Source: Macrolepiota albuminosa (Eukaryota; Basidiomycota; Agaricomycetes; Agaricales; Agaricaceae). Taken from it: a stretch of 64,000 nt of DNA. The stretch covers positions 1 to 64,000 of the forward strand of contig JAMWFC010000079.1 in NCBI GenBank assembly GCA_027475525.1, given 5' to 3'. The notes beneath the pieces are model-generated. The model was not told the origin of the DNA. It made no database searches and saw only the letters and a program-made list of their open reading frames with translations. The number at the start of each line of letters is the position of its first letter. Positions within the stretch are counted from its first letter, which is position 1. This document shows positions 1-64,000 of the stretch, piece by piece. Both the position numbers and the translations under genes were made by a program.

Positions 1-2115
1 GACGCCAAGCCCCTAGTCCCCATCGATTATACCTCTGCCGACCCTGTTATCTTGGCAGTGGATACCTCGTACATTGCTGTTGGCTACTTCTTGTGCCAGT
101 GCCTTAGCGACAATCGGAAACAGCGACGCTACAACCGCTTTGGGTCTATCACGCTAAACGACAGAGAGTCTCGCTACAGCCAGCCTAAGCTAGAACTCTA
201 TGGGCTCTTCAAAGCCTTCCGGTCGCTAAAGATGTATTTGATTGGCGTACGGAACCTTATCGTTGAAGTCGACGCTAGGTACATCAAGGGCATGTTGCAG
301 AATCCCGATATTCAGCCATCCGCTAGCATGAATCGGTGGGTAGTCGCCATCCTCATGTTTCACTTTGAGTTGGTACACGTCAAGAGCTCTTTCCACGGGC
401 CAGATGGACTCTCTAGGCGACCACGGCAGCCTGGCGACCCGGTAGTGGACCCTCAGGCTGATAGCGATTTCGAGGACTGGATCGACCGCTTACATGGTTT
501 CGTGCACCTCATACAACAGCCAATTCCCTTACTACGACGGCAACAGCCTGCCAGCATCCTTCTACATCCCATTGTCCCTTACCGCCCCGAGACCTTTAGC
601 GCACCCCTCACATTCTACACGGCAAGCATTTTCAGTCAAAATTCGCCTCCAGTAAAAGTCGTACAAGAGCCCCATCCGCTAAGGGAAGACAGCAGAAACT
701 TGACCTACGATGCCGTCCCCCGATCCGCCAAAGCAAAGGCAGAAGACAGCCGCTTGTTAATCGTTGAACAGTGGCTACAAGACCTTAAGCGACCCGCAGG
801 CCTTACCGACGAACAATACGCGACCTTTATCCGCTACGCTACCCGTTTCTTCTTTACCGACAACAGACTTTGGCGACGAAATCGAGATGGAACCCACAAG
901 CTGATCATCAAGCCAGAAGGTCGCTTACGAGTCTTGCGCGCTATGCATGACGAGCTAGGACATAGAGGTCTGTACGCTACTCGAGCTTCTCTGCTAGAAC
1001 GATTTTGGTGGCCACACGCTAGCGCCGACATCGCCTGGTACATCAGCACTTGCCACCTCTGCCAAATCCAACAAACGCGCCAAGTGCTCATTCCGCCAAC
1101 CGTTGCAACGCCAGCTCCACTCTTTAGCAAAATTTACGTCGACACCATGCATATGCCCAAGTCTGGTCGCTACAAGTACATCATTCAAGGTCGTTGCTCG
1201 CTAATCCACTGGCCTGAATTTCGAATGCTTCAAAGAGAAAATACCGAGGCGGTCGCCAAGTGGCTATTTGAGGACGTCATTTGCCGTTGGGGAGCGCTAA
1301 GAGAGATCGTCACGGATAACGGTGCGCCCATCATCAAAGCGCTAACTTACCTCACCAAGAAATACAACATTCACCACATTCGAGTGTCTGGCTACAACAA
1401 ACGCGCCAATGGCCTGGTAGAGAGACCCCACTTTGACGTTCGGCAAGCACTCTTCAAGGCAGTCGATGGCGACGAGTCTCGTTGGAGCGAAGCGACCTAT
1501 TCAGTGTTCTGGTCGGAAAGAGTTACTATTCGTAAGCGCATGGGTTGCTCTCCCTATTACGCGGCTACTGGCACCCATCCTTTACTCCCTGCCGACATCA
1601 TAGAAGCGACCTATCTTCAACCAGCACCCAACAGTATCTTAGCGACTACCGACCTTATCGCCAGACGAGCCATTGATCTCCAACGAAGGAAGGAAGATTT
1701 AGAGCGACTCCACGAGGCAGTCTTTAGCGCACGTCGCCAAGCAGCATTACGATTCGAAACCGAGCATAGCGCCACTATCAAGGATTACAACTTCCCGAGG
1801 GGCGCGCTAGTACTCATGCGTAACTCCAAAATTGAAACCTCATACAACAAGAAAATGCGCCCGCGCTATCTAGGACCTTTGGTAGTTATCGCTCGTAACC
1901 GTGGAGGCGCTTACGTGCTCTGTGAATTAGATGGTTCAGTACTGCATCGACCTGTTGCCGCTTTTCGCCTATTGCCATACCTCGCTAGAGAACAAATCGA
2001 CTTGCCGCTTGAAGCGCTAGATATCGACACCACCAAGCTGAGAGAACTTGAAGAAACCGAACTATTGGACGATGATGACTTGCCGACTTTAGTTGAAGAA
2101 GAAGAAAACGATTAG
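1..2115 (+). CDS. pol: Gypsy Pol polyprotein, RNase H and integrase part (copy A)
   Basis: The frame is open from base 1, so this is the C-terminal 704 codons of a longer Pol; no start codon belongs here. The first ~110 residues are a Ty3-type RNase H (VDTS at the N-terminal acidic strand, then KLELYGL and VEVDARY). The integrase follows, with an HHCC zinc region (GHRGLYAT, then CHLC) and a DDE core: first Asp in IYVDTMH (codon 1141-1143), second in VTDNGAP, Glu in GLVERPHFD. The GPY/F-like end reads PRYLGPLVV. There is no chromodomain; the protein ends in an acidic tail (ELLDDDD, EEEEND). The catalytic residues are all present, so this half could still be functional. It is nearly the same as codons ~550-1249 of copy B pol. 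The gene converges on the antisense gene. Confidence 0.93.
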   Translation, partial: DAKPLVPIDYTSADPVILAVDTSYIAVGYFLCQCLSDNRKQRRYNRFGSITLNDRESRYSQPKLELYGLFKAFRSLKMYLIGVRNLIVEVDARYIKGMLQNPDIQPSASMNRWVVAILMFHFELVHVKSSFHGPDGLSRRPRQPGDPVVDPQADSDFEDWIDRLHGFVHLIQQPIPLLRRQQPASILLHPIVPYRPETFSAPLTFYTASIFSQNSPPVKVVQEPHPLREDSRNLTYDAVPRSAKAKAEDSRLLIVEQWLQDLKRPAGLTDEQYATFIRYATRFFFTDNRLWRRNRDGTHKLIIKPEGRLRVLRAMHDELGHRGLYATRASLLERFWWPHASADIAWYISTCHLCQIQQTRQVLIPPTVATPAPLFSKIYVDTMHMPKSGRYKYIIQGRCSLIHWPEFRMLQRENTEAVAKWLFEDVICRWGALREIVTDNGAPIIKALTYLTKKYNIHHIRVSGYNKRANGLVERPHFDVRQALFKAVDGDESRWSEATYSVFWSERVTIRKRMGCSPYYAATGTHPLLPADIIEATYLQPAPNSILATTDLIARRAIDLQRRKEDLERLHEAVFSARRQAALRFETEHSATIKDYNFPRGALVLMRNSKIETSYNKKMRPRYLGPLVVIARNRGGAYVLCELDGSVLHRPVAAFRLLPYLAREQIDLPLEALDIDTTKLRELEETELLDDDDLPTLVEEEEND

Positions 2116-2543
2116 AAAAGAATATATATTGATAAGCTCTTTCTTTCTATTACTTACTTTACTTATCTTTCTTGCCGATACTTACCATACTATATTCAAC
2201 AGACAATTCCTTACGTAGTCAAGTCGCAGCGCTAGCGTGTCGCCAACGCTTAGCGCATTGCGCAACTCTCGCCAAGGGTTTTTCGCCATGATGATTTACT
2301 GAGCGTTTCCCTTTTCTCAAAAATTTGTCTAAGTCCCACACCTACTACTCCTCTTGCTAAAAACTTACTTTAGAACACTTACCGCTTGCTTTCTCGTTGC
2401 CATACATTTCTTGATCTCTGCCGTTGCGTTAACTCAGATTACTAGACTCATCCGTCCACTCGGCAAGGAGGCGGCAAAAACAAATATATATCGAAACGGC
2501 AAGAGAAAATATAAACAAGACGGCCTATCTACCCTAAGGTCCG
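2116..2543. other. Convergent spacer between pol and antisense gene (copy A)
   Basis: These 428 bp separate the pol stop at 2115 from the antisense-gene stop at 2544. No coding sequence is visible; both transcripts must end or overlap here. I count eight copies of CGSYAA/TTRSCG (for example TTGCCG, CGCCAA, TTAGCG, CGGCAA), against about one expected by chance. The matching spacer in copy B (8894-9320, 427 bp) is clearly homologous. Confidence 0.7.
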
Positions 2544-4949
2544 TCAGTCATCATCCTCTGAAAGCGACATCGAGTCGTCGAGCGGCAAGAGATCGCCAAC
2601 TTGCACGTGGTTGAGGGCCTGCCACTCTAGCGCCTCGTTGCAGTCCGCCTGGTACTCTTGAAGGGCGTCCATGCTACGAGTCAAATTGGCGTATCGAAGG
2701 CGAGAGGCCATGATTTGTTGCCGCACCCGCTCGCGCTCGCGACCCAGTACCGCTTGCATACTTGCCGCACGCGTCGCCATCCGCTCTATCACTTGAGGGG
2801 GGTACAAAGCCACCACCGGATAGACGAGGTCTTCCCCCAGCCACTCGTAAGTGTCGCCAGTGACTCTTGGCTGAGGCTGGGGGGTCCACGATGAAGGCCC
2901 ACTCGAGCTTGTCCAAAGCTGCGTCGCCAAGTCACCTTCACTTACCCAGGGGGCGGCAGGCTCCACTGCCGGCAACTCCTGGGACTCGCCAGGGAAGTCC
3001 CGCAAAGTCTCTTCCATCGCCCCTTCGCCCTCTACCACCTCTTCTGCCACTGGCTCCCTAGCCGCGGTTCCCGCCTCGTCGTTTTCGCGTTGAGTCGCCA
3101 AGGTTTCTTCTTCACCCTCGGCGTCCTCAGTCCCTCCCGTTGCCGCCTTCTCGGCCTTCTCTTCATCCTCCATCTCCACATCTGCAGGGACCTCTTCCCG
3201 CTCCTCTGGTGGCGCCGAGTCGCCAACCGCTGCCCGCTCTCCCACCTCCTCCCCCCCGCCAAGGGACCTCGCCGCCAAATGGATGGGCGACAAGAGGCCA
3301 CTTGGGCCTGCCTCGGAATCTTGAGGGGGCAGGCGACTCGCCGCTAATGCCCTCTGCAAGTCTTCCATCTCGGTGTCGCGAGGGGCTGGCGAGGGGGGAG
3401 GTGAAGAGACCACCCGAGGTCGCTTTGCCTTGCCCTTCCCTTTGCTGGGGGAAGGGGCTTGTCGTTTTGTGGGGACCGCAGTCCCTTGGCGCTCTCCGGC
3501 GCCACGATTGCCGACCGTTTCGTTTTCATCCCCTTGACGCGTCGGCAGCGCCAGGGAACTCTTGCTGATTAAGGCCGCGTCGCCAGCGGCCTGCTTCTTC
3601 CTCTCCCCCTCGACGAACTCCCGCGCCCTTCTTACGAGTACGGCACGCTTGAAAGTGCGCTCCACTACCGCGTCGGGAGCCCCACCGCGTTCACGACTCT
3701 TGGCGCCGTCCAAAGTGCAAGCTCGTTTTAGCGTCCCGCACCGGTAGCAGGGCTGGCCACCGGTGGGGTACCAACACCCCTCTGGGTCGTTGTCGGCCCA
3801 GCACTTGTCGCACTACAGAAGTGTTAACAAACGCGGTAAGAAGAGCTACAACCCTTACCGCTCCTTGGGAGTCCTTGAACTCCCGTCTTGCCGCCGGACT
3901 TGCCGTCTTCTTGTCCTTCATCTCCGGCAAGACCACCCCCGCCTCCAATCCTTCATCTAAAACCGCCTCATCTCGTCGCGCCACCAACAGACCCTTCAGC
4001 TCTGAGTCGCTAAAGGAGGTTTGTGTTGGTACCTGTCAACTAGCTGGTTAGCAGGGGAAGTACCTTGGCGCGACGAGCTTACCGCGTAGCGAGGGGCGGC
4101 AGCCTTACGAGACTTGAAATAGGATGAACAGCGGTCGCCAACAGTAAGAAAGGAGGAGACTTACCTTCTTTTTCAAAGTCTTGCCCGGCTTAACTGGGGA
4201 ACCCATGCTGCTTGCCGGCAGTGCTGGGTTCTGGGCACTGCCGGCGCGGGAATCTTTACTCGACCCAGCGACTGCGGACTCCTGCCTTTTCGTAGCAGGC
4301 GCCTTCCCCTTGCCGACGACCTCCTCCTCACCAGTGACTTCGCGCCCTTCTTGCGCCTGGAGCCTTTCCTGGGCATCCCGTGACGCCTCGGCAAACGCTT
4401 CCTCACGAATGGCAGCCATCTCGGCATCAACCTGAAGGTTGGCGAGAGGCGCCAATACCTCTTGCTTACTGCTAGGAGACAAATCAGACCACAGCTAAAG
4501 TTAGAAATAACAATCAGAGATACTTACTCAGGCGCGGGAGCGCTTACCGTCATCGGCAAGGCGCCAGACAAAATATCCTCCAGTTCGTCCTCGATTGTCG
4601 GGACGGGAGGGGGCGCCTGGCAACTCGATCAGCTAGCGACACGGCAAGGACTGAAAGCACTCACAAAACGGGAGAAAGGCGCTAACCACTCAGCGCCACG
4701 ATTGTCTACGTACCGCGCCCGGCACCACTCTCGCACCTCAATCTCCCGATCCCACCCAACGCCAAGTACTCGCACCTCATACCACCGCTCCAATAATCTC
4801 ATTACGCCAACGACCAGATTTGCAGGCGCTTCGGCGCCAACACCCTCGATCCGCCGGATAAAGCGGTTCGCCTTGTCAATGTATGCGGAGGCAGCGTCTT
4901 GAGCCTCGCGGGACGGTACTGGGGGCGGAGTTGGAATTCGGAAGGACAT
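2544..4949 (-). CDS. Antisense accessory gene of the gypsy element, Zn2Cys6-like protein (intact, copy A)
   Basis: This six-exon gene runs against pol. Exons are 4949-4665, 4616-4528, 4468-4165, 4112-4083, 4032-3859 and 3812-2544. All introns are GT-AG and the joined frame is open for 716 codons from ATG 4949. The N-terminal ~95 residues (start MSFRIPTPPP) look folded; I do not recognise them. Residues 295-326 carry CX2CX8CX8CX2CX6C, close to the fungal Zn(II)2Cys6 pattern. A basic NLS-like KGKGKAKRPR patch, Glu/Asp/Ala/Pro-rich low complexity, a helical Arg/Glu segment (GRERERV) and an acidic end (SLSEDDD) follow. A nuclear DNA-binding role is inferred from the cysteine pattern only. Introns can survive retrotransposition because they are antisense to the genomic RNA. 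Copy B has the same five introns. Confidence 0.85.
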
Positions 4950-5109
4950 ATTTTAATTTCTGAGCGCCAGGTAAAAAAGGGGGAGAAGAAACGAAGTCCA
5001 AACTCATGCGCCAGGACTATAAACTAAATCTCAAGAACGCACGGACCACTTGTCACAAAAGCGGTAACGGTAGCCTTATTTGGTGACTGAGGACAGTCAA
5101 TTTTTCAGT
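4950..5109 (-). promoter_or_regulatory. 5' leader of the antisense gene (copy A)
   Basis: This is the non-coding stretch between the antisense gene's ATG (4949) and the element's polypurine tract. It is matched base for base over long stretches by 6328-6486 upstream of the copy B antisense gene. The antisense transcript must start here or inside the 3' LTR; a TTAAAATAGG box on the - strand near 5219-5228 is the best TATA-like candidate. No start site can be read from the sequence. Confidence 0.5.
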
Positions 5110-5119
5110 TGGGGGGAGA
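5110..5119 (+). promoter_or_regulatory. Polypurine tract of copy A
   Basis: The purine run TGGGGGGAGA lies directly before the LTR's first TG. This is the expected position of the plus-strand primer. The same tract, reversed, borders the copy B 3' LTR remnant at 6318-6327. Confidence 0.8.
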
Positions 5120-6065
5120 TGATAGGACCCTATACAGGTTAGGCGCATCAACGGCAGGCTCGGCACCGGCCCCGGAAACCTTGCCGCACTCGTTCCGAAC
5201 TTAGCGCACGCGTTCTACCTATTTTAAGCCATTTCTGACGGCCGCGCACGGCAAGAAGCAGATCCAATCAGTGATAGCGCCGATCGGCAGACAGAATGAC
5301 AACTGACAGATGGCATCAGTCACTGACGACAGCGCTTAGCGAGAAGTTTGATGATCTATCAAAAACTGACGGACAGCTTGGCGTTTGACCTTGGCGTCTG
5401 ACACCGCTTACCGTCTCGATTTGGCGCCCAACGTCGCTTAGGTGTTTTGACAGACAGAAGGGTGATGGATTGATGGTTTAGCACCGCGATCTGCCGCCTG
5501 GTGGCGCCAAGGGTCCTCAAAGGACGGTAGGGATCGGAAACCGTTGGAGCAGCCCCTTTGAAATTTTCCAGTTTACCGCACTCTGGCGTCATTAGCCACT
5601 GGCGACGGCAAACTCATTGTAGTATAAAAGTACTTACCGACTTGTACATAGAGCAGAACAATAGACCACAGTTTACTCCCCTTTCCTCAGTCTCCCTTAC
5701 GCTCAAGAGCTCATTTACGCTACAGTCGGCAACGTCGAACTCATCGGTAGTTACAGACGCTCGCCAACACTCGACACACTCGCGCCTTGCAACTACGGCA
5801 GGCATTATCGACGCTTAGACTTCGCTAAGCTTACCGTGCTCTTGCCGCTTACCTTTGCCGTGTTCGCTTACCGCTCTTTCCTAGGCGCTTTACCTTAGCG
5901 CTTTACACTTGCCGACCCCGTTACCGACTTTTACCCTTTTTCACAGACGCGTTCTCTGGGACCTGCCCGGGACTCCTCAAATCACTTATAGCGCGCCCAA
6001 CGCACACTCTTGGTACGGTAACACTCCAGTTACATTTGTTACTGACCAAACTTTGGGCGTCATCA
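5120..6065 (+). repeat. 3' LTR of copy A (946 bp)
   Basis: It begins TGATAGGACC right after the polypurine tract and ends GGGCGTCATCA, giving short TGAT/ATCA inverted ends. Two other near-complete copies in the window (15736-16767 and 58928-59864) define the ends independently. A TATA box lies at 5623-5629, so U3 is about 500 bp. I count 23 CGSYAA/TTRSCG hexamers, roughly twelve times chance, spread on both strands. The LTR borders the antisense gene, so its U3 may also carry that gene's promoter. Confidence 0.93.
5623..5629 (+). promoter_or_regulatory. LTR TATA box (copy A)
   Basis: TATAAAA within GTAGTATAAAAGTACTTACC is conserved in position in the B-family LTR at 15736-16767 and in a slightly altered form in the solo LTR. 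It would start the sense transcript about 30 bp downstream. Confidence 0.75.
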
Positions 6066-6317
6066 CCGTCAGTTTTTAATAGATCATCAGGCTTCTCACT
6101 AAGCGCTGTCGTCAGTGACTGATGCCATCTGTCAGTTGTCATTCTTGCTGCCGTCGGCGCTATCACTGATCGGATCTGCTTCTTGCCGTGCGCGGCCATC
6201 AGAAATGGCTTAAAATAGGTAGAACGCATGCGCTAAGTTCGGAACGAGTGCGGCAAGGTTTCCGGAGCTGGTGCCGAGCCTGCCGTTGATGGGCCTAGCT
6301 TGTATAGGGTCCTATCA
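6066..6317 (-). repeat. Truncated 3' LTR of copy B (252 bp)
   Basis: On the minus strand it starts TGATAGG at 6317, right after a polypurine tract at 6318-6327, and matches the first ~250 bp of the family LTR. It stops at CCGT (6066-6069), directly against the end of copy A's LTR. The missing ~700 bp should lie beyond copy A's 5' LTR, outside the window. Confidence 0.88.
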
Positions 6318-6486
6318 TCTCCCCCCAACTGAAAAATTGACTGTCCTCAGTCACCAAATAAGGCTACCGTTACCGCTTTTGTGACAAGTGGTCCGTGCGT
6401 TCTTGAGATTTGGTTTATAGTCCTGGCGCATGAGTGTGGACTTCGTTTCTTCTCCCCATCTTTTCCTGGCGCTCAATTTAAATAAA

Positions 6487-8893
6487 ATGTCTTTCCGCAT
6501 TCCAACTCCGCCCCCAGTACCGTCTCGCGAGGCTCAAGACGCCGCCTCCGCTTATATTGAAAAAGCAAACAAGTTTGTTAGGCGCATCGAGGGTGTGGGC
6601 GCAGAGGCGCCTCCAAACTTGATTGTTGCCGTGATGAAACTGCTGGAACGCTGGTATGAGGTACGTGTTCTTGGCGTAGGGTGGGATAGGGAGATCGAAG
6701 TGCGGGAGTGGTGCTGAGCCCGCTATGTTGACAATCGTGGCGCCGACTGGTTAGCGCCGTTTTCCCGCTTTGTAAGTGCTTTTAGTCCTTGCCGTGTCGC
6801 TAGCTGATTGGGTTCCTAGGCGCCTCCTCCCGTCCCAACGATCGAGGACGAATTGGAGGACATTCTGTCTGGTGCCTTGCCAATGACGGTAAGCGCGCCT
6901 GCGGCAGAGTGAGTATTCCTAACCCATTCTTTTAACTTAGCTTTGGTCTGATCTGTCCCCCCACAGTAAACAAGAGGTGTTGGCGCCTCTAGCACGGATG
7001 CAGGTAGCTGAGGAGCTGGCGGCGCAGCAAGAGGAAGTGTCTCAGGATGCTCGGGAGATCACCAGGGCTCTGGAGGAGTGGGAGCGGGTCAGGGAGTTGG
7101 CGGAGGAAATGGAGGGAGTTGCTGCGGGGAAGGCGCCTGCCATTGAGAGGCAGGTGGTAGCAGAGGGATCCGGCAAGGTAGGTCGCGCCGGCAGCACTTT
7201 GAGCCCAGTGCTGCCGGCTAGCAAGTCGGGCTCGCCGAGGAAGCCGGTAGGCGCTTCCAAACGCAAGGTAAGTGCTGAATTTCGCTTGCCGTTGCCGACT
7301 GTCACTAACAACATCTGCAGAGTCGCAAGGCGGCTCCTCAATACGCGGTGAGTGGTACTTTCTTTTTGAACTTGAATTACTAAGTTTCTGTAGGCGCCAA
7401 CCCAAAGCTCCTTTGACGACAAGGAGCTGAAAGGTTTGCTTTTGCCACATCGGGAGAAGGCCGTTCTTGACGAGGGGCAAGAGGCCGGGGTCGTTATGGA
7501 GGAGATGAAGGGAAAGAAGACCGTTTCCCTGGCGACCCGGCAAGCGTTTAAGGAGGCGCGGGGAGCGGTAAGTGACTTTTTCTGTCTCCTTTAGTCTCTC
7601 GCTGACTCCTAGCGCTAGTGTGACAAGTGCTGGGCGGACAACGACCCAGAAGGCTGCTGGTTTCCGACTGGGGCCCAGCCGTGTTATCGTTGTGGTGCCC
7701 TCAAGCGCGCTTGTACTATCGACGGGGCGAAGAGTCGCGAGCGTGGCGGCGTGCCAGACGCCCTGGTCGAGAAAACGTTTTCGCACGCTGTTTTGGTCAG
7801 GAGGGCAAGGGAGTTTGTGGAGGGACAGAAGAGGAAGGTTGCCGCCGGAGGAATGGCAGCTATTGGACGTGCCTCCTTGGCGTTGCCGACGCGCCAAGGA
7901 GATGGGTCAGAGACAGTCGGCAATCGAGGCGCTGGAGAGCGCCAAGAGACTTCAGTCCCAGAAAAACGACAAGCCCCTTCCCCAAGCAAGGGGAAGGGCA
8001 AAGCAAAACGTCCTTGCATGGTCTCATCGTCACCTTCCCCCTCGCCAGCGCCTCAAGATACCAAAATGGCCGACTTGGAGAAGGCCTTGGCAGCGAGTTG
8101 CCTCCTGCCTCGTGACACAGAGGCTGGCCCCAGCGGTCTCTTGTCGCCTATTCACTTGGCGACAAGATCTCTTGGCAGGGAGCAGGAGGAGGGAGAGCGG
8201 GAGGCGATTGGCGACTCGGCGCCTCAAGAGGAGCGGGAAGACGCTCCCGCTGATGTCGAGATGGGGGAGGAGGGGAAGGCAGAGGGAGCGGTAACGGGAG
8301 GGGATGAGGACGCCGAGGGTGAAGAAGAAACCCTGGCGACGCAACGGGAAGACGACGAGGTGGTGGCAGGCGAAGGGGAGGGTGCGGCAGGAGATGCCAG
8401 GGAGGAGCCTGAGTGGCGCTGGCTGCCTCCCTACAGTAGCGTTGCCCCTTGGGAGGTTTCAGACCCCGAGGACGTTGCCGGCCTGGAGCCTAGGTGCCCC
8501 GTGGTCGCCAGAGTCAATCCATTGTAGACTCCCCAGCCGCAGCCAACGGTCACAGGCAATGCTTTCAACTGGCTAGGACAAGACCTCGTGTACCCGGTGG
8601 TGGCACTTAACCCTCAGGAGATGCTGGAAAGGTTCTCGAGGAGGGCAGCAACGATGGAGGCGGCAATGGGGCGAGAGCGGGAGCGAGTCCGAGGGCAGCT
8701 AATGGCGCTAAGGTTGCGCTATTCCAACCTTGGTCGTAGCCTTCGCGTTCTTCGCGACTACCAGGGCGATTGCCAAGCCGCCATGGATTGGCAAACCGCC
8801 AACAACATCCAGCCTGGCGACCTCTTGCCCCTTCGTGACTCTTCCCTGCCTATTTCCGACGACTCCTTGCCTATGGACGAGGATAGCGAGTAA
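6487..8893 (+). pseudogene. Antisense accessory gene of copy B, two in-frame stops
   Basis: This is the second copy of the Zn2Cys6-like gene. Exons are 6487-6771, 6820-6908, 6967-7267, 7321-7347, 7394-7567 and 7619-8893. Exons 1, 2 and 5 and intron 1 (48 bp) have the same lengths as in copy A; ignoring stops it again totals 716 codons. The six-cysteine cluster (from codon 293), the KGKGKAKRP patch and the helical C-terminus are kept. Two lesions break it: TGA at 6715-6717, where A has CGG, and TAG at 8525-8527, where A has TGG in the homologous context. All changes are transitions. Protein similarity to A is lower in the low-complexity parts than in the N-terminal domain. Confidence 0.85.
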
Positions 8894-9320
8894 ACGGACC
8901 TTAGCGTAGATAGGCCGTTTGTAAATATTTTGTTTTTGTTACCGCCCATATTTCTAGTTTTGCTGCTTCCCTGCCGAGTGAACAGATAAGTCTAGTAATT
9001 TGAGTTAGCGCAACGGCTGAAAGCCAAGAAAGTAAAGCAAAGAGAACGCAAGCGACTAGTATTCTAAGGTAGGTTTTAGCAAAAGCAATAGTATGTGAGG
9101 GACTTAGACAAATTTTGAAGAAAAGGGAAACGCTCAGTAGATCATCATAGCGAAAAACCCTTGGCGAGAGTTGCGCAATGCGCTAAGCGTTGGCGACCCG
9201 CTAGCGCTGCGTCTTGACTATGTAAAGAAATATCTGTTGAATATCGTACAGTAAATATCGGCAACAAAGATAAGTAAGGTAAGCAATAGAAAGAAAAAGC
9301 TTATCAATATATAGTCTTTT
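8894..9320. other. Convergent spacer of copy B
   Basis: This is 427 bp of non-coding sequence between the antisense stop (8893) and the pol stop (9321). It is homologous to 2116-2543 in inverted orientation, and CGSYAA-type hexamers recur here too. Confidence 0.7.
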
Positions 9321-12300
9321 CTAATCGTTTTCTTCTTCTTCCACTAAAGTCGGCAAGTCATCATCGTCCAATAGTTCTGTTTCTTCAAGTTCTCTCAGCT
9401 TGGCGGTGTCAATATCTAGCGCTTCAAGCGGCAAGTCAATGTGTTCTCTGGCGAGATACGGTAATAGGCGAAAAGCGGCAACAGGTCGATGCAGTACTGA
9501 ACCATCTAATTCACAGAGCACGTAAGCGCCTCCACGGTTACGAGAGATAACTACCAAAGGTCCTAGATAGCGAGGGCGCATTTTCTTGTTGTATGAGGTT
9601 TCAATTTTGGAGTTGCGCATAAGCACTAGCGCTCCTCTCGGGAAGTTGTAATCTTTGATGGTAGCGCTATGCTCGGTTTCGAATCGTAGGGCTGCTTGGC
9701 GACGGGCGCTAAAGACTACCTCGTGGAGTCGCTCTAAATCTTCTTTCCTTCGCTGGAGATCAATAGCTCGTCTGGCGATAAGATCGGTAGTCGCTAAGAT
9801 GCTGTTGGGTGCTGGCTGAAGGTAGGTCGCTTCTATGATGTCGGCAGGGAGTAAAGGATGGGTGCCAGTAGCCGCGTAATAGGGAGAGCAACCCATGCGC
9901 TTACAAATGGTAACCCTCTCTGACCAGAACACTGAATATGTTGCTTCGCTCCAGCGAGATTCATCGCCATCGACTGCCTTGAAAAGCGCTTGCCGAACGT
10001 CAAAGTGTGGTCTCTCTACCAAGCCATTGGCGCGCTTGTTGTAGCCAGATACTCGAATATGGTGAATGTTGTATTTCTTGGCGAGATATGTTAGTGCTTT
10101 GATGATGGGCGCACCGTTATCCGTGACGATTTCTCTTAGCGCTCCCCAATGGCAAATGACGTCTTCAAATAGCCACTTGGCAACCGCCTCGGTATTTTCT
10201 CTTTGGAGCATTCGAAATTCAGGCCAGTGGATTAGCGAGCAACGACCTTGAATGATGTACTTGTAGCGACCAGACTTGGGCATGTGCATGGTATTGACGT
10301 AGATTTTGCTGAAGAGGGGAGCTGGCGTTGCAACGGTTGGCGGGATGAGCACTTGGCGCGTTTGTTGAATTTGGCAGAGGTGGCAAGTCCTGATGTACCA
10401 GGCGATGTCGGCACTAGCGTGTGGCCACCAGAATCGTTCTAACAGAGAAGCTCGGGTAGCGTACAGACCTCTATGTCCTAGCTCGTCATGCATGGCGCGC
10501 AAGACTCGTAAGCAACTTTCTGGCTCGATGATCAGCTTGTGAGCGCCATCTCGATGTCGTCGCCAAAGTCGGTTGTCAGTAAAGAAGAAACGGGTAGCAT
10601 AGCGGATAAATTTCACGTATTGTTCGTCGGTAAGGTCTGGGGGTCGCTTAAGGTCTCGTATCCATTGTTCAACTACTTGCAAGCGACTGTCTTCCGCCAT
10701 TGCCTTGGCAGATCGGGGAACGGCATCGTAGGTCAGGTTTTTGCTGTCTTCTTTTAGCGGATGGGGTTCTTGTACGACTTTTACTGGAGGCGAGTTTTGT
10801 CCAAGGATGCTTGCCGTGTAGAATGTGAGGGGTGCGCTAAAGATCTCGGGGCGGTAAGGGACAATGGGATGTAGAAGAATGCTGGCAGGCTGTTGCTGTC
10901 GTAGTAGGGGGATTGGCTGTTGTATAAGGTGCACGAAACCATGTAGTCGGTCGATCCAGTCCTCGAAATCGCTATCAGCCTGTGGATCCACTGCCGGGTC
11001 GCCAGGCTGCCGTGGTCGCCTAGAGAGTCCATCTGGGCTGTGGAAAGAGCTCTTGACGTGTACCAACTCAAAGTGAAACATGAGGATGGCGACTACCCAC
11101 CGGTTCATGCTAGCGGATGGCTGGATATCGGGATTCTGCAGCATGCCTTTGATGTACCTAGCGTCGACTTCAACAATCAGGTTCCGTACGCCAATCAAAT
11201 ACATCTTTAGCGACCGGAAGGCTTTGAAGAGTCCATAGAGCTCTAGCTTAGGCTGACTGTAGCGAGACTCTCTGTCGTTTAGCGTGATAGACCCAAAGCG
11301 GTTGTAGCGTCGCTGTTTCCGATTGTTGCTAAGGCACTGGCACAAGAAGTAGCCAACGGCAATGTACGAGGTATCCACCGCCAAGATAACAGGGTTGGCA
11401 GAGCTATAGTCGATTGGAACTAGGGGTTTGGCGTCTTGTAGGGCTTTTACTAAGTCACGTTGGGCAGTGACCTGGTCTGGCCCAAATTCAAATGGTTCGT
11501 TGGCGCGGGTGAGTCGGTTAAGGGCGTGTGCGCGATGGGCAAAGTTTTTGACGAATATCCTAAGAACGCCAACGGTACCAAGAAAGGCGCGAACTTCAGA
11601 TAAGTCGCGGCAAGGACCCCATCGCTCCAGGAGTGCTAAGCAAGACTCGTCGGGAACGCGACCGTTGGGAGTGCAGATGTGACCGAGTATTTTGAATCTT
11701 GGCGCGCAAAGGATGAGTTTGTGACCGCTAAAGGTTCCACCGCTATACTTCATACGTTGGAAAACTCGATTGAGCAGCTGAAAAAACTCCCATAGCGCTA
11801 AGCGAATGTTGGAGTTGTCAGGATGGGTCGTCGGTAAGCCATTTATGAGTCGCCAGTCTTTGGGGCCTTTGACGCCAACGTCATCAATGAAGCTAAGGAC
11901 ATGGTGCGGTATCTCGGGTTGGAGGATGAATGTGATGTCGTCATGAAATATGGGGACTGAGTTTGTCCATCCCATCGGTAAGGTGACTAGGCGCAAGGCG
12001 CCAAACAGAGTTTGAAAAGTGGTGAGGTCACGGGAAGAAGGGTGTATCAGACGTTCATCGTAGCCAACGTAGAGGTCAAGGGTGGCGCCACAAATGCGCC
12101 CGGCAAAGGACTCGGCAAAGTGGTCAGGGAAAGGCGGTATGCCAGAGTGTCGTATAGTAACTCTATTCAGCGGCTCAAGACTGTGGACTATGCGTAGATT
12201 GCCGTTCTTTTTGAGGACGCAAAACCAACGGGAGCGGTAAGAACTATTGGAGGGCTCGTAGACGCCAGCCTTGATTTTGGTCCTAATGATTTGGCAGACC

Positions 12301-13115
12301 TCAGCTTCGATTCCTGGCGGTAACGGTCGGTTGTGCTCAGTCCATGGCACGTGAGGGATGATCGGGATCACGACAGGCGGAAAGAAGTCTGTGCGGAGGC
12401 TGCCGCATTCTGAGTCCTCCCAAGCAAAGGCTTTGTCTTGCTTAGCGACAAGATCGGTAAGGACGTTCAACTCATCTTTGGTCAAAAATCCTGTGTCATG
12501 CTCCTTGGCGAACTGCTGCTGGCGTTCTGCGGTAAAACGTCCTGTGGGCTGAAAGGGTGGCGGATTCGGTGATAAGGTCGGTATGTCGGCAAGAGGGTCG
12601 CCAATAATCTGGTGCTCGATTCTAAACGTCTCGGGAGAGTGCGTAGCGATGGGTTTTGTTTTAAGTGCAACTGGCTTATATTTCTTCTTGACTTGTACCC
12701 CTTTCCTTTTGGGAGCGTTAGCTTGGTTATATACAGAGGTGGAAAGGGGAACTGTAGCATGAGGAGCGGCAAGTCCAAGAACGGCAGGAGCCGAGGCTCC
12801 GGGAAGGGTAGTGAGATATGTATCGGTAGACGCAATATTTTGAAAGGATTCGGAAGCGGTAAGGTACAAGTAGGCAAGAGAGGAGTCGGTAATGTTTTGA
12901 TTTTTCTGGGAAGGCTCTGCGTCGGTAGTGGGTAAAGTAGTTAAAACATCCTGGTCAAGAAAAGCAGTAGACATAACAGTTACAAGACCAGTTGAATGGT
13001 CATATTCCAGCGTTAGCGCTACATCTCCGTGATTGTCGCCAATCACCTCCTCGATGGTCTGTGAAAACACCGGTGGGGAGGTTCGTTGGCGTGCTGGTTG
13101 GTAAACTCCGGGGGC
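9321..13115 (-). pseudogene. pol: Gypsy Pol: reverse transcriptase, RNase H, integrase (copy B)
   Basis: This long frame has no ATG near its start and opens after a TAA at 13116-13118, so it needs a frame change from the protease ORF. Counting from codon 13070: a linker (1-230), reverse transcriptase (~240-430, with LDLYVGYD and the active site FIDDVGVKGP), RNase H (~540-660, VDTSYIAVG) and integrase (~840-1130, HHCC zinc region, TDNGAP, GLVERPHFD). The first integrase catalytic Asp is Asn here (IYVNTMH, codon 10293-10295), while copy A has Asp. The tail is acidic and there is no chromodomain. With the lost catalytic residue and the upstream breaks, this copy is probably dead, though RT could still work if expressed. 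Confidence 0.9.
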
Positions 13116-13162
13116 TTAGCGCGGGCGCCTTTTTGTTGTCTCCTAGGGAACGTTGGCACCGT

Positions 13163-14548
13163 TCATCGGATTCCGGAATTGGGGTCGCTAATTGTGAGGG
13201 TCGTTTTCTCGTCGGTAACTGTCTTGACAACTGATCGTGCCAAGACGTCGAAAGGTCTGCCAAGTAGCAGGTCGTATGCTGGGGAGCGTAAGATGTGTAT
13301 CTGGAGATAAAACGTAATGTCGCCAAGGGTGCACGGCACATTCTTGGCGAGTCCTAGGGATCGGTCTACTGTGCCGTTAGCACTCTGCATGTTTAGTATA
13401 ACGGTAGGGTCATAAATGAGGCCTAGATCGTTAGCGACTTCTGCTGCCATAGAAATGATTTGAGAACCGCTATCCACGATTGCCTCTACCTCGTGCTTAT
13501 TGTCTACGGTTAGCGCGACGGAGCGAATAGCGTGTGATTCTTGAGCGACGGTAAGGATGGCGGGGTCCTCTCCATGGTCTACTGACCTAAGGTAGGTCTC
13601 CACTGGGTCCACAGAGGTGGCGTTAGCGATGGTGTCGGCAGGAGGGTCTTCAGTGTCCAAAGAGTCGACGGTAATGGAAAAACCAGGGAGCGCGTCGTCA
13701 AGATCCTCGACCTCGGCAACGGTCGTCGCCAAGGGTCGTCGAGGAGTGACTGCCGTCTTGACTTGGTTGCGGACGTCTGGGGCAATACTACAAAGCTCTT
13801 CAACTGATAAGGTAACATTGGTTTTCATGATGCGGTTAAAGACGTGGTTGGATTTCTCTATGTCAAATATTGGTGCGGTAGGTCGGTAGCCACCCTCAGG
13901 ACGTTTCTCGGGAGCGGCAAAGTTTCGTTGTGCTGGTGCGTGATAACGGTCGGGAATCCCTGAGTAGGGATGGAGAGGCGGCAAAGGCGGTTCGGGAGCG
14001 GTAGCGGACGACGATGGTTCTGGAGCAGTAGCAGGGGTAGTGGCAGGCGGTGCGGCAGGAGTGGGAGTCGGTAGCTTGCTAGCGGGAGGCATTGGCTTAT
14101 ATCCTTTAAGAGGTTGTTTGGGCTGCTTAACTTCAACCCCATCAAAGACCTGATTCTTAAGCGAATCCAACTCCTGTTGGAGCTTGGCGATACGTTCTTC
14201 CCGTGAGAAAGTAGAATGGTCGCCAACGCTGTCGAAATGTAAGACCTCGTGAATCATTTGCTGTTGGGTCGCCTGTTCTGGGTCGGGATTGGCGTTGCCA
14301 GAAAGCGTGCCGGTAACGATCTGTCCTGGGTTGCGCCTATGCCACTCATCAACTCGTTCCTGGAAAGACTTCTTGTCTGGGTAGTTGGGAATGATGGCGC
14401 CAGTGGTGAGGACTATCTTGCCGTCGATAGCCCGTCGAATTCTCCCTTGCCGAATATAATTCTCTAAAGTCGCGCAGCGTCCTCTAGTCATGGTATGGCC
14501 AATTTCCCCACAGAAGTGGCAAGGACCAGGTGCGGGTATGTTAGCGGG
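13163..14548 (-). pseudogene. Gypsy nucleocapsid-protease part (copy B)
   Basis: This frame continues the gag frame straight after a TGA (14549-14551). Its first codons encode a zinc-knuckle-like CHFCGEIGH...C (14474-14521) that sits upstream of the first ATG at 14491, so the ATG is not the true start. A linker rich in Pro/Ala/Thr follows, then a retropepsin domain with VDSGSQIISM and DLLLGRPF. It ends at TGA 13163-13165 after NSGIR. Relatives usually run on here without a stop, so this codon may be a mutated CGA. Confidence 0.82.
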
Positions 14549-15355
14549 TCAGTTAGCAGTCAGATTGGTGGTAATCATAGTTTCGATACGTGTCATAGCG
14601 GAAGCAACAGCGGCGGTAATAGCAGCATTGAGCTCCTCTTTCTTAACGAAGTCGGTAGTGAGAGGCGGGATGGGAATTATACCGTTAGTTCGCTCAGGTG
14701 GTGGGCTCATCCTAGCGCGCTGTAGCCCAATGCCAGTGTCCGTTCCCTTGAGAACCCATTTACCGGCTTCAAAGACGTCGGCAACGTTATAGGGCTCATC
14801 AGGGTGATGAGCCTGATGAACTATTTCTAGGCGACAAGCAATACGAGTCCACAGTGAAGTCGGGATGCCTTGCTGGAACAGGCGACGCTCCTCGTTAATA
14901 TAGAGCTTGCCGTTCTGCAGAAGCCACCTAGCGATTTTCTGGAACTCGCGGTAATACGTGGAGAATGCGCCAAGAGACGATGTGCCACTGTCGAATGATT
15001 CCTGTACTAGTTTCTGGAGCTCGTTTACCGTGTATTGGGTAGCCTCTTCTGTGCCAGGGTACAACTGGATCACTGCCGTCTTCCAGTCCTCATACAAAGC
15101 GCCTTGGGCTGGAACGGGTGGGGCGGCAGGGACAAAGGCGGCAAACTCGGTCAAACCTGTCCACGTCTCTGCCGTGTCATATGATACGTATCTTGCCGCG
15201 TACTCCTTCATCTGCGTATGGTCGGTAATGTTACAATCTCTGAATAAATACTCCAACTCCTTGAAATACTGGGAGAGCTCCCGTGGCTTGGACTCATCCC
15301 ATTTCGGTGCCGAGAAGTGGTTGTGTGGCAGCATGCGCTGGACTTGTTGTTCCAT
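14549..15355 (-). CDS. gag: Gypsy Gag capsid (copy B)
   Basis: The frame is open from 15748, but the first ATG with a Gag-like start is at 15355 (MEQQVQRML, then SAPKWDESKPREL). This is the familiar N-terminus of basidiomycete gypsy capsids. The retrotransposon capsid fold region includes YFKELEYLFRD and YYREFQKIARWL. It stops at TGA 14549-14551, and the in-frame continuation encodes the zinc knuckle. The stop is therefore either a mutation or a readthrough site. The ~130 codons upstream of the ATG are open but may be leader. Confidence 0.85.
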   Translation of the reverse strand: MEQQVQRMLPHNHFSAPKWDESKPRELSQYFKELEYLFRDCNITDHTQMKEYAARYVSYDTAETWTGLTEFAAFVPAAPPVPAQGALYEDWKTAVIQLYPGTEEATQYTVNELQKLVQESFDSGTSSLGAFSTYYREFQKIARWLLQNGKLYINEERRLFQQGIPTSLWTRIACRLEIVHQAHHPDEPYNVADVFEAGKWVLKGTDTGIGLQRARMSPPPERTNGIIPIPPLTTDFVKKEELNAAITAAVASAMTRIETMITTNLTAN

Positions 15356-15715
15356 GGCAACGGTGGTAACGAGTTCGGTTAGCGGTAGTGGGGAAGGAGT
15401 TCTAGAGATTGGCGACGGGGTAAGCAAAATGAGTTGTGAAAGAGGCGTTAGCGGAGTAATTGGGGTGATTGGTTGCGGTACGGTAAAGGGCGACGCTAAG
15501 GGGTCGTCGGCGCTATAATCGAGGGAATGCGGGAAGAGATCAGGAAATGTGTCTACAGTGGCATTCTGTAGTTCCTGTGCAAGAGAGAGACCCGGTAAGG
15601 CACCAGGTGGTTGTGGAGTTGATGGATGGGAAGGAGCTATGCCTTCTGCCGACTGGTCTAGCAGGCGGCGCCTACGCTGGAGATGGGTTTCTGGCGGAAT
15701 TCTGCCCTTGAGATC

Positions 15716-15732
15716 CCTCGCGGTGGGCTCCA
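15716..15732 (-). promoter_or_regulatory. Candidate primer-binding site of copy B
   Basis: Three to four bases after the 5' LTR end the minus strand reads TGGAGCCCACCGCGAGG. This starts with TGG, as expected for pairing with a tRNA CCA end, and sits at the usual distance. I could not match it to a named tRNA. Confidence 0.5.
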
Positions 15733-15735
15733 ATT

Positions 15736-16767
15736 TGATGACGCCCAAAGTTTGGTCAGCAACAAATGTAACAGTAGTGTTACCGTACCAAGAGTTTGCG
15801 TTGGGCGCGCTATAAGTGATGTGAGGAGTCCCGGGCAGGTCTCAGAGAACGCGCCTGTGAAAAAGGGGAAAAGTCGGTAACGAGGTCGGCAAGTGTCAAG
15901 CGCTAAGGTAAAGCGCCTATGAAAGAGCGGTAAGCAAACACGGCAAGGGTAAGCGGCAAGAGCACAATAAGCTTAGCGAAGTCTAAGCGTCGATAATGCC
16001 TGCCGTAGTTGCAAGGCGCGAGTATGTCGAGTGTTGGCGAGCGTCTGTAACTGCCGATGAGTTTGCCGTTGCCGACCGTAGCGTAAATGAGCTCTTGAGC
16101 GTAAGAGAGACTGAAGAAAGGGGAGTAGTGAACTTCTGGTCTATTGTTCTCTGATGTGATGGTCTATGTACAAGTCGGTAAGTACTTTTATACTACAATG
16201 AGTTCGCCGTCGCCAGTGGCTAATGACGCCAGAGTGCGGTAAACTAGAAAATTTCAAAGGGGTAGCTCCAACGGTTTCAGATCCCTACCGTCCATTCAAG
16301 AGCCTTAGCGACGCCAGGCAACAGATCGCGAAGCTAAACCATCAATTCATCACCCTTCTGTCTGTCCAAAGTGCTTAGTGATGTCAGGCGCCGAATCGAG
16401 ACGCTAAGCGGTGTCAGACGCCAAGGTCAAACGCCAAGCTGTCCGTCAGTTTTTGATAGATCATCAGGCTTCTCGCTAAGCGCTGTCGTCAGTGACTGAT
16501 GCCATCTGTCAGTTGTCATTCTTGCTGCCGTCGGCGCTATCACTGATCGGATCTGCTTCTTGCCATGCGCGACTGATGCCATCTGTCAGTTGTCATTCTT
16601 GCTGCCGTCGGCGCTATCACTGATCGGATCTGCTTCTTGCCATGCGCGTCAGAAATGGCTTAAAATAGGTAGAACGTGTGCGCTAAGTTCGGAACGAGTG
16701 CGGCAAGGTTTCCGGAGCCGGTGCCGAGCCTGCCGTTGATGCGCCTAGCTTGTATAGGGTCCTATCA
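15736..16767 (-). repeat. 5' LTR of copy B
   Basis: This is the same LTR as 5120-6065 in the opposite orientation, ending TGATGACGCCC (inner) and CCTATCA (outer). The length is 1032 bp because one 77-bp block (16494-16570) is repeated; without it the length is about 955 bp. The TATA region and the dense CGSYAA hexamers are kept. Confidence 0.9.
16494..16647. repeat. 77-bp head-to-tail duplication 1
   Basis: Bases 16494-16570 are repeated at 16571-16647 inside the copy B LTR. Neither other LTR copy has the repeat. It is one of seven such blocks with the same period. Confidence 0.85.
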
Positions 16768-16869
16768 ACGTCCACATACAAAACCAGGCACTAGCCGGTG
16801 CCGAGCCTGCCGTTGATGCGCCTAGCTTGTATAGGGTCCTATCAACGTCCACATACAAAACCAGGCACT
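16716..16869. repeat. 77-bp head-to-tail duplication 2
   Basis: Bases 16716-16792 recur at 16793-16869. The block spans the outer LTR edge and the first bases of element D, so a second false LTR edge appears at about 16844. Confidence 0.85.
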
Positions 16870-17725
16870 CTTGTCTGCCCGCTTCAATGTAGGGCACTGC
16901 AAAGTGCCCTCTGCTTGACAAAGAGTCACCTTCTTCATTTGAACCCTGTTATTTTCATCATGATTATGTCTGGCACCCACTCTGGTTGTGGGCGGGGTTG
17001 CCCTCAATTTGCCGCAGGAGTTCTGCATACCACAAACTGCATGTTGTGGTCACAATCCATGTCAGCCTTCTTGGCCAAGAAGGTCCCCACATGCTGACCC
17101 CATGAGGGTGCCCCAACAGGCAGTAATCGCCTGCTTCCCCCTTTGTGGCCACTACGATGCTCGTAGTGGTTAGCAGTCTTAAGGGACTGCTCATACCTAA
17201 TGGCATATGCCACAAACTCTTCCACATCGTTGACCTCTGGGGACAGTCCGTCCTCATGTATTAGATAGTGGTGCATTTCCACTGAAATACCATCCAAGAA
17301 TGTTTCAAGCATTATATACCCATCTGGGTATACTGCCATATTCTGGGCATGGTCGTTAAGGGTATTGTAGAATCCTTGTACTAGACTGGAAGTCCTGCCT
17401 TGCATCCTGTAGTGTTGAGGGGTGCACAAATTGATTGTACAGTCCTGTTAGAACTCCTTTGAACGTCCAACGTCCACTCATACTGGACCCAGTTGACGTG
17501 CAATACTGCACGTCAAAACCACCCCATGGCCTCTCTGGCCAAGAACTCAGGTAGAACAAAGATTTGTTCTTGTTCCATATAGTCACCGCTGTATAAGCAC
17601 ATGGTGAGGTGAGTGCATACATCCATTGCCCAGTCCTCCAAGTCACTGAACTTGGACATGCCTGTGTAGGTGTGAATATGCCTACTATCTGCTTTACGCA
17701 GCTTCACCCCATCTGGTAACCGTAA

Positions 17726-17879
17726 GCTTACCCCCAGGGCATCATCGACTACTCAATGCAGGCAATTGTGCATGGCTTCATGATGCATCTGAATGGCCTC
17801 CCGCTTACCCCCAGGGCATCATCGACTACTCAATGCAGGCAATTGTGCATGGCTTCATGATGCATCTGAATGGCCTCCC
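17726..17879. repeat. 77-bp head-to-tail duplication 3
   Basis: Bases 17726-17802 recur at 17803-17879 within element D gag. Confidence 0.85.
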
Positions 17880-19157
17880 ACTGACCCAGAATCTAGTCGC
17901 TAAATTAGCAGCTTGGGGAAGTGACTTCCCTCATCCACCCTGCAGCGGACGTCCCGAGCCCCCTTGGCTGTGGGCATAATTGCCCTTGTCTCGGGGAGTC
18001 AACCTAGGGCAGTCATTCTGGCCGCTATCAGGGGCATCACGTCTGGTAGCACCATCTTAATCAAGGAAGTCTCCTTGATCATGATTGTTGCGCTGCCCAG
18101 GTTCTGGAGAAGCTTGATTCTCCTGGCCCTGCATGATGAATTGACGATGCATCTTGTCAATGGGCTTAGTGCCCTTGAATATGATGCCCTGATCATTGAT
18201 AAGGGACTGTCCCTTAGTTCTGAGGTTGCCATTGCGCATACATTGATATGTGACTCTGTCACTCAATGTTTCCACCATTGGCACATGTGGCATCACAGAT
18301 GCCTCGCTCTCCACCTTGAATGCAGTACTAGTGTGTCTATCTGGGCCTGACATTTCTGTCCTAAGGTCTCGGTTACGCAAATGTAGGGGCTCTTCACACC
18401 ACCCTTGTCCTGCTGGAGTATAAAAAGTACTCACCGGTTTTACTTTAGGCACTTCCTGCACCCGTGCTAGTGCTTCTACTAGCTCAACTCCAATGTTTTG
18501 ATTATGACATGCCAAGCATTCCTCAGACATGTGGCTCCAGGGGGTTGACACCTCTGATTGCCTTGCGGCCTTCCACTGCAAATACATCTGCAGTTCCATA
18601 GTGAGCACTCTCACCATCAAATCAGTATATTTAGTACTGAATACATTGTGCACTTCGTGCCCTTGTCACCTAAGTGCTACTATATGTGCTGAAGCATAGC
18701 GCTCGATTTGTGCTTGGGTGGTGTATTTTATCACCTCTGGGTGTAAATCCCAGAACACCTGCAAGCACACGGTGTACGTGGTTTTCAACCGCTGCTCCTC
18801 TGCTCTGGCATCATCATCGCTGGACAACTCAACCACCTCCTCAGGGAGCTCTGCACCCTCTGGGACTTCCTCCACTGCTGGTGTGCATGGAAAACAATTT
18901 TCTGTGCGGGCTACTTCAGGGATTGCAGCCTCCTCTGGTACCTCTTCTATGTGAGCTTCTGCTATCCTGGTGGACATGGAGCCCACTGCGGTTCGCCTGG
19001 CCCCACTACTCTGGCTCAGGAGGAAAGTTACCCCAGTCCATACTGATGACTCAGTGTCTCATGAGATGCCCTGGGTGCCTGTTGACTGTTGGCCCTCATC
19101 AGGGGGCCCTTTTGAGGCTAACCAACTGGACCGTCGCAGTCCACCTGACAGCTGCAT

Positions 19158-19311
19158 AACTGAGGGAGTTAATCCCCCTGGCATCTTGTCACATGGCCAT
19201 GGCTGGCCATCCTGTTGTGAGCTCTCAGCTCTCCAACTGAGGGAGTTAATCCCCCTGGCATCTTGTCACATGGCCATGGCTGGCCATCCTGTTGTGAGCT
19301 CTCAGCTCTCC
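19158..19311. repeat. 77-bp head-to-tail duplication 4
   Basis: Bases 19158-19234 recur at 19235-19311 near the start of element D gag. Confidence 0.85.
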
Positions 19312-19614
19312 AGGCCTCGCTCTTATTCCTGGGCAGGTCGGTGCTCTGACCTCAGTCTCGAGCCTTGAGTCTTGACTGACCCACATTGGATGCTGGTGCG
19401 TCTTGAGTGTCTGCTGGGTCTCCCCGTAGGTCGTGGGCATTCCACCCACCGTCAGTGGAAACTGCAGGTATGGGATTACTCATCAATCCCCTGTTTGAAA
19501 TTTGCACGGTGTAGCTGTGCAAGAAGCTTGAGAAGCTGATAGAGTTCTGTCAACGAACTCAGCGACTGATGTCAGATGCTAGGCAATAGATCCTAGCTGG
19601 CAGATTCAAAAAAA

Positions 19615-19856
19615 TATAACGAAGTTACAGCTTTTGTGAGCTTAGGATCACACTGCACAGAATCAGACCAGTCCAGTCTATTGACAATGTAGTGTAATAC
19701 AAGAATAAGCTGCTTATTAAGCAGCAGGTATGTACGTATTTATAAGTATGTAAATATTATTATATTATAATAAATATAATATAATATTCTAAGTATATAG
19801 TAAGTAAATGCTATGTGGCCAATGCCACATAGCGGACTATGCTACAACATGTGCCC
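19615..19856 (-). repeat. Probable 5' LTR of element D
   Basis: After a short A-run, as in element C, the + strand reads TATAACGAAGTTACAG and ends CTATGCTACA at 19856. This parallels element C's TGTAACCTGGGTTACG...GTTACA ends. The interior is AT-rich. The position ~130 bp upstream of the gag start fits. The inner terminal TG appears mutated to TA, so the edge is uncertain. Confidence 0.5.
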
Positions 19857-22164
19857 AAGACAGATTTTGTTGTATAGGTACTTCAATAACATTGGGAAAC
19901 TTTTTGATGGAAAGATGATTCTTGATCAATACAGATTGGGTTAAGACAAATAGAGTCTCTAAAGCAAAATTACAAAGAAGGTTTGTAATTAAAAGAAAAT
20001 ACCTCAAAAGAAGATTGTGTTTTAAAAGAAGAATTTTAAAAGCATTAGTATTATAAGGATGCATGACTCTAAAGAAAAGTTCAGCATCTTGCAGGGAAAT
20101 GAGGGCAATAGGAGTGTGAGAATAAATATGAGAGATGAAGTCATGATAGCAAAGTGTCTTAGGTGGAGATCTGTGACATGGTTCAAGTAGTGAATCTTCT
20201 GTTGACAACATGCAAGCATGTGTATGCATGTGCAAAGGCTAAATGCTCCCCTCTACAGAGGGAGCATACATGGAGGGCATCAGGCCCATGCTAGTTGTTG
20301 CAAGATCAATTGAGGTTAAAGACTCCACAGACTCTTTTGGCTGCACTGCTTCAAGGACTCTTGGCTATGATCAATTGGCTGCCAGCAAGCCTTGTAAAGA
20401 GAGGTTTTCCATCTTCAAAACAAAATAATGTTAAGTGAACTGGTAAGCCTTTCCACACAAGAGGCACACTGGGGAGGTCTTTCAAAAAAAGGATAGGTAA
20501 GAATATCAGTGACCCTTGCAGTTTTGAGACATTTGTACAAGCTCCAATCATTGAGAAAGGTGTGATGTAATTGGAGAATAACATCCACTTACAAAGCATA
20601 TTTTCCCCAGTTGAACAAGACATTGGCCATAAGAATCTCTAGATGGGCCTCACACTCAAATTTGTAATACAAAGGATAAGAGTCCTCAAAATCATCAACT
20701 TTTTTTTGGAAAAATTTCAATAGCATGGTTAGTAGATGCTGAGCTTGGAGGACCCAATGCTTTGATGGCAATAGGATTCTTGGCAAGCAACTTTAGGGCA
20801 TCCAGCAGATTCTTTGAGGCCTCAAGGAAGAGCAGAGGAGTCAGGCATGTGTAACTGTCATCATTGCCCTAGATTGAAATCATCTTTGCTAAATCCAGCA
20901 GAATAACCTTGTCCATAGACTTCTTGTCCAGATTATAAGGCTGCACAACCTTGATATGAATAATTTGAAGTGAGTTGTTCACCAAGTCTGTGATAGTTAG
21001 TGAAAAAATGAAGATGAGGAGGAAAGCAGTTTCAAATGTGAAAGAGATAAATAGTAGGAATAACCACTTCCTTGGATTTACCCAAAGAATGCTCCACTGG
21101 ATCTGTCTCATACTACCCAAAAGAGAAGACCTAATTGAATTGTCAGCTTTTTTATCCTTGGCTCTGAGGCCCTGACAGTTGTTCTCAGCTTGCTTATAAT
21201 TTTGAGACCAATTGGAGACAACTTTGCAGAGGAAGGGCAGAGGAAGAGGTGTGAGAAGTGCATACAGACTCTCACTACTCACAAGGTCCTGCATTTCATT
21301 GGGCCTGTGAATAAAAGTAAGTCAGCTTAAGCAGAGGGCTGACATCTAAGTCTTCAGTATGTGGTGCCAGAGCAACAGCCTTTGAGATGGTACAGTCATA
21401 GACAAGCAAAGTTATTTAATTCAATATCTCAGAAATGATAATTTTTTGAGTGAAACTAAGTACGGAATCAGACTCAGAATGCTAAACTATATCCAAAAAC
21501 ACATCTCCCAACTTTTTCCCACAAGAAATTGAGTATGGCCAAATTTTTGGTCAATTTCATGTCTTTTGAGGCAGGGGCCAGGGCCTCTAGATGCATCAGA
21601 GCAGCCCTTGAGATGGTATGATGACCCTTATACTTTTGCACAGCCCATGCAGCAGCTCGTCCCCATCAAGCCAAGTTGGTATGCATGCAAGAATCGCCAA
21701 GATTGGTTTGCAAACCTGCGTATAACATTGGTTGGACATATATCAAGTGCTTCAATAGCAGCTTGCTTTGAACTCTCAAAGGACGGCTTTGGGACTTGCC
21801 AATACCCGTATTTTGTCACACATTTCATTGTCGCTTTGTCTTTGTCAAGGGCATCGGATTTTGATCGGATGCATTAATGTTTTCGCGGGAATAGTTTTCT
21901 CTCACCTCAGGCTCTTCTACTCTTAGATCCTATCCTTTGAGTCGACGGCCTTTGAACCAGTGTACGCAGTATACGGCCACGCGTTGTTGGTACGTAACGG
22001 CTCTTCCAAACGACTTTCAAGCTTCACAAGTTTGACCAGTTGGCGCATGTTTCACAACAACTCATCTGCTGCGCATAATCACGGTTCTGTCCTGAGAATT
22101 TTCTCATACCCGATCTCTAATTTCTTGACTCTCGCAACCCTCTCATTGAACAATCGTGTCTCTC
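19857..22164. other. 2.3 kb without a recognisable gene
   Basis: Only short overlapping ORFs are seen and none matches a family I know. On the minus strand the stretch 20580-21300 keeps several 65-140 codon frames (for example 20869-21294) and may be a decayed gene or transposon; I cannot name it. The base composition is AT-richer than the flanking host genes. Confidence 0.4.
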
Positions 22165-23558
22165 ATGGTGGATTTTAATGGTACGCAGGTGTCTCAAGAG
22201 GACAGCCGTGAACTGGCTTGAAAGAATCTCCTACCTCTAGGATCTGACGTCCTTCAAACGAGCGTTAACACTCTTCCACCGACCGCTCTTTATGGCTATA
22301 TCCCTTCCAACAGTGCTACCCTAGCGTTCATTATCCTCTTCGCCATTTCAACTGGTGAGAAACACAACCTTGCTTTTCTCTGTGTTTCTCTAATTGAGAC
22401 TTGGGACAGTGACACACTTTGGGCAGGCGGTGTACACGAGGAACTGGTGGCTCATACCGACTATTTGCATTTGTGGTGGTTTAGAGGTCGCTGGTTGGGC
22501 CGGACGTTTTTGGAGTCATCATGAACCTACGAATTACTCGGCGTACCTATTACAGTTGGTAACTCTATCACTTCTCGATGTTTTTCTCACTGCAGTTGTG
22601 CCTACAGAATCTGCAGCACAATCATGGCGCCGACGTTCCTACTTGCTGCGAATTTCGTCATCTTCGGCCAGATCATTGAAAGACTAGGCACGCCGTACAG
22701 CCGCCTTCCACCCAAGTGGTGTGAGTTTTACCTTCAGAGTTGTCATTACATGAACGTGTTTTCTCAACCGTCCGCTATCCAGACTCTATTCTGTTCATTA
22801 CTTGCGTAAGTGAACCTGACTCATTTCTGCGGATTTCCTGAGAAAATATGATAGGATGTTATCGCGCTGATCATCCAAGGAACGGGAGGCGGCCTAGCTT
22901 CCGCGCACATCAAGACTAATCCTCAACCGGTACGCTTTCCCCCTTGATTGACGGGTTATGTCCTAACGTTTGTATACTTCATAGGGTGCTAACGTCATGC
23001 TTGGTGGTATCTCCTTCCAGTTGGGTATGTGCATCATATCTCACCTTCAACCCCTGACTGAGGATCCTATGATAGCGGTCATCGTCGTCTACGCCTTCCT
23101 CATTGCCGAGTTTTTCGTGCGTTACTCAGGAAACAATCCTTTCCGTAGGTCAAATTCATCCAGCGAATCACTTCCCTACCCGAAACCCATGACAACAAAA
23201 ATCATGATTATGTCTTTCGGTATCATCCTCTGCACACTATGTCTCTTCATTCGGTTCGTAATTCTTTGAAAGCTCTATTGTGCTTAGTATTCATTCCAAT
23301 GTAAACAGATCCATATACCGTGTGATAGAGCTCGCGGATGGCTGGTTGGGGCGTGTTATTCGCACGGAGGTGTACTTCAGTGCGTTTTTCACTTATCCTC
23401 TTTCCTCCGTGATTAACTGTTTCCCCTGGCTCCTTATAGACGTACTCGACGGAGTCATGATTACCCTCGCAATCTACACCTTTAATGTCATCCATCCGGG
23501 ATACTTTCTCGCTGATAATGACGTTGAGGATAATGAAAAAGCACGCGGCGTTTATTGA
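22165..23558 (+). CDS. RTA1-like multi-spanning membrane protein
   Basis: Ten exons: 22165-22180, 22241-22354, 22410-22554, 22596-22720, 22783-22805, 22855-22929, 22985-23024, 23076-23253, 23309-23379 and 23440-23558. The join is open for 301 codons. The start at 22165 (MVDFNG) is a 16-base first exon, chosen because no ATG is in frame in exon 2. Hydrophobic segments alternate in the RTA1 pattern. Family marks include LEVAGWAGR, IIQGTGGG, GGISFQLG, YRVIELADGW and a last helix ending in NVIHPG. RTA1 proteins are seven-helix fungal membrane proteins linked to lipid export and azole or aminocholesterol resistance. The substrate is unknown. The donor at 22555 (GTTGGT) is weak. It converges on the UBL3-like gene. 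Confidence 0.88.
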
Positions 23559-24403
23559 AGTCGATTCCGGCGTCAAAATAAGCTATATAATTCATCGCCA
23601 TCGCTCTTGTAAATCAACCATATCCTCTAAATTTTAGAATATTGCATCTCTCATTTGCGCCCACGCTTTCTCTGAGTACTTGACAGAGGTTGCAGGTATT
23701 GGCATCGTTCATAATGCATGTGTGGATACGCTCTATTAATGAGTTACGTGAACTTATAGAGAGCTTCAATCAAAGCGGGGATTACAATAATATATTGAAG
23801 CTAATGTACACATATGAGTACAAACCAATCGAAAGAAACTGGAGCAAAAGAAACATTGAAAAATGACCGACCGATGTCGAGAAGAAAGGAAGAAAAGGTG
23901 GGAAAAGAGAGTCGAAGTACATATACCATACCAACCTAAATAAGTTCGATAGTAAATGATGACCATATCAGAGCTCCAGAGAGAGGAAACAAAGGTTTGT
24001 CGAAGCATGTTATTACAGTCAATGTGGACAGGGTGAAGCAGTGATGGAGTGATCGATAATGTACGCGTTAATAGTAGCGTGTATGATGTGATTGCTTGAT
24101 GACAAGGGAGACCTACTCTCCCTGACGAGTCCGTCAATGTCCGCGTGACGTCGTAGATGTTGATCGTTCATGAAATCCGGATAGAGGTTGAAAAATAGAA
24201 GGAAGGACGTCGTAAACATACATAGGGATTAAAGTACAAAGAAGCAAAAGAACAAGTGTTTTTCGGAACGACGAAGGAAATCCAGCAAGGAGTCGATTCG
24301 CATATAGATAGGGGAGCTAGAAGGCAAATGATTAGAGCATGAAGTTGCACGCATCCACGACTGAAATACGCCTTACATCGCACTTCAGGTATTGCGATTA
24401 TAC
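23559..24403. other. Convergent intergenic region
   Basis: These 845 bp lie between the 3' ends of the RTA1-like gene and the UBL3-like gene. I see no coding sequence or repeat in it. Confidence 0.5.
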
Positions 24404-25210
24404 TCAGCAAATGACACAACCACAACATCCTGCACCCTCAGGCTCGTCGTCCTGCGCTCCACCTGCATTTTGTGGAACTGCGAAAACGTATTCATATGCC
24501 CCTTTCCAGAGTGACACAAGCTCTCACCATCATTGGGCCTGTTTTTACGCTTCTTCTTGATGTCCGGTTCATTCTGGGTAGCGAATGGTCTGATGGATAG
24601 ATGGACGATCGTAGGGGTGGGCACAGAGTTCGTTTGCGGAGTATGAGTGGGAAAATTCATTTCTATTCACATACGTCGTTAATAAGGGTAGTTCCAAGAT
24701 AACAAAGAGAATGATTGTCCTACGTGATAGTGTTTCGTCGTCTTGCAGCATTCTGCCAAGATATAATACCCGGAGGAAAGACGGCGCAGTAGGTCGTTCA
24801 TCCTCCCAGTCTATGTTCAATTAGATAAAACCTCAGACAGGTCAAGTTAGCGCACCGGACGGCCATGTATTCCACACTAGTTCCTTCAGCCTGCCTACCG
24901 TCGTTCCAGGTTCGAAACACATTGTCCTTCTCTTTCCCGAGATTACCAGAAATGTGAGATAGACCTGTGGAGTCTGCGGTACCACTGTCTCTGCAGGAGT
25001 ATCATCCGAGTTCTCAGCCTTTTCTGCCATTGGACTTGACACTTGTTTCGGCACATGCAACACAGGTTCTATTGACTGGGTGCCTCCTGACCGCGTACCG
25101 TTGGCTCCCTGGGCCGTGTCGAGTTGCGTTATCGATGTGCTGGCAGAGTTGGCCTGAGATATACCATCCATGGCAACGTAGGGTAATGATGGGGGCTCAA
25201 GTGATGCCAT
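24404..25210 (-). CDS. UBL3-like membrane-anchored ubiquitin-fold protein
   Basis: Four exons: 25210-24856, 24810-24724, 24662-24528 and 24477-24404, joined to 216 codons. A ~75-residue low-complexity N-terminus is followed by a ubiquitin-like fold starting VYLTFLVISGKRRTM and continuing through the first junction into DWEDERPTAPSFLRVLYLG and later PTIVHLSIRPFA. The protein ends GCCGCVIC: a CVIC CAAX box with extra cysteines, which suggests prenylation and palmitoylation at a membrane. UBL3/MUB proteins are membrane-tethered ubiquitin folds that in animals and plants influence protein sorting and E2 recruitment; a role here is inference. Without the last intron the frame would end in an unrelated tail, so the CAAX end supports the model. 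Confidence 0.88.
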
Positions 25211-25346
25211 AGCTGAACTCTTGGACCGTTTTCTCCTTTCGTCGTCGTCGTGGTCGTCGTCGAACTCGGGATCGTCTTATACGCAAACGACGATTGTAGT
25301 GAGACGGGGGATCGAAGCAGAGTTCGATCAGATTTCTCGTGCGGGG

Positions 25347-25354
25347 TATTTATA
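25347..25354 (-). promoter_or_regulatory. TATA box of the UBL3-like gene
   Basis: The minus strand reads TATAAATA, about 137 bp upstream of the ATG at 25210. Confidence 0.5.
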
Positions 25355-26486
25355 GGTCCATCGGAAGTGGATTTGTATATTCTAAATTCAAAAAAGGGTG
25401 AAGCCGACAACGCCACACTCTGGAAGACGACCCTGCCATAAGAAAGGAGTTATAATCAAGTTAACGAGGTAAAGGAACCAACAGTGCGCACGGCAAGCTC
25501 GCTCTCCTGAGTGCTGCGTCGCTGTGCTGTAATTAGCCTAGGCGCTTATGGCAGAGTCCTCCCACGTGTATTAACCCATCACAAACTGAGTAACTCATCA
25601 CAAACTTGGTGCTATTACGGGGACCCTCACGCTTAAAAAACTCGAGGATCGTCTTCGAAGGCTTTCTTCGCATATGAGCATATGAAAAAGGTGGGTATTT
25701 GTGTCCCATAGGGGAAACAGATGTCTTGCATTGGATCGAGGCCACTAGTTGACACAATTGTCTCACAGATCTGTCGACGTGAGAACGACGATCTCGACAA
25801 TGTGTCTGCAGAAACGTACAGCAGTCCTAGTAAAGTGATTGATTTCCCGCGGAATCCTCTGGGAATCTCCTTATCTCTTCGCCCCTCTTTTGGTCAGAAG
25901 GGGTTTGTTACTGGGCTCACCGAGGCTTACCCATGACCCCGTGGCTACAGAACCTTGACAAATACGAATACACGCATATTTGGCAACTCCCAGATGCAAT
26001 CGTTACATGGCGCCCGTCTGATTGTATCTGATACAAAAAAAAACTAAACACATGAATGCTGTGGAAAAGGCCGCGTGTGTGGTGACCAGCAGGGACATGT
26101 TGACATCGCGTAACTATTTTGATTCAAGGATTATGAAGGTACGGAAGTGTATATACAAATGAGCGGACTACAGGGTACATGACAGTTACACTAGTGGTGG
26201 ACAACACAATAAGCATAGGACGATAGCGAGCCGATAGTAAATCTTAACATAACAAAAGCATCGAAAAAGGTACGGAAATGGATAAGGTATAGTTATTAAT
26301 AGCAGGGTATAAACCTTGAAGACAATATTGGTCCAAGTGCTGCAGTCCTTGGGGAGTCAAACACCAGAAAATCCATCTGTGTGACGTTGCAGAAAAATGG
26401 AACATGTTCGTCGAGGTAGGAAGTATAGCGAGAAAAAGAACGACACTTGGCAGTGGGCGAGACGCAGATATTCTCGCTCTCGTCCC
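25355..26486. other. Intergenic, nothing recognised
   Basis: This lies between the UBL3-like promoter and the 3' end of the rhodopsin-domain gene. Only short ORFs are present, and no repeat was noticed. Confidence 0.4.
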
Positions 26487-27848
26487 TTACTGGCTTGGGG
26501 AAGGAAACACCGATCGACCAGAATGCATGGTCATGATCGGAGGACATGTCTGAAGACCTTGCGCGGCGATTCTCGGGGTCGGGACTGACGCGGTCATAAC
26601 TTGAATCCCACCTCCCTTGCCTAGCTCCTCAAGGAACACCGACGATCCACGGTGCGTCGTCAATTGGACAAGATCATGCGTTTCTTGTCCTGATATCTGT
26701 GTGAAGATCGTAAGACCATTTACCACAGGTGTATCTATAGCGCGAGAGAGGTATTGCGAGTGTTCAACGTCGAGGTCAGGGCCTTTTCGAAGGTGACGGT
26801 AAACAAAAGTCACCAGGACGAGGAGGTCACACATTAGAAGGGTCACTGCCGCCTGTCTAGTGTCTGAGTCGAGCGCGGAGACGGGTCGGGTCACCAGACT
26901 CACCTCGAGGTTTGTGGTCAATACATAAAGTGGGATGTTATTCCCCATCGCGTAGATCACGCGAATCGTGCAGACGATGATCGTACAGATAGTGGTTACA
27001 AATACAACGCGGATCATGTAAAGGGGAGCCTTTGGAAGCCTCGTGTGCCTCAGGATAAACAAGGGGATCACCGCAAGCAGGATGTTCGACACGATGTCGG
27101 CTATTTTTCGGTCAATTTGACTGACTGCAAGGTGACCATATTAAGAGGGATTACACGTACTGCATAGCTTAAATATGTTGAAAGCATGACCGAGGCTGCA
27201 GTCGATCCACACGTGTTGGCGGGCGCAGATGTAGTTTTTGAGAATGAGCATGATAACAATATTGAGGAAGAAGATCCACGTCAACAAGTACACGAAGGAT
27301 CTTGTTCGTCCACTCGGAAGGACTCGAAGAATACTACATGCGATGCTTATTCGGGATGCCCTGGAGCGAAGGCTTTAATTAACCTTGCTATTATAACGAG
27401 GTAACAATTTGAAAGGAAGTGCACCATATCGTGCAAGTGAATGCCATGGACGCAGCCTCATAAACACCCTCCTGGAGCTTCATCGGGAGAGGGTCGTTTT
27501 CCAGAGCCTGTTCTAAACACAGGTGGTCAGAGATACCACCATCCGTCTTCAAGTCTAAATACTTACTATCAATACGAAAACGAATGCAAGCACAGACAAA
27601 AACAATCGAGTCAAAGAAGGCAGCCGCAAATGCCCACCAGTCGTCCCAGGAGAACTGTCTTCGCCGTCGTCGATATGCCAAGCGAAACACAGTAGCAATA
27701 ATGGCCAGGCTATGGAAGACCATTGACAGAGCTACCCCAGATTGTCAGCGAGAGTATGTACTAAAAGTGACCCGTTAAATCGTCGGTGCCTGGGCTTACC
27801 TGCTATGACAACCGTAGTTTTCGACGACTCCCTTGTTACCGACGTCAT
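26487..27848 (-). CDS. Fungal rhodopsin-domain integral membrane protein
   Basis: Four exons: 27848-27800, 27731-27425, 27360-27161 and 27124-26487, joined to 397 codons with consistent phases. About seven hydrophobic segments fill the first ~290 residues. The pattern RLAYRRRRRQFSWDDWWAF (Arg-rich loop followed by WDDWW), then TIWASRISIACSILR and DIVSNILLAVIPL, is that of the fungal rhodopsin-like/PTH11-related membrane proteins common in mushrooms. These are thought to be receptor-like or transport-like but few have a known role. The cytoplasmic C-terminal ~110 residues are low complexity. The ATG at 27848 is the only one upstream of the first helix that joins in frame. Confidence 0.82.
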
Positions 27849-28403
27849 GGATACTAAGTATACACCAGCTGGGACATGGAACGCCCAGTGGCCAGTGGCT
27901 AGTACCTGGGAGGAACGTTGAGAACAACGTTGTAGATGTTGAAAGTCTGAGTTTTTGTTGAGAGTTTATGTGCCATGTCAGCGAACGCGAGCAAGTATCG
28001 AACCGGACAGGGTCGTGCAAGGTCGTTGCATGCTAAAAGCCGTGAAAATCAGGGTAGATTCATCGGGGATGTAGAGGACTAACGTTATATTAGTATCACG
28101 TGGAATATCAATCATTCAACCTTGCGTTCCGAGTCAGCAAGAGAAATGATGTTCGAGGCCAATCGAGGTCGATAGAATTTCAGAACTAGAGGAAGAGTAC
28201 GATTCTACCTGGTATGTAGAGGAAGGACTGAATGGGTCGTCAATTTAGTAGCTTTCACCTGTAAAGCTGTTGCTACATAACTACTACGTACCAAAGTACT
28301 CTTCAAGGTTCTGCAGAGAAACTTCCGTTTATCCTCGGCTAAGCTTTAGAAAGTCCGGAAGAAGATGATGTGAGCTCTATTCGCGCGTTGATCTTGTGTG
28401 TCT

Positions 28404-28980
28404 TCAATGTATGAATCGAATACCAACTGTCGCCGTGGTTTCAAAAAATCTCATCACTTCACGTTGTCCAAATGGCTGAATGGTATCAAGCGCAGTCAGA
28501 GTTTGGCGCGTCAAACCGCATCCCACACCTTTTGTTGTATCCTTGCAGCTCATTTCGCATCTTTTCATTGAGTGTTGTGCGTCGCTCCTGACTTGGGAAA
28601 CTCCAGGACGGAAAACGGCATTCCTCACAAATGTCTTCTCTGAAGAACTTCCAGGATAAACGAGGGTCCACCATGAAACAGGAAAGTTCCGGAGCATTCC
28701 AAAAGCCGGGCCTAATCGAAATTGGCAAACTATCCCTTGACAAAGCGACCAATAAACTCGAGTAGGAATGATTCGTTTGATTTGACTTGTGATGGTTTTT
28801 GAGCAGTCGGAAATTGAAAAACCAGGATCCAAACCTATGATTCGGACATCCAAGTAGGATTGCTGGTCGTAATTCCAGAATGCAGAACAGTTCAAGGAAT
28901 AAATCGATGGTGTTTCCTAACCTGGACTTCAAGAACGAGACCCTTCTCTCTGGCAGGCTCCGCCTCTCATAGTTTTCCAT
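28404..28980 (-). CDS. Possible hypothetical gene
   Basis: Two overlapping minus-strand frames are open for 163 and 164 codons (28404-28895 and 28486-28980). Neither resembles a family I know. The longer upstream frame starts with a charged MENYERRSLPERR segment and could be exon 1 of a spliced gene. Which frame, if any, is coding cannot be decided. Confidence 0.25.
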
Positions 28981-28999
28981 GCTAGGCTTTCTTGATGTT

Positions 29000-29949
29000 A
29001 AGATAGCGATATGTGACGTTCATCATGTTTTCGCAAGCGCCATGTGGAGAAGGCCGTGTGATATAGTAGAAGACAGGAATTATTTAGAATAATAACGTTA
29101 TCGAGAAATAGACCCGAAAAACTGGTTGAATTCGCACTATGTATATGGTACAAATGTCCCGGGAACTCCACTTTTAGTGGTCCTAAGATTATCTCGTTTC
29201 AAACCTTGTTGTTCTTTTTCGCATGCCAAAGCTTCTACGACATGTCATGTAATAATTCGTAGGATACTCGACAGCGCGATTATTGGATGCCTTTATGACG
29301 GTAGAAGACGTTGCATGCAAAATAGCGGCAGATTGAGCATTTACCCGACGTTCGAGGGTCAGGAGTATTGATGACATGTAAGCGCAATGCTTATCGAGAC
29401 GAAGATAGTTTTTGGCCGTGGAATCAGATAGCTCTCGATCGCGCTTGAGGTCGAGGCTCATGTATGTTTCATACATCTACTGAGTTGATAGCTACCGGAG
29501 CTTTCACGACGGCACTCGCGTCATCCCAGCTGCGGCCCATGCGTCCTGCTTTACATATGCCCGTATCTTGGCTTTTTAGGACCAATGTGTTCCTAAGCAC
29601 CTTGAGAGATTGTGAAGTTGTACTGGTGGTAGAATATACATAGTCGCGAGGTCAGCAGTAGAAACTCTCAAGATGTGGAGACAGTGGATTACTCCTGCAA
29701 TTCATCTGGCGCCACGAAACGAAACAAGGACAGATTGTGGCAGTTTGTCGGCCAATCCTAATGATATTTTCCAAGACCCGAAATCATAAATAAGCAAAGG
29801 AATTACATGACATGAATCATATTCTTCTACAGCCATGTGCTCGACGCACTCTATCAGACGATGCAGGTGGATATGACGAAACAAGATATAAGGTGAAAAC
29901 ATGGAGTAACAAAGCGAAACCAGAAGCTTGGGGTATCTGCAGCCCATGT
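29000..29949. other. Intergenic, nothing recognised
   Basis: Short ORFs only; no repeat or RNA gene was noticed. Confidence 0.35.
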
Positions 29950-31032
29950 TTAAGGAGTTTTTTTTCCACCAATGAAAACCCAGGAAAGAGTAATGAATAT
30001 CCGGATCCCGACTGAGATGCCTAACGCAGCCGGTGAACCAAGTTTGCCTAAGAGAGCGCGTCCCGCGAAAGCGCCCAAAAAGAGCGCAACGGCAGCAAGC
30101 AGCTTATGATCGCGTGATTTAACCTTTTGGCGAAATTTGAACAGACGTGGATCAGATACGAGTTCGATCCAAACAGTCGTCAGGACAACTAACATCAAGT
30201 AAAAATGAGAAAGGGGTTCCATGGAAGACGGAGATAATACGACGCACTAGTAGTTCCAAATTGGGTGTTTAGCCTTTTGCCCAGTACACCTTGAACACCG
30301 AGACTTGCACTCATGAAGGCAAGCGCAACGAACGACAAGACGTTGTTCCAACTCGGATCGGCCCTCGTATCGGCAATGCTGAGCTCTCCACTTTGCCATA
30401 AAGTTACTGCCGAGGCCATGCTGAGCAGTGCCTGAAGGAAGGTTGCGGCGATGAGCCAGCTGCGTTTCAATGGCCCTATTCTGTCGCCCAAACGTCCAAC
30501 TGAAGCGCCCAGTTGGAAGGCGATGAGCGAACATAAAGCTTGTTGATCAGCTCTATGGAACGTCATATCCCTGAATCCTTTTGGACCCTCGAAAAGACGT
30601 GCAAGTGCTATCGCCAACTGCACGCCGAAAGAGTAAGTAAAAGCTTTCTTGGACAAGCTCTGGTTCACACCTGTGCAAAGTTTCCGGTTTGAAAACCGCA
30701 CCAGACGTATATCGAAGAGAACGAGATGACATCTCTGGAGTTCGTACGTGCTGTATGAGCAACTTGTGTAGAAGTTGAAAAGGCGGGTTGACAACGCACA
30801 TGTATCCCGTCATGAAACAGAAGGCAGCCAACGGGCCCGTCGACTGCGCCGGGTCTACTTCCGAGTTGAGATAAGTCCAGAACGACGGCGACGACGACGG
30901 TGACGGTGACCCGCGCTCGACATCTTTCTTGTTGCTCATCGTGTTGGAAGACGATGGGGATATTGCAGCATTGGATGATGAAAGTCGTTTTTCGGTTTCC
31001 GAAGTGGCAGTGGCTAACAGATCCGATGTCAT
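29950..31032 (-). CDS. DUF1275 (YoaK-like) membrane protein
   Basis: Four exons: 31032-30800, 30734-30671, 30617-30248 and 30188-29950, joined to 301 codons with matching phases. A Ser-rich N-terminus of ~50 residues precedes the DUF1275 core. The core starts at STGPLAAFCFMTGYIDVIS and continues with FVWCGFQTGNF-type residues (here YVWCGFQTGNFAQ), LGDRIGPLKRSW, ASLGVQGVLGKRLNTQFGTT, VLTTVWIELVSDP and LGAFAGRALL. Six or so helices are expected. The family is widespread in fungi and bacteria with no firm function. The gene is divergent from the P450 1.3 kb away. Confidence 0.9.
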
Positions 31033-32302
31033 TTTTCTCAGGCCTTGGTTGCCAGAGATATCGTCGGCAACGGTCTGGGTGGCGAGCGCAATGAGGTGGA
31101 CTATTATAGCGCTGAGAGAACTCGCGCAGGGAGTTACTTATTATACACTTGACTGTAACACGACTCTAAAAACGGTGGGCTTATACTTGGCTGCTTGGCG
31201 CCGAGCTTGGGCTTTGTGGGAACTAATGGCATTCCGTTCCGGACTCGGAGGGCCGTCACATTCGGTAGTTGCTCTGCATAATTTCTTGGGCAGGCAATAT
31301 CTGGGCAAAACCTGCTTTTCTCCGCATTAACTCCTAGGAAAGCGCCATGATATTCTGGGCGACACTCTTCGGTCTTCTGGCGTTCCAATTAGACAATTCT
31401 TATACAACAGATCATTCTGATAGGTCTCAAAAAGTAAGTTTAAAGATTATGATTTTGCTAAATATGTAGTTGCGAGCACGGTGAGGGACTCTGCCAAGAC
31501 ATGCCATGCAAGCTGAAGATATGACAGGTGTAACAAGTACTTCAAGAACCTTTGACAGCTCCCATGTGGAAAAATACTCTCGTCCAAGAAATGACAGCGA
31601 CAATTACTAGGACCATGGCCAGACCACAGAGCCAAGCTGTGCATGTGCATGTGAGTCCTTGGCCATTGGATTGTTTGCATTTGCTAACCTACAAACGCAC
31701 CGTCTCAGAGATTGCGTATAGTATCAATCATCGTCTCGTACGGCGAAAACGATAGCAGGTCTTTTCTGAAATGTTTTTTTTTTAATTGTAGTCTTCTGCA
31801 AGTATGATTTATGAATCCATAGGGTAACAGGTTTATACTGGAGAATTAACCGATACAATTCATAATACATTTGCAGCCATATGCCATCATAATAAAGGCA
31901 TGACATCACTACAAGTAGACGGTCGGTATGCTTAGGGTACTTACCGTCAGCAAGAGGAACCCCCTAAAGTGCCATCAAGAAGCATATACCGTCCTGCCAG
32001 GAGTGGCTGCACCATAGTCCGCTGCACAGAAAAACCTCGATCTATTCTAGATCTCGGAACTCAGGTACAGTTTCTCCTCCATACTGACACAACGCCGAGG
32101 CTCCATTTCTATTGTTTGTATCTGTACAGGCTCGGTCCTATATATATATCATTATAATTCATTTCAAGGATAGATTACTGTGGCTCTAAAGTGATATGTT
32201 ACATTTTGTGGCGTCGGATCTACGTGTTCCTATCTTAGGACCTATTAATTGAGGTTGATAGCCAATGTATTGACTGTGATCCCCTCACCTATCAGTTCGA
32301 GC
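31033..32302. other. Divergent intergenic region between DUF1275 gene and P450
   Basis: These 1.27 kb hold the promoters of both neighbours. A TATATATATAT run at 32139-32149 lies ~155 bp before the P450 ATG. No coding sequence is evident. Confidence 0.45.
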
Positions 32303-34513
32303 ATGGCGTCTTCTGTACTTGGTTTTCAAGCTGGTGCTGCTTTGCTTGTTTGTCTTCTGTGTCATCTATGCCTGCAGCGGTGTGTCAGAAAGCGTCGTCG
32401 TCCTCTTCCGCCCGGTCCTTCAAGACTCCCATTTATAGGAAATCTTCTTAGTATTCCGACTGCTTTCCAATGGATCACCTTTCATAAGTGGTGCGAAGAG
32501 CTTGGTGAGTTTGACGATTGGCTGGGTTTGTACTCAGTGCTCATTCTCTGCCTAGGTTCCGATATAATTCACCTTAATTTAGCAGGGAAGTCGATCATTG
32601 TACTCGACACCATTGCAGCTACAACGGAACTGCTGGAAAAGAGGTCATTGATCTATTCTGGAAGGTCCGCTCACCATTCTTGTATGAATTATCTTTTGAA
32701 CAAGATATTGGGACTTTGACAGGCCAAGGATACCGTTGCTAACTGATTTAGCAGGCTGGGAGTTTTTCTTTCCTTTGATGCCTTACGGTCTGTATATTCT
32801 ATGATTGTACTTTCGAACCTCGATGAAGAATTTACTACAGGCGAACTTCTGTATAGTTCAACTCACAAAATTTGTCTTTCGGGAAAGGTTTAACTGACCA
32901 ATAGGAAGGAACATCGACGCCTAATGCACCAATCATTCAACCCGCATGCTGCATTGGATTTCCATCCACAAGAGTTGAAAGCTAGCCGAAGTTTACTTTG
33001 TCGTCTTCTTCAAGATCCAAACGACGTCCTCTTTCATTTACAACAGTTCGCTGTTCGCATCTATCATAACCTCTTGCTTATCTATATATTTAGCATGTCC
33101 GGGGAGATCATCATGTCCATTACGTACGGCATCGAAGTGCAGCCCAAAGATGATCCATACATTATCACAGCCCAAAGGGCAGTATATTCATTGGCAACTG
33201 GCGTTGTTCCGGGAGGATTCCTCGTAAATTCATTTCCAGCCCTTAAACACATGCCGGCATGGATGCCCCTTGCGGGATTCCAGCGTAAAGCAAAGGAATG
33301 GAGGAAGTTGGCAATGGCAATGATTCATACCCCTTACGAAGTGGTAAAGAAGAATATGGTCTATCTTTTGCTTCACCAGTTCTGCTTTTACCTTATTTCT
33401 TCTTCAGGAAAGTGGAAGCGTCACTCCATCATTCGTGTCCAACAATCTAGAGGCCATAGATATAACCAGAAATCTGGAGCATCAAGAGTCTGTTATCAGA
33501 GGGATTGCAGCCTCTATGTACGTCGGTAAGGATTTGAGCTTGGCCTTGCAAAGCACATTATTCATATTTCTAATACATAGGCGGCTCAGATACGGTAAGT
33601 TTTCGAACGTGGGGCCATACGAAGTGTGCTCAAACCGTTTTGGACCCAAGGCTGCATCGACTATTGCAAATTGCGTACTTGGCCTGATTAAGAATCCTGA
33701 TGCTTTGAGAAAAGCTCAAGAAGAGATTGACAGGGTGGTCGGCCCTAGTCGTCTTCCAGACTTTAATGACGAGCCCTCTTTGCCATATATCTCAGCTCTA
33801 GTAAAAGAGGCACTGAGATGGAATATGGTTGCTCCCCTTGGTCGGTAGAAATACTTCTTAAAGGATGTGCAATGAGGCAACTTTTGTTTCCCTAGGAGTT
33901 CCGCATCATCTTGACGTGGAGGATGAATATCTGGGCTACAGGATACCTGCCAACTCAGTTGTAGTTGCCAATGTATGGCAAGTAACAACAGCACTTGTAT
34001 CCAACTGGTCAACCCTCACTCATGAATCTACACAGGGCAATACTGCATGACGAGAAAGTATATCCCGAACCTTTTGAATTCCTGCCCGACCGATTCATGA
34101 AAAACGGGGAGTTGGATCCAGCAATCCAGGATCCTTTTCACGTTGCCTTTGGCTTTGGGCGACGGTAATCCTTTCTTTTCCTTCGCCATCCGTTCACTTA
34201 ATGTCTGTCTATCCATTGAAGCGTCTGTCCAGGGCGCTTTATGGGGCTGTCATCAGTATGGATAGCCGTTGCTTCACTCGTAGCCGTCTTCGATATCAGT
34301 AAGGAGGTAGATGAGAATGGCCAAGTCATAGAGCCAACGTACGAGTATGCATCTACCTTGCTATCGTGAGTTCAAAGTCCTTTCCTTGCACGGGATAGGT
34401 CGCAATCTAAGTTTGCTTTACACGCCAGTTCTCCTTTACCATTTAAATGCACTATTAGGCCGAGGTCTCCTCAAGCAGAAGCTCTAATCAAAGAAAGTAA
34501 CGAAATGATGTGA
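32303..34513 (+). CDS. Cytochrome P450 monooxygenase (OrdA-like)
   Basis: Twelve exons: 32303-32504, 32556-32664, 32723-32791, 32905-33052, 33107-33358, 33408-33525, 33581-33594, 33651-33840, 33896-33977, 34036-34164, 34222-34365 and 34429-34513. They sum to 513 codons, a full-length P450. An N-terminal membrane anchor (residues ~8-27) is followed by the RRRPLPPGP hinge. The I-helix oxygen groove is GGSDT, the K-helix ExxR is EALR, the PERF region is FLPDRF, and the haem loop is FGFGRRVCPG with the Cys ligand. The exon 9-10 intron uses a GC donor (GCAAGT). Intron 3 (113 bp) is unusually long and its donor is a guess. The fold resembles the OrdA-like mush­room P450s used in secondary metabolism; the substrate is unknown. 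Confidence 0.92.
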
Positions 34514-35625
34514 CAAGACAAAGACGGTCGCTGTATTGTATGCGTATCCACATCTCTTGAGATCCAGCATATTATTCAAGACATGTCATAGTGAGTAAGA
34601 TTCCTGCAATAAAGAAACATACGGGCGTTTTCGTATAAATAGTGAACCTTGCGCTGGATCTTGACCAAAGCAGTCTTCCAACTCTTTTTGACGCAGATAC
34701 GTTTGAAACACTCACTCTTACGTCGATGTGATATCCAAGAGGTAGGGACCAAGCACAAGAGTCATTTTATGTGAGAATAGCACAGTAATAGGTTTCCACA
34801 GATCAAGATGCAAAGGTTTAAAAATGGTCTTCGTACCTATGCACAGGCAGAGCAAGAATACATTTAGTGCATTTTAAATGTCTACAGAGCATCAATTACA
34901 AGGCATGCTTGAGTCATCTCCTAGCTCAGCTTCAAAAGACAAGCGTACATCTCTGTAGTACTAGCAGGTATCCAGCGTTGAGACCAGCATAAGACAAGGT
35001 AAACAATACAAAGGACAGCTTCCGATCACCGACAGACACAAATATATATGCCAACACTTTGGCTCAGAATAATATAGTTTGGGCATCTCTCACTTCGCAT
35101 GTTGATGCTTTCCCAAGCTGCAAACAGAACAGGTCCTCCCAGCCAGTAAGCAACAGTCTCCAGAAACGGTTTCAATTAATAACGAATGACACGCTACGCG
35201 GCGATGGGAAAGGCAAGAGGTTAGTTAGTATGTCTGCATGACCTGGATGTGGGCTTTACTCAATACGAGCTCTTTCAACTGACTCATTAAAGGTCATACT
35301 GCAAACAAAAGACATTGTAGTAGTAAAAAAAAAGATGTAACACCTCTGGTAAGGAACACTACTCCAACTCTAAACGCTGCACATAAGGCGAAAGTAAGCT
35401 CCAGCTGAGGCATCAATCTCTCTAGGTCAGGCTGTAGGCTCCTGCGAGCAGAGCACAAAGTATTCGCAGGGGGACAATAATGCCCGATCAGGAAATGAGT
35501 TGAAGAACCACGAAGAAAATTGCGAGCCTTTTAAATGCTTTGCCACGTGGCTTACTTTGATCGTGTTTGTCTCTACTTCCGACGCGTCCAAGGTTACTTC
35601 TATCTGCTTTTTCGAAGCGCATCAA
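34514..35625. other. Intergenic, nothing recognised
   Basis: This 1.1-kb stretch lies between the P450 and the alkyltransferase-like gene. Only short ORFs are present. Confidence 0.4.
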
Positions 35626-36210
35626 ATGGACAGCGCTGAGTTTCACGCAGCAGTATGTTTCTTCAGAGCTTTCGCTGAATATCTTAGATTTCAATCTTAA
35701 GGTCTATGAAACTGTTCGTTTAATACCCCCACGTCGAGTAACAAGTTATGGTACGTCAAAGCATTGGCAAACCATATAGGGATGAGTCCAAGAATATGAG
35801 TGATCAATCCTCTCAAGGGCATATTGCTAAGCTCATAGGAATGCCCCGCCACTCGCGACACGTCGGACAGGGTATGTTCTCGTCTAGTTTTCCGACGTGA
35901 AAGCTAGGTTGACCGTGATCTAGCCCTGAAATTCCTTTCCCCGGACGTTAATCCACCTGTACCATGGCATAGGGTCATAGGCTCCTCGGGCGTAATCTCG
36001 TCTCGTGGACCGGGTACGCAAGGTGCCCAGTGGCAGATGGATGCACTTGTTGCCGAAGGCGTTGAGGTCACCGTTAGCCAGACCGGCGATATGAGAGTCG
36101 ATTTTAGACAATGGGGATGGTTCCCGGAGGTTGGGACTACTGTGGATAATCGGGGAGCGTTGGCGCAAAATGTACCTGAAGGTGATAATGATGAGCCACT
36201 GATTCAATGA
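35626..36210 (+). CDS. atl1: Alkyltransferase-like (ATL) DNA repair protein
   Basis: Four exons: 35626-35652, 35702-35750, 35818-35871 and 35924-36210, joined to 138 codons. The sequence is that of the MGMT C-terminal domain: VYETVRLIPPRRVTSYG, then GMPRHSRHVGQALKFLS, then VPWHRVIGSSG. In true methyltransferases the acceptor is Cys in PCHRV; here it is Trp (PWHRV), the mark of ATL proteins. These bind O6-alkylguanine without repairing it and pass the lesion to nucleotide-excision repair, as shown for fission yeast Atl1. It is slightly longer than Atl1, with an acidic C-terminal tail. It is 0.12 kb from the convergent DUF2470-type gene. Confidence 0.9.
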
Positions 36211-36332
36211 GCCATGGATTGCTTGTGTATTTCGTCGCCAAATATACAATAGGCACGGTATCTCCTAGCGGAACAAGGCTTAATATATGCACGAAAAAAT
36301 CGCATACACCAAAGTGGTATCCCTTCACTGGA

Positions 36333-37126
36333 CTACTGAACCTTCATCACCGATTCAATCCGTGCAATCTGTATACGTGACCGGAGATCTCTCCAGATTG
36401 GAAAACCAAAGACCATAGAAGCGAGGAGATAAGCAGACTATGATCACAGTAAGCGAGTTTGTCGTGATGGTAGTTTAAGAACTCACCCCAGTAAGAAAAC
36501 CCGTGTGTTTTCTACATAAGATGTAAGTATAGGCCGTCTCGAGAGCGTGTGTTACGCCAATGATATATGTCGTCCAAGTCACTGGTTTTGAACCGATCAT
36601 CGAATAAACTAGTCGCGCAGGCTCATACCAGGCTGAGCGCCCGTCTATAGGGGCGACGAACAAATAGAGAAGCACGCCGATAAATAGGCCTGTCCCAAAA
36701 GCGTCCGAGGGGAAGCGGAAGGACATGATTCGAGGTACTTTGATCTTCTCCAAGTTTAGAGAAAGAAGACATGAAACTCTAAAGAAACTCACCATACCAA
36801 GCTTCTCTTGTGCAGTAGCCTTCATGTCTAAAAGACGAGGCTTCACGTCGTCGTAGCCCTTTAGCGGGGGCTCAATGGGGACATACACTTCCTTCTTCGT
36901 CCCGTTTTTCAAGGAACACAGTAATGTCATACTCTAGAGAAATTTAAGCGTTACTTTCAGAGATAAATGAACATATACTCACCTTGGTATCAATACTAGT
37001 CATCTCGGCACTGGTGATGGGTTCCTGGACTTTACCAAACCATTTCGCATACGCGACCAATGTATCAGGATGACCTGACATGTATTTGCGTAAGAAACCT
37101 GACTTTTCTGCAACAGGGTCCGACAT
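36333..37126 (-). CDS. DUF2470-type membrane protein
   Basis: Four exons: 37126-36983, 36933-36793, 36747-36487 and 36437-36333, joined to 216 codons. ATG 37126 (MSDPVAEKS) is preferred to in-frame TTG codons upstream. The N-terminal ~95 residues carry the DUF2470-like HPDTLVAYAKWFGKV motif and a YDDVKPRLLDM segment; such domains sit at the end of haem-utilisation/FMN split-barrel proteins. The C-terminal half has about three hydrophobic helices (FGTGLFIGVLLYLF, TWTTYIIGVTHALETAYTY, SAYLLASMVFGFP). I know this fusion from fungal genomes but not its function. Confidence 0.8.
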
Positions 37127-38839
37127 ATTGGTGATTGATACAGAGTCCACTGAGAGTTCAGCCTGGCTGTTCAAAGTAAACGTTCAGGATTCCGGCACTC
37201 ATCCTCACTCTGGTCCATCAAAACATGACACGTGAAAGAAGAGTGGTCGTAGATCTAGGTCACGTGGATCAACAGTGCTTTGAACGTTGATCTACTAGGC
37301 GGTAGGAATAGGCAGCCGTCCTCAGGTATCATCCACGTCCGTCCGAGATAATCACTGAACGTGGAACCTTTTGATATTTATTATCATGGCCTGGTTACAC
37401 TCATACCCAAGCTCGGGTGAACGCGTGACTATCGTGACCTGATGCGGTCAGGTGCTCTGTCGAACGCGTTCACGCATCTTTTCCATCTCAGATATTTTTA
37501 TGGATAAGAAATGTCATCGTAGCATTTCAAATCCAAGCGGAAAGACACAAAGGGAAATATATAAGGTGTTATGGCTGTGTCGGTTCTTTAATATCCGAAG
37601 GTTTCTTGTCAAAACACAAGGGAGTAATCTAATCGCGTGTACAACCGTGATAATTTAGCATTAGTTTATTGGTCAATACAACTCAGTCTCGTGGCAGTAA
37701 GACTGAGATGCGTATTGTCCCGAATCCGATCATATACCCCAAAACCTCCTGTACAGTTTTTCCGCCCCCGAAAGCTCTCCCTCCTCTAATTAGTATCACG
37801 CGCGCAGCACGTGATCCCCGCGCGTCTTGGTCGTTCAAGTTTGCAGGTTTGCAGTGACATACGCGTTCCCTTTGCCGATGCAACACCCTAAATGGGTACT
37901 GCTAAGTACACATGTTTTTCACTTGAAACTATGATCAACACACAGCAATTCACAAAAAAATCATGCCGTCTCTGTCTCCCTCAGATGTATCCAAGGTTGA
38001 GGTGCGCTCTGGGTGGGATTGGACACGGACGTATCTCCTGTAAGCAATCTATCTACTTGTCGCAATAGAAGAACTCAAGTTACCAACCAGTTCACAGTTT
38101 CGTAAATATTGGAAATGGTTGAAACCTTGATGGAACAAAGATGAATGTCAACGAAGACAACGAAGTTATGGAGAGGAGTCTTTGGAGGTATCTGAGGACA
38201 ATGGCTTTGGCATGAGCAGAATCAGATCTCTTGTGCTTTTCTTATCTATCAGGAAGCTGATGCGCCCTTCATAATCATGTCCTTACTGATGTAGCACCGA
38301 CGGTGCCCAATCCTATATTTTAACATTGAAGGCATGGGCACTCATCAGAAATGCTTGTTTGCTTAGCGGTTTTCGGTCATGGCCAAGGGACTATCAACAC
38401 CAAAGTTTGTGATACCTTGGAGTCAAAGCAATGTCTTTGTTACTTGACTTCATCCCTTGCTAACCACATCAGTGCTATTTCTAGGCTTTTTACCGCATCC
38501 AAAGTGCGTCGTTGCTCTTCATAGTACATCGACGTCACACCACGAAAAGAAGAATAGCACAACATCGAAATGAGATATTTATCCGAGTATGGAAGACTTC
38601 TGGTTTCGAACGAGGGATAATTCCTGTCATTGGCCAAGCAAGTGTATTCGAAGTATAACATCTTGGGATGTTACTTGCGACCCCACGGTCAAGATATCCT
38701 ATTGCCTTCATTGCAATGCTGCCACCCTATGCGTCCTGATACAAGCGTGTAAAGGCTGGATCCTCGGATCAAGTCAGATGCATTCTTGTCCTTCAGATTA
38801 ACAACTACTGCCGACATCCCAGTCCTCACCCCAGTTCTA
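37127..38839. other. Intergenic, nothing recognised
   Basis: No domain or repeat was recognised. Short ORFs occur on both strands. The promoter of the DUF2470-type gene should lie near its left edge. Confidence 0.35.
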
Positions 38840-41039
38840 TCAGGTCGAGGGACCGTTTTCCCTGTTGAAAGTAAGGGAAGAGAGATACAGAATACCCCGA
38901 TTGGTCAAAAGTTCAATATCTAATTTCGTTACTGCGTTTGCCAAGACCCTGCACGAGCACGAGAATGTTCTAGAGCAGTCTCTTTTTCCATCAAGGTCAG
39001 AAAAAACGTCGAGTCTACTGCGACCAACAGTAAAAGCATGACTATGCTCATTGATCGGTTCCTGAGCATTGCCGCCACGCAACGGGGCTCTCTCAATCGA
39101 TCCCAGGCATTCGTATCACTCGTACTGCCATCAACAAGACCTGAAACACATCGAATGATCGTTATGAATGTCTACCTCCTGACAAAAAATAGGGCAAGTT
39201 GTTCCTTGTGGTGTTGAGGGTGCAAGGACCAGCGACACAGAAGTTCCAGACGCTCGTCCCTCTTGTGCCTCGATTATGCAAATTGATCAGGCCAAAGGGT
39301 GCATCTCTGTTCTCCCCCATTCTTTAATTTCCTACAGCTCCTGGTCCAATCATATGCAGCTGCATGGATGCCTAGGAACCCAGGGCCGGAGTCAACATAC
39401 CAAGGTCCGAAAAATCGGATGTGGGTGCGGCAAATGCCCTCTCGTAGATTGTTTATCGTAAAATGAGCGAAAAGATTGCATCTTGCCGCAAGCTAGTCAG
39501 TTTCACATCGAGGCAGGTCTGAGCAAGGCACAAGATTCCTTGATTGCAGGGCCCTGATGGCATTCCGGTTACAAAACGTTCCTCTTCAAACAAGTGACAC
39601 ATGCATGTGTGCGGTCATCCGTGACAGTAGATATCTTGTCCAAGCAAAAATGGTTCAAAGGATCTACTTGAGAAAAAGGAAGGTATTCCGAAAGGCCTTC
39701 AGTTCCATTAGGTTCGACAAGCACCGAACTGTATGTCACTGTTTATTGTAGCACATCGAAACCCTCATTATACTTGCAATGATCAGTCCCAAGGTCCTCT
39801 GGTCCAAGCTCAGAAAATCTAGTGATTTGTCGACATTGTCAAAGCTTGTCTCCTGACCCAGCATATAAAGTCGTGCAATATCCTCTTTCTCTCCATTCCC
39901 AGAGTACAGGGTTCAACAGTAGAGACTTTCCAGAAACTTTTGACTCCTGTCGTGCCTCGCCTTATCACCCTCAAGGTCATCAAAATGTATGTATATCTAT
40001 GTCATTCTGTTTGCCGAACTCCTGCAGTTCCCCGTGGTCAGGGTTGCAAGAACCTCACATCGTTTTGTCTCTGATGAGGTCGGGAAGCCTCTCAAGACCT
40101 TTACGAGCTCCAAACACATGTTGCTAGTCGTCTGGCATGCGTTCGTTGGTGAGTCTGAGGCTACCTTTCTAAAACTTTGACTCACCACCCTTGGCAGGCA
40201 TATGAACGATGCGGCATCATTCATCGTGACATTAGTGCGAACAATATTCTCATTACTGATTCTGGAGGGATACTGAATGATTGGGATATGGCAAAAAAAG
40301 AAGCTGATATTCAATGCAGCCGACGGCACGAGCGGACGGTGAGTTCGTGATATAGTACTGATCGATCATACTCACAGCGTATCGATAGGGAACTTGGCAA
40401 TTTATGTCAAGCCTACTGCTTGAAGGACATCATCTTGATCACACAATTCAGGATGACATGGAGTCGCTTATCCTTGTCGTTATCTACTATTCTCTACGCT
40501 ATCTGCCACACAACGAATCCGAGGGCGCTGCATACATTATTGATATCGTCTTCAATCATCGGGTGCAGTTTCGCACCGGTGAATATAAGGGCGGTGAAGC
40601 TCGGAAGTATCTCTTTCTGTGCAATGGTTACATTGGCAACAGGTTCAAATTAAAGTCTCCTCCTCTCCAACGATGGGTTCAAGTGGCTATTAAAGCACTA
40701 CGAGAGTGGATAGACGGTGAAATTGCAAAATCTGAGCCAACAATCGCCAGTGAAGAGCCCAAGAGGACGGGTAAGCAACTGGTGGCTGCTATTTGTTCTG
40801 CTTTGCCAATCAAAATCCCGTCAACTGATAAGTCTCCGCGTACTCTCGACGATCACAGGGAAATGGCCGAATTTTTCGCTGGTTGTTTTGAGGCAGAAGA
40901 CTGGCCTGCCCTTGCCGACGACAAACCGCATGACATCCTATCTGACGCCAAGCCTAGGACGAGTTTCCGCACGTTGGTAAAAAGGAGTAAACCATCTAGT
41001 TCACGTTCATGGAGTCCAGGCTCAGAGACAAAGAGGTGA
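38840..41039 (+). pseudogene. FunK1-type fungal protein kinase, probably broken
   Basis: The right half is clear. Exon 40028-40148 carries FVSDEVGKPLKTFTSSK, the next (from ~40198) YERCGIIHRDISANNILI and DWDMAK, and the last (about 40391-41039) GTWQFMSSLLL, DDMESLILV and a Ser-rich end. HRDIS plus DW in place of DFG and GTWQFMS are the marks of the basidiomycete FunK1 family. Upstream, 38840-39470 holds pieces such as FVTAFAKTLHEHE that could be its N-terminus. The junction at 40148/40198 does not keep frame with any AG I see, and the left half cannot be joined cleanly. A damaged gene or an unseen intron are both possible. Confidence 0.65.
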
Positions 41040-43720
41040 TCGCAATTACGTATAAAGCTGTCTCTGACTTTTAGCTATATGCTGAATACCCGTATGATAT
41101 GCCGACCTTTACACGATCTAGTGAGACGAAATAAGCTTAGGTCCCTCAATTCGGTTGTGGGTGCGCTAACTGTGCACAAATTAGTTTATTCATGTCGTTG
41201 AATTCGAAGATAATAGAAACTTTTACGCCCTTTGCATATTGACTTCACCTCGAGAAATATGTATGTGGCACAAGACCTTTGTTACCTTCGTCAGTATAAC
41301 TTCTGAAAGTCCTCCTGGCATTCAAGTCACAAAGCTCCCGGAGATTGTGCTTCTTATAAATTGGAATTCTGATTTTAGCAAACCGAGCCAAATGGGAGAT
41401 TGTTCCATTCCAAGGTCGAGGTGCACTGCCGCTAACATATCTAACTGTCCCTAGTACCTACCACCGCATCTTTGAATTTCTGCAAGCCACTATTCTTCCA
41501 CAGAAGCCAGTCATAACGCCTTAATTAACTGCGTCACCCACTATCTCTATCTGTCAAAATGCTCGCGGCGCTTACAACCTTGTCCGCCGCATACGCTAGT
41601 CCGCGAGGTGAAGTCGACGCTGATGTATACATTGAGCTGCGGCAAATCGAGCATATCGCCAAACTCGGGATCATATAGCTCGAAGAGCGCCTCAGTTGCA
41701 GTACCTAACCTCCTAAGAGTAAGTGGAGATATTTAGCGCACTAGCAACAACCTCGTGAATCGGAAAACCAGGGTAGAACTGAAAGGCAGTCTCATCATGA
41801 ATTTCTATTCCTGCCGGTGAGTACATCAACGGAGGATTTTGAACATGGATGAGGAGCACACCTTGTAGAGCTTTGGACCTCGATTAGGGCAATATAGAAG
41901 TGCGGAACTCACGCCATTATTTACAATGGGAAAGAGGTTGCAGCTCGAGACCTCATGCTGGATTTGAAAGCGTATCTTTCTGTAACGGTATACAAGTATC
42001 CAAGGAATTCTCCATACAAAGATAAGGGAACTCGTATACCGACCTCAGGTGCTGCACTGTAATTTATCATGCGTAAAATACTTTCCTAAGCGTTCTTACA
42101 CTGGCAACAGTCTACCTTTTGACTACATGGAACGTTCAAGGAATATTGTGAGTCTATCGACATATCAGCATATGCTTTCAGTGAGTCTTTCATCTGGTGA
42201 GTTGTCTTAATGCGAGGTTTTAGCATCAACAAGGGCGAGAAGATCTTGAAAGACACCCATAAATATCTAACATGCTCTGCTGTCTATTGCGCTTCACATT
42301 AGGCTAACAACAGCGACAGGAGTTAAGACGTACATGGCTATTCGGAGATAATACTCTGCAATAATAGGGTATCTGAAATTCAATGCTCCTTGCGGTAATC
42401 TTCGAATGGAAAGAGCACCAGAAGATTCAAAATAGCATTTTCGGAAAAGACCTTCAATCAAACACAATTCGAAAATCTAGAAGAAAACCCTTCGTGTGAC
42501 ACAACTCACGGAGTACAGACTCGGAGGGTGGGTCCAAAGTGTATCAAAAAAATACTTCCTCGATGAATCAGTACTGCATTTACCGAGTGTATATATCTCT
42601 TGTTCTCCTGAGAACTGTCACTATCAGTGAGAGGTGTCAATGAGAAAGCAGCCCTGAATGGTGAAATGGAAATGAAAAATAGTGGCCTCAATTGTCGCAT
42701 GGACCATCCTCCGGATTGACCTCCAGATGGAGCTTGGTCACTTATTGTCAAACGAGAAAGGCGACATTTCAATCATGCATAACAAACGAGATAATGGGGA
42801 GTCATTGAGATGTCAAACCAACCTGATTGAAGCTTTGAAGACCTAGAGATGGCTGCGTACGCTTAATCAACGGTGGCACACGTGTTGTGAATTGATGGAT
42901 ATACATGTTCCTGATGAAGCACCCTATATCCACTCAGAAAGCGATCAAACATGGAAAGTCCAAAGCCCAAGAAACGACCAACAAAGTTATGGTTGTCATA
43001 TACATGAACAAATTGAAAAACACCACCGATCACGCTCCGCTGAGGCTGGGATTGCTGAGAATGACTAACTTCACGTCACCAATTGAACCCACAAGCTCTT
43101 CTGGTGTATTAGTTTACCTTGACACTAAATCGGTGGTCCTAAATTTGAATTCCGTAAAAAAATTCCTGGTGATTGATGGCCGGATCTGACATTGTTAAGA
43201 ACCGGTAGATCCGGGAACTTGGTTGGGAAAAGGGATCCATTCTGATCCGATCGGGCGTGTGCTCTGGATCCTTTGACAATACGGGTCTGTGGGTCAGTAC
43301 TCGAATGCCTACACGCTTGGCTTTTATTCGGTGAATCGACTTGTCATCTTTCCAATGTTCGGGGTGGATATATCGTCAAATCCGAGCCATTGATTATGAT
43401 TCTGCTTATAATCGACGAAAGGACCTGCATTGTGCTGTGTGAAACTCTTTTGTTAGGACACCACTAAAAGTTCCTCAAAGCACCAGCAAGGTTTGCGGCC
43501 ACACCTTCCTAACAATCAATTTTAGGGTTCACCCCGGAAAATGGGGGCCGCGGACTTGGTTTTTCCCTTCTTGTCTTTATATGGAGCCTGACAATGCCCT
43601 CAAAGGTTCGGAATCTGCTTCGGCTAACTGCACTTGTTGATCTGAGAGAGAGATCTTTGACAATCTGGAAAAGTCTCCGTCCCTGAGCGTTACCCAAGGA
43701 CTTCTTTAGAAGCTATGTCT
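41040..43720. other. 2.7 kb without a recognisable gene
   Basis: Short ORFs only. One at 41560-41680 (start MLAALTTLSAAYAS) has a signal-peptide-like start but stops after ~39 codons. I see no repeat. Confidence 0.35.
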
Positions 43721-43728
43721 TATATAAA
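43721..43728 (+). promoter_or_regulatory. TATA box of the FHA gene
   Basis: TATATAAA lies 101 bp before the ATG at 43829. Confidence 0.5.
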
Positions 43729-43828
43729 GACAGTCATTTGTTGATTCTCAAAGCCTCACTCACCGCGGAGCCCGCATCGTAGACTTCATCTCCTCTTTGA
43801 TACCGTATTGCACGTCTACTAAACAGTT

Positions 43829-44399
43829 ATGAGCATGGCGAGAAACCCGACGCTTTGCCTCTCTGCCGTTTCCGGGAGCTTTCCTTTTCAGACGAAGTAC
43901 ATTACTCTTCCTCTTGACGTCACGATTAAACTTGGAGCGGAGACGGACTCTGATTCAATGGCTCAGAGGCGTGTCGGTTCACCAACAAACGGCTGGTTTT
44001 CACCAGAAAAGCTCAGTGGAGATTCTTCAGTGTTGCCTCTTCCGTTGAGCTACATACATTCTGAGGTATGGTGGGATGGCCTCAATGTTAGTATCCTTCT
44101 TTTCATGGTGAGTCTTACACTCATGCCTCTTGTATCATGTAGGTGTATATTCGTGACCTCGACACACCTTTTGGTACCTACTTGAACAGCGATAAAGTCA
44201 TGGGTTCCAGGACCATCCGGTCTGGAGACATTATTGTACGTCTTTGCGCAATGGTGCCCGCCTGACATGACTTGACTTATCTTTTTCCATAACCCAGAGT
44301 CTCGGCTCCAAGATTGCTCGCAACAGCAATACCCCAAAATACATTTTAGATGATCACCTCAAACCTATCATCGCAAAGGTCTCTCTTGCAGGTATATGA
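43829..44399 (+). CDS. Small FHA-domain protein
   Basis: Three exons: 43829-44086, 44143-44235 and 44298-44399, joined to 150 codons. The forkhead-associated fold runs through SYIHSEVW (the SxxH phosphothreonine-binding motif, preceded by a proline-rich PLPLS stretch), VYIRDLDTPFGTYLN (the S/T-N-G-like loop is degraded to TPFG) and SGDIISLGSK. FHA domains bind phosphothreonine. The fungal relatives with this FHA (VPS64/FAR10 type) are much longer and end in coiled coils and a tail anchor. This copy stops just after the domain, so it may be a truncated duplicate. Confidence 0.75.
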
Positions 44400-45237
44400 A
44401 GCTTCCCGTCACTATCTCACCTCTTTCTATGGACTTTTTGAGCATTTGTCACACTTATATTATTGTATGCATTCCCTTGTACTCCATCTGAAGTGTATCA
44501 TATAGAGTTTTCCTCATCTTTGACTTGCTCATAACCTGAGGACTCCGGAGCCAAGTCCGATTAACACGTGGGTCTATAATCGAGATCCAGTCACACGGTT
44601 AATTACAGACCTGACCCTGATCTCACCATGAATATAAATAGATCTCTTTGGCAAAGGACGCCGAAGGTCTAGAATATTTATGTGTACCTCGCCATGAACA
44701 TGACCTTATTTTTTGCTTATGGGGTCGATCAACTGAACCCTTGAATTTTCTATAGCTTGAAGGCATCATGAGCGTGCCTGTCAAGAGAAAAGCCTGCAGT
44801 CCAGGCACCATTAGATTTGTCGACTCAGAGTAACCTCTTCAATGGGATAATGAATCTGGATGCCTCATTTTTTCAGCACGACTATCTGGACATGACTAGT
44901 TTGAGCACCCTCAAATCTCTTTGACTCGAAGTGCATCATAATCAGTTCTGCTAGAATGTATTACAGTTGATAACATATTGTACCGACAGGATCATCAAAT
45001 ACCCTATCATCAAGAGGTGCATGTACCCATAGGAACATAAATAGAAATGAGGGGCGCGCTCTTAAACAATATGCATAATGCACTGATGGAACATTCTGTT
45101 ATAAAATTACAAGGCCCAACAGATTTTGCGGCTACTCCAAATTCACCTGAAGTATGCCATTATCACGTCGCAGGAAGGTTCCACGTACTGAGTATTGAGT
45201 CAGATCCATAAAAAAATACATAATCCCCGCAATCGCA
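44400..45237. other. Intergenic, nothing recognised
   Basis: This 0.84-kb stretch lies between the convergent FHA gene and the Mug190-like gene. No feature was seen. Confidence 0.4.
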
Positions 45238-47300
45238 CTAGACTTCCTTCTCATAAGTAAAGTCATGCTCGTGGTGCTCAAAAGTCCCGGTAATCTTTGC
45301 ACTCATCTTTTCAATCAGACTCGGATGTTTTCTATGCATCTCATTCCTCTTCATGTCAGTCCTTCCCAGAGAACCATCACTATCCTCTGCACTTGAATCA
45401 TCCCTTTCATGGCCGTCCTCAAAAGTGTCTCTTTCAATCTCCCCTGACTCGACTGCACATCTGAGCACCTCCATAACTTGCTTCATATGCACATCCCTAT
45501 CTGCCGTTTCTTCGTGACAATTGCTTAGCCCGGGCCTGAACCTCAGCTTAACAGTGATCTCTCCCACCTTATCTCCTACATCCTCCGTGCAATTCATTTC
45601 AGCCCTTGCTCGCGCACCACGCTCGTTCCTACACACGGCAAGTGCCAGCTCAACATCCTGATCGTCAGGCACGTCCTTCAACCACAAAACTGCAAATGCA
45701 GGTGTCCGATCCGACACAAGTCCCATGACAACCTTGTGCTTTTGCTTCCGGAACTCAATGACCAGACACGACGCATAGCGCCTCGTCACCGCCAGCTGAA
45801 GGTTCCCATCCTTCCCTCGTGGTCTCCACCCTCCATCCACATGTGCATCCATCTTTTTTATCCCGTTCTTAGTGCGGAACACAAGCTGACATGCTGCCAG
45901 GTCCAGTGGAAGACTGAGGGACGCTAGGACATGTGGTTCAATCTCAAGTCTACCAATGTCCCATCCAAGGAGAGAGGGTTGTAGTTGGAGCTGGACACTG
46001 CGAAATGTCAGTGAGAGATGCATGCATCCATAGCCCATTCCGCCAACAAGAGGAAATGAGTCGGTAATGTGAGATGTGCTGCGATTTGTGAACAGGGTTT
46101 GAAGCGGAAGAACAACGACACCAAGGAGCGGGTGAGCTTCATGCATGCGAGCATCGTGCACGGAAATCATGATTGTGGTATTTCGCCAATCACAGATGAA
46201 TTTCTCAGTCGAGCTGTTGTACTGTTTAATCATGACTTGTCAGCGGCGATGCATGATCTTCCCGAATGTGGGGACTTACAAAAGGACTGTTAGACTTCAT
46301 TTTTGTCCTCGTCTTGTACACCTTCTGGTGGTTAATGATAACCGTGCAGTACAGACTCGGTAAATCTCCTGCCTCATCATCCTCGCAACCCTCTTCATCT
46401 ATATTCTCCCTGGCCTTTGCAATTGCAAGACCCTCTATCTTCTCGACCTCGATACAGATGATCCCACTTGGCCAAACATCCTTCGGCGGAGACATAGCAA
46501 TTATCTCCTGCAATTCACTCGGATACTGCTTGATCCCGCTTTTCTCATCCCGGGTTTTGGCTCCCCACTGTTCATCAGTCCCCTGCTCAATTTTCCGCAA
46601 AATTCCTCTGATGTCATCATATTTCTCAGCTAGATATTGCTCAATCGTTGTCTTGGGGAAGTATCCACATTCCCAGGAGAGTGTACCTTGACGTGGCTTT
46701 CCTTTAGATCCAGTGAAGTGACTTTTATGAGCTGAGAAACGGTTGGAGGAGTGAGATATGATGTCTTTGAGAGGAAATTCAACGGTGCCAAGAGCATCAT
46801 CAGAAGTGAACAGATCTAGACTAGGTGTTCAGACATCAATGGAGTCTGGGGACAAAATGGATGTACCAGAGTCCCAGAGTTGAAGTCTCAGCAATTCGTT
46901 CACATTTGTCTCAGCTGGACCAACAAGAAGAGCAGTCATTTCCTCCCATACAGGATGGCCATCGCTCTTGACGACTCTGAAGTGTAAATGAAGTTGGAGG
47001 ATATTGAAAGTACTCAAGTTGACTTACCTTGTTGACCAGAGCGGTTTACCCCATTTGCCCCATCCCACCTGGACATACGTGTCCCCCTTTCTCCCATCCC
47101 TTGTCGCCAAAAGATTCCCACCATCTCCGCCACTAAAGCCCTTTGCGCTCCTCACAGTGACAACAAGCACTCCCTCCACATGTGTATCCTTCTTCTCCTG
47201 CCCCATCAACATGGTCTTCAGATCCAATGTCAAACTTCTCGGTGCGACGTACTCCGAGATGACGCCATCAATAATCTTCTGCAAACAGTCTGACAGCAAG
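45238..47300 (-). pseudogene. Mug190/tricalbin-like C2 protein, C-terminal part
   Basis: Exons here are 47300-47028, 46976-46280 and 46221-45238. They encode the end of an SMP lipid-transfer domain (PLLSDCLQKIIDG, EYVAPRSLTLDLKTML), a first C2 domain (VLVVTVRSAKGF, GKWGKPLWSTR), and a second C2 domain with VWPSGIICIEVEKIEGL, DLPSLYCTVIINHQKVYKT, ICDWRNTTIMISVHDAR and DSFPLVGGMGYG. This order is that of fungal Mug190-like ER-plasma membrane contact proteins. A TGA at 46829-46831 interrupts the first C2 region in frame. The 5' part of the same gene lies at 60552-61223, beyond the inserted element C. The last ~150 residues are acidic and poorly conserved. Confidence 0.82.
47296..47300. repeat. 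Target-site duplication of element C, left copy
   Basis: GCAAG directly precedes the left LTR and is repeated at 60552-60556 directly after the right LTR. Confidence 0.88.
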
Positions 47301-47474
47301 TGTAACCTGGGTTACGAATTAGAACTATCTTGTGTGTATCACACAAGTGCTAAATCAGACCGCAGCATCGGATTTGACTAGTACTTAGAGTGAAAACAAG
47401 ATGTTATCTTACATAATACTCTATTAAATGATAATAGCGTTGTTGACGCTAATAACACGGATGACTCCGTTACA
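47301..47474 (-). repeat. 3' LTR of element C (174 bp)
   Basis: It has TGTAAC...GTTACA ends. On the minus strand it is preceded by a polypurine run (TTGGGGGGTA, 47475-47484). The pair at 60378-60551 has the same length and near-identical sequence. Confidence 0.9.
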
Positions 47475-47834
47475 TACCCCCCAATGAGACCGAATACTCG
47501 GTCTTTAGGAAGGGAGGTAGAGCGAGATAAAGGATGCACGATAGTGCAAACAACAGATGAATAACACACGTATTGCATGGCTGCAAGGCGTTAGCATTTA
47601 TGCGCAGTGTAGATGTGTCTTCTGGACACAATAGGAAGCAGTCCTTATCAGACAAGAGTGCAGGTTGCGCCAGCAGTAGGTGGAACACGTTTATATATAA
47701 ACAAATAATAAAAAAACAAAAAGAGAGTGACCCCTCCTCTGGGTCCGCTGTATATACACGCGACTCTAGAGTGCGTATCAGCTGGAATGGTTCGAGTGAA
47801 ATACTCGGAAGTACCTACACAACAAATTATGGGT

Positions 47835-50211
47835 CTAAGACCCGTCTGACGATGCCCCCACACCAGCGCCCGTCTCAGTCACCATTGACTCCTCCTCCAG
47901 TGTGACATTAATCACGGGAGGGGGAGGCACCGATTCCGTCCTCGGTGGGGTGATAGGCCCCTCAACTACAGGCATGTCTACCACCATAGAATCAGTTAGT
48001 GCGATGTTAATCGCTGAAACATTGGTGGGTAGCGTACCATGCGCCGCCGTGCATGGTATGAGATTGACCTGGCTTGGGTCTGCGTCAGCTGCAGGCATGT
48101 TATGCACTGCCGGGTGCTTTAGAAGGTGGACCTGGTTCAGGTCCATGCCGATGAGGTAGTAGAGGCCATTGGCCTCGGGGTTCTTGGGAAGACGACTCTC
48201 CTTGTTGTGCTTGAACATAAGACGATAATGATCGTCTTCGGTCATCTCCCGCCATCCATCCCATTGTGGAATTGCGGGGATGGGTACCATATTTGTTCAA
48301 GCGCTCCATGCGCTCGTCGTCAATTTGGTGAAAGATGTCCATAGACATCGTGGGGGCGTGGAACTGCTGTTCCAGGAAGACCACGCTGTAGGTATATGCA
48401 TGGTCCACCCAGTCGGCAGGTATCCGATTGTGCAATAAGACGCATAGCATGTCGTCGTCTGAGAAGTTCCGTGCAAAGTCGTCGGAGACGTGCACGGGGT
48501 GGAGTTCCAGCTGGGGCCCTCTCTGGGGCTCGAACAGCTGGTCGGGGAACATGTCATTATACGAGGCAATAGCCTCATGGTACAAACCCGGGCAGGCCAT
48601 GACGAGGGTCATGCACCGCACAATCACGGGCTTGGCTGTGCTGTTAGCGCAAAGAGCTTGACACAAGGCGAACCCGAAGAGGGTTTGCCAGTGCATGCGG
48701 TAGGTGTGATCAACCGCAATGCCTTGGTACATGTTTTCCAAACCAGGATGTCCAAAGATCAGCGCGTACTGCGCGAGCTGATCCAGGTCGAATGGTGTGG
48801 ATGGGTCTTGAGCGCGCATTACGCACAGCACAGTTGAGCCATCTTCTTTTGTGCGCAGGAAGCGCCCCGGAATGTGTCGGCGCTCGACGAGCGCAAGGTC
48901 GTCTGTCCCCTGGGCTGGGTTGACGAGGTCTTGATAGCGTGGGTCCTTCATCAGGAGCATCATTGTTTGGTCATGTAATGACTCATTGGTTCGCTGGGCA
49001 AACATCTGAAGCTCCGTGATGAGGAGGTAGGCAGTAACCCGGTCGCGACAGGGAGCATGCTCGTTCGAGTAATATTTGTAGAGCTGATCCAGCTCTAATG
49101 GCGTGCAAGGAAGGCCGTGAGGAGAATACTTGTAAACAACACTGGCAGGAATGCCAGCACGGTGCCCAGAAGAAAACTCATACGCCGCTGCCCGATTGGC
49201 CTTGGCTCCCAACAGCACGGTGTTCAAATGATACAAATAATACATGCAGTGGCTGAGTGCTCCTCTGAAGCACAAGTTTGTGCGCTCGATATCGAGCGGT
49301 CCCCACACCTTCACCCCCAATCCATTGGGGATTCTCCCCAAGAACTCATCCTCAGCCCTCTGTTTGAGGGCATGCAGCTCCTTGGCACGGATCACCTTCT
49401 TTTTCGCAATGCGCTTATTGCGCGATACTCGCTGGAATCGGTCCGCTGCCGATTCCCCTTCCTCTGCCTCCTCCTCATGCTCCGAGCTCGACTCTTCATA
49501 GTCGCTCTTGTCAGATAAGGAGGCCACGGGTGCTTTGCCTTTTTCAGGCATGGGACAATTCTTCGAGGTCACCACCAGACCATCATATTGCTCGGGAGAG
49601 CGAGGGTCGGTGGTCAAGACGACCACAGGAAAGTGTGCCTGCGGTGCTGGCACAGTAACGGGCAACAAGAACAACATTGAGGCCTTCCTGGCCTGTGCGG
49701 GAATGCTAGCCAGGAACTCTATCACCTCCAGCTTGGAGGCATCAAGAGGAGGCTTACGGCCTCAACGTTGGCATACCGACCCTGACTTGGCCGGGGCGGA
49801 TGATTCAAATGGTGGCTGAGCCACCAGAGGGGCAGGCGCATTTTGCGCCAGAGTCCTCCCTCCAGGCTCAGCTCAAGACATAACGGTAGTGGGCGCTCTT
49901 GGCGCCATAGCGACGGGTTTGGACCCCCTAGGTGGGGCCCGGAATGATGCGGTTTTCTGCTGACCCAGGGACAGGCCTGCCAAGGGTTCACTGACTGCAG
50001 CCAGCGACTCTGAGGAAGCCTGAGGGCCCGATTCGGGTAACCATGATGACGAAGCAACGGTCTGAGCAGGCTGCTCATGGCGTGCAAATTGCGTGTCCGA
50101 CAACATCCTTGCCCATGGCAGGTCGACCAGTCGACTGGGCTGATATTTAGCCCTCTTAACCTCGGAGGTCGGTGATAGGCTTCTACTCGGACTGAGCGCA
50201 TCAAGGGACAT
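47835..50211 (-). pseudogene. Element C accessory ORF 2 (unknown protein, sense strand)
   Basis: Frames at 50211-49873, 49725-48100 and 48290-47835 probably form one gene of some 700-780 codons, broken by a TGA near 49873 and by frame changes near 49740 and 48290. The N-terminus is Ser/Pro-rich. An acidic stretch with a basic KRIAKKKVIRAKEL segment precedes a ~350-residue region that looks folded (LGVKVWGPLDIERTNLCF, SSGHRAGIPASVVYKY, LITELQMFAQRTNES, DWVDHAYTYSVVFLEQQF). I recognise no domain, zinc motif, signal peptide or helix of a fusion protein. It lies between the chromodomain and the 3' LTR, the place where env-like genes sit in other elements, but nothing marks it as an envelope. Confidence 0.6.
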
Positions 50212-51090
50212 TATAGGCCAACCAACACTTGACGTACTGAGGACTCTAGCAACCAGTTAGGAATATAGAGCAGCTCTAGCTCTGGCAACCGACTACAGGA
50301 TTTAGACATTTATCCTAACCACTAGCTACCAAGCTTTCAGCACACTCCAGTCACCTATCCCAAGGACGAAGGAGGCTCAGAACTCATAGCACTAGCACAA
50401 CGGCAGGAGGTGACTCTGACCAAACCCCGATCAATACCGAAAGGAGTTAGCAAGTGGCGCTGTCAATCACCGAGGCACTTCAATCAGAAGTCTAAAGGAA
50501 TCAATGATGACGAGACAGGATACACGCAGACCCAACATTTAAATCTATCAAAAGATGGTACAATGTTTAGCGCTGGAATTAGCGCTCACGGCGTCTGTCG
50601 AGGATTCCCCAACCATACCCCGGGATGGCATGGCCAATTAAATTACATCAAAAAGTGAGCAAACTCGTACCACTTCTAAGTAGTTTTAGAGTCGCCGTTG
50701 GTCGCCGTCACCCATGTGCTGCAGGTCGCCGTTGACAGGTGGCCATTAGCTACAGCCACAAAGAGAGGCACTAATTGGTAGCACTGTCAATGGACTTATT
50801 TTGGAAATACCGTAGCGCATAGTATAAAAACTAGCTACTTGCCATGTATATATCAACGAATCGTAACCTCTTGAGCACCCAGTTACACTTAGCATTCAAA
50901 TTGCGCTAGCCTTACCTGACTTTGTCACTAAGTTTGGCGCTAGCTTTATCTATCCTGTCTTCATCGTTTACGGTGCCATCTACGGGCACGCTACGCTGCG
51001 CTATTCGTTTTATTCTCTATAACTTCTCCTAAACTACGACACTTACCACTTGCTATGTAGCACTTGAGGCGCTATCATCTAGTGCATCAC
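50212..51090. other. Non-coding stretch inside element C with promoter-like signals
   Basis: There is no ORF of note on the element's strand. On the + strand GTATAAAAAC (about 50820-50829) is followed by pyrimidine-rich sequence like that downstream of the LTR TATA box in copy A. It could be a solo LTR of another family or the leader of accessory ORF 2. I could not find clean TG/CA ends with a duplication. Confidence 0.3.
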
Positions 51091-51094
51091 CCTA

Positions 51095-51837
51095 TCACCT
51101 CTGCTCGAGCACACCAGGACCCTGCCAGGACTCCTCACAAACCTGTACACCAGGCGCTGGAGACGGCGTTGTACTGCGTATACGTCCAGCGCACCCAACC
51201 ACAGTTGGCATCATCATCGGTTCCTCAACCATTGCAATTTTGCGCTTAGATGCATGTTCAATCTGTTCCAGCGCTATGACGTGCTGCCTCTTCATCAGCT
51301 CGATCTGGTCGAACAATCCTTCTATCACCATCACAGCCAAACTGTCCTGCAGGAAGGATGCAGTTGCAGAACTGGCTGTCCCGCTGCTTCCAGTCTGCCC
51401 AACAGCATGTCTGGCACTGCTAACCTCTGCGCTTGTGGTGCAGGCTCCTCATACAACTCAGCCACGGGCCAATGCACCCATGGCACTGACAGCGGCCCCG
51501 TCACCACACCCGCATATGTCAGATGCGACGCAGACAAGTGTGGCAATGGTTCCTGGTAATAACGCTCGCGGCGCATGCTGTCCTCTGGGCGCCCATAGCG
51601 CCCTTCATCATCAACCTCCATCTCCTGCGAGTGGAGGGGTGTTTGGTACGGCAGCGGCTCCTCGTGGCCTGGATAGGCCACACCCGCTGACTGAAACTGG
51701 CTTGCCGCCGGATATGGCAGCTGCCTCTGGTACTGAGTTGACATTTGTATATTCGGGGGTCTCCCCCCTCCACTAGAGCCTTGCCGGCTCTGATCACTCT
51801 TTTGCGGCCCCCAATAGGCCATTTTCACGAGACACAT
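51095..51837 (-). pseudogene. Element C accessory ORF 1
   Basis: Frames 51837-51331 and 51340-51095 overlap and appear to be one ORF split by a frame change: the second holds a likely coiled-coil (LFDQIELMKRQHVIALEQIE). The first part (MAYWGPQKSDQ...) is rich in Gln, Pro, Tyr and Arg and looks disordered. It lies 211 bp after the chromodomain on the same strand. I do not recognise it. Confidence 0.45.
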
Positions 51838-52048
51838 AGACTATGTGTATTGGGACTGATAAAAGAAAGAAAAAACAATCTCCCAACTCTGCTAGTGGTG
51901 TAAACAACCACAAATACATGCCACCCGGCCTCTCACCAGCAATCATAGTCGTGTAAATAGTCACAATTAGCAGCCACAATTAGTAGCCACCCGGTTAGTC
52001 ACCGGCTATCAAAGTGGACTTCGTTCACATTCCAACACTACATGCGCG

Positions 52049-53944
52049 TTATGCGCATTTTGCTAGCTGTTGAGGGTGTTTCACGCCCTGCAACTCCAGG
52101 TATCTGTCCATTGCTGCAAGGTCTTTGCAGTTCACTAGCGGTTCCCAGGTAGTATCACTTAAGCTCCACCTTACCTCGAATTCAAGGTTTTCTTTTGTCC
52201 ACCGATGATCTATGAGGTCATCTACAAACCACTCCTGGTCATTGCCAGTTCCAAAGTCATACGGCTCTGGAGTCACGCGATTAGGGAAGAGTGCATCACT
52301 ACTGGCCATATATGGTCACAATAGCGACACATGAAACTTGGGAACTATCTTGCGCGCTTGCAGCGCATGGAGTAGTTTCAGCACGTAGTTAGACGTGCTC
52401 AGCTCTGCCTCAAGGACCTTATATGGTCCAATCCACTTCGGACACAACTTACTCACTCTGCCTTTTGGCAGGTTCAAGTTCTTTGTAGAAAGGTACACTA
52501 GGTTCCCTTTCTCAATGTCCGGTTCATCACGTTTGCGATTATTTGCATGTTTGGTCTGCCATACACGCGATTCTATAATCGCATCATGGGCATCTGCCAA
52601 GTTCCCTAGCGCATTGCGTGCAAACTGCTTTACTCCCACATGAATAGCTTCGTCTGTACGGAGTTCACGAATTATGGATGGCATGTAGCCATTGTTGAGT
52701 TCAAAGGGTGAGTACCCTGTGGTTTCTGATATGCTCACGTTTATCGCAAATTCCACGAGTGGACATCTATCCACCCAGTCCTTCTGATCAGGACGTACGA
52801 ATGCTCGCAATATTTGCACGATATTTCTATTCACACGTTCAGTTTGACCATCCGTTTGCAGATGAAATGATGTTGACATGAGCAACTTTGCTCCTAGCAG
52901 TTTGTGCAACTCCTTCCACCATTTGGAAGTGAACTTAGCATCTCGATCACTTACGATCGAACTTGGCAGTCCATGGAGGCGTATTATCTCCTTGAGATAG
53001 ATCCACGACAAGTCCGACGCTGTCATGATAGTTCTCACCGGGATGAGATGGACCATACTGGTTATTCGGCAGATCACTACCCAAAGGTAGTTAAAGCCTT
53101 TCGACTCGGGGAACGGACCTATAAAGTCCATCCCAATCGAATCCCAAGGTTTGACCGGTATAGGTAGCCAGTGAAGCTTTCCCGGTGGCTTCAATGTCGA
53201 TACTTTCGACTGTTGACATAGCTCGCATGTTGAGCAAAATTGGCTCGTCTCTTTGGCCATTTGCGGCCACCAGTACCAGCGTCGCACATAGTCCAGCGTT
53301 TTCTGAGTTCCGAAGTGGCCCACTACTCTATGGGCCTGGTCCAGGATAGTCGTAATCAACGACCTCTCCCGGGGAATGCAGATGACTTTGGACCCTGTGG
53401 GTCTGGTAAGGTAGACGAGCTGCTGCTCCACCTTGAAGCGTGGATGTGCTTGGATATTGTTCAGAATCTCTAAGAAGAAATTATCATCCTTGTGTCCTTG
53501 CTGGATACGTGTGCGGAATTGTGCATTGCCTAAGTCGGCTGGTGCAGGCATATGGTCTTGTGACTCCAGCGCTTGCTGGAGTGTCATATCAGTACCTCTC
53601 GTAGGCACCTCTTGCCTCGTCTCTTCACTTGGCTGAGGGGCCTCATGATCCACTAGCACCTGGGCCTCGATATCGTGAGTCTCTCGCTGTTCGTGCAGTC
53701 GCTTACTGCGACGTGTTTCTTGCACTTGCATGGCCCATAGCTCGACCCTATGTTCCCTAATTTCATGGAACTGATGCAGAGGCAAATCTTCGCCCTCTGA
53801 GTCAATACGTTTGTCCGCCTGGACATAGTCATGCGCGTCATGGACGTCATCTCGAGTATCACTCTCGAAATATCGAGACAGGCAATCTGCGACTTTGTTC
53901 AATTCACCTTTTACATAGGTGATGTTGAACTGATACCGCGACAT
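52049..53944 (-). pseudogene. pol: Element C integrase and chromodomain
   Basis: Frame 53944-52316 has the end of RNase H (YQFNITYVKG, ADCLSRY), an acidic linker, the HHCC zinc region (HFGTQKTLDYVRRWYWWPQM, CELC) and the DDE core with all three acids (GMDFIGPF, VSDRDAKF, QTERVNRN). It ends KFHVSLL then TGA (52316-52318). In frame after this stop, PYMAS and a chromodomain (EWFVDDLIDHRW, FEVRWSLSDTTWEPL) run to 52049. Relatives read LLRPY here, so the stop is most likely a CGA-to-TGA change. Chromodomains guide insertion to chromatin marks. Confidence 0.9.
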
Positions 53945-53953
53945 GTAGTCAAT

Positions 53954-55313
53954 TCAGCAACGTTGTCGCGGAGATAGGTGCACCTGAGTCTTGAAGAACT
54001 CTAGTGCTTTGTGATCTGTAATGACGTGGATCTTATATCCCATCAGTTTATCCTCCCATTTTAAGAGGGCCTCCAGGATAGCGAGTGTTTTTAACTCGTG
54101 TACAGCATAATTCTGCTGAGCAGCAGTGAATTTACGGGACATAAATCCTGCTGGTCGGCACATCTGCCACGTTTTACCTTGGCCAAACATGGCCCAACCC
54201 CAGTCTTCGACGCATCACATATGAGCCAGATGGGCTCGTCGATGCGTGGATCAATTGGCCAGATGACTGGCGTCTTTGCGCATATGCGCTTAATCATCTC
54301 AAAACACCGCTGATGCAGCGGTCTCCAGTGAAAAGGGGACCCATTCTGGGTCATGGCCATAAGTGGCCCTGTATATGCAGTGATGTCTGGCAAGAAGTTG
54401 CCAATATAGTTCACAAGTCCGACAAATCATTGGATATCATTATATGTGCGTGGAGTACGCCACTCTCGGATTCGATTGAGCTTATCCATATCCAGGTGAA
54501 TGCCCTTCTCGTCAATGACGTGACCGAGACAATCTATACTCGTTGCATACAACTCACACTTCTTCCATTTGAGATAGAGGCTGGCCTTCCATAGCCGTTC
54601 AAATACAACTCGTAGGTGCTGCTCATGCTCCTCAATGGTGTCAGAAAATATGAATATATTGTCTAAATTAGCCGTTCAAATACAACTCGTAGGTGCTGCT
54701 CATGCTCCTCAATGGTGTCAGAAAATATGAATATATTGTCTAAATAGATGTGCATAAACTTCCCGATTACATCTTGGAAGATTGAGGTCATTAACCTCTG
54801 AAATGTCGCCGGTGCATTACAATCACCAATCTGCATGATGTTACTCACAAACGTCCCCATCAGGGACGAGAACAGCGTCTTCGGTATATCCTCTTCGCGT
54901 ATGCGAACCTGTTCGTACGTGTCTGTGAGGTTGATTTTCGACCTATACTTTGCTGTCGCGACATCTTCTCGTATTACTTCCTGATCTGGAAGAGGTATCA
55001 CATCCTTGACTGTATTATCATTGCACTGTCACGCATCCAATGCAGTCCTTAACGTCCCATCCTTCTTGGGAATACACAATAATAGTGCAGCTTGCACTGC
55101 TGGTCATGGTTCCCACCACTTTGCGTTTATGTATCTATTCGTCTTTTCGCGAAGTTGATCCTGTAGTGCTTGTGGACAGCGAGGCAGATAATATTTGTAC
55201 TGCTTAGTATTGTCAATGAGGTTAATCTCATGGTTAACCTCCCGCCACGGAGGAAGCTCTTCCTTCGTTCCATTGACAATATCAGCAAACTCATGTTGCC
55301 ATTGCTGGCGCAA
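53954..55313 (-). pseudogene. pol: Element C reverse transcriptase and RNase H
   Basis: The RT is read from NAKWWEP (55104-55313) through IPLPDQEVI, LTDTYEQVRI and the active site YLDNIFIFSD, where the second Asp of the usual YLDD is Asn (54735-54737). Stops sit at TGA 55029-55031 (relatives DARQRND, here DA-stop-QCND) and TGA 54427-54429 (relatives IQRFVGL). RNase H begins LICDASKTGVG; a one-base loss near 54187 shifts to FGQGKTWQMCRPAGF. The frame ends at TGA 53954-53956 in place of Trp before IDYMSRY. The 77-bp block 54592-54668/54669-54745 also breaks the frame; without one copy FERL runs on to WKASLYLKWKKCELY. Confidence 0.88.
54592..54745. repeat. 77-bp head-to-tail duplication 5
   Basis: Bases 54592-54668 recur at 54669-54745 in the reverse transcriptase. 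Because 77 is not a multiple of three it breaks the frame; removing one copy restores it. Confidence 0.88.
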
Positions 55314-58307
55314 TCAAGAAATATCCTCCTCTGTAAGGCTCACAGCCTTACCTTTCCCTTTTGCTACGCGTGCTATACGCGGTTGAACCTTTGATTCAAA
55401 TCGCTCCCGTAATGCATGTATGTGCTCTTTTGTGAGATCTCCTGGGTTCAACCTTACAACGGGTTGTCTATCTACCACTCTCATCGTCCTTGATGACGAC
55501 TGCACACTTCTCGCTTTCAACAAGAGTCCATCGTATACAATATCCATTGTTTCGGAGATCTCGTCCTCTCGTGCGTGACGGTATACTTCTCCCGTCTGGG
55601 TCACCTGCACCCTTCCCATAGTCTGCGTCACCATTGATGCCACCAATTTGTTCCACTCCCATGGCATATGTGGGTCATACGCCCATTGCACTCCTGGCCG
55701 AGGCACTGGTCGATCCATTAGCGACCTAGTGCTACTCACAGTTTCCATCGTACTATTCACCTTGTCCTTGACAAGATCCTCAACCTTCACTCGAGAGCTA
55801 GTCAGCTGGCATTCCAGGGACTCCACCACGCGTTTACCACGCTCATTCTTGCACTGTACAGCCTGTTTAGGCTTTTCATTGGTATACCCAATCACATCCA
55901 GGTGCTTCCCCTTCTTCAGAGTTCCTTGAAACTCTTCCTCAGACATCAGTATAGCCGGCGAGTCTGCCGGCAGGCTTTTTGGTGGGACCTGTTCGTCCTT
56001 CACCTCCTGTACAGTTGCTCTAACTGGGGCGTAATGCCTGTAGTGGTACTCCTGGAGTCCCACAATGTCCATGCTGGATGTCCATTGACATCAACATACG
56101 TGACCAGGCACTCCTTCTCCTTGGGAGTATAGCGTGGCCTGTGCAACTTATTAGTTGCCTTCTGCAGGGTTACGTGTCTCATTCGGACGTGCTGATCTCC
56201 ATGGCACTCAGTCAGTGCAAACAGGTGTTCTTCCTTGTCCTCATGAGCATAATAGTTGCTGTCATATACGTCCACTGCGATGTATTCATTGCCATCAATC
56301 TGGACGCTCTCGGCGTCATCCACTTCTGACCCGTCAGCCTGTACTTGTGGCTCCTCCTCTGTTTCATCGATGATTTCATCGTCCTCATCGTCACTGACGA
56401 CATCGCTCGGTGCCACAGCCGTATGGGCCATGCGGATGTGTGCCTTAGGAGGGGCGGGGCACTCCTTAGCAAAATGTCCGCTCCTGCCACAATTGTAGCA
56501 TGCTGAGGGATCCCCTGCAGGCCTTCTCTGGGCCGCTCCTGGAACCCCAGCAGTTTTGCCCACCATACGTGCTGCAGGTGCCACCACTCCTCTCAGTGCT
56601 ACTTGATTCTGACCCGAAAAGGGTTGACTATCCTTCACTGGCAATTGTCCAGCTGGCTTCGATCGAGGCCATTGGCCTCCAGGGATTGTCTTACGAACAA
56701 CAAATCGCGGATTGCGATTGTTCTCCATTTCCGTCCGTTTGGCCAGGAAGGTTCCCACCTTCACTGCCTGACAGTTCACAGTTTCTTGGCGGGAACTCCG
56801 CTGCTCATAATGGTTCACCATCCGTGTCGACTGCTCATAACGGATGGCATACACCAAGAATTCAGTCACAGTATTGACCTCCAGAGACAAATTGTCGTCG
56901 CGTATCAACGCTCTCCTCATGTCTGTGGGTATTCTGTCCAGGAATGTCTCACAAATAGTGTATTCGTCTGGATAGACGGCCATATTCTGTGCATGACCCA
57001 CCAGGTCATCATAAAAGGTCTGGACGCCAGTCTTAGCGTTATACACTGCCTTTCTAAAGGCATCACAGGCTTCCTGCATCGTAGCAGCTTTGACGAAACA
57101 ATTGTACAGTCCTATCAGGACTTCTTTAAATGTCCAATGTGGCTTGTCGCGATTAATGTGGAGAATATGGCGACGGAACCAATTCCGAGCCTCTCCCTCC
57201 ATAAATTCGTTCGTGTAGCACGAATATCCTCTCCTGGTCCATGTTGTCTCCACCATAGCAGCAGGCTGCAAGGTGGTAGCACACGTCCATGGCCCAGTCC
57301 TCCAGTTGAGAGAACCTATGTCCTCCGGCATACGCATGTATGTGCTTACCATCAGATTTATGGGGACTTACCCCAGCAGGGAACTTAAATCTGACTCCAA
57401 GGGAGTCATCCACCAGACGAGTGAGATGGTCATGCATATGATCCATATGGATCCTGACCGCTTCATTCATTCCCGGCGTAGTTTCATGCAATTCATGAGG
57501 TGCGGGCATCAAAAATGCCTGGGGACTGCGAAACAGGTGTTTATTGGCTGTTTGTTCTGGCCGTGGGGTGGGATGTTGCCCTACTTGTGGCTCTGCTGGT
57601 ACTCCACCAGCCTGCCTGCCACTATCACGACGATTATTATTGTCTTGATCATTGTTTTTGCAATCACAACCTCCACCATCATTATTGCAACGACTTGGCT
57701 CCCTCCGTTCGTAGTGACCACTACTATCATCACTACTACCCGAACCTCTGTCTGGTTCAGCCGTCCGAGCCGCAAATTGTCGCTGCATATCATCAACAGG
57801 TGTTACACCCTCACGCCCTTCAAAGGCTACCCCCTGGTCGTCAATTAACGACTCACCATAATCGCGCAAGTCCTGGTTGCGTATCCTCTGGTAATTGACA
57901 CATTCATTCCAGTTGTCCACTAGGTGGACGCGTCGTGGTCGTGTTCGCTCCTCAAGAATGTGGACTTTGTCCACCTCTTCCTTGATTGTAACTTGTTTAC
58001 AAGGTGTCTTAACCTCCTGCACTGCAAGTAGTGCCTCTGGCTCTGCCGGAGTCGTCGTCACAGTCTCCACCTCAGACAATGCCTGCTGAGGCACTCCGCT
58101 AACAATGCGTTGACGGTTTGCGGCGTTCTGACGCCAAACGTAGTCTTGCTGAGACTCATTAGCCTGATGAGGCACATTGAGCAATTCCATCGCATCCGCG
58201 ATTAATGGCGCTCGTCGGCGCACACTCATCTCACATTCTACTGAGTCAGCTGGAGTAGCCGTTGAGACTGCTGACCCTCGCGCCGCTTTGCGCTTAAGGT
58301 ATTCCAC
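55314..58307 (-). pseudogene. gag: Element C gag C-terminal part and protease region
   Basis: Three minus-strand frames follow each other: 58307-57153, 57352-56000 and 56072-55314. The first covers the gag N-terminal half (HIHAYAGGHRFSQLEDW). The second holds the capsid (WTFKEVLIGLYNCFV, HAQNMAVYPDEYT), a perfect zinc knuckle (CYNCGRSGHFAKEC) and the start of a retropepsin with DSR where DSG is expected (codon 56051-56053). The third is a charged linker towards RT. The rest of the protease fold after the active site seems to be missing, which suggests an internal deletion near 56000-56050. Confidence 0.82.
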
Positions 58308-58404
58308 TACTTCGAGTTTGAAGATGCTGGAGTAGCCGTTGAGACTGCTGACCCTCGCGCCGCTTTGCGCTTAAGGTATTCCACTACTTCGAGTTTGAAG
58401 ATGT
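58251..58404. repeat. 77-bp head-to-tail duplication 6
   Basis: Bases 58251-58327 recur at 58328-58404 in gag. Removing one copy joins the frame of 58508-58966 to the 58307-57153 frame. Confidence 0.88.
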
Positions 58405-58507
58405 GCACAAACAATTCAATATATTCATTCGAATCTGCACGGAGTACATCGTGGCTCCTAGCAGCCAGCAACTGTAAGTGCTTTACTACATAAAGCTGTA
58501 GACGCTT

Positions 58508-58927
58508 TCACATCAATTCCTTTGCAACCGCCAGATATCGGTTCAACACAAGCTGTAACTGGATAGACAAGGTCGAATGCGACCTTTTGCTTTCCTCATC
58601 ATCTGAGGATTCCAGCTCAGACTCTAAGTCCATAACTCTTCTGAGGCTGTCATGCCTCACTTGCGGCTGTTTGCCGGCCCATCTGTGCAACTCTGGAATT
58701 CCAGGTGCTGTTGACGCCTTTTCCAACCTTACGACATTGTTGTCCTCTCTACTAACCACTATTGCCGGTCCTTGCGCCTGTCCTTGTGTCGTCAGTGATG
58801 ACGGTCCCGGTTCAGTAGCCGCATCGGCCACATATTCCAAAAGCCATTCAGTAGGTGCAGTCTGGAAGGGAGTACTATGCGCAAACACGCTGCCTTGTAC
58901 CATTTCCGAGTACTGGGTAATATCCGG
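58508..58927 (-). pseudogene. gag: Element C gag N-terminal part, downstream of the nested LTR
   Basis: This is the continuation of the 60189-59865 frame: the solo LTR and its 4-bp duplication fall between Gln-Pro and Asp, and without them EGQPDITQYSEM reads through. It contains an acidic ESELESSDDEES segment and ends at TGA 58508-58510; the frame beyond (KRLQLYVVKHL) is open towards 58307. Confidence 0.75.
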
Positions 58928-59864
58928 TGATGACGCCCAAAGTTTGGTCAGTAACAAATATAACAATAGTGTTACTGTACCAAAAAGCTAGCGTTGGGCG
59001 CGCTATAAGGGATGTGAGGAGTCCCGGGCAGGTCCCAGAGAACGCGCCTATGAAAAAGAGGAGAAGTCGGTAAGGGGGTCGGCAAGTGTAAAGCGCTAAG
59101 GTAAAGCACCTATGAAGGGAGCGGTAAGTGCACACGGCAATGTTAGTGGCAAGAACACAGTAAGCTTAGCGAAGTCTAAGCGTCGTAAATGCCTGCCATA
59201 GCTGCAAGGCACGAATAGGTCAAAGGCTAGCAATAGTCTGCAACTGCCGATGAGCTCGACGTTGCTGACTGTAAATGAGGTCTTGAGCGTAAGGGAGACT
59301 GAAGTAAGGGGAGCAGGAAACTCTGGTCTCTTGTTCTCTGCCGTATGTACAAGTCGGTAAGTACTTTATATACTACCAGGAGTTCACCGTCGCTAATGAC
59401 CAACCATTGCCAAAGTGCGGTAAACTAGAAAATTTCATAGGGGTAGCTCCAATGGTTTCAGATCCCTACCGTCCATTCAAGAACCTTAGCGACGCCAGGC
59501 GACAGATCGCGAAGCTAAACCATCAATTCATCACCCTTCTGTTTGTCCAAAATGCTTAGCGATGTCAGGCACCAAATCGAGGCGCTAAGCGATGTCAGAC
59601 GCCAAGGTCAAACGCCAAGCTGTCCGTCAGTTTTTGATAGATCATCAGGCTTCTCCCTAAGCGCTGTCGTCAGTGACTGATGCCATCTGTCAGTTGTCAT
59701 TCTGTCTGCCATTGGCGCTATCATTGATAGGATCTGCTTCTTGCCGTGCGTGGCCGTCAAATATTGCCAAAATTGGTTAGTTAGCACGCGCTAAGGTATC
59801 CTGAGCCTGTGCCGTGTTGCCGTAGCCTGCCGTTGATGCGCTGATCCTGTATGGAGTCCTATCA
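58928..59864 (-). repeat. Solo LTR of the A/B family inside element C gag
   Basis: This 937-bp LTR runs TGATGACGCCC to CCTATCA and matches 5120-6065 and 15736-16767 along its length. No internal element sequence accompanies it. On the minus strand CCAG lies before it and CCGG after it, a 4-bp duplication with one G-to-A difference. It arose by recombination between the two LTRs of a full element that jumped here. Confidence 0.9.
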
Positions 59865-60189
59865 CTGGTTGACCCTCAGAATGAGCTGACGAGCTCTCGG
59901 GCAATACCGGATACATCAATGAGGGCATTTGGCTCGCTGGCAGCGATACTCCTGAGACCGCAGATCTCTCTCCTGGTTTACCACCAGGTCGTACAATGGA
60001 CATCATCCGTGATACGGATAGCCCACCAGGCATTCCAAAGCTTGCGCTGACATTGCGAGGAATCTTTTCGTCCCGCTTTGGTGGAGGTTGGTATGCTGAC
60101 GCAGATTGCATCTTCACAGCTTGAAGCACAGGTAGGTCACCTGTGTCTGCAGCTGGGAACAGAGGATCCGGATCAAGAGAGCCAGTCAT
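59865..60189 (-). pseudogene. gag: Element C gag start
   Basis: ATG 60189 (MTGSLDPDPLF) opens a Pro/Ser-rich frame up to the nested LTR, where the coding sequence resumes at 58927. It lies ~190 bp inside the 5' LTR. Confidence 0.7.
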
Positions 60190-60235
60190 GGAAGCACGTT
60201 TTCAATGTGATGCCAACAGAAAATCGAGAGGTTTT

Positions 60236-60389
60236 GATGATAGTTGCCTAGTCGGTAACAAGCCTAGAGTTTAAAGCCGATAGCAGAAGATTTAAAAAAA
60301 TGTAACCTGTTTGATGATAGTTGCCTAGTCGGTAACAAGCCTAGAGTTTAAAGCCGATAGCAGAAGATTTAAAAAAATGTAACCTGGGT
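60236..60389. repeat. 77-bp head-to-tail duplication 7
   Basis: Bases 60236-60312 recur at 60313-60389. The block includes the gag leader and the first ~10 bases of the LTR, so a false LTR edge appears near 60301. Confidence 0.85.
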
Positions 60390-60551
60390 TACGAGTTAGA
60401 ACTATCTTGTGTGTATCACACAAGTGCTAAATCAGACCACAGTATCGGATTTGACTAGTACTTAGAGTGAAAACAAGATGTTATCTTACGTAATACTCTA
60501 TTAAATGATAATAGTGTCGTTGACGCTAATAACACGGATGACTCCGTTACA
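60378..60551 (-). repeat. 5' LTR of element C (174 bp)
   Basis: It has TGTAAC...GTTACA ends, the same length as 47301-47474 and about six differences. The leader after it does not show an obvious TGG-type primer site. Confidence 0.9.
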
Positions 60552-60556
60552 GCAAG
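60552..60556. repeat. Target-site duplication of element C, right copy
   Basis: GCAAG matches 47296-47300. Confidence 0.88.
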
Positions 60557-61223
60557 GGTATATTCATCAGGTTCAAGAAATTCCTTGCAAGGGGTGTGCA
60601 TGCGATTGTCGTCTTTGGTTGGCCAAGCAGCGTCAATGTGCAAAGCGCAAAGAACAGGGGATTAGGCATCAACTGTATTCACATCCTCGCAGTCGCAAGA
60701 AGGCCTGTCAACTCGACCCACACTGGTATAAAAAATTTGAAGGAGGGTCGAGAATGGTAAGAAAAAAAAGAACACAAGCGCCGACCAGTACTGCAAGCAT
60801 CATGGACCCACACACGCCAGCAAAGAGCTCCAGCATACCAAACCCTGGTCTGCCTATGAACTTGCTCCATACCCACAAAGCCGCTAGGCCTGCAGGTCCT
60901 CCTGCAGCAGTAACTAATATTGCAATAATCGCTGTTTGAACCTTCATCTTGCTTTCAATGTCTGAGTCACTCGGCAGGCGCCATCGACCCCTCCGCAGCT
61001 CCTCTTCCAACACCCTCTCGAGCGACACATGTAGCTCGTTAGAATCAACATCAACTTGATTGAGTGCCGTATGATGTTCAGGCCAGAGCTCCCTCTCTGG
61101 GCGAGTCGGGATTTGGTCGAGTTCCTCATCTGCATGGTCGTGTACGACAAGCGGAAGGTGCGTGACAGGGTCTGTCACTTCTCGCTTGTTTTTCCTCCGC
61201 CGCAAGAAGTTGGGCTCAGCCAT
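60557..61223 (-). pseudogene. Mug190/tricalbin-like protein, N-terminal part
   Basis: ATG 61223 (MAEPNFLRRRKNKREVTDPVTHLPLVVHD) opens a frame with the DPVTHLPLVVHD motif and two transmembrane helices (AIIAILVTAAGGPAGLAALWVW and AVLVGACVLFFLTIL) to about 60725. After a probable intron, an exon from ~60672 encodes SMP-domain sequence (LCTLTLLGQPKTTIACTPLARNFLNLMNI) that runs straight into 47300 once element C and one GCAAG are removed. Family members have roughly 200 residues between the helices and this point, and they are missing here. I could not find a clean donor for the intron. The gene is therefore damaged twice besides the insertion. Confidence 0.8.
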
Positions 61224-62581
61224 GAGTGGGTAGGCTTTTCGACATGAATTGGTGAGTTCTATATAGAGCTTAGAAGACAGTGTTTGATGGCGGACCTTAC
61301 TCTGTGCCAGCCACTACCTCGTGGACAACATCCGTGTGAGTATAAATAGGAAAGGCTGATGACATGATGCATGGTTACCATCCCGTACTGAGTGAGAGTT
61401 GGGTGGGCGATAAGTAATATCGGATTCCTAGAGGTTATTAACCAAAGAAAGGTCAGAGTTTGAGATTGGATACAATGGCGGCCATCAAAATCATCTGGTC
61501 CGTTCTCCAATGATCTTCTTGAGCATGATGACTCAAGTTATGAAGGTGTACATCTTGTTGAATTTGGATAGGGCTGTTGCGACTAAAATAAATCTGGAAC
61601 TCAATCTAAGGGATTATAAAAGGAATTGAGTCTTCAAACAGTAAAGTAGGTTATTAGCAAGTTAGAACCTGATTGGAACTAGGAGAATGATTCAAAAGCT
61701 ATCTCTGGAAGGAACTAGAACTACCCACCAAAATATGTAGGCCCCAGCCAATTGCTTGTTTTTATGTCAAACTAGCTTCTGTGTTAGGGAAGAAATGACG
61801 GGAACGCCATATTTGAATCTTATTCAGTGACGCATCAAAGTCCCATTTACAGCCATTTGCGGGTGACCATATCCGTCGAGTATCGAAAATATTTGGCACA
61901 AGCGTCTCCTCCAAATATCGCTAGTTTGAAACCTCGACCGAACGGCTCTAGTATGCCAAATTGAAACTTGCATTAATCAGCTTCCCCACTAACTATGACA
62001 AGATCACCGGCGTTCGAGAATGACTGAGTACCATGTCGATATCATGCAGCAGCCTTGGCGAGTCACAGAGTTCTTTCCCAGTTTGCAACCGTAAAAATCA
62101 TCAGTCTCTCAAGTCATTATAGAGCTCAAGGCCCTCGCAAAATTTTTCCTGTGTAACGTCAAGTTTAGGTCTGTACCCACCTCCATCCGACGGGAAAGTA
62201 TACTTAAGCACTGCTATCTACCCGCTTCGTCTCTGAGCTACACTTGCCAACATTGCCGTCTTCAACTAGATGCTCGTGTCAAAATCTGCCCTCGCATTCT
62301 AAGGCTACCGGAGCTGCACTAGGACACTATTGGTCTTGATATTCTGCCAATGAATCTATTTAGACCTGCATACCCGCGTTGCGCAATTACATCGTCCCGA
62401 ATAATGATATTCTCCGCCATGGTCCGTAATTACTAGTAACTTTCACCTGGCCCCGTACCGCTTCGCTCGGACTTCTTTCCGTGTTCTTATACGTACACCG
62501 GCCAGTCTTTGGAGTGCCACTGTCCACTAAAAGTATACACTGATTTTTCTCCCGTAACGTGACTCTGAACCGACCTTGGTT
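61224..62581. other. Divergent intergenic region
   Basis: This 1.36-kb stretch lies between the Mug190-like start and the secreted-protein promoter. No coding sequence was recognised. Confidence 0.4.
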
Positions 62582-62587
62582 TATAAA
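62582..62587 (+). promoter_or_regulatory. TATA box of the secreted-protein gene
   Basis: TATAAA lies ~125 bp before the ATG at 62711. Confidence 0.55.
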
Positions 62588-62710
62588 GGACTTGTCAGTT
62601 GGGCACCTTAATCAACCCCAGCGCACCTGCTAGTTTGTTGAAGAGTGCAACATCGAGCCTTTGAGCCTGTCTCTAACTCTATACTAAACCCAATAACCAC
62701 TATATCCGAC

Positions 62711-63129
62711 ATGCGTTTCTCCCTCGTTATTCCTGCCGCAGTACTCTATGCTGCCTCCGTCGCCTCAGCGACGACTTGCTGGGCTGCAAATTCCTGCATT
62801 GGTTCTATGTGGGAGAACAAGGATGCCATGTAGGTTCTCTCTTTTTCACTTCACATCCACAAGATTCACTATTCGCTGTTTGGATTGGATATTACAATAG
62901 GCAAAATTTTGCAACACAATACTGTAGGGCGAATTGGCATAGTGACGCCGCGTATCTCGGTTATGGCGTAGCGACGGCGTCCCATCAAGGCAAATTCCCA
63001 AGCAAGGACAACTGTGACGAGGTGTTCTCGGATATTATCAATACGTGTCTTGGAATTTCCAATGGAGCATATGAGGGATTAGGCGATGCACGCCTGGTGG
63101 TTTCGTTCGGGAGTTGTGAAGTCGTTTAG
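62711..63129 (+). CDS. Small secreted cysteine-containing protein
   Basis: Two exons joined across an intron of about 70 bp (GTAGGT at ~62828 to TAG before CAAAATTTTGC at ~62901) give roughly 115 codons. A clear signal peptide (MRFSLVIPAAVLYAASVASA) is followed by a ~95-residue mature chain with six cysteines (CWAANSC, QYC, DNC, NTC, GSC). An ATG further upstream at 62645 is not needed. The size, signal and cysteine content fit the effector-like secreted proteins of basidiomycetes. I do not recognise a named family, and its function is unknown. Confidence 0.75.
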
Positions 63130-63489
63130 ATCAATATAAAAGACATCCGCGTCGTTTAACCTCAACTATCTTTAACCAGTTTACATTCACTATCCTTCGC
63201 TGTAGCTTCACTCCTTTTCAACGCCACTCCTGAATACAGTCTGTTCTATCTCCAATTTTCGTGTTCGTTGGTGAATAGGCCGTCGTTTTTGTCTGGGACT
63301 GTCAGTTAACTCGATCGCAGATTCATGCTTTGGAGTGACAACAAGGACAAATTATGGCCTAGATTTAGACCAGTTCGAAATTACGCTTCTTGAAAGTTAT
63401 AATTTGGCATGGACATGTACTCCAAATATTTTCCTTTCTTGACCGCAAACATTCTATCTATCATCTTCTGGTATTGAGGTTTCTAACAG
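63130..63489. other. Intergenic, nothing recognised
   Basis: These 360 bp lie between the secreted-protein gene and the permease. Confidence 0.4.
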
Positions 63490-64000
63490 ATGTCTTTTAG
63501 GGATGGGGAGGACACTGAGCATCTTCTCAACCCCCAGGAACATCTTTCGTACGGAACAACGACTCTAGCCTCTCCAAGCCTTCATGGCAGTGCGTTAGAT
63601 GGAGTAGCTATCTACGGAAGCGGTCAGTTCATTCTTCGAGACTCATCGGCTTGAAAAATCTTCAATCTCTGCGTGTGGGTAGATCAACAGACCGGAGAGT
63701 CTTTTGACGATGTTCCACGCACTAAGCGGCAATTAGGTGCACCAGATAGTGTCTTACTTATCATAGTTTACATACTCACAACTATATAGGACTGTTCAGT
63801 GTTGTATTTCTCATATTTAACCGCGTTATTGGGACTGGGTTAGCATTTCCGTCCTGTTACAATGGTTAAAGCCGTCTGATGAAACCATCGTTCGACTGTC
63901 ATAAGGATTTATGCAACACCTAGTGTCATTCTTCGTGCCGCAGGAAGCGTTGGTGTCGCGTTGACAATGTGGTTGATTGGGGCACTCATTGCCGCTGCTG
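63490..64000 (+). CDS. Amino-acid permease of the APC superfamily, N-terminal part
   Basis: The gene runs off the window. Exon 1 is 63490-63622 (MSFRDGEDTEHLLNP, a soluble N-terminus); the next exon starts near 63683 (DQQTGESFDDVPRTKRQLG); then LFSVVFLIFNRVIGTG and, after a further intron, IYATPSVILRAAGSVGVALTMWLIGALIAAA up to base 64000. RVIGTGIYATPS is the conserved first-helix substrate-binding motif of APC transporters, closest in feel to the Mup1-type methionine/LAT-like permeases of fungi. The protein should continue for about 450 residues. Confidence 0.85.

Follow-up and report, generated by a model that had tools for sequence, protein, structure and literature searches.

Anti-silencing proteins encoded by a transposable element have been described in Arabidopsis, where the VANC proteins of VANDAL transposons are associated with the motifs YAGTATTAY and AGTTGTCC/AC, which lie in non-coding tandem repeats and differ between related families (PMC5735166, PMC10398659). 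The VANDALs themselves are Mutator-like DNA transposons (PMC6446971). In plant LTR retrotransposons, antisense additional ORFs are found between pol and the 3' LTR, as in Grande (gene23), RIRE2 and Retand (with TRP28); DNA binding is predicted for TRP28 and a nuclear location has been reported for Grande, in the excerpts available (PMC11963269, PMC7264820). The same excerpts describe HBZ of HTLV-1 as a nuclear regulatory protein whose antisense gene is read from near the 3' LTR (PMC11963269, PMC7264820). Among fungi, an antisense gene, brtn, is reported from Boty, a gypsy element of Botrytis cinerea (Zhao et al., 2011), and TET/JBP from DNA transposons (PMC12730594).

The locus described here is a Ty3/gypsy-type LTR retrotransposon with a spliced gene on the opposite strand between pol and the 3' LTR, in which a constrained antisense gene is accompanied by a family-specific DNA motif, TTRSCG, that runs through the whole element. 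Like the VANC system, it pairs an element-encoded protein with a short motif repeated many times in its own DNA, and between related families motif and protein may diverge together, a pairing that we infer here; unlike that system, it involves a fungal LTR retrotransposon, an antisense gene and a cysteine cluster, with sites scattered on both strands of coding DNA and LTRs, and anti-silencing, demonstrated for VANC, is proposed here by analogy. The antisense gene occupies the place of the plant ORFs but encodes another protein and has five conserved introns, and the excerpts report no element-wide target motif for the plant ORFs. It is likened to brtn by its placement in a fungal gypsy element, and to HBZ by an antisense gene that starts near the 3' LTR and a protein that would likewise be nuclear and regulatory. 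Antisense genes at this place (in plants and in one cited fungal case) and a motif-reading accessory protein (in VANDALs) are already known. The matches listed for open-licence PMC included no report that joins the two in an LTR element of a fungus and places the motif in coding DNA, no paper that treats this element or describes a fungal LTR element saturated with a motif, and no description of self-marking of a whole LTR element including its coding DNA.

Two head-to-head copies and their antisense genes

The window, a stretch of 64,000 nucleotides at the start of contig C66 in a genome of 100.1 Mb and 129 contigs, contains two copies of the element, A and B, arranged head-to-head. Copy A is truncated at the contig start and retains the C-terminal part of pol (1-2115, plus strand; RNase H and H2C2 integrase, PF17917 and PF17921), a spacer that separates the tail-to-tail pol and antisense genes (2116-2543, 8 motif sites), the antisense gene, a polypurine tract read from the sequence (TTGGGGGGAGA, 5109-5119, plus strand) and a 3' LTR (TGATAGG...CATCA, about 5120-6065, plus strand, about 24 motif sites per kb), to whose end the LTR match extends in 20 of 20 other copies. 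This LTR abuts a partial 3' LTR of copy B (6066-6317, minus strand; inverted repeats I5 and I12), an arrangement suggestive of insertion of A at this point, the other side of A lying beyond the contig end. Copy B continues with its antisense gene (6487-8893, plus strand) and, on the minus strand, with a pol frame of 1264 aa (9321-13115), a frame with a zinc-knuckle-like CHFCGEIGH start, noted by eye, and an aspartyl protease (13163-14548, PF13975), a gag-like open frame of 430 aa named by its position, whose start overlaps the LTR (14549-15841), a candidate primer binding site read from the sequence (TGGAGCCCACCGCGAGGG, 15715-15732) just inside the 5' LTR, and that LTR itself (15736-16767). 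The same family is represented once more by an LTR-like stretch at 58983-59795 (minus strand; 17 motif sites, 20.9 per kb). Pfam matches to protease, RNase H and H2C2 integrase occur in this order; the RVT_1 and rve profiles had no match at E <= 1, and the reverse transcriptase and integrase core motifs were seen by eye.

Duplications of 77 bp, head-to-tail, were also observed in the window, at 16716-16869, 17726-17879, 19149-19302, 54592-54745, 58249-58402 and 60233-60386 (five of the six exact, one 95%), and in the fetched loci L043-L045 (75-85 bp in L044). They disrupt frames in some copies and are probably an assembly-overlap artefact (k = 77), since their length is equal at unrelated places.

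The antisense gene of copy A lies on the minus strand and starts with an ATG at 4949, about 170 bp from the LTR, with the polypurine tract in between. Its six exons are at 4665-4949 (exon 1, a helical N-terminal domain of 95 residues), 4548-4616 (exon 2), 4165-4494 (exon 3, a variable linker), 4083-4112 (exon 4), 3859-4032 (exon 5) and 2544-3812 (exon 6, with the cysteine cluster, a basic and acidic middle part and a long C-terminal helix), and the gene is convergent, tail-to-tail, with copy A pol, whose frame ends at 2115. The original prediction of an intron-bearing, six-exon antisense gene was borne out at all five junctions, which are GT-AG and in phase 0, with introns of 48, 53, 52, 50 and 46 nt in order; the frame is open as predicted, and it is 718 codons long where 716 had been given. 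The predicted CX2CX8CX8CX2CX6C spacing was likewise recovered, at residues 297-328 (cysteines 297, 300, 309, 318, 321 and 328; 3717-3812, minus strand) in place of 295-326. Copy B carries the gene at the same place, as had been claimed, with the same six exons and splice sites, but there it is not intact, because two in-frame stops interrupt it (codon 77 in exon 1, and a TAG at 8525-8527 in exon 6). In most aligned copies a TTTATAG box and a CT-rich stretch, noted by eye, precede the ATG, and these are a plausible candidate promoter of the antisense gene.

Conservation of the gene and features of its protein

Thirty genomic loci, copy A among them, were fetched for comparison. The end of pol lies opposite and downstream of the antisense gene in all 30, contrary to the refuting case named in advance, homologues never next to pol, and an LTR match is present in 28; six exons, conserved splice dinucleotides and an open frame are retained in 25. 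The remaining five have lost an exon boundary (L013), are rearranged on the 5' side (L018, L030) or have an early stop in exon 6 (L017, L028). Across copies, intron lengths differ by single bases and exon lengths by threes. In the wider own-genome search with exon 6, where 99 of 1,240 first-look candidates were scored and 114 rows were among the matches listed, 73 of the 84 rows covering at least residues 61-415 of 422 had no stop, as did 135 of 150 rows among the matches listed for exon 1 (792 candidates), both counts having been made by eye on lists of best matches and being biased towards good copies. No free host homologue was found among the best own-genome matches listed.

Between 16 distinct intact coding sequences (120 pairs, Nei-Gojobori, close and distant pairs pooled), mean dN is 0.127 and mean dS 0.786, with dS up to 1.94, giving a ratio of 0.16; the pol ends have dN 0.018, dS 0.267 and a ratio of 0.07. 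By segment, in 11 coding sequences, dN/dS is 0.09 for the N-terminal domain, 0.01 for exon 2, 0.32 for the exon-3 linker, 0.03 for the cysteine cluster and 0.23 for the C-terminus. These values, far below the neutral ratio of 1 named in advance as a refutation, indicate strong purifying selection, and the sequence comparisons strongly support a genuine element-borne gene.

Divergence of the antisense gene and of pol is discordant in several pairs of copies. The antisense genes of L010 and L014 are near-identical (dS 0.004) with pol ends at dS 0.245, those of L001 and L002 encode identical proteins with pol at dS 0.29, and L009 and L010 have an antisense-gene dS of 0.064 with a pol dS of 0.008. 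The gene and pol have different histories, such as template switching would produce, and the discordance suggests frequent recombination between element copies (loci compared, L001-L029).

Outside this genome, three protein searches (11, 19 and 28 matches, the first two scoring just the 7,997 candidates with most shared words) returned 38 distinct proteins, all from Termitomyces and all named hypothetical protein, which makes Termitomyces or a close relative within the Lyophyllaceae the probable host. Overall identity is 26-44%, and the cysteine cluster is conserved across these homologues, the alignment core C..CW.DNDPEGCWYP.G..PC.RC......C being nearly invariant. AlphaFold2 modelled the 95-residue N-terminal domain as four helices (pLDDT 86.9) and predicted a 62-residue C-terminal helix, modelled on homologue P0003, in agreement with the helical C-terminus first proposed; the cysteine cluster had a pLDDT below 50. 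The Zn_clus profile PF00172 was unmatched at E <= 1, and the looser limit of E <= 10, applied to 12 members of the alignment and another 7 proteins, gave no match either; DUF3716 matched weakly in 2 of the 12 members (best E 0.12), and among solved structures no chain matched the antisense protein or its cysteine domain. Canonical Zn2Cys6 proteins have the spacing CX2CX6CX5-12CX2CX6-8C, with a first loop of X6. The antisense protein resembles such fungal factors in its six cysteines and two CX2C-led halves, the second approximating CX2CX6C, but its first loop is X8, so the canonical spacing does not apply, and that loop is acidic rather than basic. Of the label Zn2Cys6-like, the six-cysteine cluster stands, and the profile and the canonical spacing do not; the idea of a captured host Zn2Cys6 factor finds no support in the missing profile match, the X8 loop or the own-genome matches.

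A motif throughout the element, and its possible readers

In copies A and B (1-16767) the hexamers with the highest z are CGCCAA, CGGCAA, CGGTAA and CGCTAA (CGCTAA shares its rank with the overlapping TCGCCA), and these CGSYAA words occur at 5.4-7.3 times first-order Markov expectation, as against 1.2 times in the flank at 16870-58900. In an exhaustive scan of degenerate hexamers in copy B, TTRSCG ranks first (148 sites against 22.9 expected, z 26), with 148 sites in 6066-16767 and 99 in 1-6065. Just four of the sixteen TTNNCG words are raised in copy B, namely TTACCG (32), TTAGCG (33), TTGCCG (41) and TTGGCG (42), against 4.0, 5.7, 6.6 and 6.6 expected; the other twelve occur 1-10 times each. 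The sites, each of which contains a CpG, occur throughout the LTRs, gag, pol and the antisense gene, with similar numbers on the two strands (65/83 in copy B, 50/49 in copy A). No spacing dominates in copy B and coding frames carry sites too, unlike the VANC motifs in their non-coding tandem repeats. As in the VANC system, the element's own DNA holds many copies of a short motif.

Coding constraint does not account for the sites. In codon-preserving shuffles (1000 per frame), the pol frame of copy B has 54 sites against a mean of 11.3 and a maximum of 23, and the antisense coding sequence 31 against 6.3 and 13, with none of 1000 shuffles reaching either count; pol of copy A has 29 (mean 5.0, maximum 12) and the protease frame 20 (mean 4.6, maximum 10). 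Each of the 16 distinct antisense coding sequences has 24-33 sites, and 9-23 aligned positions are shared per pair among seven diverged ones; the sites therefore turn over and their number holds.

HBZ is a bZIP factor, and we know of no motif saturation of the HTLV-1 provirus. The LTRs are the densest parts of the element (19-24 sites per kb at about 5118-6065, 15736-16767 and 58983-59795, that is, in A, B and the third LTR), and antisense genes so placed are thought to be regulatory, in the excerpts available (PMC11963269, PMC7264820), as would be expected of an HBZ-like self-regulator that binds LTR sites and tunes sense transcription or copy number, other sites being by-products. Promoter control needs no sites in coding DNA, however, and the coding frames, beyond what codon shuffles yield, come close to the spacer in density (13.7-15.8 per kb against 18.7), so we consider this alternative unlikely, if the strongest of those weighed. 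Sites spread over coding DNA suit a chromatin-wide effect better than promoter control.

A sister family, found through a homologue from Termitomyces J132, has the same anatomy, a pol 76% identical to that of the first family (L045) and an antisense protein about 44% identical over the cysteine region, with one further intron in the gene, noted by eye. In L045 (10 kb) the top word is TAGCGC (56 against 6.8 expected, z 18.9), and TTGCCG occurs 4 times against 5.8 expected, as against 41 and 6.6 in family 1. Over ten loci of family 2 (51.8 kb), which are related and partly overlapping, TAGCGC stands at 6.6, TTGSCG at 1.3 and TTRSCG at 2.0 times expectation; the values for ten likewise related stretches of family 1 (50.4 kb) are 4.8, 7.2 and 6.2, the TAGCGC excess there being partly TTAGCG followed by C. 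In two pol pieces of family 2, TAGCGC counts of 7 and 13 (shuffle means 1.5 and 2.2) are reached by 1 and 0 of 1000 shuffles, and TTRSCG counts of 7 and 11 (mean 4.3 in both) by 122 and 2. Within the family, L078 and L079 have TAGCGC at just 4.2-4.5 times expectation, with other words on top, and L031 (3.5 kb) has a top z of 8.6, no higher than five control loci (7.3-8.4). The core TRSCG is common to both motifs, and the motif of family 2 is, as read from these counts, an apparent shift of specificity, clearest in the missing TTGSCG and TTACCG. With two protein-motif pairs compared and TAGCGC raised in family 1 too, the motif may differ with the protein between related families. In family 2 the interval that separates pol from the cysteine-cluster gene also holds additional proline-rich open frames of 120-155 aa in antisense orientation, on the minus strand at L078:393-752, L079:430-789 and L080:1407-1871.

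The shift also bears on whether a host factor, such as an insulator, replication or anti-silencing protein, reads TTRSCG, with the antisense gene doing something else. The antisense protein is a putative reader, and its cluster has no recognised zinc-cluster profile; yet host flanks are at background (1.1-1.2 times expectation) and the motif changes between two families that share one genome and the same host factors, which makes a host reader decidedly improbable. Integration targeting, in which the protein would direct the integration complex to existing copies of its own element and so give nested insertions, is also disfavoured and very improbable: the LTR of copy A abuts that of copy B, one of 20 flanks is same-family pol and three more have short (74-108 bp) element matches, but 16 of the 20 have none, and the motif density there is 1.2 per kb (15 sites in 12,224 bp of the outer flanks of 20 copies).

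Composition or mutation without any reader, through codon usage or neighbour-dependent mutation, is equally improbable and disfavoured: an unrelated gypsy family (12 loci, counted as one family because they are near-identical in what was compared) has TTRSCG at 2.9 times raw expectation, and one flank window (16870-26869) reaches z 12.7 for another word, WCGWCG (40 against 6.8 expected), but codon shuffles explain most of the control family's count and not the element's, four TTNNCG words alone are raised, and in 20 copies the density falls where the LTR ends. Three control loci were shuffled in their longest frame, which carries 12-13 sites where shuffles average 7.9-8.8, counts reached by 4-13 of 300 shuffles; the control excess is therefore mostly, not wholly, explained by codons, and leaves a small residue, not saturation. 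Across the four 10-kb flank windows the z of the top word ranges over 6.8-12.7, WCGWCG being the highest, so a z near 12 is no evidence by itself.

An element that may mark its own DNA

The reading we favour, at a probability of about one half, is that the antisense protein reads the element's own TTRSCG sites in a VANC-like manner, for self-marking or anti-silencing. The protein, with its helical N-terminal domain, its invariant six-cysteine cluster and its long C-terminal helix, which could dimerise, would be made from a promoter beside the 3' LTR and would bind TTRSCG sites along the whole element. Once bound, it would mark the element's DNA as self and maintain its transcribability, most probably by counteracting CpG methylation or heterochromatin, as VANC does on VANDAL transposons. 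That the protein reads the motif is deduced from their joint occurrence in both families, the difference between the two families and the cysteine cluster; that reading opposes silencing is suggested by the VANC analogy. The antisense orientation would permit introns to be retained, because the genomic RNA does not carry them as splice signals; sites would accumulate through synonymous and non-coding point changes, and in the sister family a diverged protein would go with a shifted motif. A self-regulator or anti-silencing factor had been among the functions originally proposed, and that idea has gained support from the element-wide motif, which formed no part of the proposal.

Stated in full, at not quite even odds, the antisense gene with its introns would encode a new cysteine-cluster DNA reader, and the element would have rewritten synonymous positions of gag, pol and the antisense gene, together with its LTRs, into a self-address (TTRSCG, moving towards TAGCGC in the sister family) by which its full length can be distinguished from host DNA. 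If the antisense protein does read the motif, transposable elements would have acquired sequence-specific self-recognition independently of VANDAL, in a different kingdom and a different class of element. A self-address written into coding DNA would, if true, amount to a self/non-self code evolved inside protein-coding sequence, and would suggest why, in an element that passes through RNA, an accessory gene that keeps its introns lies in antisense orientation. The two families with their two motifs form a natural specificity pair, and a direct experiment on motif binding and on methylation removal by the antisense protein becomes possible.
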